From: a virus
Reading direction: 5' to 3' (one strand)
DNA: 61,944 nt
Virus record (IMG/VR): IMGVR_UViG_3300032087_000824
Span: 1 to 61,944 of that record
Positions within the stretch are counted from its first letter, which is position 1. The number at the start of each line of letters is the position of its first letter. Under the pieces are notes generated by a model. It was given only the letters and a program-made list of their open reading frames with translations. It was not told the origin of the DNA and did no database searches. The translations under genes were made by a program, and so were the position numbers. Of this stretch, positions 1 through 61,944 are shown piece after piece.

Positions 1-424
1 AATATTGTTCTGTTCCTGTAAATGTTAGACCACTAACTGGAACACTATCCAATGTTTGCCCACTAGCTGCCATAGTATATAGTAAATGAACGTGGTAAGA
101 ACTTTCTTCTCCACCATGAAAAGGGTCAACACCTTTACTATCAAAAAATCTTGATACATCATTTGTTTTATTGTTTCTTCTGTGTGCTGAATCTAAACCT
201 TGTCCACCGCTAAAATCTGACCTAGAAAATATTTGACCTATGTTAGTTGTAATATCTTCAGGGTTTTGTTTTAGGTTTATTTCTTGAGCAGGGAACTCTG
301 CAGTAGATATAGTCATCTGTCTGTTAGGTGCAATAGCAGCTCTAAATAATAAATCGTCTAAAGCTAAATCATAACCTTTTCTTTTAGGGTTAGTTACTTC
401 AGAGGTTAAAGGTACTCTAGGCAT
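1..424 (-). CDS. Tail protein, N-terminal part (module A), cut by window edge
   Basis: Only the first ~141 residues are inside the window; the gene continues beyond position 1. The ATG at 424 overlaps the TAA of the preceding gene (TAATG junction). The visible part aligns along its length with the N-terminus of the 656-aa protein at 38094-40064, sharing MPR at the start, a KGYD/YGYD block, a GQGLDxAHR block and an FHGxEE block. The full-length homologue reads like a repeated beta-strand protein of the tail nozzle or propeller kind, so this is probably a structural tail protein. Function is inferred from position after the adaptor gene and from the homologue, not from a recognised catalytic motif. 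Confidence 0.8.
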   Translation of the reverse strand, partial: MPRVPLTSEVTNPKRKGYDLALDDLLFRAAIAPNRQMTISTAEFPAQEINLKQNPEDITTNIGQIFSRSDFSGGQGLDSAHRRNNKTNDVSRFFDSKGVDPFHGGEESSYHVHLLYTMAASGQTLDSVPVSGLTFTGTEQY

Positions 425-1437
425 TAGGTATATGAAATCTTGTTAATACTTACTGGTTCTGGATACCTAGCTCTTAAATCCTTTCGTGCTTGTTGTATCA
501 ATGCTCTTTGATATTGTATTAAAGAGTTTCTAATTGACGATGCAGAGTTAACAGGAAAACTTTGTGCTTGCATAGATTGTGTAATATTCTCTGCAGTTGC
601 AGCAGGTATATCTCTACCTGCAATCATTTGTGCCGCTACACCTGCCATAACAATAGGTTCATATTCTGTTTCTAGTCCTATCTGTGCAAGTGTTGTATCT
701 TCTACATCTCCATCACCATCGTAATCTCTTACATCTAAAAACTTTTTCTTAAAAGTTATATACACTGTATGACCAGAAGCTACATTGTAGACCTGTACTG
801 CATTAACTTTATCTGGTCCATTTGTATATGTAATAGTTTGTGATACACCATCTGCATCATTGTAAGTAAATGGATTTGGTAAATCTATCAACTCTACTGC
901 TACTCCTTGAAAAGTAGTTCCTGTTTCATCTGAACCTGCAGAAAAGTCTGTGTACTGTGATATTGCTTTTATAGGTGCTATTAAGTAGTTATCATATGTA
1001 CCACTTAATGGTACGTATCCTACTTTAGCTGATACACTTTTAGTTTCTGTTGCAAACAATGTAGGATATAAATTATGTATTTGGTCTGATACTGCATCAA
1101 ATACAGTATTTCTTGGAAAGACAGGATTAATTCTCATCACGTCATTTACTAAGTGAGCAGCTAATGTTGTTCCTCTAAATGCACGTTTAACTGTTAATTG
1201 TTCTGCTGAAGTATTTAAAGCAGTAACTAACATCAACTCTCTGTTTACTTCTACTACAGCACCTGGTTCTAATAAATCTTCTTCTTCTGAAGTTAGATAG
1301 TCTGATTCGTATTCTACTGTTACATCAGTATCATCAGCATCCATACCACCTCTTAAAATAGAAAAAGATTGTATGTCGTCATTTGGCTCTAGGTACTCTC
1401 TGTAAACTCTATCTACTAAATTACCTATTGTACTCAT
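424..1437 (-). CDS. Head-tail adaptor/neck-like structural protein (module A)
   Basis: 337 aa, homologous end to end to the 331-aa product at 40064-41059: both begin with a NxGDLVDR/GNLVDR-REYLEP block, contain an FPRxxVFDAV block and an ATETKSV block, and end in QQARKDLRARYPEPV. It lies between MCP and the tail protein, the usual place for a head-tail connector or tail-tube adaptor. No family was recognised with certainty. A GGTGAG ribosome site precedes the ATG. The MCP-distal hairpin at 1455-1494 lies directly upstream, so expression probably depends on readthrough or processing there. An early beta-rich part (residues ~30-110) and a later helical part are suggested by composition. Confidence 0.75.
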   Translation of the reverse strand: MSTIGNLVDRVYREYLEPNDDIQSFSILRGGMDADDTDVTVEYESDYLTSEEEDLLEPGAVVEVNRELMLVTALNTSAEQLTVKRAFRGTTLAAHLVNDVMRINPVFPRNTVFDAVSDQIHNLYPTLFATETKSVSAKVGYVPLSGTYDNYLIAPIKAISQYTDFSAGSDETGTTFQGVAVELIDLPNPFTYNDADGVSQTITYTNGPDKVNAVQVYNVASGHTVYITFKKKFLDVRDYDGDGDVEDTTLAQIGLETEYEPIVMAGVAAQMIAGRDIPAATAENITQSMQAQSFPVNSASSIRNSLIQYQRALIQQARKDLRARYPEPVSINKISYT

Positions 1438-1454
1438 ATCTCACCTATGATAGC

Positions 1455-1494
1455 ACAAGAAAAGGGTGGAGGTGGAGTTCCACCCTAATCTTGT
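1455..1494 (-). terminator. Hairpin downstream of MCP A (terminator or RNA stabiliser)
   Basis: Read on the minus strand, an 8-bp perfect stem (AGGGTGGA/TCCACCCT) closes the 8-nt loop ACTCCACC. Flanking ACAAGA/TCTTGT extends the pairing to about 16 bp, and TTTTCTTGT follows. It sits between MCP and the next late gene. The equivalent place in module B has the same loop on a different stem (41433-41456), so the loop itself seems to be under selection. It may be a partial terminator that sets the MCP to tail-gene ratio, or an mRNA 3'-end protector. Confidence 0.75.
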
Positions 1495-1501
1495 AATTAA
1501 A

Positions 1502-2629
1502 TTAAGATACTGCTTGAATCTTGCAGTGATATGAAGGAGGTCCGAACTCGAATCCCATCTCCATATAAATTGCTTTACCAATTCTAGCGTTAGCATCTTG
1601 GTCTATGTCACGAACAAACACTGTTCCATATCCTGGGATATTTGTGAACACTGGTTGAATGTAAGCTAAGTCTAAGATGAATGAAGTATTGGCAGGCAAG
1701 ATATCAGGGTCAACAACCATCATTCCGATTGAACCGAATGGGGTTACGACTGTATCAATATCAAGACCTGCAACATTTCTATCTCTAGGAATGATTGCAC
1801 CTGTAATACCAACGTTACCTGCTATCAATTCTGTGTTAAGGTCCAATAATTGTTTTGGACTAACACATAATACAGGGTTACTCATTGGTGCGTGGTTGTC
1901 ATACATTCTCTTCAAAGCACCTGCTATTGCATCGAATGATAATACCTGGGTTGAACCTAAACCAGTACCAAGAGTGTCATTGTAGTAACAGTTACCACCA
2001 AGTGGATTAACTGCTGCTGCGTTGTTAGCGTTTTTGTTTAGTGAAATCCAAACATCAACACCATACATTTCTCTAGTTCCATCACCTGGGGTGACATTAG
2101 CACCGTCAGAGAAAGAACCATTGAATGCAAACCACTCAACTTCTCTTGCTACTTTTTCCATTGCTTTTTCCATTTGGAAAGCAAATTCATCTGCCACTGG
2201 ACTACCACCAAATAGTGCTAACTTGTCACCTGCTGTATTGCCGCCCTGTCCATCAGAAAAGTTAGCAATGTTTGCAGATAAGTCGAAAGGATTTTGGTTT
2301 TGTGTAGATGCTAAAGCTGTGTATGTCATTTGTACACCCTTGTGGAAAATCTGAGTCACATAAGTATATGCAGCTCTATCTCTTCCAAGATATTCTGTAG
2401 GTGTAGAACCTTCTTGTCCTTTAGTTGGTTCTGAATTAACTATTGCATTATCTTCTACTTGGACTTGCCAAAATGTAGAGTTTAATACTTTGCCGCCATT
2501 CAAACCGCCAACTGCGGATAATAAAGGTGTTCTTTGACCACCAACTTTAAACAATTCACCAGTGAAGTTATTAATTTGTTGGGCGTAGATAGTATCGCTA
2601 CCTGCACCACCAAGGCTTATGCTTGCCAT
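1502..2629 (-). CDS. Major capsid protein (module A)
   Basis: 375 aa. Homologous throughout to the 362-aa protein at 41472-42560: shared blocks include INNFTGELF/INNFAGELF near residue 20, LNSTFWQ, EYLGRDR, ALFGGSP and the C-terminal GTVFVRDIDQD plus AIYMEMGF. Length, position just after a scaffold-like gene and high conservation between modules all fit the major capsid protein. The N-terminal pattern resembles the SU10/DUF5309-type HK97-fold capsid proteins, but that assignment is from memory of the family. AGGAGAAGATAAAAT precedes the ATG. It is flanked by conserved RNA elements (upstream of its scaffold, and 3' of MCP), suggesting special control of its dosage. Confidence 0.88.
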   Translation of the reverse strand: MASISLGGAGSDTIYAQQINNFTGELFKVGGQRTPLLSAVGGLNGGKVLNSTFWQVQVEDNAIVNSEPTKGQEGSTPTEYLGRDRAAYTYVTQIFHKGVQMTYTALASTQNQNPFDLSANIANFSDGQGGNTAGDKLALFGGSPVADEFAFQMEKAMEKVAREVEWFAFNGSFSDGANVTPGDGTREMYGVDVWISLNKNANNAAAVNPLGGNCYYNDTLGTGLGSTQVLSFDAIAGALKRMYDNHAPMSNPVLCVSPKQLLDLNTELIAGNVGITGAIIPRDRNVAGLDIDTVVTPFGSIGMMVVDPDILPANTSFILDLAYIQPVFTNIPGYGTVFVRDIDQDANARIGKAIYMEMGFEFGPPSYHCKIQAVS

Positions 2630-2652
2630 ATTTTATCTTCTCCTATAAATTT

Positions 2653-3132
2653 TTACTTATTTTGTTCTTTTAAAGTATCTAACATTCGCAGTTTTGCGTT
2701 GATAGAATCTTTAGTTTTTGTATTGGAATCTCTTACGAAGTTTAGAAACTCTTGACCTACGTCAACAGGTTCTGCATTTACACCAAGTTTATTAAGCTGC
2801 TCAACTCTTGATTGAGCCTCAACTACATTGTTAGTTACTTGAGAACTTGCACTCTGTTGTGTGGAACTACTAACTTCTCCAAACTCTCGAGCAACAAAAT
2901 CTTTTATAGCATCAACAGATATATCACCATCATAGAGTTTTGTAACAGCTTTACCTAATCCCTTATCTGCTTCTAGTCCTATTTGACTCAAAGCATTGGT
3001 CATAGCTTGTGCTTTGAATTGTTTATTCTCAGCTTTAAGCTTTTTATACTCTTCTCTAAGTTGTTTGATTCCATCTGTAGATTCATCTGCAACTTCTTCT
3101 GTAGTGTCTACTTGTTGTATATTTTCTTCCAT
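2653..3132 (-). CDS. Capsid scaffold-like protein (module A)
   Basis: About 159 aa, acidic and helical with a clear coiled-coil stretch (LREEYKKLKAENKQFK), then ALSQIGLEADKGLGKAV, a segment shared almost word for word with the module B protein at 42575-43039. Length, charge, coiled coil and position immediately before MCP are typical of phage scaffolding proteins. The reading frame is open back to an ATG at 3156, but the ATG at 3132 is preferred because a GGAG box lies 8 nt before it. The conserved pseudoknot RNA (3200-3295) lies in the leader. Confidence 0.8.
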   Translation of the reverse strand: MEENIQQVDTTEEVADESTDGIKQLREEYKKLKAENKQFKAQAMTNALSQIGLEADKGLGKAVTKLYDGDISVDAIKDFVAREFGEVSSSTQQSASSQVTNNVVEAQSRVEQLNKLGVNAEPVDVGQEFLNFVRDSNTKTKDSINAKLRMLDTLKEQNK

Positions 3133-3199
3133 TATTATCTCCATTTTCTCTAGCATATATTTATCCCATAGTATTAATCGCTAGGTAATTAAAGGGATT

Positions 3200-3295
3200 T
3201 ACACAAGGGTTTATGAATAACAGATAACACACCTTGGCAATGTTACCGAATCCCAGCCCTATATTTTGTGTGCCGAACCTGGCAGGCACTACATC
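3200..3295 (-). ncRNA. Conserved two-hairpin/pseudoknot leader RNA, copy A
   Basis: Minus-strand RNA in the gap before the scaffold gene. Hairpin 1: GTGCC/GGCAC (3285-3289 with 3270-3274), 10-nt loop ending in GTTC. Hairpin 2: GGTAACA (3247-3241) pairs with TGTTATC (3229-3223), including one G-U, around an 11-nt loop containing CCAAGGT. Loop bases CAAGG (3236-3232) can pair with CCTTG (3208-3204), giving a pseudoknot. Module B (43121-43207) has the same loop lengths, the same CCAAGGT and the same pseudoknot, but different stem bases that still pair. Both copies contain a G-U at the same stem place, which works only on the minus strand. Confidence 0.8.
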
Positions 3296-3308
3296 TAGTA
3301 TAGCAGAA

Positions 3309-4361
3309 TTATTTTTCTGTCAAGCCAGTTACAGCACCTTCTTGTGTTTTTACTGCACCTAATTGTACTGCTGATTCTGATATATTTTGAGCTTGTATCG
3401 CTGCTAATTCTTGTGATGTTTCTAAGTTGCCTAAGTATTGTGCCTCTAGTATTTCCATTGATGTAGGAGCAGAATCTCTACGCTGCTGTCTTGCAACCCT
3501 AGCTGTGATTAAAGCTCTATCAACAGCAGCTTGAAATGTTCTCTGCGCTTCAGATACTTGTAAGCCTGCACCTACTAAACTTTCAATAGAAGTTCTACTA
3601 GCTTCAACTCCTGCAACTGTTTGATATTGATTACCAACTCTAGCTATATTTAATCTTCTATTTAAAACATTTGCATTTATTTCTGGGTCTATTATTAACG
3701 GTATTAATGCAGCTTCATCTAGCTCTATAACATCTCCTAACTCAGACGAATAGTATTCTTCATAAGCAGATAGTACACCTCTTTTTTGTTCTGGTGTTAA
3801 GTTGCTAAGTTGTTGTTCAGTAACAGAAAGTCTAGAAGCTATTTCGTCTGGTGAAACATTGTTAGATACAAGCTCAGGAAATATTGTATCAATAACTTGT
3901 GCGCCATATCCACCAATACCAAACTCATTGAAATGTATTAATACTGCTTCTTTATTCTGTAAGTATGTAGCTTCAGACATTCTAAGTGAGCCATCATCTC
4001 TTGTTATACCAGGAAATACTTTTTCATAACTATCACTAGACCTCATTCTTGCTAATGCAAATGTATCTTCACCGCTTTCTATGTATCCTGCAACATACTC
4101 GTCTATTAGTTTTTTACCTTCTACTGGTGCTAACTTAGTTAGCCAAGGCATTAATACTTGTGCTTGTTGTGGTGTAAACTGTACTGCAGTTTCATCTACA
4201 GGTTCTTGTGTACTCCAACCTTCATCTTGTGTTTTTATAGAAAGTTCAGACTTTTCTTCACCTTCTCTTCTGTAATACTGAGCAGTAGCAACAGCACCAT
4301 CTTTATATATTGTTACTTGCCTTCCGCCTTTAGGTGCATTCTTATCTACAAAAGCTGCCAT
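3309..4361 (-). CDS. Putative internal virion protein (module A)
   Basis: 350 aa, homologous to the 397-aa protein at 43229-44422. Shared features include an LPWL/MPWL motif followed by a conserved E-Y-GYIES block, NLGGY/GIGGYGA, NNVSP, and a C-terminal ending in VIGLTE/VTGLTE. Mostly helical, glutamine-rich towards the end, no catalytic motif seen. It is one of four consecutive genes between the giant protein and the scaffold that are conserved in order in both modules; in podoviruses this place holds internal core or DNA-ejection proteins, which is the inferred role. Starts with ATG overlapping the stop of the preceding gene (TAATG). Confidence 0.65.
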   Translation of the reverse strand: MAAFVDKNAPKGGRQVTIYKDGAVATAQYYRREGEEKSELSIKTQDEGWSTQEPVDETAVQFTPQQAQVLMPWLTKLAPVEGKKLIDEYVAGYIESGEDTFALARMRSSDSYEKVFPGITRDDGSLRMSEATYLQNKEAVLIHFNEFGIGGYGAQVIDTIFPELVSNNVSPDEIASRLSVTEQQLSNLTPEQKRGVLSAYEEYYSSELGDVIELDEAALIPLIIDPEINANVLNRRLNIARVGNQYQTVAGVEASRTSIESLVGAGLQVSEAQRTFQAAVDRALITARVARQQRRDSAPTSMEILEAQYLGNLETSQELAAIQAQNISESAVQLGAVKTQEGAVTGLTEK

Positions 4362-5617
4362 TATATACCCCTTATCACATTACCACCTAAACTCCTATTC
4401 ATAGAAGAAGCAACTGTTCTTCCAAAATATTCGTTACCAGTTTCGTATGCTTTTTTTCTCATTGATTTACCTGCATCTTGAAAACCTAAACCTAATGTTT
4501 CTAAAAAATAAGTATCTGTTTCATCTGGAGAATCTCCAAATATAGAAGTATATAGTTGTTTGTATGGTCCAACCACTTGTCCATAGTTTAATCCTTTGCC
4601 AGAAAATCTTTCAAAGTATGGGTCACTATCAAACAAAGCTTGTAGCTTCATTTCAGCAGCATCTGTCTGGTCAGTAGATACTAGATAAGCTATTTCTTTT
4701 TTTGTATCTTCATCTAGTGTGTCATACTTTAGAACACCTAAATATCTTTGACCTAGTCTTTGTGCTTCTTTTGTTTTTCTAAAATCTAAAGTACCTAAGT
4801 CAAATGTTAAATTACCATCAACTTCCATTTCTATAATGTTTTTAAATGACAAGTACCTAGAATCTTCTGGTGCTAGTTCTTCTATACCTGTGTAATGTTT
4901 TACAAAGTCGTCAATATTAGCAGCATTTAAATATCCTTTTGTATATACCTCTATTAAGTTTTGATATCCATCAAAATTACTTTCACTAAAATCATCTACG
5001 TTTACACCTATCTTTGTAAGAACAGCATTTATTTCATCTGTCTTTACATCTCTAAGTTCTCTTAACCTAATGTTTGTATCGTAATCATTATTCTTTAAAC
5101 CACCAGCATTTATAAATTGTATTTGACCAACTGTCCAAGTAGATTTTAATTCTTTTAATCTTGGGTCATTCTCATCTATTGGTCTGCCCAACCACAAATG
5201 TTCTAACAATAATGACATACCTGGTGCGCCAGTTACATTACCTTCTTCATCTTTCTGTACTTCATAAAACCAAGGAGCGTAATCTTTATATAAATCTATA
5301 GTGGCTTCAAATGCTTCTGCTGGATTATATCCATCCATATCATCAAAGTTGCTAGATATGTATGTAGCACTTAAAGCTGTATGTCCTAATAAAACCCCTG
5401 GTGCTTCATATACAAACTCTGGTAGCTCTCTATCGTTGGTTAATCCGTGAGGCTTTACTGTACCTACATCATAAGATATATATACTTTTTCATCACCTTC
5501 TTCTGCTGTTAAGAAATCACCAGCATCATACAAGTAGTAATATCTTCCTGTATCTGCATCAAAGTAAATTAAATCTGGTGTAGGTTTATTAGAATATTTC
5601 CAGCTAGTTTCTGTCAT
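4361..5617 (-). CDS. Putative internal virion protein (module A)
   Basis: 418 aa, homologous to the protein at 44423-45883. The C-terminal third is best conserved: DSDPYFERFSGKGLNY versus DSDPRFEKYSGKNLNY, then a QVVGxYK block, a LETLG/LDTLG block, and AYxTGNExF followed by NRSLGG/RNSLGG. The N-terminus (aromatic, FDADTGRYYYLYDAG) looks like a small beta domain; the rest is helical. No enzyme motif was recognised. Likely a structural or ejection protein, by position. The start overlaps the end of the muramidase gene by 4 nt. Confidence 0.65.
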   Translation of the reverse strand: MTETSWKYSNKPTPDLIYFDADTGRYYYLYDAGDFLTAEEGDEKVYISYDVGTVKPHGLTNDRELPEFVYEAPGVLLGHTALSATYISSNFDDMDGYNPAEAFEATIDLYKDYAPWFYEVQKDEEGNVTGAPGMSLLLEHLWLGRPIDENDPRLKELKSTWTVGQIQFINAGGLKNNDYDTNIRLRELRDVKTDEINAVLTKIGVNVDDFSESNFDGYQNLIEVYTKGYLNAANIDDFVKHYTGIEELAPEDSRYLSFKNIIEMEVDGNLTFDLGTLDFRKTKEAQRLGQRYLGVLKYDTLDEDTKKEIAYLVSTDQTDAAEMKLQALFDSDPYFERFSGKGLNYGQVVGPYKQLYTSIFGDSPDETDTYFLETLGLGFQDAGKSMRKKAYETGNEYFGRTVASSMNRSLGGNVIRGI

Positions 5618-6327
5618 AGTGTGTATATCTTTTCTTTAAAATTATCTAATAACTTCATAGGTTTTCTAGGAAACCTAGTGCTTGGCACATTTGGTTCTTC
5701 TTCTTTTACAGGAGGTTCTTTGAAGTATCTACCGCTTTCTACTAATTCATCTACTGCGCTCGCATCTACTAGAGATTTGTTTCCATCTTTATCATACATA
5801 TAAGTTATTGTATCAGGTAAAGGATTCAATGTTTCCCCTTCATCTCGGTCTTTAGGACCTATAAATCCACCCATAACATTTGTCATAGCTGCTTCTTCTT
5901 TGTCTAATCTGTTCATAAACCAATCAGGAGGTGCTGTTCCCCTTTTATCTTCGTATGCTTTTTCTTGACTACTTCTAATACTTTTGATATGTCCTTCAGC
6001 TATTACATCTATAGTATCTCTTAATGCCCAAGGTCTATTAAAGTAAACCAAAGCCATATAATCAAACCTATCCTCATTTACTTTTAAATCTCTATTCTCA
6101 AGCATTTGCGATACATATTTTCTAGCTTCAGCTAAATCTTTACTTAAAATATCTATTGCTTGTTCTCTATCTATTACAGTGTCCTCATTGAATTTAAAAG
6201 TATCTGTTGCGTTTGTATGTCCAAAGCCAATAGTAAGAACACCGTTTTTGTCATAGTATGCTTTATCACTATAACCCTCAAGTTCTTCAACTACTTCTAT
6301 GATTGCTGGTGGAACTTCGTAATCCAT
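5614..6327 (-). CDS. GH24-type muramidase (phage lysozyme), virion-associated (module A)
   Basis: 237 aa. The N-terminal ~140 residues match T4-lysozyme-like GH24 enzymes, which cut the MurNAc-GlcNAc bond of peptidoglycan: a catalytic triad pattern E17-(8 residues)-D26-(5 residues)-T32 lies in EGYSDKAYYD followed by GVLTIGFGHT. No signal peptide or membrane segment is seen. It lies inside the structural gene block, not beside holin, so it is more likely a virion enzyme that opens the wall during DNA entry than the lysis enzyme. At this exact place module B has a different enzyme, a transglycosylase. The ~100-residue C-terminal part is proline-rich and unassigned. Confidence 0.82.
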   Translation of the reverse strand: MDYEVPPAIIEVVEELEGYSDKAYYDKNGVLTIGFGHTNATDTFKFNEDTVIDREQAIDILSKDLAEARKYVSQMLENRDLKVNEDRFDYMALVYFNRPWALRDTIDVIAEGHIKSIRSSQEKAYEDKRGTAPPDWFMNRLDKEEAAMTNVMGGFIGPKDRDEGETLNPLPDTITYMYDKDGNKSLVDASAVDELVESGRYFKEPPVKEEEPNVPSTRFPRKPMKLLDNFKEKIYTL

Positions 6328-7718
6328 TATCTACTTAAACTCGCTATAGCGACACCAAGTCCTTGTTGGTACGCTTGTGCTTCTTTACCTTCATCAATAA
6401 GTGGTCTAAAATAATTATATACAAACTCATCTAGCCCTGTAGCAAATGCTGATGAAACATCATCATCTGACATTGCTGGTGGCAGTAAGTAATAATCTTG
6501 TTGTGTACCTGCAACTTGGTCTTGGTATGCCTGTGAAGCCATATCAACTCTAGCTTGTTCATAAACTCTTCTTGATTCTACATATGCAGCGCCTAATCTT
6601 TCTATTTCTCCATTAGCCCAATCTGCTATAACTTGATAATCTCTCATACTAGGATTTGCACCTATAGTTTCTCTAACTGTTTGATTAACATTAAATTTAA
6701 TAAATTCTGGATTTGCTTGTGCTATTAAAGCTGGTGCTGTAATAATAGGATTAGTATCTCTTAGTTGTACTTCTTCTATAATCTCTTCAAAATAGTTTCT
6801 CATAAATCCTAAAAATACACCTTCTTCTCCACCAGAAAGTAAATTAATTTCTCTTAAATCATTAACATCTAATCCATATTCAGGTTTAGTATTTAAATAA
6901 CTAAATGCAGATTCTAATGCTTCTACTGTTGCATCTTCTCCTGCTGTTCCTATTTCTCCAATAGTTCCTAATACATATGAGCCAGGTTGTAAGAATCCAG
7001 CTCTCATAAGTTTATCTTGTATGTTTGCTATTCTTCCTGGTTCTAATCCTGCTAAGAATGATGAAGCAATACCAAAGTTAAATACTGGTACAAGGTTTTG
7101 ATTCTTTGCGGCTTCCTTGTAATTTATTAATTGCAAATCATCTTGAAGTCCGTAATACTGCAACATACCTGATGCGTATCGTTCACCAAATGTATAACCT
7201 GGTCCTGCTGCTGTTTGGTCAGTAAAGTCTACAGTTTCTAATGCAGTAAGCAAAGCATCAGCATCACCTGTCTCTTTATATTTTTCCCAAGCTGCGTCTG
7301 CTAATCCTCTGTCTGTAACAGTAGGTTCAAACTCGTATTGTCTTTCTGTGAGATTTAATGCAGAAGCATACTCAGCATCAGCTTCTCTTTCCATATCGCT
7401 TTCATCTATATTTATAGTTATTTCACTAGGGTCTTGTCCTGTAATTCCTGATACAAATGCTGATGTAAGTGCTTTTCTTCGTTCTAAATCTTCTGATGTA
7501 GGTATAAGAACACTAACAAATTTTCTCATTGCTTTTGTGTCTGCACCTTTTTTAAGTAAAACAATTACATCTTCAACAACATTCTTAGGCATATCAGGTA
7601 ATGCTTTAAAAAACATACGTTGTAAATCTTCTAAATCAGCAATACCCTCACCAATAGCATCATAAATACTTCTTAATGTAAATCCTATTTTTTGATACTT
7701 TTGTTCTTCTCTATCCAT
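6327..7718 (-). CDS. Putative internal virion protein (module A)
   Basis: 463 aa, helical and acidic; homologous to the 590-aa product at 51836-53608. Both contain an ILV-G-DPxDIVI/TGQDPSEITI block followed by D-DM-E and a tyrosine, a YYGLxD/YYGLGD motif, and a VEAGFLKPFSFVYG/MRAGFLQPGSYVLG block that resembles a peptidoglycan-binding-like repeat found in phage ejection proteins. Role inferred as an internal or ejection protein next to the giant protein. Start and stop overlap neighbours by one base (TAATG), so translation is coupled. Its C-terminal end is much shorter than that of B. Confidence 0.6.
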   Translation of the reverse strand: MDREEQKYQKIGFTLRSIYDAIGEGIADLEDLQRMFFKALPDMPKNVVEDVIVLLKKGADTKAMRKFVSVLIPTSEDLERRKALTSAFVSGITGQDPSEITINIDESDMEREADAEYASALNLTERQYEFEPTVTDRGLADAAWEKYKETGDADALLTALETVDFTDQTAAGPGYTFGERYASGMLQYYGLQDDLQLINYKEAAKNQNLVPVFNFGIASSFLAGLEPGRIANIQDKLMRAGFLQPGSYVLGTIGEIGTAGEDATVEALESAFSYLNTKPEYGLDVNDLREINLLSGGEEGVFLGFMRNYFEEIIEEVQLRDTNPIITAPALIAQANPEFIKFNVNQTVRETIGANPSMRDYQVIADWANGEIERLGAAYVESRRVYEQARVDMASQAYQDQVAGTQQDYYLLPPAMSDDDVSSAFATGLDEFVYNYFRPLIDEGKEAQAYQQGLGVAIASLSR

Positions 7719-10700
7719 TACGAGCCTCCGTATAGTGTTGTATCTACAAACTCTTCTTCAACTTCATACTTAAATAAGTCAAGATACACATAGTAAAAGT
7801 CTGGATACTCTGAGAATAATTGCTGTGCAAGTTGTCTTAGAGCTGTTCTTTGTCTTACTAATTCTTCTCTTTGTAATGATACATTACTTCCTAATACAAG
7901 TCTAGCTTCTGTTAATAACCTGTTTCTTTGTTCCATATATGCTATAGCACCTTGTACTGCAGGAAGTTGTTTTAGTTTCGTTGTTTTACCATCTGGTAAC
8001 TTTATGTTTGTTTCACCATCTTGTCTTAACATATCTTCAAATTCTCTAATCTTTGCTTCTACATTCATAGAAGTAGGTATTGTAGAACTTACACCATAAC
8101 CTGGATACTCTTGTATCAATGCATTTCTAACAGCAGTAAGCATTTCAAACTTATTCTTACTTGGAACATTAGCGTATGCAGGTGTATCAAATAACAATCT
8201 TCTTTGATATTCGTAAGCTAATCTACCTTGTGCATTTCTAATAGCTGCAACATACTCATCTTCATCTATATCTACCCTATCTCTTTCTGCAAATGCATTA
8301 GCCCAAGAAGTAAAATCAAACTCATCTAGTGGGTTATCAGGGAATATATAATATCCAATGTTAGGATATCTATCTAATACTTCTTGGTTTTCTCTAGTAA
8401 ACCTACCACCTACTTCTGTATATGAACGTTTCTGTATTTCTTTTGATTTAGAAGTTAACAATGCAGTAGGGTCTATACCAAATTGATTTACAAATTCAGT
8501 AGTAGCAGCTAACTGGTCGCCTTTATATTTAGCTAATATTCTATAATATGCGTCTGCATATATAGACATACCAAAGTAATAACCATCTGGGTCACTCTCT
8601 TGAAACTCAGCAGGGTCAAGATATAATGCACCACCAGGTGTAGTTTCTATTTCATATCTTATTACTGCACCTGTAGGAGCTGCGAATTGTACAGCAGCCC
8701 TAATCCAAGACAATCTAGTAGCAATCTCTTCTGCTTTTTTCATAGCATCTTGTTGTTTTGCTCTAGTAGAATCATCATACAAACCTGTAGTAATTAACAT
8801 TCTTAATACATCTTTGTAGGTATTAGCATAAGTTCTTTTTATTTCAGGTGTACTTGCACCAGATATAGAAAATACTTTCTTTAACCAAGAAGGTATCATT
8901 GCATCTAAATAAGTATAAGGACTTACTGGAGAGCCTTCTTCTCTACCATATGGAAAGAATATCTTATCTAGTAAAGCTGTATCTGGTAACAACTTAGCTG
9001 CAGGTATTGCAACTAATGGACCTAAACCAGGAACAGGATTACCAGCAACCATATTTAAAGAAGAAGAATATCCCTCTAGTTTTATCCTGACATCTGGTGC
9101 TTTCATAGCATCTCCAGTAATAGGATTTGTCATTAGTCTATTTTCTTCTTCTCCAAACATATAATTTGTAAGTAACTCTGTACCAGGGAAAAAGAACATT
9201 TCTTCTCCTGACATTTCATCTGTATGAAAGAAACCTTCCTCTCCTTCTTCTCCTGAACCTCTAGCACCTTGAATTACACGTTGTACTTTACGACCTGCTA
9301 ATAGTTTTTGTTGATTAATTAATCTTGACCAAGTACCTATAATCTCTTGATAAACTTCTGCGAATGGAAAAGCTAGTCTTAACATATCAGATACAACGTG
9401 TCTTTTATTTAAATCATATAGTAATCTTTTTGTTTCAGACAATGCATAGGCTTTAGCTGCGTCATCTAATTCACTAATGTTTTCTACACCAAGTATTCTT
9501 GCATCACCATCTCTGATAGGTTTTGTACCTTTAAGTATTCTTGCAGTTTCACCAGAGTTCTTTACCCACTTAGAAGCTTTCATATTAGCCATACTTATAA
9601 TTTCATTCTTCAATGCTTCGTCATAATATGCACCATTCTCTTCTATAAATCTCCAGTAATATTGTCTGAATGCTGATGACCTAGATAGTCTGTTAGTAGG
9701 AACTGCCATCAATGTTGTAAACAAATTCTCTAACACTTGGTCATACTTACTAATAGTTTGTGCATTTATATCATAAGTTGATTTCTTCATAGTATGATAA
9801 GCACCATAAATTTCTCTATCTTTATCTATTTGTCTTATGTGTCCTTTGTAAGTTCTGTGGTCATCTAGTGTTTGGTTTCTACCAAATGTAATTTCTATAG
9901 GATTGCCGTCAGGGTCAACACCTATTTTTAATCTAGTTGGTTTACCAGCAGGTATCATATCTCTAGTAGCTTGTATTCTTTTACCAAAAGCTATATGTCT
10001 TATTAATTCATCATCTCCTGGCTTTATAATATCGTGAACAATAATACTTGTAGGAGATGTTCTTGTTACAGCTTTACCAGTAGAACCATCTGACCTATGT
10101 AATACTTTAAATGTTCCATCTTCAAAAACTTCTTTTGTTTCAAAGTGTCCACCAGTTTTGTAATGTATTCTTGCAACAATACCATCAATATAAGCATCTG
10201 CAGCTTTTCTGTCTGTAAGCATTCTTATTTTTTGATATTTACCTATTTCATCTGAACCATAAGAGTAAGATGTTCTCCAATCAGATAAATCGCCATCCCA
10301 AAATCTATCTTTAATTTCTTTAATAGCATCTTCAGCAGATACAGTTTCATCAAGCACAGCTTCAGTTTGTTCTTCTTTTAACGCTTTAACTTTTCTTTGT
10401 AAGTAATTATTTATTCTTGGAGCTTTTTCTTCTAGTTGTGCTAAACCTGTACCTAAACCATCTTCAGGTAATACAACTACTTTACCAAGACCTCTTGCTT
10501 CATCTATCTTTTGAAATGCTTCATCAATAGCTTCTACAGCTACATCATAATCATCATCACTAAAAAACTTTCTAGCAGAATTTTTTGTTGGAACTCCTAT
10601 TACATTTGGCTCATCTCTAATAATTGCTTGTCCTGCTTTGCCTGTTCTAGCTAAATTATCTCCAAATACAAACATTTTGTTAGGATTGTTTTTTACAATA

Positions 10701-13700
10701 GCTGGTGTAAATCTCTTCATAGAGATTAACTCACCTCTAAATGTTCCATTAAATCCTGTAAGTTTATAAGCTATCTCAGCAGCTATAGGGTCATCACCTA
10801 ACTGTATAACTTCTCCTGCTGCACCACCATAAAAAGTATCATCTGTTTTATTAACTTCTAAAAAAGAACCTTGTCTAGAAAATGATTGATTAGGGTCAAG
10901 TACGCCTCCGTGTGATGTAGTCATTGCACCACCGTGTTCTATACCTTCTCCTATAGTATTGCCCTCTATATCGTATACGCCTTTTGCTATAAGTCTTTCT
11001 GCAAATTCATCTTCATCATAACCTCTAACTCTATAAGCTATTTTTCTTTGGTCTTTACCCATTATCCAAGCAAATGCAGATAATGGATGACTAAATACAT
11101 TGTCTAAATTATCCATCCACATACGAATTTGTTCTTCACCAACAACCCTAGAAGTCCAAGCAGCTCTTAAAAGTATTGCTGGCTTCCAAGCTTTATTCAT
11201 ATATGAATCGCCTATCATTCCTAAGTAACCTGAAGTTAACTCTCTAACTATTGCATCTTCTTCATTCTTTGTTAATTTAAATCTTTTTCTAGCATTTCTA
11301 ACCATAAGCTCTGCAGTTTCTGACACGCTTTTGTCATCTTTAATAGTAAGTTCATAAAGTCTAGATACTGGTTTAGCTAGTTCTTTTTCAAATTGAGATG
11401 CTATAACTTCATCTTCTTGTAAACCTGCAAGTCTTTGTGGTATTAATTTACCCTTACCTGCTGCTCTCATCCAAAACTCTCTTGCTGGAGAATATACTCT
11501 TAAAAATAATCTTGCATCAGGAAGTGGTATTGCGTCAGTACCTAAATACTCTGCAATAAGTTGAGCTGTAGGTCTGCCTGATATCTTTGCAATGTTTTCA
11601 ATTTGTGCTTCATTAAATAACTGTTCACTAATTCTTTCCATTGTTTCATAGTTCTGTACTTTGTTTTCAAAGAAGCTAAGTATTTGTTGTGGTGTTACCT
11701 TTGCATTCTGTATTACTTTAGAACCTTTTTCTGTTTTCTTAAATGGAGCTTTACTTTTAATAAACAATGGTTTAAGAACACTTTCTAGGACATCTCTGTC
11801 TTTAAATCCAGCAGGTCCTGCAATATTAACTGTTTTATTTCTAAGAAGCTTTTGTGCTTCTACAATAAAATCATCTGTAAGATTTGGATTTTCTAAATCA
11901 ATAAGTATCAAAGGTTTGTTAAGTGTCTTTTTAAAAACACCTGTTTCATACTTGTCTATATTTTTTGCAACTTCATCTCTCCACTCTGGTCCTACCCATC
12001 TGTTTCTAGATGCGTACAATATAGTTTTAGCAGTACCACCACCGCCTTGTGTAAGTTTGCTTTTTCTAAATGCAACTATTGTTACATCATTGTTATCTAC
12101 ATTTTGAGTAGTTCTAAATTTATAATCTCTTGGTCTAGGTTTCATAGCACCTATATCTCCACCATTTAATATATTTAATTCGTCTTGTAGTTTTATATAA
12201 TTAGCAGCATCATTGCCTTGATATAATATTTGATTGCTAATTTTTGATAATTGTTTTTTTGTATTCATTAATTTTACTTGTGCATCTGTAAGTAACTCAT
12301 CTGCATTATTTAAAAATTCTCTATATCCTCTTTCATCAAAACTTTCAAATATAATTGTTCTTTGTATTTTTATATCTCCAGTTGGTTTTGGATAAGCACC
12401 TTCTTCTATAAATTCTCTTACATTAAAATCAGGACTTAGACCAGTATCTGTTTCATTTTTACCAAATCTTTTTACTGGATATCTATAATTGGTTGTTTCA
12501 ATTTTAGTTCCGCCACCTTCTTTAGGAAGTTTTACTTTACGTTGATAAACAGCATCATATTGAATTGTTTTATTTTTTACAAACCTAAGTATTGCTGATT
12601 TAAATTGTAAGTCATCAACAATTTCTCTAACACTTCTGTCATCACCTTTTGTAACATCTTTACCTTTAACTGTAGTTTGTTTTATTCTTTTGCCTTGTTG
12701 GTCTACACCTTGATAATTCTTACCTTCTAACTCTACATTAATTCTAAATAATTCTTGTTCAGCAAGTTCAGCATTTCTTAAAGCCTGTTGCAACTGTTCG
12801 TCTGTATATTTTTCAGGAAGAATACCTTTATCTACCTTCTTTAATTTTTCTGCTTCAACTTTTTTTGTTAATGTGTTTATTTCGTTTTCTAAAACAATTT
12901 GTCTTTTAAGCAGTGAAGCATCGCCACCACCTTCAGTAACTTGTTTTATATATTCTTCTAAAGCTTTTACTGCATCTTCTCTTTTAGAAAAATTAATTAA
13001 TCCACCTTTACCTTTTATTTCTAATGCAATCCTGTCAGCTATTTCTGTTTCAGTTAAATCTCCAAATTTACCTTTATTAAGTATTTGATAATATCTTGCT
13101 TTTTCACTTGCAGTTAATCTTTCTTCTTTAAATGTATCTTTAAATTTAAGACCTTTAGTGTTTTGTGTTATTTTTTGTTCTAACCTAGCCAGGCTATTTT
13201 CAGTGCTTTTAATAGCGTCATCTACTGAATCTTGTACATTGTATTTTAATAACTGACCTGCACTGCTGTCATATCTACCATCTTTAATTGTACGTTGTGT
13301 AAGACCAGGCATACCGACACCACCAGTTTCAATACCTATATCATCTGCTATTTGTAAACCTAAAAAGTCAACACCCTCTTGACCACCACTACTTACTTTC
13401 TTTACAAGCACTTCCATTTCTGGGTCTAGCCTGTCTATAGTAGCTTCTGGTAATATTTCTTCTAGAAAATCATCTTTAAGAAAATTCATAGAAGGAACAT
13501 TTAAATCAGCAATAATATTATCTGGACCAGCTAATTCATAATCTATACGAACTGCTTCACCGTTTTTAAAATAATTTTTATTTTGAATTTGAGATTTGTA
13601 CCATTCGTATGTATATCCTTCTTTCCTAGCAATTTCTCTAGCCCTATCTTCTAATTTAGGATTTGTAAATAAATCTTTTGGGAGTGTTTCAACATTATTT

Positions 13701-15814
13701 ACACGAACTAAAACTTTTCTATTTGTATTTTGGTCAAGCATTTGCCTAATTTGACCTACTTCAGGTGCGCCATTATATCCTGCTAATGACCTAGTTGTAG
13801 ATGTTCTTTTACCCTGCATAATAAGTTCCATAGTGTTTGTGTCTTTATTTGAAAAAGGTGTATTTGTTTTTTTAACAGTAAAGTTCATTGGTATAGGTTT
13901 ACCTTCACCAACTATGTTTTCTATTTGTCCAAGTTCTGACTTAGCATCTCTAATTAATCTTCTTCTGCCACCTACTTCTACTTTTTTAACTCCAGCTCTT
14001 TCAGCAACTCTTTCTACAATCTCTAAAGCTTTTTCTAGTTCAAACTGTTGAGATAGTATTGCATTACCTTTACTATCTACAATATCTAGTTTTTGTCCTT
14101 GCCAAAACTCCTCTGACATATTTGTTCTAAAGTATTTTCTAGTTTCATCAATAGAACCCATAAACTTTTTAATACCTTTAGATAATTCTGGAGGTAAATC
14201 TAACGCATCAAACTTCTGTGCTATATGTGTAAATACTCCATCATCACCACCTATGACATCAAGTACTAAAGATAACTTAGCTAAGTTTGCAGGTCTAGGG
14301 TCATATGGTGTTTGTGCATCAAATGGTATATCTGCTAATGCAGTAATAGCAGGGTCTTCCATACCATCTGCAATTCTATCTAAAGCTTTTATAGCAATTT
14401 CATCATCTACTTTTGCAAATTTCATCCACGCTTTTAATTCAAAAAATGTTGTATTTAAATCATTAGCGTGCAATCTTGGTGCAGGAAACTCTTGAAACAA
14501 TCTACCCCATTTAGAATCTTGATTGTTTAATTTCATAGCAGTTCTAAATCCACCTGCTCCATAATCTGAACCATAGTATGCTTTGCCTGCTGCTCTAGAA
14601 AACTTACCTTTAAATATTAAAGAGTTAGAATCTAGACGTTTGTTAAATGCTAAATTGTCTTGTGTGGTTTCTATAAGTATTTTTTGTACTTCTGATGCAT
14701 TATCTGCATCTCTAAGTTGTCTGCCGATAATAGCACCATTATCTAAATTTTTAAGTTGACCTTTAGTTAATATATCTATTTCATCATATGTACTAGCTCT
14801 TACAAATAAATCTGCAATATCTCTACCTGTTTGTGATGTATAAAATTCTTTTGCGGTAGGCTGATGAACTGTTGCTCTAACAGCTTTATTTATAAGACCT
14901 GGTTTATTATTAGGTGTAAATGTTCTTACTGCTTTACCTGCTCTAGATATACCTAAACCTAAATAAGTTGAAGGGTCTGTAAATATAGTATAAGCACCAT
15001 CAATAACACCTGACATAAATTTAAATGCTTTACTTCCTGGTTCAAATATTTCTACAGCAGCTACACGACCAGGAGATAATTTAACAGTACCTTTTCTACC
15101 TTGATAGCTTAATGCTGCTTTTTCTCTATCTTGTATTGTAGGTTGTGATATAGGTGTTCCTAACTGTTCTTGTATAGATTCTCTTACAATGTTTGGGTCT
15201 GCACCTCTACCTACTAATTCTTTATAAACTTCTGTATCTTCAGCTAATGTAGAGTTTCCAAAGTAACCTTCACCTAAATTAACTTTGTTACCTTTTTTTA
15301 TTTCTCTAAAAGCTCTACCTGCTAGTGTAGGTCCTGTTTCTTCAAATGTATTTTTTAATTCTGTATGAAAGTCAGGATTAATTGCTGCTAATGCTGTACC
15401 TATACCAGAAAAAAACAATAATGGGTTTTGTTGTTTTTTAGAGTAATATCTCATACCTGCAGTACCAAATCTTTTTACAAACTGGCTAGCAGATTCCATA
15501 CCTACAAAAGCACCTCTAATTGCACCCCTACCAGATGCTTTTATACTTTCCCACCAACTTCTTTCTTTTTCCATATATGAATTTACGATAGATGTAAACT
15601 CAGGACTATCTTTAGTAAGACCAACCATAGCACTTGCAACTTGTACATCTGTAGGTAAGAACCCATATTCTTGAGATATACCTATTAAGTTTTGTGCTAT
15701 ATCGTTTTGAGAAAAATAATTTCTAAGTTCTTGTGCTTGGTTTTTTCTTTGTTTTACAAACTCTGAATCAAGAGCGTCTTGATACGGAGATGGAAAACTC
15801 CACTCCCACGCCAT
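7718..15814 (-). CDS. Giant multidomain virion protein, 2698 aa (module A)
   Basis: The longest gene here. Its ends (residues ~1-600 and ~1850-2698) align with the 2283-aa module B protein, with blocks such as NLGEGYF-NSTLAEDT and RQYYWRFIE. The middle carries what look like accessory domains: an ASCH-like segment (~655-760, GKRTSTTR), the first half of a SLOG/YpsA-type nucleotide-binding domain (~806-865, SGGQEGVD then TGG), a long coiled-coil insertion (~870-1220), the second half of the SLOG fold (~1231-1330), and a DUF7831-like segment (~1700-1808, FVFGDNLARTGKAGQA). Size and position suggest an internal protein ejected with the DNA. The SLOG and DUF7831 calls rest on remembered motifs. 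The role of the cargo is unknown. Confidence 0.75.
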   Translation of the reverse strand: MAWEWSFPSPYQDALDSEFVKQRKNQAQELRNYFSQNDIAQNLIGISQEYGFLPTDVQVASAMVGLTKDSPEFTSIVNSYMEKERSWWESIKASGRGAIRGAFVGMESASQFVKRFGTAGMRYYSKKQQNPLLFFSGIGTALAAINPDFHTELKNTFEETGPTLAGRAFREIKKGNKVNLGEGYFGNSTLAEDTEVYKELVGRGADPNIVRESIQEQLGTPISQPTIQDREKAALSYQGRKGTVKLSPGRVAAVEIFEPGSKAFKFMSGVIDGAYTIFTDPSTYLGLGISRAGKAVRTFTPNNKPGLINKAVRATVHQPTAKEFYTSQTGRDIADLFVRASTYDEIDILTKGQLKNLDNGAIIGRQLRDADNASEVQKILIETTQDNLAFNKRLDSNSLIFKGKFSRAAGKAYYGSDYGAGGFRTAMKLNNQDSKWGRLFQEFPAPRLHANDLNTTFFELKAWMKFAKVDDEIAIKALDRIADGMEDPAITALADIPFDAQTPYDPRPANLAKLSLVLDVIGGDDGVFTHIAQKFDALDLPPELSKGIKKFMGSIDETRKYFRTNMSEEFWQGQKLDIVDSKGNAILSQQFELEKALEIVERVAERAGVKKVEVGGRRRLIRDAKSELGQIENIVGEGKPIPMNFTVKKTNTPFSNKDTNTMELIMQGKRTSTTRSLAGYNGAPEVGQIRQMLDQNTNRKVLVRVNNVETLPKDLFTNPKLEDRAREIARKEGYTYEWYKSQIQNKNYFKNGEAVRIDYELAGPDNIIADLNVPSMNFLKDDFLEEILPEATIDRLDPEMEVLVKKVSSGGQEGVDFLGLQIADDIGIETGGVGMPGLTQRTIKDGRYDSSAGQLLKYNVQDSVDDAIKSTENSLARLEQKITQNTKGLKFKDTFKEERLTASEKARYYQILNKGKFGDLTETEIADRIALEIKGKGGLINFSKREDAVKALEEYIKQVTEGGGDASLLKRQIVLENEINTLTKKVEAEKLKKVDKGILPEKYTDEQLQQALRNAELAEQELFRINVELEGKNYQGVDQQGKRIKQTTVKGKDVTKGDDRSVREIVDDLQFKSAILRFVKNKTIQYDAVYQRKVKLPKEGGGTKIETTNYRYPVKRFGKNETDTGLSPDFNVREFIEEGAYPKPTGDIKIQRTIIFESFDERGYREFLNNADELLTDAQVKLMNTKKQLSKISNQILYQGNDAANYIKLQDELNILNGGDIGAMKPRPRDYKFRTTQNVDNNDVTIVAFRKSKLTQGGGGTAKTILYASRNRWVGPEWRDEVAKNIDKYETGVFKKTLNKPLILIDLENPNLTDDFIVEAQKLLRNKTVNIAGPAGFKDRDVLESVLKPLFIKSKAPFKKTEKGSKVIQNAKVTPQQILSFFENKVQNYETMERISEQLFNEAQIENIAKISGRPTAQLIAEYLGTDAIPLPDARLFLRVYSPAREFWMRAAGKGKLIPQRLAGLQEDEVIASQFEKELAKPVSRLYELTIKDDKSVSETAELMVRNARKRFKLTKNEEDAIVRELTSGYLGMIGDSYMNKAWKPAILLRAAWTSRVVGEEQIRMWMDNLDNVFSHPLSAFAWIMGKDQRKIAYRVRGYDEDEFAERLIAKGVYDIEGNTIGEGIEHGGAMTTSHGGVLDPNQSFSRQGSFLEVNKTDDTFYGGAAGEVIQLGDDPIAAEIAYKLTGFNGTFRGELISMKRFTPAIVKNNPNKMFVFGDNLARTGKAGQAIIRDEPNVIGVPTKNSARKFFSDDDYDVAVEAIDEAFQKIDEARGLGKVVVLPEDGLGTGLAQLEEKAPRINNYLQRKVKALKEEQTEAVLDETVSAEDAIKEIKDRFWDGDLSDWRTSYSYGSDEIGKYQKIRMLTDRKAADAYIDGIVARIHYKTGGHFETKEVFEDGTFKVLHRSDGSTGKAVTRTSPTSIIVHDIIKPGDDELIRHIAFGKRIQATRDMIPAGKPTRLKIGVDPDGNPIEITFGRNQTLDDHRTYKGHIRQIDKDREIYGAYHTMKKSTYDINAQTISKYDQVLENLFTTLMAVPTNRLSRSSAFRQYYWRFIEENGAYYDEALKNEIISMANMKASKWVKNSGETARILKGTKPIRDGDARILGVENISELDDAAKAYALSETKRLLYDLNKRHVVSDMLRLAFPFAEVYQEIIGTWSRLINQQKLLAGRKVQRVIQGARGSGEEGEEGFFHTDEMSGEEMFFFPGTELLTNYMFGEEENRLMTNPITGDAMKAPDVRIKLEGYSSSLNMVAGNPVPGLGPLVAIPAAKLLPDTALLDKIFFPYGREEGSPVSPYTYLDAMIPSWLKKVFSISGASTPEIKRTYANTYKDVLRMLITTGLYDDSTRAKQQDAMKKAEEIATRLSWIRAAVQFAAPTGAVIRYEIETTPGGALYLDPAEFQESDPDGYYFGMSIYADAYYRILAKYKGDQLAATTEFVNQFGIDPTALLTSKSKEIQKRSYTEVGGRFTRENQEVLDRYPNIGYYIFPDNPLDEFDFTSWANAFAERDRVDIDEDEYVAAIRNAQGRLAYEYQRRLLFDTPAYANVPSKNKFEMLTAVRNALIQEYPGYGVSSTIPTSMNVEAKIREFEDMLRQDGETNIKLPDGKTTKLKQLPAVQGAIAYMEQRNRLLTEARLVLGSNVSLQREELVRQRTALRQLAQQLFSEYPDFYYVYLDLFKYEVEEEFVDTTLYGGS

Positions 15815-16141
15815 TTAAGTAACTCCATCATCCATTAGAGCTAATATATCTGAACTTGGTAGTACAGCATACATTTGCCTTAGTATAAAGTTTTTATCCA
15901 TTTGCAAACTAGAACCAAATTGATTTATATTATTTTGTGCTACTGATTCAAATGGTCTTTCGGTAGGTCTATTTAAAGGAAGTGCATCTATTCTTGGAAC
16001 AGGCACAGGTGCTTGTTCTTGCACAGGTTGTACATTAGTTTGTTCTTCTTTAAACATTTCTGCACCACCTTGTTGTTCTAGTAATTCTTTAGAATCACCA
16101 TAAGATTCAGATGCATATTTTCTTTTTGCTTGTCTAGCCAT
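15815..16141 (-). CDS. Small virion-module protein (module A)
   Basis: About 108 aa. Basic N-terminus (ARQAKRK), then a proline/glutamine-rich linker, and a C-terminal QMYAVLPSSDILALM that matches QEMYRVLPSKEIAAL in the module B homologue (60467-60793). Chosen start is the ATG at 16141, which has GGAGAAAATT before it; the frame is open 11 codons further upstream. A disordered linker with a conserved helical tail, lying between portal and giant protein, would suit an adaptor or tether, but no family was recognised. Confidence 0.65.
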   Translation of the reverse strand: MARQAKRKYASESYGDSKELLEQQGGAEMFKEEQTNVQPVQEQAPVPVPRIDALPLNRPTERPFESVAQNNINQFGSSLQMDKNFILRQMYAVLPSSDILALMDDGVT

Positions 16142-16352
16142 AATTTTCTCCATAATCAAAATCATCAGGAACAATTAAAATATCTATTCTTCCTACCATA
16201 GGAATATAAGCTACTGTCATAATGTCAATAATTTTATCTAGTTGAAACCGTTTATTATTAAGTAATTCAGAATTAGCTTCCCACATAGGTTGTTCTTCTA
16301 CTGTATAATTTTGTGCAATAATTTTTGCAAACTCTTGATTTATATCAGGCAC
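16134..16352 (-). CDS. Small conserved protein downstream of portal (module A)
   Basis: 72 aa, starting at a GTG at 16352. The Shine-Dalgarno box GGAGG is formed by the last glycine codons of portal, so the two are translationally coupled and overlap by 8 nt. The product shares EFAKII-QN versus EFARIIARN and the C-terminal GRIDI-(T/L)-pattern with the 54-aa module B protein at 60795-60959. No known family; probably a small structural partner of portal. Confidence 0.65.
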   Translation of the reverse strand: MPDINQEFAKIIAQNYTVEEQPMWEANSELLNNKRFQLDKIIDIMTVAYIPMVGRIDILIVPDDFDYGENYG

Positions 16353-18084
16353 TTACACCTCCTAATAATGCAGCTAAGTTAGGTGGACCTTGTGGTGTTT
16401 GAGCTGCTTGTCCTTGTTGTTGCGCTTGCAATAAAGCTTGTTCTTCAGGACTTGGCTCTTCTCCTTGTGCTGTAAAATATTTTTCTAGTATGCTACCCAT
16501 TTGTTTTGGATTATTATATATTTCTACAACAGCCATCATTGCTGCTTTATCTCCTTGTTGGGAATTTTGTAACAACATCTGGTATAATATATCTTCGGTT
16601 CTCTGTTTAGTAATTCTCTCATTAATTTGACTAAGATTTTCTAAACCATCCATTTCTTGCTGCATAGTTTCTTTATCTATAATTCCTGCTTGTAATAACT
16701 GTAATCCAGTAATTATTTTATTAGGTGCGTCAAAAGAAGCCATAGCACCATACTTTCTTCTAGTTACATAGTTTTTATCTATGTCAGAAGAAGGTGTATA
16801 ACTTTCAGAAAATGATGCGCCTTTATAAGTTCCTGTTATTGGTTTTCTTCTACTACTAAACAATACTTCATCTAGTTCTAATCTTTTAGAATCTATTTCT
16901 TGTAAAGCATATTCAAGTATTGTGTGATACTCACTAACCATAGCACCTACGCCAGATTCCAGTTCTTCCAGACCTCTACCTGTTACAAATGAGTTTGGTG
17001 ATATAGCATCGTCCTGAACTGGATACCCAGCAACAACTCTTAGTTGCCTTTCTAACCTACCAACAGCTTCAAATAACTGATATGGTAAATTTGTTGTAGG
17101 TTTTACTACTTGTGAACCTGGTGTCAAATAGTTTATAGCATTTCTACCTTTTCTATATTGACCTGATTCTATTTCTCCAACAATGTTTGTTTCTGTAAAT
17201 ACTGCATCTTCCATTGCTATTACAGATAAAATATTAATTTTAGCCATAGAAGCCATAAGTCCTATGACTTGGTCAAACTGACCTTGTAATCTATCAAAAC
17301 TAAATCTTTTAGCAACTACAAATGCAGGACCTGATTTTAAAGGGTTTGGTACAAAGTCTACAATTTTTTTAGAAGCAACGTGCATAACATATGTACCTTC
17401 TATATTCATATACTCTAAAACTACATCTCCACTTTCGTTTGCATTTTCCCAACTACCATCATTGCTGTAATTTAAATTCATTGTGTCGTAAGAATTGTTT
17501 TCTGAATCTTTAGATTCAAACCAAGATTTAAGTTCTGGATACATTTCTATTAAGTTTCTTACAGGTACTTTTTGTATAATGGCTAATTCATCAGGATTTT
17601 GCATATTACCCATATAACCAGGAAAGCAATCGTATGGGTTTCTTAATTCTGCACACGGATACAAATTTCCATTGGCATCTGGTTTAGAAGTAATAACCCA
17701 TACAGCAAAGCCATAACCTGGTAACCATCTAGCAACTTGTGGTAACTGTAATTCTAATTGTTGCATTTTATCGTATGCAGTAATAATTCTTTCTAGTTTA
17801 TCTTTTTTAACTTTGTTTCTTTGACTATCTCTTGCATTTGTAATATGTACATCTAAAGAAGGAACTTTACCTATTTTTTGTGAAAGTCTGTCTAATGCAG
17901 ATAGTAATAAGTTAGGAGCAGGTATTGTGTATGCTTCGTTATTACTAAGTCCTGGTCCTAATAATTCCCTAATTCCATCTTCTCCACCATTTAAAATAGC
18001 TCTAAATCTTGCTCTATCTAATAATGCATCATCGTGCATATTTTTAAGATAAGTTGCTCTCTCAATAATTGCTTCAGGTTTCAT
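16345..18084 (-). CDS. Portal protein (module A)
   Basis: 579 aa. Directly after TerL and strongly conserved in module B (60959-61944): MEDAVFTETNIVGEIE, RQLRVVAGYP, RRKYGAMASFD, EMDGLEN, and EKYFTAQGE. Length, position and the mixed alpha/beta body with a Gln-rich C-terminal tail fit a dodecameric portal, the DNA gate at the capsid vertex and docking site for terminase. The family was assigned by position and general character, not by a unique motif. The ATG at 18084 abuts the TerL stop. Confidence 0.8.
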   Translation of the reverse strand: MKPEAIIERATYLKNMHDDALLDRARFRAILNGGEDGIRELLGPGLSNNEAYTIPAPNLLLSALDRLSQKIGKVPSLDVHITNARDSQRNKVKKDKLERIITAYDKMQQLELQLPQVARWLPGYGFAVWVITSKPDANGNLYPCAELRNPYDCFPGYMGNMQNPDELAIIQKVPVRNLIEMYPELKSWFESKDSENNSYDTMNLNYSNDGSWENANESGDVVLEYMNIEGTYVMHVASKKIVDFVPNPLKSGPAFVVAKRFSFDRLQGQFDQVIGLMASMAKINILSVIAMEDAVFTETNIVGEIESGQYRKGRNAINYLTPGSQVVKPTTNLPYQLFEAVGRLERQLRVVAGYPVQDDAISPNSFVTGRGLEELESGVGAMVSEYHTILEYALQEIDSKRLELDEVLFSSRRKPITGTYKGASFSESYTPSSDIDKNYVTRRKYGAMASFDAPNKIITGLQLLQAGIIDKETMQQEMDGLENLSQINERITKQRTEDILYQMLLQNSQQGDKAAMMAVVEIYNNPKQMGSILEKYFTAQGEEPSPEEQALLQAQQQGQAAQTPQGPPNLAALLGGVSA

Positions 18085-19998
18085 TTAACTCCAAGGTGTT
18101 TCGTTCCATTCTACACTATTATACCCATCAAAGCTAGGAGTGTAGTCAATTCCTATATCTGCATATGTAAGTTTAGATAACGTTCTAACTACTTTCATAG
18201 GAAACCAACTAGCCATAACTATATCGCTTTTATAACTTCTACTCCCACTACCTTTAGAAGCAAAGTATGTAAGTTGTTTTGTGTATTGTGTAGTTTTAGC
18301 TTGTGCATCTGCATCACCAAATGGTAATGTAATCATTTTGTCATTAAACATAGGAGCAAGTGATGTAACACCAAATCTTTCATCCCATTTGTTTTTATGA
18401 GTTTCGTGTCCTTCTAGTTTTATTCCCTGTACATTACAAAACTGTTTAATTGTTTTATCTTGTCTAATAGCTTTTTGAAATCCATTTTCTTCAATTACCC
18501 AGTGGTAACATCCGTACATATCCCACCATTTTTTAATTAATTCAAATGCTTCATCTAGACCACCACCTAAGTGGTTATCTAAATCAACCATTGTAAGTTT
18601 TATTTCACTTGTTGTAGTTTCTACTGCCCAAAGAAATCCTGCTTGATAACCTGTAGCTGCAGGGTCTAATCCTGCTACTAGATAAGAACCACTAGGTACT
18701 GTGCCTATTGGCATTGTAGGGTTATAACATTGTGCTATTTGTTCTGGATTAAATAATCTAGCAGCTTCAGAAAAAGCTTTATTTAAATAAACCATTTCAA
18801 AGTTCTTTAATCCACCAGTAGTCATAGAATCTCTTTTACGATTCATTAACCATTTAAAAGTTCTTTTGCCTTCCCATAACATACATTCGGTATGTTCTTC
18901 TTCATTTATCTCTGGTATTACACACATAGAATCGTGTGCTTCTTCAACTATTGTTTCCCACGCTTCGTTTTCTAAAATTGCAGAATATAAATCATCAGGA
19001 TGCTGTCTTGAACCAATAAGCACCATAGCAGTGTGTTCTTCTTTTCTAGAACCAAGAGTTGTTGTCCACCAGTTTTTAGTATTGTTTCTTGATGCAGGTT
19101 GCATAGTAGAACTAAAATCTTCAATGTCGTCTGCAATAATTATGTCACAGTCACGAGAAAGTATCTTACCACCTCTACCAATACCAATCATTGTAGGTGA
19201 CTTTATACCTGATACAGTTCTTGTAGATACAGTAAAACCATTTCTTGACCACATTTTACCTGCTCTAGTTGCAGGTTTAAAACTACCACCTGGTCCACAA
19301 AAATCTTCTTTAAGTTTTTCGTTTTGGTCTAACGTGTCCATAACAGACATTACAGAGTTCATAGCAATATCTTCATTACCACCAACCCACATAACTCTTA
19401 TGTTTGGATTTCTACAAATTAACCATATAACAAAGTGTATAAGCAGTTCTGTTTTTCCGTGTCGTGGTGGACTAAGTATCATTTGCTGACCACCAATTAA
19501 CAAAGCTTTGTTAATAGATTTAATCCAATTATGATGAAACTCTGCTGTTTCAAATGGAACGCCTTGTTCTGTTAAAAAATATCTGTCTCTAAAATTTTTA
19601 AAATCATCTAGTGATTGTTTTGCATCATCAGATACTTCCCAATTTTCTGCTTGTATATCTTTTTCTAAATCTTCTCTAAATGCAGCTAACATTCTAGCAA
19701 CGTGTCCTGATGTGCAACCTAAAGCATTAGCTACTTCTTGTCTTGTAATTTGGTCTTTAATTAACTCTGATGCATATCCCTGATTTCTAAACTTTTCATA
19801 CAATGAACCTCTTCTAACTGTTGCAGATTTTGGTTCATTAATTTCTTTTACAGGTAATTCGTATGTTTCACCTTTTTGTTTAGCTCTGTGTATTCTTTGA
19901 GATATTCTTTTATAGCAAGTATCACTACAATATTTTGTTTTATTTGGTGGTAGTTGTGCATCACAATCTGGTGCAATACAAACTATGTTTTTTACCAT
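18085..19998 (-). CDS. terL: Terminase large subunit with N-terminal zinc ribbon and HTH
   Basis: 637 aa. Packaging motor: Walker A PPRHGKTE at ~176-184, Walker B DIIIADD at ~287-293, and a nuclease domain opening with GLDPAATG near residue 444. Unusually, the N-terminus carries a four-cysteine ribbon (C7, C12, C24, C28) and a basic stretch, then a helix-turn-helix-like segment (VANALGCTSGHVARML, ~90-105), features more usual in a small terminase subunit. No separate terS was recognised nearby, although one of the small genes upstream could fill that role. Only module A's TerL is inside the window; that of module B would lie past the right edge. Confidence 0.92.
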   Translation of the reverse strand: MVKNIVCIAPDCDAQLPPNKTKYCSDTCYKRISQRIHRAKQKGETYELPVKEINEPKSATVRRGSLYEKFRNQGYASELIKDQITRQEVANALGCTSGHVARMLAAFREDLEKDIQAENWEVSDDAKQSLDDFKNFRDRYFLTEQGVPFETAEFHHNWIKSINKALLIGGQQMILSPPRHGKTELLIHFVIWLICRNPNIRVMWVGGNEDIAMNSVMSVMDTLDQNEKLKEDFCGPGGSFKPATRAGKMWSRNGFTVSTRTVSGIKSPTMIGIGRGGKILSRDCDIIIADDIEDFSSTMQPASRNNTKNWWTTTLGSRKEEHTAMVLIGSRQHPDDLYSAILENEAWETIVEEAHDSMCVIPEINEEEHTECMLWEGKRTFKWLMNRKRDSMTTGGLKNFEMVYLNKAFSEAARLFNPEQIAQCYNPTMPIGTVPSGSYLVAGLDPAATGYQAGFLWAVETTTSEIKLTMVDLDNHLGGGLDEAFELIKKWWDMYGCYHWVIEENGFQKAIRQDKTIKQFCNVQGIKLEGHETHKNKWDERFGVTSLAPMFNDKMITLPFGDADAQAKTTQYTKQLTYFASKGSGSRSYKSDIVMASWFPMKVVRTLSKLTYADIGIDYTPSFDGYNSVEWNETPWS

Positions 19999-20261
19999 TT
20001 TACTTTATCAGCCCAATAGGCTGCAGACATCTTACCCTTCTTTATATTTTTAGCGTGTCTAGCTTTAAAAGATTTACGTTTAGCTTTAGACTTAGCGTCT
20101 TGTTTTTTACCTGCAGTTTTAGCACCTTGTTCACCAAATCTAATCATTTTTATTTTGCTACCTTCTTTAGCTAAAACAACGTGTGATTTAGTAGCGTGCT
20201 TAGGTGTACGTTTAGGTTTATTGTAACCTGAAAAACGTTCTCCACGATATTCAATAGACAT
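19992..20261 (-). CDS. DUF6321-like small basic protein
   Basis: 89 aa, very rich in Lys/Arg. The sequence GYNKPKRTPKHATKSH, IRFGEQGAKTAGK, and the ending KGKMSAAYWADKVKW match the DUF6321 pattern remembered from marine phages. It overlaps TerL's start by 7 nt and the preceding gene by one base (TAATG). Function is unknown; charge and place suggest nucleic-acid binding during packaging. Confidence 0.8.
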   Translation of the reverse strand: MSIEYRGERFSGYNKPKRTPKHATKSHVVLAKEGSKIKMIRFGEQGAKTAGKKQDAKSKAKRKSFKARHAKNIKKGKMSAAYWADKVKW

Positions 20262-20452
20262 TACTTTTTCTTCCTAACTGCTCTACTTTTTTGTACAGCT
20301 TTTAAGTTAATGTATTTACCTTCTTTATAAAGTTTAGCAGTTCTTTTAATCTCTGATGCTACTTTAGATTTAGAGTTCTTTTTATTTTTTAGATACTTAG
20401 CAGGAACTCCTTTTTCATAAGGAACTTTACGTTTACTTTTTTTTCTTGGCAC
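20261..20452 (-). CDS. Small lysine-rich protein
   Basis: 63 aa, about one third Lys/Arg (PRKKSKRK at the start, RAVRKKK at the end). Starts at 20452, overlapping the end of the DUF5824-like gene, and is followed by the DUF6321-like gene. No recognised family. It is one of several very basic small proteins next to TerL and may bind DNA or neutralise its charge. Confidence 0.65.
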   Translation of the reverse strand: MPRKKSKRKVPYEKGVPAKYLKNKKNSKSKVASEIKRTAKLYKEGKYINLKAVQKSRAVRKKK

Positions 20453-20702
20453 TAGACTTCTTACCTTTTTTCTTTAAATCATTATCTTGAGAGTGTCCAC
20501 CTTTTATGAAAGAGTTAACTCTGCCCATTGCCCAAGCAGCCATACTAGCAGACTTACTACCACTAGATAGATAAGCGCCTTGTCCTCTGCGGTAAACTTG
20601 CGCCAACTGTGTATAAGTATATTTAGAGTTAGAAGCCTTCTTTTGTAAAGTTGCTTTAGTTTTTGCATTAATAGGTTTTTTAGCTGGTTTTTTCTTTGAC
20701 AT
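20433..20702 (-). CDS. DUF5824-like small basic protein
   Basis: 89 aa. The central part (YTYTQLAQVYRRGQGAYLSSG, with AWAMGRVNSFIKGG later) resembles the DUF5824 family found in marine phages. N- and C-terminal tails are almost pure Lys/Ala/Ser. GGAGAAAATAA precedes the ATG. Function unknown; with its two basic neighbours it forms a small cluster just upstream of terminase. Confidence 0.78.
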   Translation of the reverse strand: MSKKKPAKKPINAKTKATLQKKASNSKYTYTQLAQVYRRGQGAYLSSGSKSASMAAWAMGRVNSFIKGGHSQDNDLKKKGKKSSAKKKK

Positions 20703-20883
20703 TTATTTTCTCCATATTCTCATTGTAATCAATTACAAATTTTTCTACTAAGGTATCTATTTTAGACACATTAGGTTTTTTGTTTATAAGAATACTTCCA
20801 CAAGCCTCAGATAAATCTATTGACCATTCTTTTAATAGTTCTGGACTACTAAAAATATTCCTCCCTTTTTTTATTTTAGCCAT
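20680..20883 (-). CDS. Small hypothetical protein
   Basis: 67 aa, helical, mixed charge (starts MAKIKKGRN, one cysteine near the middle). It overlaps the DUF5824-like gene by 23 nt. No family recognised. Its position as one of the first genes of the packaging operon would allow a small-terminase role, but nothing in the sequence shows this. Confidence 0.55.
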   Translation of the reverse strand: MAKIKKGRNIFSSPELLKEWSIDLSEACGSILINKKPNVSKIDTLVEKFVIDYNENMEKINVKEKTS

Positions 20884-20890
20884 GAGATAT

Positions 20891-20962
20891 TTACTTTCCC
20901 ATATTTTTACTCTTCCTCTTGGATGAGTATCTCTTCTTTTTGCCTTTTTTGTCTATAGGCAT
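20891..20962 (-). CDS. 23-aa highly basic peptide
   Basis: ATG at 20962 follows a good AGGAG box (TTAGGAGAAATT), and the frame ends with TAA at 20891, 7 nt before the next gene. The product (MPIDKKGKKKRYSSKRK...) is half Lys/Arg. It overlaps the gene at 20907-21077 in another frame. The ribosome site makes it more believable than chance; function unknown. Confidence 0.5.
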   Translation of the reverse strand: MPIDKKGKKKRYSSKRKSKNMGK

Positions 20963-21077
20963 AATTTCTCCTAACGATATTGTTGTAATTTATACAACCA
21001 AGATTACCACAATATTTTATTTTTTTCTTAATCACAGGTGGTTTATTGCAATATTTGCAAGTTATTTTTTCAACCAT
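20907..21077 (-). CDS. Stand-alone zinc-ribbon protein, 56 aa
   Basis: Four cysteines (C7, C10, C23, C28) frame a Pro/Lys loop and are followed by a basic helix, a layout closely like the first 40 residues of TerL. Ends in a Glu-rich tail. No Shine-Dalgarno is visible, and it begins only 14 nt from the divergent gene at 21092. May be a regulator or a partner of packaging; function unproven. Confidence 0.5.
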   Translation of the reverse strand: MVEKITCKYCNKPPVIKKKIKYCGNLGCINYNNIVRRNYAYRQKRQKEEILIQEEE

Positions 21078-21079
21078 TA

Positions 21080-21085
21080 TATAAT
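21080..21085 (+). promoter_or_regulatory. -10 box (TATAAT) for a leaderless transcript
   Basis: A perfect TATAAT ends 6 nt before the ATG at 21092, so a start site at the usual 6-8 nt spacing falls on or next to that ATG. A TTGCAA at 21055-21060 is a -35 candidate with a 19-bp spacer. No Shine-Dalgarno is present before the ATG, consistent with leaderless translation. Confidence 0.55.
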
Positions 21086-21091
21086 TTTACT

Positions 21092-21319
21092 ATGGCAAAA
21101 GTTACAGACAAAGTTATAGATACAAAAGCTAGAGAGGTTGCTTTACAAATAGAACAACTTATGGCAGTAGTAGATTTTAAATACAACAGACACCAAAGGT
21201 GTTTAGTGTGTAATCATAAATACAGACACCACTTAGACGGACTACCTTGTCTATCTGATAATAATAAAAAGAAAATTATTAATAAAGATAGATGGGGTAA
21301 TATAAAAACTAAGGGGTAG
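21092..21319 (+). CDS. Small Cys/His protein, 75 aa
   Basis: Helical N-terminus, then CLVCNHKYRHHLDGLPC (three cysteines and several histidines), then a basic tail. This spacing fits a small zinc-binding domain. The start was set at 21092 because the perfect -10 box lies just upstream; an upstream ATG in the same frame at 21038 would overlap the divergent gene. Stop lies inside the three-way-junction structure shared with the convergent nuclease gene. Probably an early regulator, unproven. Confidence 0.6.
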   Translation: MAKVTDKVIDTKAREVALQIEQLMAVVDFKYNRHQRCLVCNHKYRHHLDGLPCLSDNNKKKIINKDRWGNIKTKG

Positions 21320-21374
21320 TTTAGGATTTCCTCCTTTACCTAAACAAGGATGGCGGAAACGCCATCTACCCCTT
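21311..21374. terminator. Three-way-junction convergent terminator
   Basis: An outer 8-bp stem (AAGGGGTA 21311-21318 with TACCCCTT 21367-21374) encloses two hairpins: GTTTAGG/CCTAAAC (21319-21325 with 21339-21345, 13-nt loop) and GATGGCG/CGCCATC (21349-21355 with 21360-21366) capped by a GAAA tetraloop. All stems are perfect. It covers the ends of the two convergent genes (stops at 21319 and 21340). There is no long U run, so termination or 3'-end protection is inferred. Confidence 0.65.
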
Positions 21375-21888
21375 GTAATACTTTATCTACGCTACTCCAA
21401 TCTAAATTAAGCGTATGGACTACCCCAGTTGCCAGCACTACGCTTTGCGGTACTATTAAGGTGCGTGAAAAAAAATTTTTATTTTCTGCTTCTACAATTC
21501 TGTACTCTGTCATCCAATCTATTAAATAAGGATTTATCTCAGTAGGATTCCAGTAAAGGATGCGTGTAGTTGGGTAAATCCAGTAGAAAAGAAAGTCAGG
21601 AAATGTTTTCATAGCTGCACCTATAGTTTTTTTATCTTTATGTACTATCTGTATTTCAAATGCTACATTCTCTGTATCTAACGCTTGTGTGTCAGTTTTT
21701 ACTTCTATATATCTACAATTTAAATTTCCATCTACAACAAATAAATCTGCACCTTTCATCTGTTCTTCTAATGATGCTGGTCTGCATATATATAAATTCT
21801 TTTTATTATCTTTCTTAGAATGATAGTAATCTTTTATTAATGTTTCTCCTAGCTCACCAATAGCTAGTTGTTTTTCAAAATCAAACAT
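21340..21888 (-). CDS. PD-(D/E)XK-type nuclease
   Basis: About 182 aa. The pattern of a restriction-endonuclease-like fold is visible: IGELGE in the first helix (E12/E15), GADL with D48, then IEVKTD with E62 and K64. Phage proteins of this kind include Holliday-junction resolvases and DNA-damage or recombination nucleases; which one this is cannot be told. ATG at 21888 is chosen because ACAGGAGGTAAA precedes it. It is the only minus-strand gene inside the early region, convergent with the gene at 21092, and has its own upstream promoter/operator-like sequence. Confidence 0.65.
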   Translation of the reverse strand: MFDFEKQLAIGELGETLIKDYYHSKKDNKKNLYICRPASLEEQMKGADLFVVDGNLNCRYIEVKTDTQALDTENVAFEIQIVHKDKKTIGAAMKTFPDFLFYWIYPTTRILYWNPTEINPYLIDWMTEYRIVEAENKNFFSRTLIVPQSVVLATGVVHTLNLDWSSVDKVLQGVDGVSAILV

Positions 21889-21915
21889 TTTACCTCCTGT
21901 AACTTGTAATAAAAT

Positions 21916-21967
21916 TATTATAGCACTATAGTGATTTACACAAATAGTTTTTAACAACTATAGTGTT
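21916..21967 (-). promoter_or_regulatory. Promoter with paired CTATAG palindromes
   Basis: Upstream of the nuclease gene the minus strand has a TATAAT with TTGTGT 15 nt before it. The perfect palindrome CACTATAGTG (21924-21933) lies in the spacer, and a near copy, AACTATAGTGTT, lies at 21956-21967, about 32 bp away centre to centre (about three helical turns). This looks like an operator pair for a dimeric regulator. The regulator is unknown. Confidence 0.4.
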
Positions 21968-21983
21968 ACAGGTAAGCGCTATC

Positions 21984-22044
21984 GGTACGGCAAAAAGCTA
22001 ACTGCATCTAAAAGATGGACTGGGATTACCACAAAGTTAGTACC
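21984..22044 (+). ncRNA. Nested stem structure, possible small RNA
   Basis: Three nested stems: GGTA/TACC (21984 with 22041), CTAACT/AGTTAG (21998 with 22035), and CATCT/AGATG (22005 with 22013) with an AAA loop. No reading frame covers it. Moderate strength only; it could be chance in an AT-rich gap. Confidence 0.3.
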
Positions 22045-22193
22045 CAAGGACACTAGAAAGTTTTAAACTCAAATTCTTTTTTTATGCGTAGCATATATGT
22101 CCGCTAATGCGCAGAAAGACCCCCCATATTCGTACTATAAAAAAGAGTTTTTTGACTTCTTTTTTACCAGTAAGTATGCTAAAATACTACATT

Positions 22194-22297
22194 AGGTAGT
22201 TAGTTAACTTATGGGATATTTCTTACTGTAACCTGTAACTTACTCTAGCAATAGAGTTTCATTAATAACTTATAGGATGACTAGCTACCTTTTTTTT
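22194..22297 (+). terminator. Long hairpin with inner GCAA tetraloop and U8 run
   Basis: AGGTAGTTAGT (22194-22204) pairs with ACTAGCTACCT (22280-22290, one G-U), followed by eight T. Inside is ACTCTA-GCAA-TAGAGT (22242-22257) and a direct repeat AACTTATgGGAT/AACTTATaGGAT. The U run suits a terminator or attenuator in the leader of the early operon; the ~75-nt interior is unusually long for a plain terminator. Confidence 0.45.
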
Positions 22298-22774
22298 ATG
22301 TAGAAGAATTGCCAGTAATTTCTGAATATCTTACATAATAGCACACCCCCCCACCCAGATTAACACTCGCCGTGAACGCGTTGTACACTAGCTTCCACCT
22401 TCTAGTTTGCCCAACGTTGTATACACCCAATGCATAGAGCATTGTGTGGCGCAGAGCGTTCTATACTATCATATGTCGTTTAATGTCGTACAAACACACC
22501 CCTTTGCATTAGAACGATACATAATCCTAAGTAGTTCGGCATAAATACCATTACTCTAGTTTGAAGTGCCGAACAATCTATTCCCACCCACCACCCTTCC
22601 CTTCTTATAATGAACAGTACCTGCGCTATCTTATTCATTATCTTAATTATGTCTGCGCAGGATTTAAGAGTTCTCTTTTTCGTTATAGCACATTAGTAAA
22701 ATCAAAATCCTTTAGACGCTGTGTTCGTTCCTCACTACGCTTAGATTAAAGGCGGTTTGATTTGACAAACGCGC

Positions 22775-22803
22775 TTGACTTTTCTTTTGATAACTCTTTG
22801 AAT
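22775..22803 (+). promoter_or_regulatory. Candidate early promoter
   Basis: TTGACT at 22775 and TTGAAT at 22798 with a 17-bp spacer; another TTGACA lies at 22762. It precedes the gene at 22849 by about 45 nt. The -10 box is weak, so this is tentative. Confidence 0.35.
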
Positions 22804-22848
22804 TTTTGTTTTTAGAGTTATTTCGCTTATTTACAGAAAGGATATCTT

Positions 22849-23268
22849 ATGAGTGATACTTGGGTTAAACAACCTAAATTCTACACAGGACAGAGCTTTT
22901 TCGGTACTGTTTGGTGTGGTGCTAAATTAATTGATAGTAAAACAGGTAAATTTACATACCATATAGGTAGAGTAGATGAATTTGGATTACCTATATCAAA
23001 AACAATGCAGAAGTTACCTTCGGGTAGTTATCAAGCCATTGTGCAATTTATGGATATATTGGATAATTGTCCATCAATTCTCAAAAAAGGTAAGTTTGCA
23101 TTGAATAAAAATGGTACATTACCACAATCCCTAGTGGAAATCTTAGGTACAGACAAAATCAACAAAGAAACTAAAGGTAAAGTTCGTACTTTAGCCGAAG
23201 TTCGTGAAATGATGAATTCTTGGAGTGCTAAGAAAGGTAAAGCCAAATCAACTTATCGTAAAAAATAA
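22849..23268 (+). CDS. Hypothetical early protein, 139 aa
   Basis: Basic protein with an N-terminal beta-like part (FFGTVWCGAKLID) and a helical, Lys-rich C-terminus (SAKKGKAKSTYRKK). GAAAGGATATCTT precedes the ATG, a ribosome site of the same kind as its neighbours (GAAAGGA). First gene of the rightward series after the long control region. No family recognised; the basic tail would allow nucleic-acid binding. Confidence 0.7.
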   Translation: MSDTWVKQPKFYTGQSFFGTVWCGAKLIDSKTGKFTYHIGRVDEFGLPISKTMQKLPSGSYQAIVQFMDILDNCPSILKKGKFALNKNGTLPQSLVEILGTDKINKETKGKVRTLAEVREMMNSWSAKKGKAKSTYRKK

Positions 23269-23280
23269 GCAATATAAAAT

Positions 23281-23317
23281 TGCGCGCGCGCAAGCGCGCG
23301 CAGTTCGCTTTGCGAAC
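23281..23317 (+). promoter_or_regulatory. Two tandem perfect hairpins, first capped by GCAA
   Basis: TGCGCGCGC (23281-23289) pairs perfectly with GCGCGCGCA (23294-23302) around a GCAA (GNRA) tetraloop, and GTTCGC/GCGAAC (23303-23308 with 23312-23317) follows with a TTT loop. The ribosome site AAGAAAGGAAAC for the next gene comes directly after. The first stem is nearly pure GC in an AT-rich phage. There is no U run, so it may be an RNA processing, stability or translation-control element. Confidence 0.7.
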
Positions 23318-23330
23318 AAGAAAGGAAACT

Positions 23331-23576
23331 ATGATAATAGAATTCTATGTATATGAAACAAGTAAGTATTCCTTATATCCAATATTTAAGGAAACAACAT
23401 ACACACTTCAAGGTACATTAAAAGAAATCAATGATAAAGTAAACGCACTAAGAAATGAAAATGTTTACTTTGAGCCAAAAACTCTACAATGGAAAGGTAT
23501 TACTGCAAATGTAAATGATGACCTAGCAGAATTAATATCCATTATAGAAAATATGCCAGACTTCAGTAAAGTCTAA
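23331..23576 (+). CDS. Hypothetical early protein, 81 aa
   Basis: ATG at 23331 has AAGAAAGGAAAC just before it; the frame is open further upstream only through the GC hairpins, so this start is preferred. The product (MIIEFYVYETSK... ending DFSKV) looks like a small alpha/beta protein. No family recognised. Confidence 0.65.
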   Translation: MIIEFYVYETSKYSLYPIFKETTYTLQGTLKEINDKVNALRNENVYFEPKTLQWKGITANVNDDLAELISIIENMPDFSKV

Positions 23577-23989
23577 ACGAAGTAGTTGGGTAGGTGTCCC
23601 CCTTACATCTACCTTACTACATAAAAAAATTTGTCGCCCCACCCCGCGACACCCCACCCCACCACCAATTACCCAACCCATCACGAGAATAAAGAACGAT
23701 GGTCTGATACCCCAAGAGCTGTCTTGCAATCTCAACAAATACTAATAACAAATCTCAAACACTAATAACTAAAAACTAATATAAAAATACTATGTATATA
23801 TATACGAAAAAAAAAATTTATAATCTACTATGTATAAATTTATGCATCAAAGAATTACGAAAATGTCAAGTCATTCTGTAATAACAAACAAAATTGCAAA
23901 AAATTTTGGTGGCGCAAAAATAAATTTGCGACAAAAATTCTATATGTTGTGTATGCATTTTTATGTATATTGTAGAAAGGACAAAAGTT
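23577..23989. other. AT-rich non-coding region with short repeats, possible origin
   Basis: No gene seen. After a hairpin (GGTAGGTGT/ACATCTACC, ~23591-23614) and the G-quadruplex comes a very AT-rich stretch with repeats: ACTAATAAC at 23741 and 23761, ACTAAT at 23775, and two TACTATGTATA copies (~23788 and ~23828). GTTGGGTA (~23585) can alternatively pair with TACCCAAC (~23668), overlapping the first hairpin. AT-richness, iteron-like repeats and a G4 tract are seen at some replication origins, but no initiator protein was found nearby. Confidence 0.35.
23637..23660 (-). other. G-quadruplex motif on the minus strand
   Basis: On the minus strand: GGGG-T-GGGG-TGTCGC-GGGG-T-GGGG, a canonical four-run motif with loops of 1, 6 and 1 nt. 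It is in a non-coding gap of an otherwise AT-rich genome and directly beside the AT-rich repeat region. On the plus strand it would be a C-rich tract. Confidence 0.7.
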
Positions 23990-24514
23990 ATGGGTAAAAG
24001 ACATAGAAATCCAAGTGTTCCTAGAACAAAGCGAACACTCGTTGGTTACGACAAGCTCAATGATGTGCCTGTTGTAATTGACACAAGAGTACCAGACTTA
24101 AATGGTAGTAGAGAGCCACAACTTCCAGTAGAAGACGGTGATAAGTACAAGTGGACTTGTCGCTTATGTGAAGCTACTACGAAGGTAGGACAAAAGCTCT
24201 GCTCTTTATGTAGCAGAGATGCAGATAAAGTCATTGATACTGTTGACAATACAGAAGCTATTGAACAGCATATCAAGAACTGCGATTGTTGTATCTGTGA
24301 ACTAGATGAACTAGATGATTGCGAGTGCCTTTGCAACTACGCAGTTAATCCTGACAAACCTAATGTTATTGATGGTCAATGGAAACCTAATTCAAGATAC
24401 GATTACATTATCGTAGACAAACCAGTTGTTCAATGCATTGAGTGTTTCATTGTACTACCTGTTAAGTTTGCTAAAAATGGTTTGCGTAAATGCGAACATT
24501 GCAGAAAAGTTTAA
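23990..24514 (+). CDS. Cysteine-rich zinc-ribbon protein, 174 aa
   Basis: Several CxxC-type pairs: CRLC and CSLC about 20 residues apart in the middle, a cluster CDCCIC with CECLC, and a C-terminal CIEC with CEHC. This fits two or three zinc ribbons, likely for binding nucleic acid or proteins. Start chosen at 23990, which has GAAAGGACAAAAGTT before it; an in-frame ATG at 23963 lacks such a site. Family unknown. The following 560-nt structured region is non-coding. Confidence 0.7.
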   Translation: MGKRHRNPSVPRTKRTLVGYDKLNDVPVVIDTRVPDLNGSREPQLPVEDGDKYKWTCRLCEATTKVGQKLCSLCSRDADKVIDTVDNTEAIEQHIKNCDCCICELDELDDCECLCNYAVNPDKPNVIDGQWKPNSRYDYIIVDKPVVQCIECFIVLPVKFAKNGLRKCEHCRKV

Positions 24515-25078
24515 TATAAATAAGCGAAGCTATCTACACAAGTAAGACATTTTCCTTCCCTGTTTAATGTACCGAAAGTGTAGGTAGCTTGTAGCACATA
24601 GGAACGCATAAGGTAGGAAACTCTAGCTTAGAACTAGAGGTAAGAACAACCATATAAACAATGTAATTCCTGTTTGGTTCGCTAACTGTGTGTTACAAGC
24701 TATCTATAAGATAGAACTACAAGTACTTCCTGCTTAGGCTATAGCTAAGTAGATAGGTATGCCGAGTACAAAGTATCTCAGACTTGTAGATAGCGTGGTG
24801 TGTATAATTTGCAATTTAACATTGCAGTCCTTTCTTGTTCAGCTGTACACACCACGCTATCTATATAGCACATAACACATTAATGAGTTAGGTACAAGAC
24901 TACAATCGTGCAAAACATATTTAAAGATATGTACTTTTGGCTATAACAAAAGTTACCTAAGCTAGATTGTAGGTTAGTGTGTTATAAGCTATTTATATAG
25001 CACATAGACTTAGGCAACTCGTTCTAAAAATCATAATTCCTAGAGTTGCCTAGCTATGTAATAAAAGAAAGAGAGTAT
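24515..25078 (+). ncRNA. Large array of structured RNA hairpins
   Basis: No open frame. Consecutive strong stems: AGCTATCTACAC/GTGTAGGTAGCT (24528 with 24578), CTCTAG/CTAGAG (24621 with 24634), CTACAAGT/ACTTGTAG (24717 with 24782), an 18-bp stem at 24787-24804 with 24846-24863, a 12-bp stem at 24872-24883 with 24974-24985 holding two small hairpins and a crossing pair (possible pseudoknot), and AGGCAACTC/GAGTTGCCT (25012 with 25043). TAGCACATA follows three of the arms (24592, 24866, 24998). The G-U pairs seen in two stems favour the plus strand. Probably a large non-coding RNA or a processed leader. Confidence 0.65.
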
Positions 25079-25219
25079 ATGTTATGTGATATGTGCCGTG
25101 AAGGTAAATATTCAAAGCTAATGATAGAAGCTAATGTCAAATCCTCTGTGTATCACAGAGTTATTTGTTATTTATGTGGATATCAAACTGTTAAAAGACT
25201 AAATGTAAAGAGAATATAA
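25079..25219 (+). CDS. 46-aa zinc-ribbon protein
   Basis: ATG at 25079, after AAAGAAAGAGAG. Two CxxC pairs (CDMC at residues 3-6 and CYLC at ~31-34) and a basic C-terminus. One of several mini zinc proteins in this operon. It starts about 20 nt after the last hairpin of the structured array. Function unknown. Confidence 0.6.
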   Translation: MLCDMCREGKYSKLMIEANVKSSVYHRVICYLCGYQTVKRLNVKRI

Positions 25220-25237
25220 AGGAGAGAAATAGAAATT

Positions 25238-25777
25238 ATGGATATACATAATGACGAAACTAAGAGAGAAGAGTATATTAAGCAAATTAGAGAAGAATAC
25301 AATATGGAACATATTGCAAACTTCTATCCGTTAGCTGTAGAAACAATCTTTGGTATTAACTCAATCGTAGTTGATAATGAGAAAGAAACCATAAACCAGA
25401 AACGCGCTTTTGTACCAGCACAAACCCCTGTTATAGCAATGGCTATGTATTGGGAAAGTATGTGGCAACAGATGTTAGCACAAACTGTAACAAGTATGGG
25501 GCAAATGATTATGGAAGTAATCAAAACCAGTGAACTTGAAGAAGTACCTGTGGGTATGATTGAAGGTTTGCTTGATGCTTTCACTAGCGAACAAGGTGTA
25601 AAAGCTGCTTTAGAAGCGTTCTATGAAAGTATACCAGACATACTAAGTATTGGTAATCCTATGTTGATAGGTAATGTAATTGCTAAAACAGCAGAAGAAG
25701 TAGGTATGCCTGATGCAGTAGAAGATTTACTTGCAGATATATTCAAAAATGTAGAACTTAAAACTGAGGAGGAATAG
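25238..25777 (+). CDS. Hypothetical acidic helical protein, 179 aa
   Basis: AAAGGAGAGAAATAG ribosome site. Mostly helical with a Met/Gln-rich middle and no cysteine motif. It ends in Glu-Glu-Glu, encoded by GAG GAG GAA, which doubles as the ribosome site for the next gene, and the TAG stop shares its last base with the next GTG start. No family recognised. Confidence 0.7.
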   Translation: MDIHNDETKREEYIKQIREEYNMEHIANFYPLAVETIFGINSIVVDNEKETINQKRAFVPAQTPVIAMAMYWESMWQQMLAQTVTSMGQMIMEVIKTSELEEVPVGMIEGLLDAFTSEQGVKAALEAFYESIPDILSIGNPMLIGNVIAKTAEEVGMPDAVEDLLADIFKNVELKTEEE

Positions 25778-25980
25778 TGAATAAAGAACTTGTTAATAAA
25801 ATTTGGCAAGACGCAAGAACAAGCGTGTTACAGTGTCCTAAATGTAATGAAGATATTTGTTACGAGTGGGAACAACACACAATTAATGATTACGATTGCG
25901 AGGAATGTGCATTATTTCAACCTAACGACATAGTAGAATACGGAACTTGTTTCAGATGTTCTCTAGATGAGGAAGAATAA
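25777..25980 (+). CDS. Small zinc-ribbon protein, 67 aa
   Basis: GTG start overlapping the preceding stop (TAGTG). Cysteine pairs CPKC, then CEEC and CFRC, suggest one or more zinc ribbons. Ends DEEE, again providing the ribosome site of the next gene. Function unknown. Confidence 0.65.
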   Translation: MNKELVNKIWQDARTSVLQCPKCNEDICYEWEQHTINDYDCEECALFQPNDIVEYGTCFRCSLDEEE

Positions 25981-26096
25981 TGGAAAAAATAAAACTTTGG
26001 TGGATATTTAATATTTATCAACCATTTTTAGATACATTTTGTTATGGATTAAAAATAAGAACATTTATTAGGTGGAAGTTTAAAGGAATAATTTGA
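25980..26096 (+). CDS. 38-aa aromatic small protein
   Basis: ATG overlaps the previous stop (TAATG), and the ribosome site is GAGGAAGAA in the previous gene's last codons. Rich in Trp/Phe/Ile with interspersed lysines (KLWWIFNIYQPF), so it may be membrane-associated. Followed by GAGGAGAAATA for the next gene. Coordinates are supported mainly by the coupled start. Confidence 0.5.
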   Translation: MEKIKLWWIFNIYQPFLDTFCYGLKIRTFIRWKFKGII

Positions 26097-26105
26097 GGAG
26101 AAATA

Positions 26106-26381
26106 ATGGATATTAGAAAATTGTTTAATAAGTTGCGTGCGTTAGCAGAGAACATAGACAGGAGAGTAAAAATACTTTCAAGAACTCAATTAGTTATTGT
26201 AAAACATATGGGTATTCTTAGTAAAGATTTTCAAGATGATTATGTAAAAGCAATGCTGTCTATAAAAGAAATTAGAGAAGGCTTTAGTAAAGACATATTA
26301 CAAGATGATAGCTCTAGTGATTTTCTTAAGACACAAGTAATGGAGATAAATGAAATCTTCAATGAAACAGAGGAGGAATAA
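26106..26381 (+). CDS. Hypothetical helical protein, 91 aa
   Basis: Preceded by GAGGAGAAATA. Charged, helical, possibly coiled-coil. No cysteines. Ends ETEEE, whose codons carry the ribosome site for the next gene (GAGGAGGAATAATG). No family recognised. Confidence 0.65.
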   Translation: MDIRKLFNKLRALAENIDRRVKILSRTQLVIVKHMGILSKDFQDDYVKAMLSIKEIREGFSKDILQDDSSSDFLKTQVMEINEIFNETEEE

Positions 26382-26677
26382 TGCCGTTAAGTGATAAGTT
26401 CAAAGATGAATTAAAAAAGTCTATTGAATTAGATAACAAAAACAATAAGAAATCGTTTGACCAATATGTACATTGTAAACTCTGCGTACAAGAAACAGGT
26501 GGTGTTAAAGGTCGTAGATATACACAACTACTTGAAGTAGGAGTATTCTTTGAGGATAACAAAACTTGGGTAGGAGTTAATTGTAATAGACATAATGAAA
26601 AGGTTGCTAGGTGGGAAATAAATACATTAAACACTAATCAATCTTCAACAGATAATGAGTGTGATTGTTGTGAGTGA
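26381..26677 (+). CDS. Small Cys/His protein, 98 aa
   Basis: Contains a CKLC pair near residue 29, later CN-RH, and a C-terminal CDCCE. The cysteine and histidine spacing suggests a zinc-binding domain similar to the other mini proteins of this cassette. TAATG junction with the previous gene. Overlaps the next gene by about 23 nt if that starts at 26655. Confidence 0.65.
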   Translation: MPLSDKFKDELKKSIELDNKNNKKSFDQYVHCKLCVQETGGVKGRRYTQLLEVGVFFEDNKTWVGVNCNRHNEKVARWEINTLNTNQSSTDNECDCCE

Positions 26678-26891
26678 AGTGTATGAATTAATTAACACAG
26701 GTAATGATGATATAAATAAATTAACTGTGGACTTTTCTTTTATGTCAAGGATTAAAAAGAAAAGTGCTATTGAACAAATAGATAAGTTAGTTTCATTAGC
26801 AGATGACAACAATGAGATACAACTTATAAACCACAAACCTACCTTTTGGGAAAAGAGTAGATGGTCTGATGTAGAAAGAGAGGAGGAATAA
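26655..26891 (+). CDS. Hypothetical protein, 78 aa
   Basis: Acidic helical protein. Start may be the ATG at 26655 or an in-frame GTG at 26670 nearer to the preceding stop; neither has a strong ribosome site, so translation is probably coupled. Ends EREEE with GAGGAGGAATAATG at the junction. No family recognised. Confidence 0.55.
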   Translation: MSVIVVSEVYELINTGNDDINKLTVDFSFMSRIKKKSAIEQIDKLVSLADDNNEIQLINHKPTFWEKSRWSDVEREEE

Positions 26892-27217
26892 TGTATGGCG
26901 TGGTGAACACCATAGTCAAAAACCCTATATTACATAGGGCTAAAGATAGATTATTTAGAGAAGAGTATTACAAAAAAACAGGTCGTGATGATTTTATGTT
27001 TGATACATTATTAGACACTGGTATTGGAGATGACGATTGGATTTGCGACTTTTGTAATGTAAGTATGGAAGTAGGAACAAAGGATAACCCTCAAAGTATT
27101 TTAATACACGGCTCTTATGCTTTGTGTTCTACTTGTGTTAAAGAGTACAAGACTAAATATCCTGAAGAATTTATTAATCAACAGGATTGTAAGTGTTGTA
27201 TAGAAGAGGAGGAATAA
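26891..27217 (+). CDS. Small zinc-ribbon protein, 108 aa
   Basis: CDFC at ~47-50 and CSTC ~30 residues later form a plausible zinc site, and a CKCC cluster lies near the end. Ends EEEE with the shared GAGGAGGAATAATG junction on both sides. The N-terminal part (DRLFREEYYKKTGR) is helical. Function unknown. Confidence 0.65.
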   Translation: MYGVVNTIVKNPILHRAKDRLFREEYYKKTGRDDFMFDTLLDTGIGDDDWICDFCNVSMEVGTKDNPQSILIHGSYALCSTCVKEYKTKYPEEFINQQDCKCCIEEEE

Positions 27218-27768
27218 TGCCTAGTGGTATTGAAGGGTTTCCTAAAGATGTAGAGGAAGCCACAGCAAGACTAAAAAACTGTGCTATTACTATCCCTATT
27301 CTTAAAATGCTAAATGATATGGCTATTGAGAATGGATATAACAGACAGATACGAGAAGGTTTCTTAGATGAAACTATTGAGGATAGTAAAGACTATCCTG
27401 ATGACCACGACCATAGAGCAGATGATAGGTTTCCTGCTATTGTGATGTTGGCTATGCCACATTATCACAAGCACGGAGTACCAACAGAACTACATTATCG
27501 CTTAATGCTAGAGGTTATCGTTAAAAGTAAATCTGGTAAAACACTTGATGAGAAATACGCCACATTATTTGTGGATATTCCAGCAGAAGCATTTGACTTA
27601 TTACCAAATGTTCCTGATATACAGTGGATAAAACCAGAAGCCACCACTGATGAGAAAGATGCTTTCTTAAAAGCGTGGCAAGAAGCTGATACAGAAGAAA
27701 TGTATGATGACTTCATTGAAAATATAGAGAGAATGTTGGGTAAAGACCCAATTAGAGAGGAAGAATAA
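27217..27768 (+). CDS. Hypothetical protein, 183 aa
   Basis: Start at 27217 (TAATG with GAGGAGGAA upstream). Acidic; contains a D/H-rich stretch (DYPDDHDHRADDRFPA) that could bind metal, followed by beta-like segments (LMLEVIVKSKSGKT). It lies directly ahead of the AAA+ ATPase gene with a few bases between, so a role with that ATPase is possible. Ends REEE. No family recognised. Confidence 0.65.
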   Translation: MPSGIEGFPKDVEEATARLKNCAITIPILKMLNDMAIENGYNRQIREGFLDETIEDSKDYPDDHDHRADDRFPAIVMLAMPHYHKHGVPTELHYRLMLEVIVKSKSGKTLDEKYATLFVDIPAEAFDLLPNVPDIQWIKPEATTDEKDAFLKAWQEADTEEMYDDFIENIERMLGKDPIREEE

Positions 27769-27771
27769 ACA

Positions 27772-28464
27772 ATGGCAGAGAGTAATTGTTGGAAATTGTT
27801 TGATGCAATTATTGGTGCAACACCAAGAATATTGCTGTATGGTGTACCTGGTACAGGGAAAACATATCAAGCAAACACAACTAATTTAGAAGGTAGAAAT
27901 ACTTACAATGTTACCTTAACACAAGACAGTAGTGCTAGTGAATTGCTAGGACATTATGTTCTAAATGAAACTGGTGGTATGGATTGGTTAGATGGTATTG
28001 GTGTACAAGCTTGGAAAGATGGTGCAAGACTTGTGGTTAATGAGATTGACCACGCAGGTGTAGATGTTATGTCATTTCTACACGCCCTTCTTGACGACCC
28101 TGAGTTTGCAAAGTTCACACTACCAAACAAGAGAAAAGAAACTGTAAGACCACAACCTAGCTTTCAAGTGATAGCTACTATGAATGGTGTTCCAGAGGAT
28201 TTACCTGAAGCATTAATTGACAGGTTTCCTGTAAAGATAAACATTGATACTGTACACCCAAGTGCATTGGAGAGTTTACCTGAGAAGTTCCGTAGTGTAT
28301 ACGCTGACTACAACCAAGGTGCTTTCTCTATTCGTAGATGGATTGCACTAGGCGAACTGCTTGACAAAGAAGTCAACTTAGAGTACGCAGTACAAACTAT
28401 ATTCCCTAATGAGTATGAAGAAATTACTGATGCTTTGGTAGTTGCTTTGAATAGTGATGAGTAA
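27772..28464 (+). CDS. MoxR/CobS-type AAA+ ATPase
   Basis: 230 aa, AAA+ core. Walker A GVPGTGKT at ~24-31, Walker B LVVNEID at ~87-93, a sensor-1-like ATMNG near 136, and an arginine-containing segment (LIDRFPV) near 148. Short, single-domain AAA+ proteins paired with a VWA protein are the rule for MoxR- and CobS/CobT-type machines, which remodel or insert metals into target proteins. The next gene is such a VWA protein, overlapping by one base. CobS-like genes are known in marine phages; whether this one acts in cobalamin metabolism cannot be decided here. Confidence 0.82.
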   Translation: MAESNCWKLFDAIIGATPRILLYGVPGTGKTYQANTTNLEGRNTYNVTLTQDSSASELLGHYVLNETGGMDWLDGIGVQAWKDGARLVVNEIDHAGVDVMSFLHALLDDPEFAKFTLPNKRKETVRPQPSFQVIATMNGVPEDLPEALIDRFPVKINIDTVHPSALESLPEKFRSVYADYNQGAFSIRRWIALGELLDKEVNLEYAVQTIFPNEYEEITDALVVALNSDE

Positions 28465-30257
28465 TGTTATTTGTTAAAAGAGAACAGAAAGCTAGTGCAA
28501 AAGATTATCCTAATCTTGCACTTGGTACAGATAACAAGTTTATTCGTAGAGTACCAACACCTGCTGCTGTAAGAAAAACAGTTAAGAAAAATGCTGTTCC
28601 AGTTGTAGAAACACAGGAAAGATATTCATCTAGAGAAAAACTTATTGCTCTTGCGCAATCAAAGTTGTTCTCTGATAAGAAGTATATGAAATTGAGTGAG
28701 TTTGATTACTCAACCAATGTACCTGTTGCAGAGAGAATAGTATCTAACTATGAAGCTGATACTTGGGTTAGGAAAGCTATGAGTAATAAAACTACTAGGT
28801 CAATTACAAATAGTGATAAGTATTACAACAGTATGAATACATTACCATATCCAACATTTGGACAAGCTAAAAAGCATATACAAGAGTTTGTGAGTATATT
28901 TTATAGAAAGAATACTAACGATAAAGATATATACAAATTCTTTATGCAGACACTAGCTAACTATGGTACTACATATGCTTCAAGCTATTGGACTTATTCT
29001 TTGTCAATATCTGATGAACTTTTAGAATATGTAGTAGGTAAAGAAGATAACTTTGAATTTGTAGAAGCTAAGTTATTTGCTATGAAGCCAAATGATATTC
29101 ATCAACTTAAACAAGAAGAATGGCAAGTTCTTTTATACAAAGCTGTGATGTTAGAGATGCCTGAGGCAACTCGTAATCAAGTATTTGAGGACACTAAATT
29201 CATTTTGTTAAAATTAAATTCGTTAGCTCAAATAAAAAATCGTGCTTCCAGAGTTCTTAATAGAAAGAGGAATAGAAAAATTTCTCCTAAGAATATCAAA
29301 GATGTTATTGCAAGTATGTCTTATAACAAATACTTTGAACACGTTCAATTTATGTTAGACAGACATCAAAAGATGTACAAAGAAGTGTATCAAGGTACAC
29401 CTACTACTAATAACTTAGTAGAAGCAATAGATGATATGAGTGAATTTAAGGTAGATTACTATGGAAATGTTAAACCTAAAGATGAAGGAAATGATATATT
29501 AGATGACACACCATCAAATGTATTACCTGATTGGCTAACAAAGGACTTGTCTGAGAATATATTAGATGAAGCAAATAAAAATTATAATAGTAATTTTAAA
29601 GTTGAAGGTTATGGTAGAGGTGTACACGGTAGAGGATTACTTCACAAGTTTGTTCCTAACAGAAGGGATAAGGTTGTTGAGGAAAAACTACATAGGCAAC
29701 TAAGTGATGCTGGTGTTAAGCCAAGAAATATACACAGAATACTTACTGATAGGAAAGTATTTGCTCGTAGGAAAAAAATAGCAGGTGGCTCTGTAATGAT
29801 AGATTGTAGTGGCTCAATGGCTTGGTCAATAGAACAACTAAGAGAGATTTGCAGAATACTACCAGCTTCTAAGATTGCTGGATATACTGGATATTCCGCG
29901 AGTGATAAGCGAGATGGTGTTATGTATCAAGGTGATATTCGTATTATTGCAGACAAAGGCAAATATGATGACAACTCACTTATTGAACTTTATAAGCACG
30001 GAAACAACAATGTTGATTTAGATGCTATTAAATGGCTTGCACAACAAGAAGAGCCTAGAATATGGGTTACTGACTTGCAAGTTGTTGGTGTTTCTACTGA
30101 TAGCTACAAGTATATAGGAAAACATTGTCCAGAAACCTTAAACAATGAAGGCAGGGTTGAGATATCGCGCTTTATGAAAAAGCACAATATCATACCTATT
30201 GAAAAGTTTGAGTATGTTAAAGAGTTTGCAACTCAATACGCTAACTTTATAGGTTAA
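28464..30257 (+). CDS. VWA-domain protein, partner of the AAA+ ATPase (CobT-like)
   Basis: 597 aa. The C-terminal third is a von Willebrand factor A domain with a MIDAS motif MIDCSGSM (DxSxS) near residue 445. The long N-terminal ~400 residues are helical and unassigned. Start overlaps the stop of the AAA+ gene (TAATG), a typical ATPase-VWA operon. Such partners present substrates to the ATPase ring. The pair resembles CobS/CobT of cobaltochelatase and other MoxR-VWA systems, but there is no CobN gene, so the substrate is unknown. A strong terminator follows. Confidence 0.75.
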   Translation: MLFVKREQKASAKDYPNLALGTDNKFIRRVPTPAAVRKTVKKNAVPVVETQERYSSREKLIALAQSKLFSDKKYMKLSEFDYSTNVPVAERIVSNYEADTWVRKAMSNKTTRSITNSDKYYNSMNTLPYPTFGQAKKHIQEFVSIFYRKNTNDKDIYKFFMQTLANYGTTYASSYWTYSLSISDELLEYVVGKEDNFEFVEAKLFAMKPNDIHQLKQEEWQVLLYKAVMLEMPEATRNQVFEDTKFILLKLNSLAQIKNRASRVLNRKRNRKISPKNIKDVIASMSYNKYFEHVQFMLDRHQKMYKEVYQGTPTTNNLVEAIDDMSEFKVDYYGNVKPKDEGNDILDDTPSNVLPDWLTKDLSENILDEANKNYNSNFKVEGYGRGVHGRGLLHKFVPNRRDKVVEEKLHRQLSDAGVKPRNIHRILTDRKVFARRKKIAGGSVMIDCSGSMAWSIEQLREICRILPASKIAGYTGYSASDKRDGVMYQGDIRIIADKGKYDDNSLIELYKHGNNNVDLDAIKWLAQQEEPRIWVTDLQVVGVSTDSYKYIGKHCPETLNNEGRVEISRFMKKHNIIPIEKFEYVKEFATQYANFIG

Positions 30258-30306
30258 TGTACATTAATCTATAGACAAGCTAGGTTGCTCTCTCTTAGCT
30301 ATGTCT

Positions 30307-30345
30307 AAAATAAGGCGCAGGATAAAACCTGCGCCTTATTTTTTT
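30307..30345 (+). terminator. Intrinsic terminator after the VWA gene
   Basis: AAGGCGCAGG/CCTGCGCCTT closes a 6-nt loop (ATAAAA); flanking A/T pairs lengthen the stem to 15 bp, and seven T follow. The A-rich 5' flank would also make it work on the opposite strand. It ends the transcript of the mini-protein/ATPase operon. Confidence 0.92.
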
Positions 30346-30356
30346 ATCTTTACTTA

Positions 30357-30418
30357 TGCATATGCATAGATAATTTTTTTATTTTTATGTGTGCATATGC
30401 AAATGCTTATGGTATGAT
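30357..30418 (+). promoter_or_regulatory. Extended -10 promoter with paired TGCATATGCA operators
   Basis: Two identical 10-bp palindromes TGCATATGCA at 30357-30366 and 30392-30401, 35 bp apart, lie just upstream of TGG-TATGAT (30413-30418), an extended -10 box. The ATG at 30425 is 7 nt after it, so the transcript is probably leaderless. The downstream small HTH-like protein may bind these sites and control itself. Confidence 0.6.
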
Positions 30419-30424
30419 TATCGT

Positions 30425-30700
30425 ATGATAGATAACACAAATAAAAATGTAGATGATTTACTTGCTAAAGCAACTACACATACAGTAGGTGGAGTGACTA
30501 ACTGGTATTTAAGATTACCAGAAGATGCAAAACCTTTTATAGATGAACTATCCAATAGGGTTGCTAATGAAGGCGCTAAGGCAAATGCTAGAGTTATAAG
30601 CGAAATACTCTCTAACGAATTTGACTTTGAAGTATCTTATAGCAGAGTAAGACATTGGTTAGTTAAATTAGAGAAACAATATGCCGAAAAAAAATCATAA
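30425..30700 (+). CDS. Putative HTH DNA-binding protein, 91 aa
   Basis: The C-terminal half (ARVISEILSNEF, then SYSRVRHWLVKL) has the spacing of a helix-turn-helix. Start at 30425 rather than an upstream in-frame ATG (30389), because the promoter's -10 box ends just before it. Possible regulator of the downstream replication/recombination-type genes. It overlaps the next gene by 20 nt. Confidence 0.55.
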   Translation: MIDNTNKNVDDLLAKATTHTVGGVTNWYLRLPEDAKPFIDELSNRVANEGAKANARVISEILSNEFDFEVSYSRVRHWLVKLEKQYAEKKS

Positions 30701-31745
30701 CAAAGAGTTAGCAGGGCTAATTGCTGAAGCTGAAAGTGATAAGTTAAAAGAACTAAAGCGCACTAATGAAAGATTATTAAAGCAGATTGACAAACTCAAA
30801 GACAAGAAAGCAGATATGATACAGGCAGTTTATCAAGGTGCTAGAGATGGTATGTCTACTCTAACACTTCCTAAGATAACAAAACCTAATCTAAAGAAAA
30901 ACCATAAAGACAAAGAGATATGCGTACCTTTGCTCTCTGATATACAACTCGCCAAGAGAACCACAGACTATGGCACTGAAGTTGCAGAGAAGAGAGTCAT
31001 TGAATACGCACACCGCATTGTCAAACTTACTAATATACAAAGACAATCACATAATGTTGATAAATGTGTGGTGCTTGCATTGGGAGACATAGTGGAAGGA
31101 GAACTTATATTTCCAGGGCAGGCACATTTAATTGACAGTTCTTTGTATAGACAAGTTACAGTAGATGGACCAAGAATACTGCACACTTTCTTTACTATAT
31201 TGTTAGAAGCATTTGATGAAGTAGAGTGTGTATGGGTTATTGGTAATCACGGTGCATTAGGTGGTAGGTCTAGGCGTGATTATAATCCTGAAACTAATGC
31301 AGATAGAATGCTAGGTAAAATTTTACAAACTATGTTTGCTGGAGAAAAGCGAATTAAGTTTACAATTCCTGAAGGTGTTGATAACCATTGGTATGCAGTT
31401 GCTAACTTAGGAAGAAAAGCAAAGTTCCTATGTTTTCACGGAGATAATATTCGTGGAAGTATGGGCTTACCATTTTATGGTTACAATAAAAAAATACTTG
31501 GGTGGAAAGCGTTAGCTTCACAAGGGCTAATGGAGGATTTCACCCACGCAGTATGTGGTCATTACCACACACCAACATCACTGTACATTAATGATGTTCG
31601 TGTATGGGTTAATGGCTCTACTGAAAGTTATAACAGTTACGCACAAGAACAACTTGCAAGTATGGGTAGACCATCACAATATTGTTTGTTTGTAAAACCC
31701 AACAAAGGAGTTACTGCTGAGTATCTTGTTAACCTAGAGGAGTAA
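30681..31745 (+). CDS. Calcineurin-like metallophosphoesterase
   Basis: 354 aa. Two-metal phosphoesterase motifs: LLSDIQ at ~84-89 (usual DxH here DxQ), LGDIVEGE at ~135, IGNHGALGG at ~187, FHGD at ~250, and CGHYHTP at ~290. Related phage proteins act on nucleic acids or nucleotides (SbcD/Mre11-like or phosphodiesterases). The N-terminal ~75 residues are a Lys-rich coiled coil. The DxQ in motif I is worth noting because that residue normally binds metal. Confidence 0.85.
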   Translation: MPKKNHNKELAGLIAEAESDKLKELKRTNERLLKQIDKLKDKKADMIQAVYQGARDGMSTLTLPKITKPNLKKNHKDKEICVPLLSDIQLAKRTTDYGTEVAEKRVIEYAHRIVKLTNIQRQSHNVDKCVVLALGDIVEGELIFPGQAHLIDSSLYRQVTVDGPRILHTFFTILLEAFDEVECVWVIGNHGALGGRSRRDYNPETNADRMLGKILQTMFAGEKRIKFTIPEGVDNHWYAVANLGRKAKFLCFHGDNIRGSMGLPFYGYNKKILGWKALASQGLMEDFTHAVCGHYHTPTSLYINDVRVWVNGSTESYNSYAQEQLASMGRPSQYCLFVKPNKGVTAEYLVNLEE

Positions 31746-31781
31746 AAAGAACAAGCAATATAATTTATAAAAAGGAGAATA

Positions 31782-32549
31782 ATGGCGAAGTTCAATTTAG
31801 ACAGTTATGAAACTGTAGAAGATAGGCTCAAAAAGTTTTGGGCAGATAATCCTAACGGTAGGATTGAAACAAATGTAGTACACATTACTGATGATGGTAC
31901 TTGTGTAACTATAAAAGCAGAAATATTTACAGATAGTAAAGTAGTTCTACCTGTATCAACAGGAATAGCACAGGAAACAAAAGGGCAAGGTGGCTTTGCC
32001 AATGCTGATGCTTGGATGGAGAACTGTGAAACTTCCGCAATAGGTCGTGGATTAGCTAACTGGAAGTATCAAGGTTCTGATAAAGCAAGACCGAGTAAAG
32101 AAGAGATGAGTAAGGTTTCATCTTCGTCATCAGTACCAGCCAAGGAGAGTAAACCAGTAGAGGTTGTTAAAGAGTCAGGAGCTTCTTCTACTGGCTCTCC
32201 TATTAAGCAAATAGCTGAAGCAGGATATGGTGATGTTAAATTTGACAAGCACCCAAGCGGTGAACCTGCAATAAACGAGAACGGTTTGTTATGCCCTTGC
32301 GGTGCTTTAGTTAAATGGTATAAAGATAGTGAAAAAACAAAGCCAACAAGTCCAGACTTTAGGTGTACAGCTATGGGTAAATGTACTGCTGGAGATACTG
32401 TAGATGGTAAAGTGTTTGCTAAGTCTTGGTGGATGGACAACAAAGCCACACCAAATAGTTGGCAAGACTTTGCAGCAGTTTCAAATGGTATGACTATACC
32501 TGAAGCTAAATCACTAGATGATATTAATGAAGGGGAAGCACCTTTCTAA
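31782..32549 (+). CDS. Putative ssDNA-binding/recombination protein
   Basis: 255 aa. N-terminal ~100 residues contain a VTIKAEIFT beta block and the sequence ENCETSAIGRGLAN; this ETSAIGRALA-type signature recurs in phage recombination-associated proteins. A low-complexity Ser/Glu linker follows, and the C-terminal part has CPCG and two more cysteines, a possible zinc ribbon. AAAAGGAGAAT is the ribosome site. Assignment is tentative. Confidence 0.5.
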   Translation: MAKFNLDSYETVEDRLKKFWADNPNGRIETNVVHITDDGTCVTIKAEIFTDSKVVLPVSTGIAQETKGQGGFANADAWMENCETSAIGRGLANWKYQGSDKARPSKEEMSKVSSSSSVPAKESKPVEVVKESGASSTGSPIKQIAEAGYGDVKFDKHPSGEPAINENGLLCPCGALVKWYKDSEKTKPTSPDFRCTAMGKCTAGDTVDGKVFAKSWWMDNKATPNSWQDFAAVSNGMTIPEAKSLDDINEGEAPF

Positions 32550-32632
32550 TGTCACATCCAATACCAGGATATAGTTATCATTGTGAGGATTGTGGAGAAC
32601 ATTTAACAGAACAAAAACATATCTGCGATTAA
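32549..32632 (+). CDS. 27-aa zinc-knuckle mini protein
   Basis: Start overlaps the preceding stop (TAATG). Sequence has CEDC, then H, H and a final C, enough for a minimal zinc site. Last gene of the rightward operon, followed at once by a convergent terminator. Short, but the coupled start and Cys/His pattern support it. Confidence 0.5.
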   Translation: MSHPIPGYSYHCEDCGEHLTEQKHICD

Positions 32633-32672
32633 GCAAGAGCCGAGGTAGAAAGGATAACACCCTCGGCTTTGC
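32633..32672. terminator. Convergent bidirectional terminator
   Basis: AGCCGAGG (32638-32645) pairs with CCTCGGCT (32661-32668); GCAA/TTGC extends it past one bulged base. T-rich on both sides. It separates the end of the rightward operon from the end of the leftward lysis/late operon, and could also mark a boundary between two phage units. Confidence 0.8.
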
Positions 32673-32678
32673 TATTAT

Positions 32679-32867
32679 TTATTTAGATATTTTTTTCTTT
32701 GCGAACTCTTTAACAACTACCATAGCAGATGATGCACCTGCGATAGCTGCTAATTGGATAGCATCAGCATCAACACCAACTATTGGAGCAACTGTCAATG
32801 CTCCAATAAATGCTTCCACAAATGTCCAAATAGTTTTTTCAAGAATTACTTTATATTCTTCACTCAT
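32679..32867 (-). CDS. Putative holin, 62 aa
   Basis: One hydrophobic segment (~APIVGVDADAIQLAAIAGASSAMVV region) after a TFVEAFIGALT amphipathic part, with a basic C-terminus (KEFAKKKISK). This resembles the r1t-type holins often found next to amidases. The start overlaps the amidase stop (ATGA). Holin would open the inner membrane for the lysin at the end of infection. Confidence 0.65.
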   Translation of the reverse strand: MSEEYKVILEKTIWTFVEAFIGALTVAPIVGVDADAIQLAAIAGASSAMVVVKEFAKKKISK

Positions 32868-33481
32868 TTTATTAAGTTTCCTAACTTTAGTTTATTATCT
32901 ATGTTTTCTAGTTTAGCAATAATGATATCTAGTTTTTTATCTGTAGTCATTTTATTCTTTACTTGACTTGATTTTTGTGGAGATTTGTGTTCAATAATCC
33001 ATTGTCGCCAAGCATCACCTGGACAATCTGTTTGTTTAAAAAAACTGTGAGGTTTAAGTTCACCACCTACTTGTTCGTAGAGCCACTCAATAGATTTAAT
33101 AGCTTTATCTGAAGGCTTGTCGGTAGGATTGCTACCACCCAACCAGCACACAGCAACATAATGCTTGTTATTATAGTTAATCTCTTCCCTACTGTTGCCA
33201 CCTTGTGCTGCACTTCTGTTTCCAAATCCTCTGCCTTCATATATTTGTCCTGTATCTCCTACTAAAAAGTTATATGCTACATCATTCCAACCTCTGTCTA
33301 CTTGATGCAGTCTTTGTATTGTCTTACACTGGTCCATCTCTGCTTGATTTCCTATTGCAGTAGGATAAGCAGACCAGTGTATAACTAATCCTTTTACTTC
33401 TCCTAGTTTACTAAATTTTGTTTTGTTAGGTTTAGCACCCCAACTATCTCTACTTATTATTTTCACAGTTATTACTCCCAT
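32864..33481 (-). CDS. N-acetylmuramoyl-L-alanine amidase (lysin)
   Basis: About 205 aa, an Amidase_2/PGRP fold that cuts the MurNAc-L-Ala bond. Zinc ligands: VIHWSA (H ~35), KPHSFF (H near 142) and TDCPGD (C near 150), with a conserved WNDVAYNF block between. C-terminal ~45 residues are a Lys-rich coil, perhaps wall-binding. Start is uncertain: ATG 33481, or GTG 33466 preceded by GGGAG. Lies beside the putative holin at the end of the late operon, thus the likely lysis enzyme. Confidence 0.88.
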   Translation of the reverse strand: MGVITVKIISRDSWGAKPNKTKFSKLGEVKGLVIHWSAYPTAIGNQAEMDQCKTIQRLHQVDRGWNDVAYNFLVGDTGQIYEGRGFGNRSAAQGGNSREEINYNNKHYVAVCWLGGSNPTDKPSDKAIKSIEWLYEQVGGELKPHSFFKQTDCPGDAWRQWIIEHKSPQKSSQVKNKMTTDKKLDIIIAKLENIDNKLKLGNLIK

Positions 33482-33539
33482 TCTTACAGTTACATATCTG
33501 TACAAAAGAACCATCTTCTTTTACTTCTACCATACACAT
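33450..33539 (-). CDS. Possible 29-aa cysteine-containing peptide
   Basis: ATG two bases after the stop of the previous gene (TAATATG), ends at TAG 33450, overlapping the amidase start in another frame. Contains CNC and one more cysteine. May only be a translation-coupling reading frame. Confidence 0.3.
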   Translation of the reverse strand: MCMVEVKEDGSFVQICNCKNGSNNCENNK

Positions 33540-33540
33540 A

Positions 33541-34014
33541 TTATCTATTACTTTCTAACCAAGCAATTCTATTTCCATAGTCATCTAGCTTCCATAAATC
33601 ATTTGTTAAAGATTGTAACTGTGTTTCTAATCTAATTACTTGGTCGCCAAGATTATCCCATTCCCATTTCTCAGGAAGATATTTGTTTTCTATATCCCAA
33701 CCACTATCTAAAACATCTTGTCTTAGGTTATTAACATCAGCTTGTAGATAAGCAATCTGTTCTCCTAAGTATTCTGCATTAACAAGTTGTTGTTCTAAAT
33801 CAAATATCTTTTCGTAAAGAACTGCAATATCAGAAGCTACCATAGTTTCTTCTTTTAACCTACCAAAGTCTTGTTCAATAAAATCCATACGCTCATCAAT
33901 ACCTTGAAGTGTATTGACTATCTCAGCAGCAGTACCTAAACCTGCACCAACAGAACCCATAAGAGCTACTGCTGTTGCAACTAAACCTATGTTATCTTTT
34001 ATTTTTTTTATCAT
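33541..34014 (-). CDS. Membrane-anchored coiled-coil protein, 157 aa
   Basis: N-terminal hydrophobic segment (GLVATAVALMGSVGAGLG) followed by a long charged coiled coil (residues ~40-150). The ATG at 34014 overlaps the previous stop (ATGA). Location next to the amidase suggests a role in lysis (spanin-like or regulator) or anchoring; sequence alone does not decide. Confidence 0.6.
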   Translation of the reverse strand: MIKKIKDNIGLVATAVALMGSVGAGLGTAAEIVNTLQGIDERMDFIEQDFGRLKEETMVASDIAVLYEKIFDLEQQLVNAEYLGEQIAYLQADVNNLRQDVLDSGWDIENKYLPEKWEWDNLGDQVIRLETQLQSLTNDLWKLDDYGNRIAWLESNR

Positions 34015-34118
34015 ATCTTGCAAGCATCTCCACAATCATCATCAAACTCTTGTGATGTATCTACGAATACAGGATTATCTGTGAACATATCTTGCGGTAG
34101 TGTAAAATCTTCTTCCAT
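34011..34118 (-). CDS. 35-aa acidic peptide
   Basis: Begins MEEDFTLPQD and ends with a Cys-Gly-Asp-Ala-Cys stretch. The stop overlaps the next gene's start by ATGA. No family. Supported by the tight junction. Confidence 0.45.
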   Translation of the reverse strand: MEEDFTLPQDMFTDNPVFVDTSQEFDDDCGDACKI

Positions 34119-34121
34119 TGT

Positions 34122-34247
34122 TTACATTAAGTAAGCACTAATAACTATTGCTACTGTGCCTACTAATCCTAATATTTTATGAAACTCTGATTTGTCTAAT
34201 TTAGTATCAAGCTGTTCTTCTATTTTATCTAGCTTTTCTAATATCAT
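34122..34247 (-). CDS. 41-aa single-pass membrane protein
   Basis: A short amphipathic helix (KLDKIEEQLDTKLDK) then one transmembrane segment (GLVGTVAIVISAYLM) at the very C-terminus. AAGGAGTTAAAT ribosome site. In a lysis region such a protein could be a second holin, antiholin or pinholin. Confidence 0.6.
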   Translation of the reverse strand: MILEKLDKIEEQLDTKLDKSEFHKILGLVGTVAIVISAYLM

Positions 34248-34297
34248 TATATTTAACTCCTTCTGTGTAAATCCGTTTTGATATTTTTCGCTAGACA

Positions 34298-34447
34298 CTA
34301 TGGTAGGTCATCCTTACTCCACTCATTATCTAAATCAATAATAGTTTTAAACTCTTTATTAAAATTAATATCATTTACTAATTGTTTAAGGTAAGATGTA
34401 AAATCTTTAAAACAATAACCTAAAGCAAAAACAATAATAAATTCCAT
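34298..34447 (-). CDS. Hypothetical 49-aa protein
   Basis: Starts with a short hydrophobic stretch (MEFIIVFALGYC) then an acidic helical part. No ribosome site is visible. Weak evidence beyond an open frame filling the gap between neighbours. Confidence 0.35.
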   Translation of the reverse strand: MEFIIVFALGYCFKDFTSYLKQLVNDINFNKEFKTIIDLDNEWSKDDLP

Positions 34448-34466
34448 ACTTTGGAATTGTATCACA

Positions 34467-35174
34467 TTATTTATAATCTTCTAGTTTAATAATTTTTCTA
34501 TAGTTACCACGAAAGGAAGTCATTAATCTTAGGTGCCTTCTTTTAATATCTTCTAGTATTTTCTTAGGTGCTTGACCTTTACCATATACTTCAAAGTCTA
34601 ACTTCTTTCTTTCAAAAGGAACTATACGAAAAAAAGGTACACCTGATTTAATGTTTATTAATTCTTTATCACCATACAAAGCTACTTGTGGATTAACTTC
34701 GTGGTGAACATCAGTGTGTATAACACCTGGTAATACTTCCCAATCAGTGTTGTAGTCATAGTAAACAGGCAATTGTAGTATGCTCCAACCTGGTGGTGTA
34801 ATAATAGTCCAAGGACATATAGCTTTATATATTGCATTGACACCTGCTTCTTCAGGTATCCAATCTACAAACTGTTTATTGTCGTGAAAATCCCATTCAA
34901 ATCCCTCAACAGAAGTTGTCCATCTCCAGTTAATACCATTGTTAGCTAGTATTACATCACACCAATTAGGTATTATAAACCCATTAGAAAACCAATCCTT
35001 ATAACTAGGGCATCTTCTTACAGTTCCACCTGGTTCAAATGGTTGTTGTCCTTCAAATAGTCTAGGAACTTTCTTATACCAACTAGGCATATGCATAGCA
35101 CTAGGGTATGGTTTTAATTCAGGTACTAATTCTAGTCCATCGTATTTTGATACAAAGATTACTTTGTCTTTCAT
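34467..35174 (-). CDS. Hypothetical 235-aa protein
   Basis: Aromatic- and proline-rich sequence with PSWYKKVP near residue 30, CP-YKDWFSNGF, and a WDFH block; mixed beta content. Similar proteins are seen in marine phages, but their function is not known to me. AGGTGGAGTA ribosome site. Lies between tail-fibre genes and the lysis genes. Confidence 0.6.
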   Translation of the reverse strand: MKDKVIFVSKYDGLELVPELKPYPSAMHMPSWYKKVPRLFEGQQPFEPGGTVRRCPSYKDWFSNGFIIPNWCDVILANNGINWRWTTSVEGFEWDFHDNKQFVDWIPEEAGVNAIYKAICPWTIITPPGWSILQLPVYYDYNTDWEVLPGVIHTDVHHEVNPQVALYGDKELINIKSGVPFFRIVPFERKKLDFEVYGKGQAPKKILEDIKRRHLRLMTSFRGNYRKIIKLEDYK

Positions 35175-35192
35175 TACTCCACCTTTCTATTG

Positions 35193-35426
35193 TTAAAGTA
35201 AATCTAAATCTCTAAGTTCTGTTATGTCTTGTTTACTTATTCCTGCTTCTTGTATTGTCATATTTTGAAACCTGCTGCAGTTATCTACTTGTTTAATAAA
35301 CATTTCAGCCAAGGCTTCTGCTGTTATTGTAGCGTGTCCATCATAATGTGCTAAGTAATCAAAGTGATGTATAGGTTGCCAATCTTCTAATCCTACAAAT
35401 GGTTCTATTAGTGTATCGTAATCCAT
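35193..35426 (-). CDS. Hypothetical 77-aa protein
   Basis: ATG at 35426 overlaps the preceding TAA (TAATG). Acidic, with HHFDYLAHYDGH near residue 20, a possible metal site. Perhaps a tail-fibre chaperone or a small late protein, from position only. Confidence 0.55.
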   Translation of the reverse strand: MDYDTLIEPFVGLEDWQPIHHFDYLAHYDGHATITAEALAEMFIKQVDNCSRFQNMTIQEAGISKQDITELRDLDLL

Positions 35427-35641
35427 TACCAATCCCTTACCATAGGTGCATTTGTTTCAGGGTCACAAGTTGTTTGTTTAAGTAATTCATAGTACCACTC
35501 TAAATCAGTAGCAGGTTTTGTTACAGTGTCTTGACATACTGCCATATCATCTCTGTTACTAGTAATAGAAAAACATCTTCTTACATCATCTACTACTACA
35601 CATACTATGTCTAAATCATATGGTTCTGTGTTAGCTGCCAT
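35426..35641 (-). CDS. Hypothetical 71-aa protein
   Basis: TAATG junctions at both ends. Residues include two cysteines and an acidic middle; no recognised domain. It separates the glycine-rich fibre protein from the 77-aa gene, and may be a fibre assembly factor, although the sequence does not show this. Confidence 0.55.
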   Translation of the reverse strand: MAANTEPYDLDIVCVVVDDVRRCFSITSNRDDMAVCQDTVTKPATDLEWYYELLKQTTCDPETNAPMVRDW

Positions 35642-36567
35642 TATGCTCCTATACTAGATACTTTCTGTGTAGTTCCGTGAGCTCCACGACTACCATTTAT
35701 CCTAAGGTTTTTAGCACCTGAGTTACCTGAACCACCATTACCACCATTTACATTTGTAGTTATTGAACCTGATACTGTTCCACCTGCTAAAAGAATAATT
35801 CTACCTCCACCTGAGCCACCACCACCGTAAGAGTATAAAGGTTCTGAACCACCCCAACCTGCACTACCACCATTTCCACCAGGACAGGATATTGTTCCTG
35901 AGCCATTAATGTTACCTCTAGCTACCATTACGAATAATCCTCCTGAATAACTAGCACCTGAAAACGGAGAACCTGAAGGGTTTCCTGCACCTGAACCCAT
36001 TGGATATGCACCACCTGTTTGACCATTACCTCCACGACCACCATATCTTTGTTCGCTGTCTCCTGCTCCAATATCACCGTTTCCACCTGCTCCACCTGCA
36101 TAAGGTGAACCTTGGTTCTTGCTATCTTGTGGGTTGTTTCCTGCTGCACCACCATAGCCTGTTCCACCTGAACCATCTCCTGTGTTAGAACCTGAGAATA
36201 CATTAAAAGAGTTACCTGAAGTTGCAGGCATTTTAGAAAATATATCTGTTAAGTCAGGGTGTATGCCATTAGCATCTGTACTACCATTTCCCCATTGTGA
36301 TGTAGAGTTTGTAAATGAACCTGTTTGACCTGATTTAATCCAATGCATATTCCAAGAAGTATCAGCAGGAGTACCACCATAACCACCGTATACAGTGATA
36401 GTTCCATTAATAGTTGCATCTCCATCTACAAATATCATAACACCTCTACACCTATTAGCAGGTGTAAGTGTATTACCACTACTTAAATTAAAAGATGAAT
36501 ATTGTCTTACCACCATATCGCCATCATATCCATTTGGATTTGTTACTGACCAAGTATATGCTGCCAT
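35641..36567 (-). CDS. Glycine-rich tail-fibre/adhesin protein, 308 aa
   Basis: From about residue 130 onward, polyglycine-rich patches (GGSGGTGYGGAAG, GGGGSGGGR and others) alternate with short polar segments, as in phage adhesins with packed polyglycine helices (such as gp38-like). The first ~130 residues are beta-rich. AGGAGTAAATA ribosome site. Likely a receptor-binding tip at the tail. Confidence 0.75.
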   Translation of the reverse strand: MAAYTWSVTNPNGYDGDMVVRQYSSFNLSSGNTLTPANRCRGVMIFVDGDATINGTITVYGGYGGTPADTSWNMHWIKSGQTGSFTNSTSQWGNGSTDANGIHPDLTDIFSKMPATSGNSFNVFSGSNTGDGSGGTGYGGAAGNNPQDSKNQGSPYAGGAGGNGDIGAGDSEQRYGGRGGNGQTGGAYPMGSGAGNPSGSPFSGASYSGGLFVMVARGNINGSGTISCPGGNGGSAGWGGSEPLYSYGGGGSGGGRIILLAGGTVSGSITTNVNGGNGGSGNSGAKNLRINGSRGAHGTTQKVSSIGA

Positions 36568-36576
36568 TATTTACTC

Positions 36577-36981
36577 CTAATCGTTACCGTCATTGAATGC
36601 ACCATCACTACTGTCACCAAAGTAGTTAGGTTCTATTACTATATTAAATTCTCTTGGACTTTCATTACCAAGGTCATCACTAGCAGTTACTGTAAAAGTA
36701 CTTGTAGTGCTACTTGTAACTTGTCCTGGTGTTCCACTAATTGTAGCAGTTCCATTACCATTATCTACCATTGACAATCCTGAAGGTAATGAACCTGAAG
36801 TGATTGCAAAGCTTTCTCCGTTACCTGCTTCGTCTGCAGCTTGTAAAGTTATGTTGCTATCTTGTGATGATATAGCAACACCAGGTCTAAATGTACCTAC
36901 ATTACCTGCAGCAGTTGTCCATACAGGACCATCAGCATCTCCTACTGATATGAAAGCAAATTTATATGCACCTACAGGCAT
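36577..36981 (-). CDS. Ig-like putative tail protein, 134 aa
   Basis: The middle matches putative Ig (He_PIG-type) domains: LPSGLSM-NGNGTATISGTP, then a FTVTASDDLGN strand. Such domains on tail fibres give weak sugar or surface binding. Located between two other fibre-like genes. Confidence 0.7.
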   Translation of the reverse strand: MPVGAYKFAFISVGDADGPVWTTAAGNVGTFRPGVAISSQDSNITLQAADEAGNGESFAITSGSLPSGLSMVDNGNGTATISGTPGQVTSSTTSTFTVTASDDLGNESPREFNIVIEPNYFGDSSDGAFNDGND

Positions 36982-36987
36982 AGCACC

Positions 36988-37890
36988 CTAGGAGTTTCTC
37001 ATATCCTGAAGGAATGTGACGTGAGGAGTACCACCGTTTACAAATAAGAATGAAACAATATCTACTGTACTTAATGTAGTACTCATAGCAAATCCTCCAT
37101 TACCACTTGTATTAGCAGTAACTGCACTAGCACCATTTACGGTTACAGATAATGTAACTCCATAAGCTGTTGCTGCGTCTTGTGTAATAATTAATTGTGC
37201 TACTGCAACACCTGATGTAGGAACATTTGTAAAGTCTATTGAGGTAATTGCTTCTGTTAATGTAATTGTTGCGACATTTCCTGATGCTAAATCTACATCT
37301 ACATTTCCACTAGAACTTGTTACAGCTTGTACTGTTTCAGTTACGTCTGTTAATGTACCACCAGTATGGTCTAACTTAGCATCTAATTGTGTTTGTGCAT
37401 TAGAACTTAATGTATTTATATATTGAAACTCTGTGCTTGTTACAGAGCCATCTGCAATCTTAGTAGCATCTATACCACTAGCTAATGTTGTAGCTATATC
37501 TTGTGTAGCTGATGCTATTGTACCTGTTACTTCACCTGTTAAAGCTACGTCATTAATTCTATCGTGTACATCCTCTATCATTTCTTTTACAACAGACATA
37601 CGAATGGTTACACCATCATCGTGACTTGGGTCTGCTGCGTGTCTATTCTCAATATCTCTGTTAGATGTGGTTACTAAATCACATACTAAACCTGATATGG
37701 TTTCTACATAAACTACTTCTCTTTTAGTTAAACTATCAGGGTCTATTACTAAATAGAATGGTCCTGCTATAGGGTTAGTACCATCTGATGTAGGTGCTGC
37801 ATCTAATGTAATAGTTGTATCAGATGCACCAATATTTCCATTTGCTGTTGTTTCAAAAAAGTTAGCTAAGTTTACTTCTCTTGCTGGCAT
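36988..37890 (-). CDS. Tail-fibre protein, 300 aa
   Basis: N-terminal ~100 residues beta-rich (includes TTSNRDIENRHAAD, a motif common in fibre shafts near receptor-binding modules); middle has TSTEFQYINTLSSNAQTQLDAK, a widespread trimeric-fibre repeat; C-terminal part is beta-rich with no cysteine. Strong match to the general fibre pattern. TAATG coupling with the small gene before it. Confidence 0.75.
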   Translation of the reverse strand: MPAREVNLANFFETTANGNIGASDTTITLDAAPTSDGTNPIAGPFYLVIDPDSLTKREVVYVETISGLVCDLVTTSNRDIENRHAADPSHDDGVTIRMSVVKEMIEDVHDRINDVALTGEVTGTIASATQDIATTLASGIDATKIADGSVTSTEFQYINTLSSNAQTQLDAKLDHTGGTLTDVTETVQAVTSSSGNVDVDLASGNVATITLTEAITSIDFTNVPTSGVAVAQLIITQDAATAYGVTLSVTVNGASAVTANTSGNGGFAMSTTLSTVDIVSFLFVNGGTPHVTFLQDMRNS

Positions 37891-38069
37891 TATGTTTTCT
37901 TCTCCGTATTAACTGTATCGCCAAGTCTTGATAGTCCAAAACTTGCTAGACCTATTATAGCAGAATAACTTACATCGTCAGTAAAATCAATATCTTCATC
38001 AATAGGTAAGTTACCAATAGTATCTATTTGAAGGCTACCACCTTCTTTCATAATAGTTAGCATTGACAT
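37890..38069 (-). CDS. 59-aa small late protein
   Basis: ATG at 38069 after TTAGGATTATT. Acidic N-terminal half, hydrophobic middle (SAIIGLASFGLSRLG). Its TAA overlaps the next ATG (TAATG). No recognised family. Confidence 0.55.
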   Translation of the reverse strand: MSMLTIMKEGGSLQIDTIGNLPIDEDIDFTDDVSYSAIIGLASFGLSRLGDTVNTEKKT

Positions 38070-38093
38070 AGTAATAATCCTAACATAATATTT

Positions 38094-40064
38094 TTAACCT
38101 CCAAATCTCATTACACCTAATGTTTCTATACCAAATACAACTCTTGATGATACATCAGAAACAATAGGAACTCTTGTTCCACGCACTGTAAGTACAGCAT
38201 ATGTAGTAACAGAACCTCTTTCAGTATTAACTGTTATAGGATAACTTAAATTTTCTACTACACCTTTGACAACTTCAGCAGGGTCAAATAGTTCTAATGT
38301 TATACTGTCACCTTCTTTTCCTCTAAGTTCATTGTATAAACTATCACCTAAACCTTTTACAATTAATGGTTTTCTATTAGGTCTTTCTACTCTATCTGAA
38401 ATATTTATAGGTACCCTTACAACTACAAGTTCAGGTCTAGCTAATGCACGAAACTGAAATGATTTAACTTTAGGTGTGTCTTGTTGTAAGTGACTATTTA
38501 GTACTAGCTTACCAATAATGTATCTAGCTACAGGTGTAATCTGTTTCTCAGCATCACCTGCACCGTGGTTTTGTTTTAGTCCAAGCTTATATCCAGTACT
38601 ATCAGGATTGTCTAAATCTTCAAATTTATTAGAAAATCTAAGTTCTACATCTGTATCACTAGGTAGTTCTAGTGTAGATACTGCTGCACCTACAAACTGT
38701 TTTCTTTCTGCTGTGTAAAAATCTGCTGCAGAACTTATGATATAACCTGTACTTTCGTATGTAGTCTGCTCTTTAAATACATTATGACCTGATACTGATA
38801 TAAGAAACATACCATCTGATTGTGTGATACCTCTGCATTTACCTGTACCTACTGTTAATAAATCTCTAGCCAAACCACCTGTTGGTAAGTAGTATCGCCA
38901 CAGATTTAATTCATTAGAAGCTTCACAAACTCCCATATACACACTATCTCTAGATACAAACATACTATATGGTGTAGTATCTACACCATCTGCAAACCAT
39001 TCTTTTATAAGTTGTCTATTAGCTAGTACATATAAATCATCAGCTACAACAAGCTGTGCTCTATATAATCTGCCTACTGTTCTAGTAGCTTCTTGTGTTC
39101 CTAAAAATATTATTCCTTCTGTTGCAGCAATTGTAAATATTTTTTCAAATGATACTTTACTTTGACCTTTAACTTGTGGTGTACCACCATTGTCTTTAAT
39201 AGAATAAACTTTACCATTCTCATTACTTACAAGTACAACTGCACCTGCATCAGCAGCACTAGTAAACTTAGCTTCAGCAGTTACAACTAAATCAGATGAA
39301 GCAGTTGTAAATTTATTATTAAAGTTCCTTGCTATTGGGTCTGCGTGCCATAAGTAGTGTGTACCATTAGATACACCAGCTACAAACACAAAACCTTTTT
39401 CTACAAATATGTTATTCAAATATCCTGATATAACACTGCCTAAACTTTCATTAGTCCAAGATGAACCATCATAGTGTTGCAACTCTGTATTAGTTCCACT
39501 TCCAGCAGTAATAAACAAAGTACCACCAAAAGGTGCCATACCAGTTATGTCATAACCAGCAGTTAAAGAAAGTGTCCAAGTAGTTCCACCATTACTACTT
39601 GCATAAATATTTGCACCACTAGCTAACCATAATGTTTCTCCACTATCACCATTTGTTCTAACTAAGAAACTATTGTCTGATAAATTTGAGCCAGTAACTT
39701 CTAGTGATGTAGTGTTATGTAGTAAGTGTATGTTGTATGATACTTCATCTTCTCCGTGAAAAACATCTATACCTCTACTATCCCAAAATCTTGTACTATC
39801 ATTAGGCTGTCCATTAGCTCTGTGTGCAGTATCTAAACCTTGACCACCTGTAAAATTATTTCTTGAATATATACGACCTAAGTTAGATGTAAAGTCCTCA
39901 GCGTTTTGTTTAACATTAATACCTTGTTCTTGTACATCTGATGATTGTATTGTCATTTCTCTGCCAGGTCCTATAGCAGTTCTTAGAAGCATAGTATCAA
40001 GCCTTGCATCATATCCATAACTTTTAGGTTTACCAATAAAATTAGTAGAAGGTATTCTAGGCAT
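38094..40064 (-). CDS. Tail protein, beta-propeller/nozzle-like, 656 aa (module B)
   Basis: Repeated beta motifs through the middle (GETLWLASGANIYASSNGG, GGTLFITAGSG, VEKGFVFVAGVSN, EGIIFLGTQEA) suggest a propeller-like body. N-terminus matches the module A fragment at 1-424. Position after the adaptor gene and before fibre genes fits a tail hub or nozzle. No exact family. Confidence 0.7.
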   Translation of the reverse strand: MPRIPSTNFIGKPKSYGYDARLDTMLLRTAIGPGREMTIQSSDVQEQGINVKQNAEDFTSNLGRIYSRNNFTGGQGLDTAHRANGQPNDSTRFWDSRGIDVFHGEDEVSYNIHLLHNTTSLEVTGSNLSDNSFLVRTNGDSGETLWLASGANIYASSNGGTTWTLSLTAGYDITGMAPFGGTLFITAGSGTNTELQHYDGSSWTNESLGSVISGYLNNIFVEKGFVFVAGVSNGTHYLWHADPIARNFNNKFTTASSDLVVTAEAKFTSAADAGAVVLVSNENGKVYSIKDNGGTPQVKGQSKVSFEKIFTIAATEGIIFLGTQEATRTVGRLYRAQLVVADDLYVLANRQLIKEWFADGVDTTPYSMFVSRDSVYMGVCEASNELNLWRYYLPTGGLARDLLTVGTGKCRGITQSDGMFLISVSGHNVFKEQTTYESTGYIISSAADFYTAERKQFVGAAVSTLELPSDTDVELRFSNKFEDLDNPDSTGYKLGLKQNHGAGDAEKQITPVARYIIGKLVLNSHLQQDTPKVKSFQFRALARPELVVVRVPINISDRVERPNRKPLIVKGLGDSLYNELRGKEGDSITLELFDPAEVVKGVVENLSYPITVNTERGSVTTYAVLTVRGTRVPIVSDVSSRVVFGIETLGVMRFGG

Positions 40065-41059
40065 TAGTTAGTGTAATTTATGCTGTTAATAGTAACAGGC
40101 TCAGGATATCTAGCTCTTAGGTCCTTTCGTGCTTGTTGAAGTAAAACTCTTTGATATTGTAATAATGAATTACGAAGTCTAGTTGCACTATCAACAGGAA
40201 AATTTTGTACTTGCATTTGGTCTGTAATGTAATCAGCAGTAGCTGTTGGTATATCTCTACCTGATACTAACTGTGCTGCTACACCAGCCATAACAATAGG
40301 TTCATATTCTGTTTCTAAACCAATAGTTGATAAACTTGTTTCTTCTGTTGTAGGTTCTATAAACTTCTTTTTAAAAGTAACATAAACTTCTTGACCTGCA
40401 CTAATACCATAAACTTGCAGTGCATTAACTTTATTAGGTCCATTGTTTGAGTATGTAAGAGTTTGTTCTGTACCTGTAGCGTCAGTATATGTAAAAGGAT
40501 TAGGCAAATCTATTAGCTCACAACTTACTCCTGTATATCCTATACCTGTTTCATCAGAACCTGCAGACCAATCAGTATATTGTGATATTGCTTTGAGTGG
40601 TGTAATTAAGTAGTTATCATTTGCACCATCTAAAATAATATATCCTGATTTAGCTGTTACAGATTTAGTTTCTGTAGCAAATAAAGTAGGATACATATTT
40701 TTTATTTGGTCACATACAGCATCAAAAACATTTTGTCTAGGAAATGGAGGTGATATCTTAATTATATCTCCAGCATCGTGTATAGCTGCAGTAGTACCTC
40801 TTGCACCTCTAGTAACTGTAATAGTATTAGTAGTAGTATTTAAGTCAGTACATACTAGAAGTTCTCTATCTATTTCAATAATAGTTCCAGCATTTAAAGC
40901 ATCTTCTTCTTCAACACTAAGTAAATTATTATTGAATACAACTGTAGTATCAGATGCACTAATACCAGTTTCTAATGTTGTATAACTAACAACATCATCC
41001 ATTGGTTCTAAATATTCTCTGTAAGTCCTATCAACTAGGTCGCCAATGTTACTACTCAT
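40064..41059 (-). CDS. Head-tail adaptor/neck-like structural protein (module B)
   Basis: 331 aa; homologue of the 424-1437 product with the same blocks (see there: REYLEP, FPRQNVFDAV, ATETKSV and C-terminal ARKDLRARYPEPV). In B a 112-aa gene separates it from MCP, unlike in A. TAATG coupling with the tail gene. Confidence 0.75.
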   Translation of the reverse strand: MSSNIGDLVDRTYREYLEPMDDVVSYTTLETGISASDTTVVFNNNLLSVEEEDALNAGTIIEIDRELLVCTDLNTTTNTITVTRGARGTTAAIHDAGDIIKISPPFPRQNVFDAVCDQIKNMYPTLFATETKSVTAKSGYIILDGANDNYLITPLKAISQYTDWSAGSDETGIGYTGVSCELIDLPNPFTYTDATGTEQTLTYSNNGPNKVNALQVYGISAGQEVYVTFKKKFIEPTTEETSLSTIGLETEYEPIVMAGVAAQLVSGRDIPTATADYITDQMQVQNFPVDSATRLRNSLLQYQRVLLQQARKDLRARYPEPVTINSINYTN

Positions 41060-41067
41060 TGTACCTC

Positions 41068-41406
41068 CTAGCTAGTTCTAAATAATAATGTTATAGCTCT
41101 ATCGGCTGCTTCTGTTCCGTTGCTTGTAATTCTAATATATCCTGCTGATGCAAAAGCCCAACCACTAGGGTCTACTCTTACTGCATCTCCAGCAGTTACT
41201 GTATAAGATACTTCACTACCATCTGTTTCTACAACATCGTGCCAAGTAGTTCCGTTTAAAGAAAAATCAAAAGTAACCTTTGTTCCTGTAAAGCTAGCAG
41301 GAAATATAATTCCTGACAACAACATACCATCTGTCTTTACAGTTAATGAATTACTTGCATCTGCAGATACATCAATTAAAGCTTCTTTGCCTATTGTTCT
41401 AATCAT
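41068..41406 (-). CDS. Beta-rich small protein beside MCP, found only in module B
   Basis: 112 aa, few charged residues, alternating beta strands (LTVKTDGMLLSGIIFPASF, KVTFDFSLNGTTWHDV). Position after MCP and a compact beta-sandwich pattern suggest a capsid decoration or head fibre protein. Module A has no counterpart between MCP and adaptor (only ~65 nt lie there). Confidence 0.6.
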   Translation of the reverse strand: MIRTIGKEALIDVSADASNSLTVKTDGMLLSGIIFPASFTGTKVTFDFSLNGTTWHDVVETDGSEVSYTVTAGDAVRVDPSGWAFASAGYIRITSNGTEAADRAITLLFRTS

Positions 41407-41432
41407 ATCGTTCCTTATCTTAGCAGACTTAA

Positions 41433-41456
41433 AGGGGAGAGGTGGAGTTCTCCCCT
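41433..41456 (-). terminator. Hairpin downstream of MCP B, same loop as in module A
   Basis: Minus strand: AGGGGAGA - ACTCCACC - TCTCCCCT, preceded by TTTT and followed by TTTAAG. The 8-nt loop equals that of the module A hairpin; two stem positions differ with compensatory changes. See the module A entry for its probable role. Confidence 0.75.
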
Positions 41457-41471
41457 AAAAGTCATAAGCTA

Positions 41472-42560
41472 TTATGCAGGTGTTACACCTGTAATTTTAC
41501 AATGGTTCTGTGGAGGACCGAAGTCAAATCCCATTTCCATATAAATTGCTTTTGCAACTCGTGCATAGTCATCTTGGTCTATGTCACGAACAAATACAGT
41601 TCCCTTACCAGGAATGTTTGTAAACACAGGGCTTACGAAGGCAAGGTCCACGATATAACACTTGTTATCAGGTAATATATCAGGGTCCAATACCATAAGA
41701 CCAATGTTTCCAAATGGTGTGATAACTGTATCAATATCAACACCACCAACATTTCTATCTCTAGGTAAGATAGCAGGTGTAATAACACCTGAAACGGTAG
41801 GGTTTATTAATTCTTTGTTTAAAGAAAGTAATTGTGCTGGGTTAATCAAAAGCACTGGTTGCTTCATTGCAGACTTAGCGTCATACATAGCTTTCAATGC
41901 TCCTGCGATTGTGTCCCAATGTAGTACTTGGTCTACACCACCTGATTGGTTATCGTAAGATACGCCACCTGTTAATCCTAGGTGAGCATCTAAACCTCTC
42001 ATACCTCTGTCTCCAGTACCAGCAAAGTCTGCACCAGTACCATCATTATAGACACCGTTAATTGCAAACCATTCTACCTCTTTGGCTAGTTTGTCAAGTG
42101 CTAGTTCCATTTGCTCTGCAAACTCATCTTGAATTGGGGAACCACCAAATAGTGCTAGTTTATCACCAGCAGTGTTTCCTGCATTTCCGTCTGAGATATT
42201 GAAAGCGTTGTTACTAACATCAAATACATTTTGGTTGCCAGTAGATGCCAAAGCTGTGTATGACATCTTTACACCTTTTTGGAAGATTTGTGTTACAGCA
42301 GTATATGATACTCTGTCCCTTCCAAGATACTCTGTAGGTTGTCCACCTTCAGTTCCAACAGTTGGAGCTGAAGTAATGGATGCTGTATCAGCAGTTTGGA
42401 ATTGCCAAAAAGTGGAGTTTAAAACTTTTCCACCTCCTGTCATTCCGCCTACAGCAGCAGTAAAAGGAGTTCTCTGACCACCAACTCTAAACAATTCACC
42501 AGCAAAGTTATTAATTTGCTTAGCGTAAATTGTATTATTGGTTAGCGATATTTCCGCCAT
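41472..42560 (-). CDS. Major capsid protein (module B)
   Basis: 362 aa; homologue of the product at 1502-2629 with the same landmarks. Slightly shorter, with differences concentrated around residues 170-210, likely a surface loop. AGGAGAATTAA ribosome site precedes the ATG. See the module A entry for the basis of the MCP call. Confidence 0.88.
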   Translation of the reverse strand: MAEISLTNNTIYAKQINNFAGELFRVGGQRTPFTAAVGGMTGGGKVLNSTFWQFQTADTASITSAPTVGTEGGQPTEYLGRDRVSYTAVTQIFQKGVKMSYTALASTGNQNVFDVSNNAFNISDGNAGNTAGDKLALFGGSPIQDEFAEQMELALDKLAKEVEWFAINGVYNDGTGADFAGTGDRGMRGLDAHLGLTGGVSYDNQSGGVDQVLHWDTIAGALKAMYDAKSAMKQPVLLINPAQLLSLNKELINPTVSGVITPAILPRDRNVGGVDIDTVITPFGNIGLMVLDPDILPDNKCYIVDLAFVSPVFTNIPGKGTVFVRDIDQDDYARVAKAIYMEMGFDFGPPQNHCKITGVTPA

Positions 42561-42574
42561 TTAATTCTCCTAAC

Positions 42575-43039
42575 TTAATTGTCTTGTTGTTTTAGTCCTT
42601 CCATCATCTGCAATTTTGCAGTGATAGATTTTCTTACATTTCCGTCAGCTTCTTTAAGAACTTCTTGGAATGTATGGAAGATATCTTTAGCATCTTCTGA
42701 CACTCCTAAACTTTGTAAGTTCTGCACACGCTGTTGTGCAGCTACTGTATTGTCTACGACAGTATCATCTGAACTTGGTTGGGCTGCAACTTCACTGTCG
42801 CCTAATCCAAATTCTTCTGAAGCATATGCTTTAATAGCATCTACACTAATTGGACCATCATACATTTTAGATACAGCTTTACCTATACCTTTATCTGCTT
42901 CTAGTCCTAATGATGATAAAGCAGTACCCATAGCATCTGACCTAAGTTCCTTGTTTTCAGCTTTAAGCTTCTTGTACTCAGCTCTTAGTTCTGCTAATCC
43001 ACCGCTAAATTCATCTGCGTTTGTTTTATCTTCTGACAT
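42575..43039 (-). CDS. Capsid scaffold-like protein (module B)
   Basis: 154 aa; LRAEYKKLKAENKELR coiled coil, then ALSSLGLEADKGIGKAV, as in module A. Ends KQQDN. AGGAGAGATAAATT before the ATG. The conserved pseudoknot RNA lies in the upstream gap. Confidence 0.8.
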   Translation of the reverse strand: MSEDKTNADEFSGGLAELRAEYKKLKAENKELRSDAMGTALSSLGLEADKGIGKAVSKMYDGPISVDAIKAYASEEFGLGDSEVAAQPSSDDTVVDNTVAAQQRVQNLQSLGVSEDAKDIFHTFQEVLKEADGNVRKSITAKLQMMEGLKQQDN

Positions 43040-43114
43040 AATTTATCTCTCCTAATGTTCTCAAGCATACTTTTAACCCTATATATAAATCGCTTGGTAA
43101 TTTAAAGGGGTGTT

Positions 43115-43210
43115 TTACGACAAGGATTTAGAACAACAGACAGACTACCTTGGAAGGTCTGCCGAATTTTGTGACCCTATTTATAACCTGCGGAACTCAC
43201 CACGCAGTAC
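43115..43210 (-). ncRNA. Conserved two-hairpin/pseudoknot leader RNA, copy B
   Basis: Minus strand. Hairpin 1: CTGCG/CGCAG (43207-43203 with 43192-43188), 10-nt loop ending in GTTC. Hairpin 2: GGCAGAC (43163-43157) with GTCTGTC (43145-43139), 11-nt loop containing CCAAGGT. Loop CAAGG (43152-43148) pairs with CCTTG (43125-43121). The pairs differ from copy A at several stem positions but pair in both; loop length, loop sequence and pseudoknot are conserved. Confidence 0.8.
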
Positions 43211-43228
43211 TATATATGGTACTACCTT

Positions 43229-44422
43229 TTAATTTTCTGTCAAGCCTATAACTTGACCACCTTGTGTTTGTGCTGCACCAATACCAGGTGAGCTTTCAGA
43301 CAATGCTTGTGCTGCTATAGACTTAATTTGTCCTGATACTAATTCATCACCAAACAATTGTTCTTCTAAGATACTAGATACTTTTCCTAGGTTAGTATTT
43401 CTACCATACTTTCTAGACAATCTACCATACATTCTAGCGGTGACACTAGCATCAAGAAAAGTTTTACTGGCATCTCGTGTATTTACACCTGCACCAATAT
43501 ATCTTTCTATACTAGCTAAATCAATCTTTTCACCTACAGTGCCTGAATATATGGCACCTAGTTCTGAAGCATTTAATCTTCCTTGAATAATATCTGCACT
43601 AGCATTAGGGTCAATAGCTAAAGCTAATATACTACTATCATCCATAAATACTGGTTGCCCTGTTTCTCTTGCAAAGTATTCATTGTATTGATTTATAATA
43701 CTATTCTTTAAATCAACATCTGTTTCTTTAAGTAAGTCATATGCTACTGCTACTCTAGTTCTATATATTTCAGGAGATACATTGTTTTTAACTAATGTAG
43801 CCCATACTTCTTTACCTTTAGCACTAGCATATCCACCTAAGTTATACTCAGTTAATGTAGTCAAAGTAGTTTCTAACCCTGCAATGTATGATGTTTCTGT
43901 CATTTTTAATGAGCCTGTATCTTCATCTATAATGCCTGCAAACACTCTACTATAAGCATCTGCACCTTCACCAAATCTTAATTCATTCAATGCTACTGTA
44001 ACATTACCATCACTTTCTATATATCCATTTATGTATGCTTCTACAAGTTTATCTGCATCAGCACCAGCAAATCTTCTAAGCCAAGGTAGAAGTTGATACA
44101 CTTCATTCTTAGTCATACTTACACCATCTTTTGTTACTGCAGCACCACCTTGTCCGTCACCAGTTGTGTAATCAAACCCACTATTAGGGTCACCATCATT
44201 CAAAGGATTTCTACTTTCAGGTGTACCAGTTACACCATACATTTCAGTACGATGTAAGTTTTCAGATATTGCAATACCACCTGCTTCCATAGCTGCAATA
44301 AAATCTGCATCATTATTAATTGGTTCTAAATAATCACCATTATTGTAAATATAAATTAATCCTTTTTTTCTTAAACTTCTATTTACTGAGTATCTTGTTA
44401 AGACTTCATTTGATACTGCCAT
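43229..44422 (-). CDS. Putative internal virion protein (module B)
   Basis: 397 aa; homologue of 3309-4361 with an N-terminal extension of about 45 residues. Shared LPWLRRF/MPWLTK and NGYIES/AGYIES blocks, ending GQVIGLTEN. Start follows AGGAGTAGTGATATAA. Helical, no enzyme motif; inferred internal core or ejection protein. Confidence 0.65.
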   Translation of the reverse strand: MAVSNEVLTRYSVNRSLRKKGLIYIYNNGDYLEPINNDADFIAAMEAGGIAISENLHRTEMYGVTGTPESRNPLNDGDPNSGFDYTTGDGQGGAAVTKDGVSMTKNEVYQLLPWLRRFAGADADKLVEAYINGYIESDGNVTVALNELRFGEGADAYSRVFAGIIDEDTGSLKMTETSYIAGLETTLTTLTEYNLGGYASAKGKEVWATLVKNNVSPEIYRTRVAVAYDLLKETDVDLKNSIINQYNEYFARETGQPVFMDDSSILALAIDPNASADIIQGRLNASELGAIYSGTVGEKIDLASIERYIGAGVNTRDASKTFLDASVTARMYGRLSRKYGRNTNLGKVSSILEEQLFGDELVSGQIKSIAAQALSESSPGIGAAQTQGGQVIGLTEN

Positions 44423-45883
44423 TTATATCACTACTCCTCCTAAGCTGTTCCTAATGTTTACAGCCATATCTCTCATAAATTTTTCATTACCTGTTTTATA
44501 TGCGTGTGTTCTAAAAGATTTATTAGTATCTGCAATACTCATACCTAGTGTATCTAAGAATACTGGGTCTTCTTCATCTGCATCTTCACCAAATATATTT
44601 CTATAACTACTCTTATAGTTACCTACTACTTGAACATAGTTTAGATTTTTACCTGAATACTTTTCAAATCTAGGGTCACTATCAAATAACTTTTGATACT
44701 CTGTTAATGCAGCATTCTGATTAGTAGAATACAATCCTATTAATCTAGTCTTTTCTTCTTCAGGTAGTGCATTATATGCAGCAATACCTATGTACTGTAT
44801 CAATGTATCTTTTGCAGTTTCAGAACTTCTAAATGTATCATAATCTACAAATGCATTAAACTGTCCAGGTGCATTAACTTTAGCATCAACACCTGCATAT
44901 AGTGTATATATAGCACTGTCTTTTTCTACCTTGTAACCTTGTATACCTAGTTTATATCCTAGATATTTTTCAAACTGTGAAGTATCTCCAGTAGCAAAAT
45001 CGTATTCTATATCTCCCATACTTAAAGCAGTAAGAAGTGATTTGTATAATTCAGGATTGTCTTTTTTAAATACATCAACATCTATACCTAATTTAATTAA
45101 TGCATTATTCATACCTGTTTCTACTTTTTGTTCTAATGCTAAATACTCTTGATTTACTCCAGTAACTAATTTACCATCTTTATCTATTAGATTATATGTA
45201 CTAGGGTCACCATCAACAGCAGCAATAATAGCATTTAAGTAGGCTAACTTTAATTTAGTAAATCCTTTACCTACACCTGCTAGTGTCATTTGTTCTTGTG
45301 TAATACCTTTACCACTTATAATAGAGTTAAATACTAAAGCTAAAGCAGGTAATCTACCTTCAACTTGTTCATATAAAAATGGATAGATTTCGTGTAATCC
45401 ATCCATTGTCATACCTATCCAATCACCTAGGTTTGTTCCTTCTGCTGTTTTAGTTATTTGAAAGTTATGCATTGTAAGTGGAGTACCTGTAGTACCTTCA
45501 CTTGTTATTACATTCCATTCTTCAGGTAACACATAAGATTTTTGAGGTCCATATCTTTCATTACCTAAACTATCGTTATCCCATCTTGTGTTGTAGTCAC
45601 CTTCAGATAAACCAGTAGCTTCATACATAATGTATGTTGGGTCACCTGTTACTGATGTTATGTTATATAAGAAAAAGACTTTACCATTGCTATCTACATA
45701 AACATAGTCTGCAACCATTCTATCTGAGAAAGTCCAACCAGTAGGTTCAGTACCAATTTGTTGATTACCTTTACTTGTTTTAACAACAAAGCCCCCTCTA
45801 GAAAGATTAATTTCTTCTTCAGGACTATTTGCTATTTGTTCTTCACCTGTTTGTGGATTAATATATTCAATTGGATACGACAT
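44423..45883 (-). CDS. Putative internal virion protein (module B)
   Basis: About 486 aa; homologue of 4361-5617 (C-terminal DSDPRFEKYSGKNLNY and AYKTGNEKF blocks). ATG at 45883 chosen: GGAGGAGGGATTACTA precedes it and it overlaps the stop of the polyvalent gene (TAATG). N-terminal region begins with an aromatic, beta-type segment. Role inferred from place. Confidence 0.65.
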   Translation of the reverse strand: MSYPIEYINPQTGEEQIANSPEEEINLSRGGFVVKTSKGNQQIGTEPTGWTFSDRMVADYVYVDSNGKVFFLYNITSVTGDPTYIMYEATGLSEGDYNTRWDNDSLGNERYGPQKSYVLPEEWNVITSEGTTGTPLTMHNFQITKTAEGTNLGDWIGMTMDGLHEIYPFLYEQVEGRLPALALVFNSIISGKGITQEQMTLAGVGKGFTKLKLAYLNAIIAAVDGDPSTYNLIDKDGKLVTGVNQEYLALEQKVETGMNNALIKLGIDVDVFKKDNPELYKSLLTALSMGDIEYDFATGDTSQFEKYLGYKLGIQGYKVEKDSAIYTLYAGVDAKVNAPGQFNAFVDYDTFRSSETAKDTLIQYIGIAAYNALPEEEKTRLIGLYSTNQNAALTEYQKLFDSDPRFEKYSGKNLNYVQVVGNYKSSYRNIFGEDADEEDPVFLDTLGMSIADTNKSFRTHAYKTGNEKFMRDMAVNIRNSLGGVVI

Positions 45884-48800
45884 TAGTAATCCCTCCTCCA
45901 ATAATCACTGTTATTATCAGTACTATATAAATTAGTGGTAAACATATCAGTTTCAAAGTTGTCTTGTTTTTTATCATTGTTTCTATTATAGAACTGTTTA
46001 TTGTTAGAAAACCTTTGATAATCAAAATATCTAGACCACCAAGTACCAACACCTTTACCTTGACTTATAGTTCCATCACTATATATATCATTAGGTCCTG
46101 TACCTTTACCTGTTACATAAACTTCTGTATTTCCTAGTTGTACAGGTGCAAGAACTTCTGTAGGTTCTACATCATTTAAGGCACCTAATGTATCTATTAC
46201 TTGTCTATTATCATCATCATCATTACCACGACCAGGACTATTAGCATACTTAACACCTTTATAGTCATCTATAATAGGACCAAGTACCCATTCAGTAGGC
46301 GATGCTTTTTCTGCAAACAGTAAAGTATTATTAAGTTTTTCATAATCTATTTCACCAGGTGTTTCCATTGTGTATGCTGTACCAAAAACTTTGTTACTTA
46401 CACCTTTAACTATATTTTCAAACTCTGCTGACCAAGCATCACTAGTACCGTAAGCTAACGCACCACCCCATAAAGCTATTTCATATAGGTCTAATAGTAT
46501 TAAACCAGTAGGTGCTGCTCCTCTTAGTCCTGCTGAGTATGCTAATTTATTTCTAGCACCTTGTAGTAATTTCCATTTAGCACTGTCATCTATAAGACCA
46601 GGTGTAATCTTACTTAAAGCTTCATCTACTTGTGCTTGTACACTTTGTTGTACTACACTTCTAGGTGCTCCTCCTGGACCTGATGCATCTTTAACTACGG
46701 CTTTAGCATCTTTGTCTAGTATTCCTCTAACAGTGTGATATTCTACTTCAGTTAAAGCTGTGACGTTAGCAAGGTTATTGTATGCATTTTCGTGCAATGT
46801 AAACAAATCTATTGTAGTACCTGCAGATGTAAGTAATGGTGTTGCTTCAGGTGCTGTAATAATAGCTTCTCCTACTTCTATAAGTTTTCTAGCATCATCA
46901 TCACTAAGTACACTGTTAGCTACAAATTCAGGTAAGTCTCCTTTAAGACCTAATGCTTCTGTTTCAGCAGTATTAAATCCACTTTCAAAATTAATCCTTA
47001 TGTCATATGCTTCATCTAATGAAGTTTGTTTTATATTCTTATCTATATCTTCATAGTTTCTAAGCGGATTGTTTTCTACTTCTGATTGTGAAATAAGTTT
47101 GTAACTATCTCTATTTAAATTATAAGTTTCTTCATCTATATCTATTATATCTATAGCTTTACCTATACCTGCTTGGTCATTAGGGTCTAACAACATAAGT
47201 TCTTCAAAGTTACCAAAATACATATTTGGATTTTCAACCAATGCTTCAATACCTCCACCTCTCATTAGTCTTGTAATATCTAAAGCTGTAACCGTTGGAT
47301 TGATTTGGTCAGTTTTATAACTTAATATGTTTTTTGCAGCTTCTTTAAATTTATAATAAAATTGTCTAACACCATCAGAGTTATGTGCTTTAATCATAAA
47401 GCCATCAACAAGTCTACGGTTAGACGGCATTATAAGGTTGGCATTTTCAAAAGCTTCAATAACTACACTAGGTGGTACATCCATAGCTTTAGCAGCATCA
47501 CTAATAGAAAACTTGTTAATCCAATTAAATCTTATGTCATCTAAAGTATACAAATTGTCTGTATTCAATCTAACTGTAAAATAATTCTTTGCAGGATTAC
47601 CAATACTTTTACCTGTTATAGAACTGTATTTATTAAAAATAATGTCATCTTCAAATGATGTACTCAATCCTACAAGGTATTCTTGATTTCTACTATCAGG
47701 TGTAGGCATAAATTTAACCTCTCCTGTTGTTCTATCTACTACAGGTACCATAGGGTCATAACCACCTTGTACGTCATTGATGCTTATCTTGTGATGTGGA
47801 GAAGCGTGTGTAATATTAAACTCTAATGTTGTATCAGGTCTACTAATTAATTCTTTAAATTCATCACTAAGCCTACCTTCATCGTAAAACTGTTTTCCCT
47901 TTAATAAAGGACCACCTGCTTCTAAAGAGATTATTCTGTCTATATTAAATTTACTTTCAAATTCACCTAATCTATTATTAGGAACCCAAGCTAATTCATA
48001 GTTACTAAAGTATCCTATATTATCTTTCATTCCTGCTTCATCTATTACAGGTACCTTTTTATTATTAAAAGGTGTTATTGAACTAAAATCATTTTGGTCA
48101 ATCATTAGCATTCTTTTTTTGACCTGTCCATTTTTATCTACATAGTATTCGTGTATAAATGAATTTTTGTGGTTAAATCCTTCTGATATAATATCTGTAA
48201 TAGACTTGTATGTTTCAGTTCTAGGGTCCCATATACCCATTGTCTCATATCTAACAACAGTAGAAACATCTCTATACTGTACTCCCTTTTGAATTTGTTC
48301 AATAGTTGCATATTTATAACCACCATTTTCATTCATAACAGCTTGAATATTTCTTCTTAATGTATTAACTTGTTCTAGTAGTTCTAAGTTTGCTAGTCTT
48401 ATTTCATCAGGTCTATTGCTTAACTCTAAATCTAAGGTACGATATATATCTTGCATTCTTGATACTACACTTACAGCACCACCTTCACCTTTTAAATCAG
48501 GTGTATTAAAATCTTCAAAAGCTCTGTTAATTAATTTTTGAACTACTTTTTGTAATGGTTCAATTGGTTCAGTTTTTGGTACACCAAAACCTATTTCTGT
48601 AACTTTACCTACAATCTTAACTTTGTCTGTCAGAGTTTTTGTATCTATAAATATAATTTCATCTACTGGCATAGGTGCACCTTCTGCCCACTGAGGATGT
48701 ATACTAGTCTGTTCAACAAAACCTGTAGCATCTAGGTAGGATTTAATTATACCCTGACCAGGACCAGTATGCATATTAACAATAACTTGATAATCAAAAA

Positions 48801-50904
48801 AATCTTTTAATAGTTTAACTAGGTCATTTAGTCTTGCATCAGATGTGCTAGCATCCGATAAGTTGTTATTAAACCATACTTCCTCAATAGTCTTTTTTCT
48901 ATCAACTTTATCATTAATATTTATTATTTCACTTTCTGCTATTTCATTAAATTCAAAGATAAGTTCAGGGTACAATCCTATAGGATGTTGCAGGTTTATA
49001 ATAGAACCAGCACCTATTTCTAAATCATTAATATTAATTTGAGCTTCATATATTTCACCACCAACATAATTCGTTCTACCTTTGTATGCATTTGCATAAT
49101 TAGCACTAGATGTAAAATAACTAGACCTACCAAAACCTTTAGCAGAAAGTCCACCACCTGTTACGTTTGTTTCTCTTAAACCAAGTGATGCGTCTATATC
49201 ATTCATAGCTCTATAAATAGTCATCATTCCATTTTCATTAGCTGTCATACTTAAAGGTGCATTACTGTTCATATCATTATTTATAACGATACCTGTAAAT
49301 GGATTATTGTATGTTATTAGGTTTCTTGCATCGTTATCATAAATCTGTTCGTGTATATATTTTGCTAATCCTTCACTAATACCTGCGTCAAGGTCAGATG
49401 CATATTGATTGTGAATAGAATTTAAATCTACTTCTATTGCTCTGCCTGCATTGTATTGTTTATTAACATTATCATCTACTGTATAATTAATCATTTCAGA
49501 TATTTCTTTGCTTATGCCTTCACGCAAACTCTCTACATCGTGAATTGTATCAGGAGCATTATTAAATCTTGCTATTAAACTAAGAACAAATCTTTGTCCA
49601 GCTATTGTATTTGTAAGCCATTTGTCCATAGGAGTTGAAGCAACATTTGTTAGATTGCCATATACTTCATAAAATGGAGTTCCAATATCTCCTCTTGGTG
49701 GTAAAGCAGACACACTAGCACCAGGAGCAGGAGGTGCATTCATAACATTAACTAAACCTAATCCACCTGTATTTTCTACATAAGTGAGTAAAGCTGATGG
49801 ATTATCTATTTCTCCACCTCTAATTTTTGTAACTAATACTCCGTCTTTCTCACCGCTAGCTTCTACTAAAGCATTAAACATTTCATCATCTAACGCTAAT
49901 ATATCTCTTATATAATTATTCATTTCTGTAACAACTTGAGGATGAGATGCAACAAATCTTTCTTTGGCTAGTTCTATTACTTCGTCTTTTTTCCAACCAA
50001 AATAATGATATCCTAAAAGGTCTATATATTGTCCTCCATACTTTTCCATAGCATCTTGAACTCTACCACTTACAGGTGTAGCAATAACGTGCATATCGTT
50101 TTCGTCTGCCCACCTAACAAGTTCACCAACAATTAAACTACCAGCACCTGAGCTTTGTTTAGATGGGTCTATAGTAAGTAAATCAAGTAACAAGAACTTT
50201 TCATCTGAGCCTGGTAGTAAAGATATTTCAAAAGATGGACGACCTGTACCTTTTAAAATAGAAAATGGTTCTGTATCACCAGGGTCTTTTGCTATAAATT
50301 CTTTATACCTTTCACCAAGTAGTGTTTCTATTTCTTCTACTTTTTTCTCTTTTTCTGAAAGTACTTTAGGAACAAAACCTAAATCATCTACAGATGTATT
50401 ACCTTCGTCTAGCATAGTACGTTCTACATTATCTAATGCATCATCTAAGTCAGGACTAGGTTCAGTAAGACGTTCACCTGTTAATTCTCTTTCTGAAGGT
50501 GTGTTAGGGTCATCTGCTTCTGAAGTTAGCATATTCATAATATCATCTGCTTCAAATTTTAATTCTGCAATCTTACTTGATGCTATAGCTATTTCTTCTT
50601 CAGACATAGTTACATCTTTACTGACAAGTTCTAATGCAGCTATTTCTTCATCTATTTCTTTTAAACGGTCTTGTTTACTTACAGGACGTGATATTAAACC
50701 TTCAGGAGGATTTTCTCCTGTTAAATCTAAATGTTCCTTGTATAGTTTTATTAAATCATTTTTGAGAGTATTAATTTTTGAATTAATAAATGCTAATTTA
50801 TCACCAGTTGCATCCTTTGCTACGTCTTCAAAAAAAGATATTACATCATCTAATGTCCTCATCTCATTGCGAAGTTCTTCTATTCTTTTATTTTCTTCAC
50901 TCAT
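45883..50904 (-). CDS. Polyvalent-type multidomain protein, 1673 aa (module B only)
   Basis: No counterpart in module A. Segments: an N-terminal coiled coil (~1-180); a GNAT acetyltransferase-like part (~218-300: LLDLLTIDPSKQSSGAGSLI with an acetyl-CoA-type QSSGAG); an ADP-ribosyltransferase-like part (~555-640: TIYRAMN, GFGRSSYFTSSANYANAYKG, YEAQI); a second ART-like part (~1027-1150: THASPHHK, later LSTSF and YFTVRL); and a hydrophobic patch near 1465-1490. This mosaic resembles phage polyvalent proteins, thought to enter the host with DNA and modify host targets. Domain calls come from motifs and need profile checks. TAATG link to the next gene. Confidence 0.65.
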   Translation of the reverse strand: MSEENKRIEELRNEMRTLDDVISFFEDVAKDATGDKLAFINSKINTLKNDLIKLYKEHLDLTGENPPEGLISRPVSKQDRLKEIDEEIAALELVSKDVTMSEEEIAIASSKIAELKFEADDIMNMLTSEADDPNTPSERELTGERLTEPSPDLDDALDNVERTMLDEGNTSVDDLGFVPKVLSEKEKKVEEIETLLGERYKEFIAKDPGDTEPFSILKGTGRPSFEISLLPGSDEKFLLLDLLTIDPSKQSSGAGSLIVGELVRWADENDMHVIATPVSGRVQDAMEKYGGQYIDLLGYHYFGWKKDEVIELAKERFVASHPQVVTEMNNYIRDILALDDEMFNALVEASGEKDGVLVTKIRGGEIDNPSALLTYVENTGGLGLVNVMNAPPAPGASVSALPPRGDIGTPFYEVYGNLTNVASTPMDKWLTNTIAGQRFVLSLIARFNNAPDTIHDVESLREGISKEISEMINYTVDDNVNKQYNAGRAIEVDLNSIHNQYASDLDAGISEGLAKYIHEQIYDNDARNLITYNNPFTGIVINNDMNSNAPLSMTANENGMMTIYRAMNDIDASLGLRETNVTGGGLSAKGFGRSSYFTSSANYANAYKGRTNYVGGEIYEAQININDLEIGAGSIINLQHPIGLYPELIFEFNEIAESEIININDKVDRKKTIEEVWFNNNLSDASTSDARLNDLVKLLKDFFDYQVIVNMHTGPGQGIIKSYLDATGFVEQTSIHPQWAEGAPMPVDEIIFIDTKTLTDKVKIVGKVTEIGFGVPKTEPIEPLQKVVQKLINRAFEDFNTPDLKGEGGAVSVVSRMQDIYRTLDLELSNRPDEIRLANLELLEQVNTLRRNIQAVMNENGGYKYATIEQIQKGVQYRDVSTVVRYETMGIWDPRTETYKSITDIISEGFNHKNSFIHEYYVDKNGQVKKRMLMIDQNDFSSITPFNNKKVPVIDEAGMKDNIGYFSNYELAWVPNNRLGEFESKFNIDRIISLEAGGPLLKGKQFYDEGRLSDEFKELISRPDTTLEFNITHASPHHKISINDVQGGYDPMVPVVDRTTGEVKFMPTPDSRNQEYLVGLSTSFEDDIIFNKYSSITGKSIGNPAKNYFTVRLNTDNLYTLDDIRFNWINKFSISDAAKAMDVPPSVVIEAFENANLIMPSNRRLVDGFMIKAHNSDGVRQFYYKFKEAAKNILSYKTDQINPTVTALDITRLMRGGGIEALVENPNMYFGNFEELMLLDPNDQAGIGKAIDIIDIDEETYNLNRDSYKLISQSEVENNPLRNYEDIDKNIKQTSLDEAYDIRINFESGFNTAETEALGLKGDLPEFVANSVLSDDDARKLIEVGEAIITAPEATPLLTSAGTTIDLFTLHENAYNNLANVTALTEVEYHTVRGILDKDAKAVVKDASGPGGAPRSVVQQSVQAQVDEALSKITPGLIDDSAKWKLLQGARNKLAYSAGLRGAAPTGLILLDLYEIALWGGALAYGTSDAWSAEFENIVKGVSNKVFGTAYTMETPGEIDYEKLNNTLLFAEKASPTEWVLGPIIDDYKGVKYANSPGRGNDDDDNRQVIDTLGALNDVEPTEVLAPVQLGNTEVYVTGKGTGPNDIYSDGTISQGKGVGTWWSRYFDYQRFSNNKQFYNRNNDKKQDNFETDMFTTNLYSTDNNSDYWRRDY

Positions 50905-50999
50905 TTTTTATAATTTTTCTGTACTTCACGCAATCTTCTTCTAAGTCTTGCAATTGCAACAGCACTGTCTATATTTTTTTTAATAATCTTGGGGTCCAC
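50901..50999 (-). CDS. 32-aa basic peptide
   Basis: GTG start at 50999 after GGAGAATTTGC; TGA overlaps the ATG of the polyvalent gene (ATGA). Rich in Arg/Lys with RLRRRLREVQKNYKK. The ribosome site and overlap on both sides make it believable. Function unknown. Confidence 0.5.
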   Translation of the reverse strand: MDPKIIKKNIDSAVAIARLRRRLREVQKNYKK

Positions 51000-51978
51000 G
51001 CAAATTCTCCAAACTATCTTTAAAGTTATCACCTAATAAATCTAAAAAAGCAAAGTAAGGCTTTGTAACTTTTTTAACTTTATTAGATGCTTCCATTACT
51101 TTATCTGCACCTTTTTGTATTAATTCTTCAAATGCACTAGCATTTTCTGTTGTTATTGTAATTGTTGGTTCTGTAGGTACATCTTGTAACTTATAAGTAT
51201 TATCTTCAGCATCAGGGTCATATACATATCTAGGAATATCTAAACTTTCTAACACTCTTTCTTCTAATCTTTCTGCACTAAATGCTTCTACCTTGTTATG
51301 TATATCTAATTTATTTTTTGCTTCTTGATGATATACGCTATCTTCTCCTATAAGAGAACTAGTAGACCAATTGTTTATACCTTGTGAATTTTCAGGACCA
51401 ACAGTTAGCTGTGACAAAGCTATTGCAGCCATAGCATTATAGTAAGGGTTGTACATCATTTCTTTGATTTCAGTTCTAGTCTTACCTTTGAATGCAGGTA
51501 TATTAGAATTTACACCATCTTTACCTTGTGTACTATTTAGATAACTAAGATTGCTGTAATTTAAATTAATTTGCCAAAGACCGTGGTCATATGTTCCATT
51601 AGCATTTTTAGCACCTCTTACATTACGAGCATAACCATCAGTAGAATTATCTCCTGTTCTATGCTCAGCTAGAGCTAATGATATTAATGTAACCATACCA
51701 TTTTCATCATATGGGTCAGGGTTTACATCTGTATTTTTAAGAACAAATCCATTTGTTTTTAAATAATAAGCAGCACCATAAATAATATACATCAAATCTT
51801 CTGTGTCGTAATTATCGTGGTAAGAACTATGCACGCTATCTACCTTTAATGTAGTTGCCGAGGTTTGCAATGTTGGTAAGAACATTAGCGTAAGTGTCAT
51901 TATAAAGAGCAGAAGCCCTTTGACCCTGTAACATATCTCCATATCTATCCTGTATAAATTTATCAAATTCGTTACCAA
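50980..51978 (-). CDS. Lytic transglycosylase (SLT-like), virion-associated (module B)
   Basis: 332 aa from the ATG at 51978; other starts (51942, 51900, 51885) are possible. An SLT lysozyme-fold region: LALAEHRTG with a catalytic-type Glu near 105, then DHGLWQINL near 130 and NPYYNAMAAIALSQ near 185. These enzymes cut glycan strands without water. The N-terminus has a signal-like hydrophobic stretch (KGLLLFIMTLTLMFLPTL) that lies within the 143-nt overlap with the previous gene. At the same place module A has a GH24 muramidase, so the two enzymes look interchangeable. Confidence 0.75.
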   Translation of the reverse strand: MVTNLINLYRIDMEICYRVKGLLLFIMTLTLMFLPTLQTSATTLKVDSVHSSYHDNYDTEDLMYIIYGAAYYLKTNGFVLKNTDVNPDPYDENGMVTLISLALAEHRTGDNSTDGYARNVRGAKNANGTYDHGLWQINLNYSNLSYLNSTQGKDGVNSNIPAFKGKTRTEIKEMMYNPYYNAMAAIALSQLTVGPENSQGINNWSTSSLIGEDSVYHQEAKNKLDIHNKVEAFSAERLEERVLESLDIPRYVYDPDAEDNTYKLQDVPTEPTITITTENASAFEELIQKGADKVMEASNKVKKVTKPYFAFLDLLGDNFKDSLENLRGPQDY

Positions 51979-53608
51979 CTGCTGAAGCTAAAGCTTCACC
52001 TGATAGTGGTTGTTCTAATGTAACTTCAGGATTGTAATCAATTCCACTTCCAGCTAGTTGTGCTCTAGTTCTTTCTGCATCTAATGTTTTTTGTATATTA
52101 GCATTATTAATATCGTAATTCTTTTTCTGTAAGTCATACGAAGTTCTATTAATAAAACTAACATAAGCATCTATTTCATCTTGTGATGCAGGTCTACCTA
52201 ATCCTTTTTGTATAGCATTTTCTATTGTTCCTTTAGCATTATAGAAATTAGGTTTAATGTATGTAAATACACTATTGTAATTAACTCCATAGCTGTCAGA
52301 AGTTTCAAAGTTATCAGTACCAAATGCATAATCTTCTAGTGTATCTTTGTAAAACTCTTTAATAAATACTGTTAAGTTTTGTGGACTAGCACCAGGTAAT
52401 GACATTATGCTTAATAAATCTTCTCTTGTTACAGCTTCTCCATTAATATTAAATCTTGACATAGCACTTTCTATAGCTTGTACAGTTCCACCATCATTGT
52501 TATCAAGAACACCATAAACAAAACTAAATGGTTTTAGAAACCCTGCTTCTACTAATAAAAGCTGTACTTCCATAATTTCTTCAGCAGATGCATTGGCAAA
52601 TAATTGTCTACCTAATCCATACTCATACAGTGGTATTTCATCTGTATTAGAATATACAGGTCCTTTAAGGTCTACATCTCCTAATCCGTAGTAATTACTA
52701 GAACCTAAATTAAAAGCACTTACTTGTAAGAAAGGGTCATCAATTACTTCATTGAAAGGCATTTGTGCTGGACCCATCATACCAGGACCTAATTCACCAG
52801 CATCTTGTGCTGTAAGATATGCTTCTATATCTATGTCTAAATCTCTTAATCTTTTATCTATATTATCTAAATACTGTTGAGGAGTAATAATACCTTCTTC
52901 TAACTGTGCTCTTTGTCCTGTCATAAAAGCTTCGTCTGTTAATGTCAATACTGTATCTCTGTATCCATTTTCTTTAGCTTCTTTTTCTAGATAAGCTTTG
53001 TATGACAAGTCTGCTTCTGATGAATACTCAGCAAGTATTTCCATATTTGCATCATCTACAGTAATAACAATATCTCTAGGGTCTTTACCTGCAAGAATTG
53101 CATCAATAAAAGCATCGTGATGTTGTCCAGCTAGACTTGATATTTCGTCTAAACTAGAAGGGTCTACTGTGTTATATATTAAATCTAATCCTTCTCTTAC
53201 TTCAGGTTCTAAATCTTCGTATCTTCTACCTAAGGAATAAGAAATCATATTAGTCCATTTAACATAACTCATACCTTGTTCTCTTTGTCTATCAGGAGCA
53301 GGGTCATCTATCTGAGCTTGACCTACATCTGTAATTGCTTCTTGTGCAGGTTTTAATATAGATTTATATACTATATTATTCCAAACCATATTTGGTACCC
53401 AACCAAATACTTTCCAAAACTCTGCAAACTTATCATCGTTAAACTCAGCTTCTTCTACACCTGTTTGTAATTGTTCTTTGATATCTTTAGCTACATCAAG
53501 AATAGAAGTTCTAGCATCTTGATAAGGAACATTTTTTCTATTGTTTAATACATCTTCTAATAATTGTATTTCTTCTTCAGTAAGTTGTGGTTTTACTTCT
53601 TCACTCAT
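51836..53608 (-). CDS. Putative internal virion protein (module B)
   Basis: 590 aa; homologue of 6327-7718, with a longer N-terminus. Contains DPRDIVITVDDANME, SNYYGLGD and a VEAGFLKPFSFVYGVLDN block, the latter like a peptidoglycan-binding repeat. Starts with TAATG overlap with the giant gene. Inferred internal or ejection protein. Confidence 0.6.
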   Translation of the reverse strand: MSEEVKPQLTEEEIQLLEDVLNNRKNVPYQDARTSILDVAKDIKEQLQTGVEEAEFNDDKFAEFWKVFGWVPNMVWNNIVYKSILKPAQEAITDVGQAQIDDPAPDRQREQGMSYVKWTNMISYSLGRRYEDLEPEVREGLDLIYNTVDPSSLDEISSLAGQHHDAFIDAILAGKDPRDIVITVDDANMEILAEYSSEADLSYKAYLEKEAKENGYRDTVLTLTDEAFMTGQRAQLEEGIITPQQYLDNIDKRLRDLDIDIEAYLTAQDAGELGPGMMGPAQMPFNEVIDDPFLQVSAFNLGSSNYYGLGDVDLKGPVYSNTDEIPLYEYGLGRQLFANASAEEIMEVQLLLVEAGFLKPFSFVYGVLDNNDGGTVQAIESAMSRFNINGEAVTREDLLSIMSLPGASPQNLTVFIKEFYKDTLEDYAFGTDNFETSDSYGVNYNSVFTYIKPNFYNAKGTIENAIQKGLGRPASQDEIDAYVSFINRTSYDLQKKNYDINNANIQKTLDAERTRAQLAGSGIDYNPEVTLEQPLSGEALASAVGNEFDKFIQDRYGDMLQGQRASALYNDTYANVLTNIANLGNYIKGR

Positions 53609-56600
53609 TAGTTATATGCTCCAAAAGTAGTTTGTTCTTCAATCTCTCTACGGAATATATCATACCATATATAGTAGAAATCAGGGTGCTGCATCATTAA
53701 CTGTTTAGCTAACAAACTTAAATATTGTCTTTGTTGAGTAGCTTCTGCTCTATACAAAGTAGCATTAGCACCGTATTGATATTTTAGTCCTTGAAGTAGT
53801 TTTTCTCTAGCCATTATGTATTTCATTGCACCCTGAACAACATCTAATTCTCCTATAAGTTTTGTTTCACCATTAGGTAGTTTTACACTTGTACCTGCTT
53901 CTGTTGTTAGTAACGAATTAAAAGCTTTAATTTTAGCATCTGTATCTAAAGGAGTAGGTGTAGTAGAAGTAGTACCATAACCAGGGAATTGTTGTTGTAA
54001 ATTGAGTTTATACATATACAATGCTTCAAACTTTTTATCTATAGAAAATCCTTGATAGTATGGAGTGTCTAATATTAATCTTCTAAAGTTTTCATAAGCT
54101 AATGAACCTTGTGCTTGTCTTACACTTCTTTGAAATTCTTCAGGTGTTAAATCTATTCTCTTACCTTCTGTAAAAGCATCAGCCCAAGCTTGATAATCAA
54201 ACTCATCTAAAGGACTATCAGGAAACAAATAGTAAGATACATCAGGGTGTCTATCCATAAGGTCTTTATTTTGCTTATAAAAATATCCACCTTCAGTTGT
54301 ATAAGTAGTAGGTTGTATAGCTTTAGATTTAGAAGTAGTTAATGCTGTAGGGTCAAATCCAAACATCTTTATAAAGTCTGCTATTGCTGCAACTCTATCA
54401 CCACCTCTTTTAGCTAACATTTGATAATATGCATCTGCAAATAAAGTATCTGCAAAAAACTTATGCTCAGGGTCATTTTCTTTAGCTTTGAATGGGTCTA
54501 AGAATGCAGCACCTTCAGGTCCAACTTCATATTCATATTTAACTGTTGCACCTGTAGGCATAACAAATTGTATAAATGCTTGATACTTCAGCATTGAATT
54601 AGCTAATGTCTTAGCTCTTTCTAAACTTTCTTGTTCTGCTTCAGGAGTACTATCGTCATAGATACCAGTAGTAAACATAGCTCTTTGTATTTCTTTTACT
54701 CTATTAGCATAAGCTCTTTGTAATTCAGGACTACTTGTACTTCCATTAGCAGCACGTAGTTTATTAATCCAAGAAGGTAATGTAGCATCTACCCAATATG
54801 ATGGGTCAGTAACTTTATAAGCAGGTCTGCCATATGGAAATATAGCTTGGTCAATAGCAGCAGTAGAAGGTAATATAGCTGATGCAGGTAATTGAACTAT
54901 AGGACCAACACCAGGAATAATAGAACCAGCAACCATATTCAAACCGCTAGCATATCCTTCTATTCTTGCATTTATTTGTGGTGCTTCTAAATCATCTTTA
55001 CCTGTTACAGGATTAGTTACAGTAGCATCTTCAGTGTCAGGGTTAAGTGCTCTATCAAGTTTATTATTCAAACCAAAACCAGCTATGTTATACATTTCTT
55101 CACCTGTTCTAGGGTCAGTAGTAAAGAAACCTTCATCTTCATTTTCACCAAAGATACTTACATCTCTAGCACCTTCAACTGCACGCTGTACTTTTCTACC
55201 AAATAATGTTTTTTGGTTTTTAAGTAATCTAGTCCAAGTACCAGCTATCTCAATATATACTTCTGCGAATGGAAACATAAGTCTTAACATATCTGAAATG
55301 ACGTGCCTGTTATTTAAATCATATAGCAAACTCTTAGTTTCATTTAATGCATAAGCTTTTGCTAAATCATCTACACTTTCTAAATCATCAATTCCTATCA
55401 TTTTAGTAACATCTGCTTTACCCATATTTTCTAAACTATCAATATATTGTTTAGCTCTAGAACCAGGTGTAAGTCTATTATTTTTTCCTATACCCATAGT
55501 TTTTCTAGCTTGTTTAAGTATTACAGCTCTAGATGCATCATCCATATTTGCATACATACTTTCAATAAATCTCCAGTAATATTGTCTAAATGCAGTAGAC
55601 CTAGATAGTTCATTAGTTGATGCACCCATCAAAGTGCTAAAGAAAGTTTCAAGAACTCTATCGTATTCAGATATTTTATCTCTACCTAATTCAAATCTTG
55701 ATGCTTTAAATTTAATAAGACTTCCATCTAATACATCTGTTTTAAAATTTTTAAGCCAACTAGAATAAACTCTAAATTCACTTCTAGTCATATTTCTACT
55801 TAAATTAATTTCTGTATAATCATTTTTCTTTTTACTAAATATATTTACTACATTAGGTTTTTCAGTACCACCTCCTGCTATGTGTGCTAGTAATTCTTTA
55901 TCACCACTACTTTTAATTTCATATTTAATTGGATTTTTAATATCAGATACTGCAGGTAATACTCTTGCGTCATCTCTAGATGATATTAATTTAGGTGTAC
56001 CACCAGGTACAATTTCATATGCTTCATATGTACCACCAGTTTTAACGTGTAATCTAGCAACAATACTGTCTATATAACTATCAGCGTGTGCTCTGTTTTC
56101 TAGTATAAGTTTTTTAGATGCTCTACCCATATCATCTGCATTACCTACAAAAGCCATTCTCCATTCTTTTAATTCTCCATCCCAAAAACTTTGTTTTATA
56201 TCATCTAATGCAACTTTATACTTTTGACCATCTTGTACAGGGTCTATAGTTATAGCAGCTATTTTAGATGCTAATGGGTCATCTACTAGTTGTAGTAATT
56301 CTGAAGCCCAGTGTGTATTCCAACCTTTACCACCAACTCCTACTAATGTAAACCCTCTAGCTCTTTTTGGATTTATGCCAAATAAAACACCATTATGTGT
56401 ATTAGACATAGCTGATTGATGATAAAAACTATTTTCTAAACTTTCATCAAGTATATCTGTACCACCACGACCCCATTGTTCTGATAAATAATCACGAGAT
56501 TTTTCTCTAGTCTTTAGTAATAATTGTCTATTTCTTTGTGGTGACCTACCAAGTATCCAGGAAATAGATGATAATGGGTGTGCAAATACATTATCTAAAT

Positions 56601-59600
56601 CAGCTGCCCACATACGAACTTGTTCTTCACCTACAACTCTTGTTACCCAAGCAGGTCTAAGAAGTACAGATGGTTTCCATATTCTCTGCATATAACCATC
56701 ACCTATCATAGTAAGCATACCTTCTGATATATTTGCTACACTATCAGCATCTGCATCTACCTTTATACTTACTCTTGTTTTACCAACTAATCTTCTAATT
56801 TCTTCTACAAAAGTTCTATCAGTAGATAATTCTATTTTTGCTAAATCTGCAACAGGTCTTGCTAGTAATCTTTCATATTCATCAGTTGATATATTTCTAT
56901 GTCGTCCTGTAAGTCTTAAACCTAAATCTCTCATAGGTCTAAATATTCTTAAAAATAATCTAGCATCAGGCATAGGAATATAACCTTCGTCCCAATACTC
57001 AGATAGTAAGTGTGCTGTAGCTCTAGGTTCGTATGCAGTATCTACAGATTTACCTGCACTAGTATTCTTAAATTCTTCTAATACTTCATTAAGAATATCT
57101 TCAGGTTCAGCATCATTTAAATCTATTTTTCTTAATTGGTCAATGTTTTCTTCTATTACATTTAGTAATTTATTTACAGTAATAGCAGTACCTTTAGTTC
57201 TATAAAACATTAATCTATTAAATACATCATATAGTTCATCATTAGTAATTAACTTGTCACCAACTATGTTTACTTTTTTAGCTTTATTTTTAAATAAGAA
57301 GTCTTGGTACTTAACAATATCTTGTTTTCCTAATTTACCATCAGCTCCTATTTCAATGACTACATATGGCTTATAACCTTGGTAAACACCAGCATCTAAT
57401 TTTGAACCTCCTACAGGTTGTTCCCATTTACCATTGTCTAAATAGTTTTGTATTTTTTGTAAATTCTGTGATTTAGGTATTTTACTTTTACCATCTTGTC
57501 TTTTACGAAATATAATTGTTGCATCACTTTCATCAATGTTATATTTAACTGCTTGACCCATATTGTCACCTTTAGGATTAATAATTCCAAAATCTTGGTT
57601 CCAGTAATCAGGGTCATAAATATCTTTTGATGCAGACAAATCATCTACTTTACGATAGTTAGGTACTAGTTGATAAAGTTCTTCTCTGTCTTTTACAAAA
57701 AGCAATCTTAATTGTTCTTCATCTTTATAAAGTTTTGATAAAACAGGTTCATATTCATCAACATCTTTTAATGCTTTATCAGGAGTTTGTAATATTTGAT
57801 TTTCTAAATCTGCTTTAGCACTTGATATTTTTTGTAATGCTTTATCAGTTTCTTCTATTGAATTAATAAGAAACTCTGCTCTTTTTCTATCTTTACGAGA
57901 TAAAGTTTTTAAGTCATTACTTAAATCAACAGCTAATCCATCTTTAGCTTTGTTTAAAGATACTTGTGCATTGTATTCATCTACACCTCTAAAGTCAGAT
58001 AAATTTAAGTTTTTCATTCTTGGAGATAAACTATCGTATCTAGAACCTTCATTAATTAAATATTCAACACGAATAGCCTTACCGCTTTCTATTCTGTTTC
58101 TAAGACGAGATGCATACTCTATTTCTGTCCAACCTTCTGTTTGTAATATATCGTCTAACAATGGTCTATGTTCAGGACTTGTAAGTAAGTTACGAGGTAA
58201 TGTTTGTACTTTTGTAACTGTTACACCAACTACATCATCTTCAAAGTTTTTAAAATATATCTTTTCTCCAATTTTTGGTACTCCACCTTCTTTTACCCAA
58301 CCACCTTGATGTCTTGTAGTAGAAGTTCTTTTACCTGATAAAACTCTTGCAAATGTAGAACCTTCTTGACCTAAGTCAATTGTTTCTTCAGGTTTCATTT
58401 TGTAACCCATACTGTATATTCTTGAACCACTAGTTCTTAATTCTTCTGATAAAAAGTCTTGGTCTATTTTTGCATCTACAGCAGTATGACCATAAGGAAC
58501 TCTACCACTTGTTCTTATTCCTATTTCATCTGCTATCTCTAATGCTTCTCTTTCGGCACCTGGATAGTAAGAACTAGTAACTTCATCTACTAAAGTTTTA
58601 GTAACTTGTTCTTTAGGACTATCTGCTATATCTCTAAGTTGATTTACTAAGTCTTGTACTTCATCATCAACAACATTGCTATCTTTTTTATATTTAGCTA
58701 TAACTCTAGATATTATGTTATAAGCATCAGCTTCATCTAATTCTTCACCAAAGTATTTACGCATATTTGTATTAATACTGTCAAATTTAGAACCAGGGAA
58801 CCATTCACTTTGACCTAATTCATTAATAAAATATTTATGTGTTTCATCTACACTAGCCATCCATCTTTTAATTCCTTTAACTAATTGGTCAGGTAAGTCT
58901 ATTCTATTAAACTTTTCTCCAATGTGTGTTAGTACATCATTCCAAATATCTAAGATGTCTCCCATATTTTGCATAGATTGTGCTTTACTTGGATTAAGAA
59001 CTCTACTTTCTGCTAAGTCTGCTAATTTATCTAATGCAGGTTCAGCTATATCATCATCTACTTTTGCCCAACGCATCCAATCTTTTAAATCAAAGAAAGA
59101 TGCATTCAAATCTTTAACATTTAATTTAGGAACAGGAAAGCTTTGAAACATTCTACCAACTGCTGTTTCTGCTTGTGATTTTCTAATAGCACCAGCAAAT
59201 CCAACTGCTTGTCCATAATCACCACCAATAAGCTGTCCTAATCCTCTAGATACATTACCTCTTAGTAATAGTGATGTAGGGTCTAATCTTTGTGTAACTT
59301 CTAATCCTTCTATAGCAGGTATTAATGCGTCATACACATCTTGTCTAGTTTGTGCATTTTTTAATTTTTTATGTAATACTGCATCTCCTTGACCTTTCAT
59401 TAATCTACTTACAGTATCAAAATTATCAGCTTTAATTAATTGGTCTACGATAAATTGACCACCTTTAGAATTAGCTAAATAATCTGTAGCACTTGGTATA
59501 TGTACTGTTTTTCTTACAGCCTTGTCAATAATACCTGCACCTTTTAATGCATCTGCTTGACTTAAACTTCTAACAGCTTTACCTGATTTAGCTAAATAGC

Positions 59601-60459
59601 TACCTACTAATATTGATGGGTCAGCTAATAATGTAAAAGCACCATCAATTACACCTGATACTATGTTGTATGATTTAGTTCCAGGTTCAATAATATTACT
59701 TACTAAACCTGCAGCAGGTGTTAATTTAGTTGTACCAAATCTATTTTGTATTGTTAAACCTTCATCACGCATTCTTTCAGTATTTGTAATATCTTCTCCG
59801 TAATAAGTTTGTACAATTTTTTTAACTTCTTCAGGGTCTGCACCTCTACCAACTAATTCTTTATATACATCTGTATCTTCTGCAAGTGTAGAGTTTGCAA
59901 AGTAGCCTTCACCTAAATTTACTTTTTCACCTTTAATTGCAGCACTAATAGCTTCTCTACCTACTGAAGGACCAAGTTCTTGTCTAATATCTTGTAGTTC
60001 ATTTCTTGCATCACGACTTGTAAGCAGTTGTAAAGTAGCACCTGCTAAACCTACGCCATCATTCCACTTTTTATCATTTAAGAATTTTTGATATGCAAGT
60101 GTTGGTTTCTTAACAATTTCATCTTGTAAACTATCAAATGCAGTAAAAGCAGTTCTAATAACTCCTCTACCAACAGATTTAGTTCTATCCCACCAAGTCT
60201 TTTCAACATCTAACCATCTTTCTATAATGGTAGATAATTCAGGACTATCAGCAGTTAAATCCATTAATGCAGAACCTACTAGAACATCTTTAGGTAAATA
60301 AAAATGTTGGTCTATTAAGTCTTTTAAATTATTTGATTTATCAGGTACAGAAGATATAGCATTTCTAATTAATTTAGATTGCTCTAATCTTTCTTCTTGT
60401 TTTTGGTTTTCATACTCATCTGTGACAGGAGATGTCCACCACCATCTTATTTCAGCCAT
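53608..60459 (-). CDS. Giant multidomain virion protein, 2283 aa (module B)
   Basis: Homologue of the 2698-aa protein of module A across N- and C-terminal parts (NLGEGYFANSTLAEDT, FRQYYWRFIE, MVAGSIIPG). In the middle an ASCH-like segment (~690-800, GKRTSTTR), a weak SLOG first half before it (~633-656, without SGGQ), and a SLOG second half (~967-1060, YNIDESDATIIF). The DUF7831-like segment of A is missing, replaced by a short spacer. Starts at 60459 after GGAGATTT. Expected role: internal protein delivered with DNA. Confidence 0.75.
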   Translation of the reverse strand: MAEIRWWWTSPVTDEYENQKQEERLEQSKLIRNAISSVPDKSNNLKDLIDQHFYLPKDVLVGSALMDLTADSPELSTIIERWLDVEKTWWDRTKSVGRGVIRTAFTAFDSLQDEIVKKPTLAYQKFLNDKKWNDGVGLAGATLQLLTSRDARNELQDIRQELGPSVGREAISAAIKGEKVNLGEGYFANSTLAEDTDVYKELVGRGADPEEVKKIVQTYYGEDITNTERMRDEGLTIQNRFGTTKLTPAAGLVSNIIEPGTKSYNIVSGVIDGAFTLLADPSILVGSYLAKSGKAVRSLSQADALKGAGIIDKAVRKTVHIPSATDYLANSKGGQFIVDQLIKADNFDTVSRLMKGQGDAVLHKKLKNAQTRQDVYDALIPAIEGLEVTQRLDPTSLLLRGNVSRGLGQLIGGDYGQAVGFAGAIRKSQAETAVGRMFQSFPVPKLNVKDLNASFFDLKDWMRWAKVDDDIAEPALDKLADLAESRVLNPSKAQSMQNMGDILDIWNDVLTHIGEKFNRIDLPDQLVKGIKRWMASVDETHKYFINELGQSEWFPGSKFDSINTNMRKYFGEELDEADAYNIISRVIAKYKKDSNVVDDEVQDLVNQLRDIADSPKEQVTKTLVDEVTSSYYPGAEREALEIADEIGIRTSGRVPYGHTAVDAKIDQDFLSEELRTSGSRIYSMGYKMKPEETIDLGQEGSTFARVLSGKRTSTTRHQGGWVKEGGVPKIGEKIYFKNFEDDVVGVTVTKVQTLPRNLLTSPEHRPLLDDILQTEGWTEIEYASRLRNRIESGKAIRVEYLINEGSRYDSLSPRMKNLNLSDFRGVDEYNAQVSLNKAKDGLAVDLSNDLKTLSRKDRKRAEFLINSIEETDKALQKISSAKADLENQILQTPDKALKDVDEYEPVLSKLYKDEEQLRLLFVKDREELYQLVPNYRKVDDLSASKDIYDPDYWNQDFGIINPKGDNMGQAVKYNIDESDATIIFRKRQDGKSKIPKSQNLQKIQNYLDNGKWEQPVGGSKLDAGVYQGYKPYVVIEIGADGKLGKQDIVKYQDFLFKNKAKKVNIVGDKLITNDELYDVFNRLMFYRTKGTAITVNKLLNVIEENIDQLRKIDLNDAEPEDILNEVLEEFKNTSAGKSVDTAYEPRATAHLLSEYWDEGYIPMPDARLFLRIFRPMRDLGLRLTGRHRNISTDEYERLLARPVADLAKIELSTDRTFVEEIRRLVGKTRVSIKVDADADSVANISEGMLTMIGDGYMQRIWKPSVLLRPAWVTRVVGEEQVRMWAADLDNVFAHPLSSISWILGRSPQRNRQLLLKTREKSRDYLSEQWGRGGTDILDESLENSFYHQSAMSNTHNGVLFGINPKRARGFTLVGVGGKGWNTHWASELLQLVDDPLASKIAAITIDPVQDGQKYKVALDDIKQSFWDGELKEWRMAFVGNADDMGRASKKLILENRAHADSYIDSIVARLHVKTGGTYEAYEIVPGGTPKLISSRDDARVLPAVSDIKNPIKYEIKSSGDKELLAHIAGGGTEKPNVVNIFSKKKNDYTEINLSRNMTRSEFRVYSSWLKNFKTDVLDGSLIKFKASRFELGRDKISEYDRVLETFFSTLMGASTNELSRSTAFRQYYWRFIESMYANMDDASRAVILKQARKTMGIGKNNRLTPGSRAKQYIDSLENMGKADVTKMIGIDDLESVDDLAKAYALNETKSLLYDLNNRHVISDMLRLMFPFAEVYIEIAGTWTRLLKNQKTLFGRKVQRAVEGARDVSIFGENEDEGFFTTDPRTGEEMYNIAGFGLNNKLDRALNPDTEDATVTNPVTGKDDLEAPQINARIEGYASGLNMVAGSIIPGVGPIVQLPASAILPSTAAIDQAIFPYGRPAYKVTDPSYWVDATLPSWINKLRAANGSTSSPELQRAYANRVKEIQRAMFTTGIYDDSTPEAEQESLERAKTLANSMLKYQAFIQFVMPTGATVKYEYEVGPEGAAFLDPFKAKENDPEHKFFADTLFADAYYQMLAKRGGDRVAAIADFIKMFGFDPTALTTSKSKAIQPTTYTTEGGYFYKQNKDLMDRHPDVSYYLFPDSPLDEFDYQAWADAFTEGKRIDLTPEEFQRSVRQAQGSLAYENFRRLILDTPYYQGFSIDKKFEALYMYKLNLQQQFPGYGTTSTTPTPLDTDAKIKAFNSLLTTEAGTSVKLPNGETKLIGELDVVQGAMKYIMAREKLLQGLKYQYGANATLYRAEATQQRQYLSLLAKQLMMQHPDFYYIWYDIFRREIEEQTTFGAYN

Positions 60460-60466
60460 AAATCTC

Positions 60467-60793
60467 CTACATCTGTTTTAATAACGCTGCTATTTCTTTA
60501 CTTGGTAATACCCTATACATTTCTTGCAAAATCATATCTACATCAGGTGTCTGTTCAAATCTACCTTGATTTAATCCAGCTAATGGGTCAGCCAAAGCAT
60601 CAGGGTTTGGTGCTGTAGCATCTCCTACAATATTATTTATATTTTGTCTAGGCACTGGCATTGCAGAAGGTGCAGGAACTTGTGGTTCTTCTGCTACTTC
60701 TACAGGTGCAGCGTCTTGTAAAGTTTCTAACTCTTTAGCTTGACCTTTATATTCTTCTGCTTTGTAATCTGCTTTATTTCTTTTTCTACTCAT
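60467..60793 (-). CDS. Small virion-module protein (module B)
   Basis: 108 aa; counterpart of 15815-16141. Basic start (SRKRNKADYK), a proline/alanine-rich linker, and C-terminal QEMYRVLPSKEIAALL. The start is one base after the preceding stop. No family recognised. Confidence 0.65.
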   Translation of the reverse strand: MSRKRNKADYKAEEYKGQAKELETLQDAAPVEVAEEPQVPAPSAMPVPRQNINNIVGDATAPNPDALADPLAGLNQGRFEQTPDVDMILQEMYRVLPSKEIAALLKQM

Positions 60794-60794
60794 A

Positions 60795-60959
60795 TTAAAA
60801 ATCAGGTGTAAATGTTATGTCTATTCTTCCAATACCAGGTGCATAAAACACTGTGTATGTTTCTTCTTGTCCAGTTAGTTCATACATTTCAGGTTTAAAC
60901 ATTGGTTGTTCAGGAAAGTTTCTAGCTATTATTCTTGCAAATTCTTCAGCGTGTTCCAT
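60795..60959 (-). CDS. Small conserved protein downstream of portal (module B)
   Basis: 54 aa, starting with MEHAEEFARIIARN. TAATG overlap with the portal stop. Matches the module A protein at 16134-16352 at both ends, though shorter in the middle; B uses ATG where A uses GTG. The ribosome site is again supplied by portal's last glycine codons (GGAGG). Confidence 0.65.
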   Translation of the reverse strand: MEHAEEFARIIARNFPEQPMFKPEMYELTGQEETYTVFYAPGIGRIDITFTPDF

Positions 60960-61944
60960 TATTGACCTCCTAACATTTGTGCTAAATTAGGAGGACCTTG
61001 CTGTTGTTGCATTTGTGCTTGTTGTAATAATGCTTGTTCTTCAGGACTTGGCTGTTCTCCTTGTGCTGTAAAATACTTTTCTAATATCTCACCTTTATTT
61101 TTTGGATTATTGTAAATTTCTACAATAGCCATCAAAGCACTATTGTCACCTTGTTGTGAACGTTGAATAAGCATTTGGTCCATAATATTCTCTGATTTTT
61201 CTTTAGTAATTCTTTCATTAATTACAGATATATTTTCTAAGCCGTCCATTTCTTGTTGCATAGTTTCTCTATCAATAATTCCAGCTTGTAATAACTGTAA
61301 CCCAGTAATAATTTTGTTAGGTGCATCAAAAGAAGCCATAGCTCCATATTTACGTCTTGTTATATAGTTATGGTCAATATCATTTTTAGGTGTATAAAAT
61401 TCTGCAAAGGCAGCACCTTTGTAAGTTCCTGACAATGGTTTTCTTTTTTTACCAAGTAAATGTTCATCTAGTTCTAATCTTTTTGCATCTACTTCTTGTA
61501 AAGCTTTAGATAATATTGTGTGATACTCAGTAACCATTTGACCAACACCAGCAGTAAGTTCTTCTAAACCTCTACCAGTTACAAATGAATTAGGTGAGAT
61601 AGCATCATCTTGTACAGGATATCCTGCTACAACTCTAAGTTGTCTTTCTAATCTACCTACACTTTCAAACAATTGATAAGGTAAATTAGTTGCAGGTCTT
61701 ATAACTTGTGAACCAGGTGATAAATAGTTAATAGCATTTCTGCCTTTTCTATATTGACCACTTTCAATTTCACCTACAATATTTGTTTCAGTAAATACTG
61801 CATCTTCCATAGCAATAGCAGATAATATATTTATCTTTGCCATTTGTGCCATTAATCCAATAACTTGGTCAAACTGTCCTTGTAATTGGTCAAAGCTATA
61901 TCTTTTAGCTATAACAAAAGAAGGACCTGACTTTAATGGATTAG
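60959..61944 (-). CDS. Portal protein, C-terminal part (module B), cut by window edge
   Basis: The frame stays open to the right edge, so the gene is truncated by the window (homology to module A portal extends upstream of the first ATG seen, at 61852). Roughly three quarters identical to A by eye in the shared part. See the module A portal for the basis of the call. TerL B is expected just outside the window. Confidence 0.8.
   Translation of the reverse strand, partial: NPLKSGPSFVIAKRYSFDQLQGQFDQVIGLMAQMAKINILSAIAMEDAVFTETNIVGEIESGQYRKGRNAINYLSPGSQVIRPATNLPYQLFESVGRLERQLRVVAGYPVQDDAISPNSFVTGRGLEELTAGVGQMVTEYHTILSKALQEVDAKRLELDEHLLGKKRKPLSGTYKGAAFAEFYTPKNDIDHNYITRRKYGAMASFDAPNKIITGLQLLQAGIIDRETMQQEMDGLENISVINERITKEKSENIMDQMLIQRSQQGDNSALMAIVEIYNNPKNKGEILEKYFTAQGEQPSPEEQALLQQAQMQQQQGPPNLAQMLGGQ

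Follow-up and report, generated by a model that had tools for sequence, protein, structure and literature searches.

Why the same folded RNA should stand before the scaffold gene at two places in one viral DNA record, and what it does there, is the question raised by IMG/VR record IMGVR_UViG_3300032087_000824. The whole stretch analysed, 61,944 nucleotides and here called the window, carries two pairs of scaffold and capsid genes, each with such an element upstream:

2653–3132, minus strand: scaffold gene by position, copy 1 (PHROG 7813, function unknown), directly before the major capsid protein (MCP) gene
1502–2629, minus strand: MCP gene, copy 1 (PHROG 1328 major head protein, 2.7e-25)
42575–43039, minus strand: scaffold gene by position, copy 2 (PHROG 7813; 49% identical to copy 1)
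41472–42560, minus strand: MCP gene, copy 2 (PHROG 1328, 2.4e-28)

A reading of the two elements as paralogous loci of one genome was rejected: to judge from its matches to other contigs, the record most likely arose when the sequences of two related phages were joined during assembly. Where compared, window positions 33,878–61,944 are 99.9–100% identical to contig IMGVR_UViG_3300031977_000477, while position 1 to about 32.6 kb is mostly 88–96% identical to the 42-kb contig of locus L003. The junction lies at 32,600–33,900; the right part of the window begins at the end of the 43.5-kb contig of L038, to which it is identical, and the left part resembles the L003 contig. On these sequence comparisons the two leader copies are orthologues, of phage A and phage B, inside one record. 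Two copies per contig also occur in 3300025769_000167 (52.6 kb; L085 and L102) and 3300020468_000009 (52.9 kb; L154 and L163), both oversized and carrying two diverged scaffold or MCP modules; either a similar joining or a biological cause, such as tandem genomes, may account for them. Elsewhere in the window, an AAA_5 (MoxR-like) ATPase gene (27772–30257, plus strand) lies in an early module and is directly followed by a 597-aa gene whose sole relation is a PHROG of unknown function. Very long minus-strand open reading frames, at 7718–15814 (2,698 aa) and 53608–60459 (2,283 aa), lie in the late modules of both phages.

The leader is almost certainly a cis-acting 5' RNA of about 140–190 nt that is built from H-type pseudoknots in series, three of them or, in some clades, four, and reaches from the predicted transcription start to the ribosome binding site of the scaffold–capsid mRNA, as judged from alignment of its relatives. 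Its parts, with scores from R1, a covariance model of the nested helices, and from nhmmer, are as follows:

3150–3290, minus strand: leader RNA of phage A (copy 1), with three pseudoknots in tandem, reaching from the predicted +1 to 7 nt upstream of the Shine–Dalgarno (SD) sequence; R1 149.6 bits, nhmmer 1.5e-37, and covariation
3270–3289, minus strand: hairpin P1, copy 1, GTGCC (3289–3285) with GGCAC (3274–3270), 10-nt loop
3253–3282, minus strand: PK1, copy 1, loop CCAG (3282–3279) with CTGG (3256–3253)
3223–3247, minus strand: hairpin P2, copy 1, GGTAACA (3247–3241) with TGTTATC (3229–3223), 11-nt loop
3204–3236, minus strand: PK2, copy 1, loop CAAGG (3236–3232) with CCTTG (3208–3204)
3163–3198, minus strand: P3 outer stem, copy 1, ATCCC (3198–3194) with GGGAT (3167–3163)
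3192–3188 with 3178–3174, minus strand: P3 inner hairpin, copy 1, inside the outer stem, TTAAT with ATTAA
3150–3184, minus strand: PK3, copy 1, CTAGC (3184–3180) with GCTAG (3154–3150)
3130–3142, minus strand: SD sequence GGAG (3142–3139) and scaffold start ATG (3132–3130), copy 1
43062–43208, minus strand: leader RNA, copy 2 (phage B); R1 128.6 bits, nhmmer 1.1e-25
43207–43203 with 43192–43188, minus strand: P1, copy 2, CTGCG with CGCAG, 10-nt loop
43200–43197 with 43174–43171, minus strand: PK1, copy 2
43163–43157 with 43145–43139, minus strand: P2, copy 2, GGCAGAC with GTCTGTC, 11-nt loop
43152–43148 with 43125–43121, minus strand: PK2, copy 2, CAAGG with CCTTG
43104–43100 with 43090–43086, minus strand: P3 inner hairpin, copy 2
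43096–43092 with 43066–43062, minus strand: PK3, copy 2

The initial annotation had proposed two hairpins with loops of 10 and 11 nt and one CAAGG/CCTTG pseudoknot, and all of these were found where it had placed them, on the minus strand, in both copies. It had ended the first element at 3200 and counted one pseudoknot; the element at 3200–3295 stands, but the structure runs on to 3150, and there are three pseudoknots, PK1 and PK3 having been missed. In the clade of copy 2 the outer stem of P3 is reduced to a CCC/GGG core of 3–4 bp, which lacks support there.

Folding of single sequences was unremarkable. The folding energies of the two window copies did not differ from those of shuffled sequences (z +0.66 and +0.23), and the chaining of pseudoknots in single sequences did not discriminate them from shuffles either (mean z about 1.2, with the tested stretch misplaced for several loci). 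As the copies fold no better alone than shuffles, in which chained pseudoknots are frequent, the evidence rests on comparison. Unremarkable folding also speaks for the view that there is no RNA function here and that conserved DNA (a promoter or binding site) or coding sequence merely looks paired, and part of the upstream conservation is promoter.

Upstream regions were taken from the loci found in IMG/VR by scaffold-protein searches (37, 3 and 80 loci), giving 58 distinct close leaders that were aligned by sequence anchors. A second alignment, A5, was made of 26 diverse leaders with MAFFT, the structure not being used, and a structure of 36 pairs was scored on it. In A5, 94.7% of pair cells are paired, compared with 30–42% when partners are slid by 1–3 columns; both-side changes number 101 against 29 ± 5 in shuffles, and the covariation score is 0.352 against 0.160 ± 0.010, a value reached by none of 500 shuffles, although these controls lean towards the structure because it was chosen by inspecting these sequences. 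Compensatory changes occur in 21 of the 36 pairs. RNAalifold, with the alignment as sole input, picked the PK1, P2 and PK3 helices.

A tree-aware null of our own was applied to the 58 leaders, in which substitutions were redistributed on a FastTree tree and 4,753 column pairs were scored by an APC-corrected G statistic. Three PK1 pairs had E values below resolution when all column pairs were considered; because the PK1 columns concerned had changed jointly a single time, four alternative pairings among them reached equal scores. Over all pairs the best P2 and P1 pairs reached E 0.93 and 2.2, and counting only the roughly 32 proposed pairs these become about 0.006 and 0.015. The five rigid helices of the 58 leaders contain 58 G-U and no A-C cells among 1,508, showing that the functional RNA is the transcript in the sense of the scaffold gene.

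Individual helices show how the pairing is kept. In A5, P1 has both-side changes in 3 of its 5 pairs, and its types among the leaders include GTACC/GGTAC, CTGCG/CGCAG and ATGCG/CGCAT. Hairpin 1 is itself part of a pseudoknot, in which four loop bases pair with the four bases directly after a conserved ATAGGG; all four of these PK1 pairs covary in A5, with strand types CCAG/CTGG, GCAG/CTGC, ACAG/CTGT, ACGA/TCGT, GCGA/TCGC and GTGA/TCAC, and TCGA/TCGT as the sole recurrent mismatch. P2 carries both-side changes at every one of its seven pairs (variants include GGTAACA/TGTTATC, AGTTGG/CCAACT, GAGAGAA/TTCTCTT and AACAGAA/TTCTGTT), and PK2 shows a two-sided change in L113 and L116 (TAAGG/CCTTA). 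P3 is weaker in the clade of copy 2; in A5 its outer stem is paired in 87.6% of cells with both-side changes in three pairs, and its inner hairpin in 92.9% with one. PK3 is paired throughout, and relatives carry CTGGC/GCCAG and CAAGC/GCTTG.

The leader plan extends well beyond these close relatives. Searches with R1 and with the MCP, one of which took in 80 of 399 matched relatives, reach phages whose MCPs are 50–70% identical, and there the plan is kept while the strands have changed. The L145 and L182 groups have CTACG/CGTAG as PK2, L181 and L193 have CAACG/CGTTG, L138 has TACGG/CCGTA, and L153 and L164 have CTACT/AGTAG. The last pseudoknot, beside the SD sequence, occurs as CTATG/CATAG, CACAG/CTGTG, CTACC/GGTAG, CACAC/GTGTG, CTGATG/CATTAG and TTATAC/GTATAA. 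Four pseudoknots are present in the L145 group (22 distinct leaders), in which all 154 cells of P4 are paired, with compensation at 6 of 7 positions, as are all 110 of PK4 (3 of 5 compensated) and 143 of 154 of PK3 (3 of 7). In small groups the strands were read by eye only, and so was a fourth pseudoknot in the groups of L182 and L181; the register of PK1 is ambiguous in the L182–L202 group. In the group of L240, L242 and L246, set against L241, nearly all of the 10-nt hairpin 1 loop is taken up by downstream pairing, one block being GGTC/GACC and the other TTGC/GCAA, which changes jointly to TTGA/TCAA; such pairing may compete with hairpin 1 and form a possible switch. The leaders occur in uncultured marine phages from many metagenomes.

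Selection on RNA structure upstream of the scaffold and MCP genes, which the initial annotation had claimed from the two copies, is thus strongly supported by the sequence comparisons, with compensatory changes found across both the 26- and the 58-leader alignments; in homologues the stems are kept by compensation, not broken. The absence of an RNA function is contradicted by the covariation, by the compensation in distant clades and by the presence of G-U cells yet no A-C cells. Compensatory changes fall in every helix, pairing collapses on sliding, and many of the length changes would break a reading frame; that the region merely looks paired is extremely improbable.

The element is also confined in its position. 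Of 228 MCP loci with sufficient upstream DNA (140 distinct 680-nt regions), R1 and nhmmer detected it at 227, and in those loci at no site other than the one before the scaffold gene, a count that is a description and no independent test, since some loci repeat a single contig and the nhmmer profiles drew on some of these loci. The remaining locus, L146, has a weak R1 match in the right place. An independent, protein-blind DNA pattern scan found 47 true leaders. Every one of the 44 that have 170 nt or more of downstream sequence stands before a scaffold or MCP gene, the other three being cut by the contig end.

The copy 1 scaffold gene starts at 3132 and not at 3156: this start is common to all homologues, and in L026 and L031 the frame is broken by changes of length upstream of it. 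The copy 2 scaffold had no match in annotated phages. The MCPs are 23–31% identical to those of mycobacterial, propionibacterial and bifidobacterial phages, and in Mycobacterium phage Mendokysei an annotated head scaffolding protein gene directly precedes the MCP gene. Kinship of the scaffold profile with that protein was sought and none was detectable, so the name scaffold rests on gene order and one weak PHROG 648 match (E 0.005) of a relative. Directly before the annotated scaffold gene of Mendokysei (L122, 2640–2690) is a terminator-like hairpin with CCAAGG in its loop, which, lacking a downstream CCTTG, is probably a chance likeness. One relative (L121) sits in a MAG named Actinomycetota bacterium RS345, and a marine actinobacterial host is plausible.

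In every clade the SD sequence lies outside all helices, and the last pseudoknot ends 1–7 nt upstream of it. Phages require scaffold and capsid in large amounts, and this need, together with the short gap and the free SD sequence, would suit an element that recruits ribosomes, the folded chain docking on the 30S subunit or shielding the start region and so raising initiation without a regulator. A strong SD sequence with A-rich flanks is, however, enough for most phage capsid genes, and over 100 nt separate the first pseudoknots from the SD sequence; recruitment of this kind seems distinctly unlikely.

At the other end of the leader, 48 of the 54 distinct upstream regions in clade I have a TATAAT-like -10 box that ends 7 nt upstream of the point where P1 begins. 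The L182 group shows this distance in 10 of 10 regions; in the L145 group it holds for 8 of 16, with 8–9 nt in the others. At sigma-70 promoters the -10 box usually lies 6–7 nt from +1, and this spacing predicts that transcription should start at P1, so that the mRNA would begin inside the structure. The window contains two promoter-like sites:

3297–3323, minus strand: copy 1, TTGACA (3323–3318) and extended -10 TGcTATACT (-10 at 3302–3297)
43216–43243, minus strand: copy 2, TTGACA, 16 nt, TACCAT, with 10 of 12 consensus matches

The copy 1 site was absent from a consensus scan for spacers of 16–18 nt because its spacer is 15 nt, and its -35 TTGACA overlaps the end of the upstream gene. From these boxes transcription is predicted to start near 3290 in copy 1 and 43209 in copy 2; read-through transcription from upstream is possible.

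By analogy with known mRNA stabilisers, we favour, with a little less than even confidence, the reading that the leader shields the 5' terminus of an abundant mRNA while keeping the ribosome site accessible. It is favoured because the structure is kept by compensation in the sense of the transcript, the -10 box places +1 at P1, the SD sequence is free, and the element is located only before the scaffold and MCP genes. Were transcription to start at the first base of hairpin 1, the mRNA would have almost no unpaired 5' end. The pseudoknot chain would then hinder 5'-end-dependent decay (pyrophosphate removal, 5' sensing by RNase E, and RNase J), giving a long-lived capsid message, while the unpaired SD sequence, 1–7 nt past the last pseudoknot, would stay open to frequent initiation. 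A phage precedent is the T4 gene 32 mRNA, which has a leader pseudoknot and is the most stable T4 mRNA (PMC3014915). B. subtilis RppH cannot do without two or more unpaired nucleotides at the 5' end, and the ompA, papA and aprE mRNAs are stabilised by 5' stem-loops (PMC3997798 and its references). In these stabilisers, as is predicted for the leader, structure occupies the extreme 5' end of an abundant mRNA and the SD sequence downstream is open (PMC3997798), but they are simple hairpins, whereas the leader is a covarying pseudoknot chain kept across capsids 50–70% identical. The exonuclease-resistant xrRNAs of RNA viruses, which stop 5'–3' exoribonucleases, are likewise compact pseudoknotted folds, often in tandem, and bacterial RNase J1 is mechanically stopped by such folded viral RNA (PMC5760640). 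Their likeness to the leader is one of fold, and they differ in being ring-like structures in viral 3' UTRs of eukaryotes with a three-way junction that was not seen in the leader. Two points argue against the shield: one 5' hairpin is enough in the known stabilisers, so that three or four covarying pseudoknots seem excessive for a shield, and the ends of loops and spacers (ATAGGG or ATAGA, AATTACC) are sequence-conserved within clades, which hints at a bound partner.

Such a partner is at the centre of the main rival, an autoregulatory operator, in which free scaffold (or capsid) protein would bind the pseudoknot array and repress translation of its own mRNA until taken up into procapsids, thereby balancing scaffold and coat. 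The leader stands directly before the scaffold gene and nowhere else, and its last pseudoknot abuts the SD sequence in every clade, as an operator might. A precedent exists in the scaffolding protein of phage P22, which is known to autoregulate post-transcriptionally. Another is T4 gp32, which represses its own translation via a leader pseudoknot (PMC3014915). The gene 32 operators of T4, T2 and RB69 resemble the leader in placing an H-type pseudoknot in a phage mRNA 5' leader upstream of the ribosome site, but they have a single pseudoknot, some 67 nt upstream, and then an A+U-rich stretch that lacks structure, in front of the gene of an ssDNA-binding protein (PMC3014915). The leader does not have this layout of a single pseudoknot, A+U-rich ribosome region and ssDNA-binding protein gene; its three or four pseudoknots fill the space up to the SD sequence, before scaffold and capsid. 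Weighing further against the operator, the scaffold protein showed no RNA-binding motif and has no family other than PHROG 7813, and the pseudoknot strands vary freely with pairing kept, so that a protein which reads sequence would have to read shape. Structure that starts at +1 is also not required of an operator. This reading is possible but rather doubtful.

Shield and operator are not mutually exclusive in nature. A more speculative proposal, which would make the leader a new class of phage RNA, joins them: an exoribonuclease-resistant cap extending from the first nucleotide to the ribosome site, possibly also sensing free scaffold protein, would let capsid synthesis track assembly. Control of capsid dosage, suggested in the initial annotation, is plausible; the packaging mark that it also offered is unlikely in a double-stranded DNA phage, and no finding supports it.

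The array could otherwise be a riboswitch or an RNA decoy, sensing a small ligand or host factor, or mimicking the pseudoknots of type III antitoxins against a host toxin. Type III antitoxin RNAs (ToxI) likewise string pseudoknot units together shortly before a protein gene, and PMC3997798 cites one pseudoknot antitoxin. ToxI, however, consists of near-identical direct repeats followed by a terminator and a ToxN-type RNase gene, while the units of the leader differ, no terminator-like site was seen, and the next genes are PHROG 7813 and then the MCP. No direct repeats were found between the pseudoknot units apart from one 18-nt pair at 83% in copy 2, outside the register. Among the curated families of Rfam 15, including riboswitches and ToxI, none matched the window or any of 11 divergent loci at the gathering score, and a permissive threshold gave chance-level hits (E up to 5). 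Nor is there a large invariant core across clades that could form a ligand pocket. Both versions are quite improbable.

In the open-access literature on tandem pseudoknots, capsid leaders and structured phage RNAs, no description of the leader was found. Three consecutive pseudoknots in a UTR also form the upstream pseudoknot domain of tobacco mosaic virus, which is needed for translation and accumulation (PMC4683447); it lies in the 3' UTR of a plant RNA virus, and a common origin with the leader is not suggested. A 2010 review considered the T4-type gene 32 pseudoknot perhaps the sole viral pseudoknot in translational autoregulation (PMC3014915). Pseudoknotted phage leaders are therefore known, as in T4 gene 32, but a chain of three or four units filling the leader of a capsid mRNA is, to our knowledge, new.

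Tailed phages need hundreds of coat proteins, with scaffold in the correct amount and at the correct time, and little is known of how coat and scaffold amounts are set post-transcriptionally beyond a few model phages. This conserved and so far unclassified leader of marine phages offers a concrete element on which capsid control can be tested. Should it block decay from the 5' end, it would count as the bacterial equivalent of the exonuclease-resistant RNAs known from RNA viruses; should the scaffold protein bind it, assembly feedback would have an RNA target.
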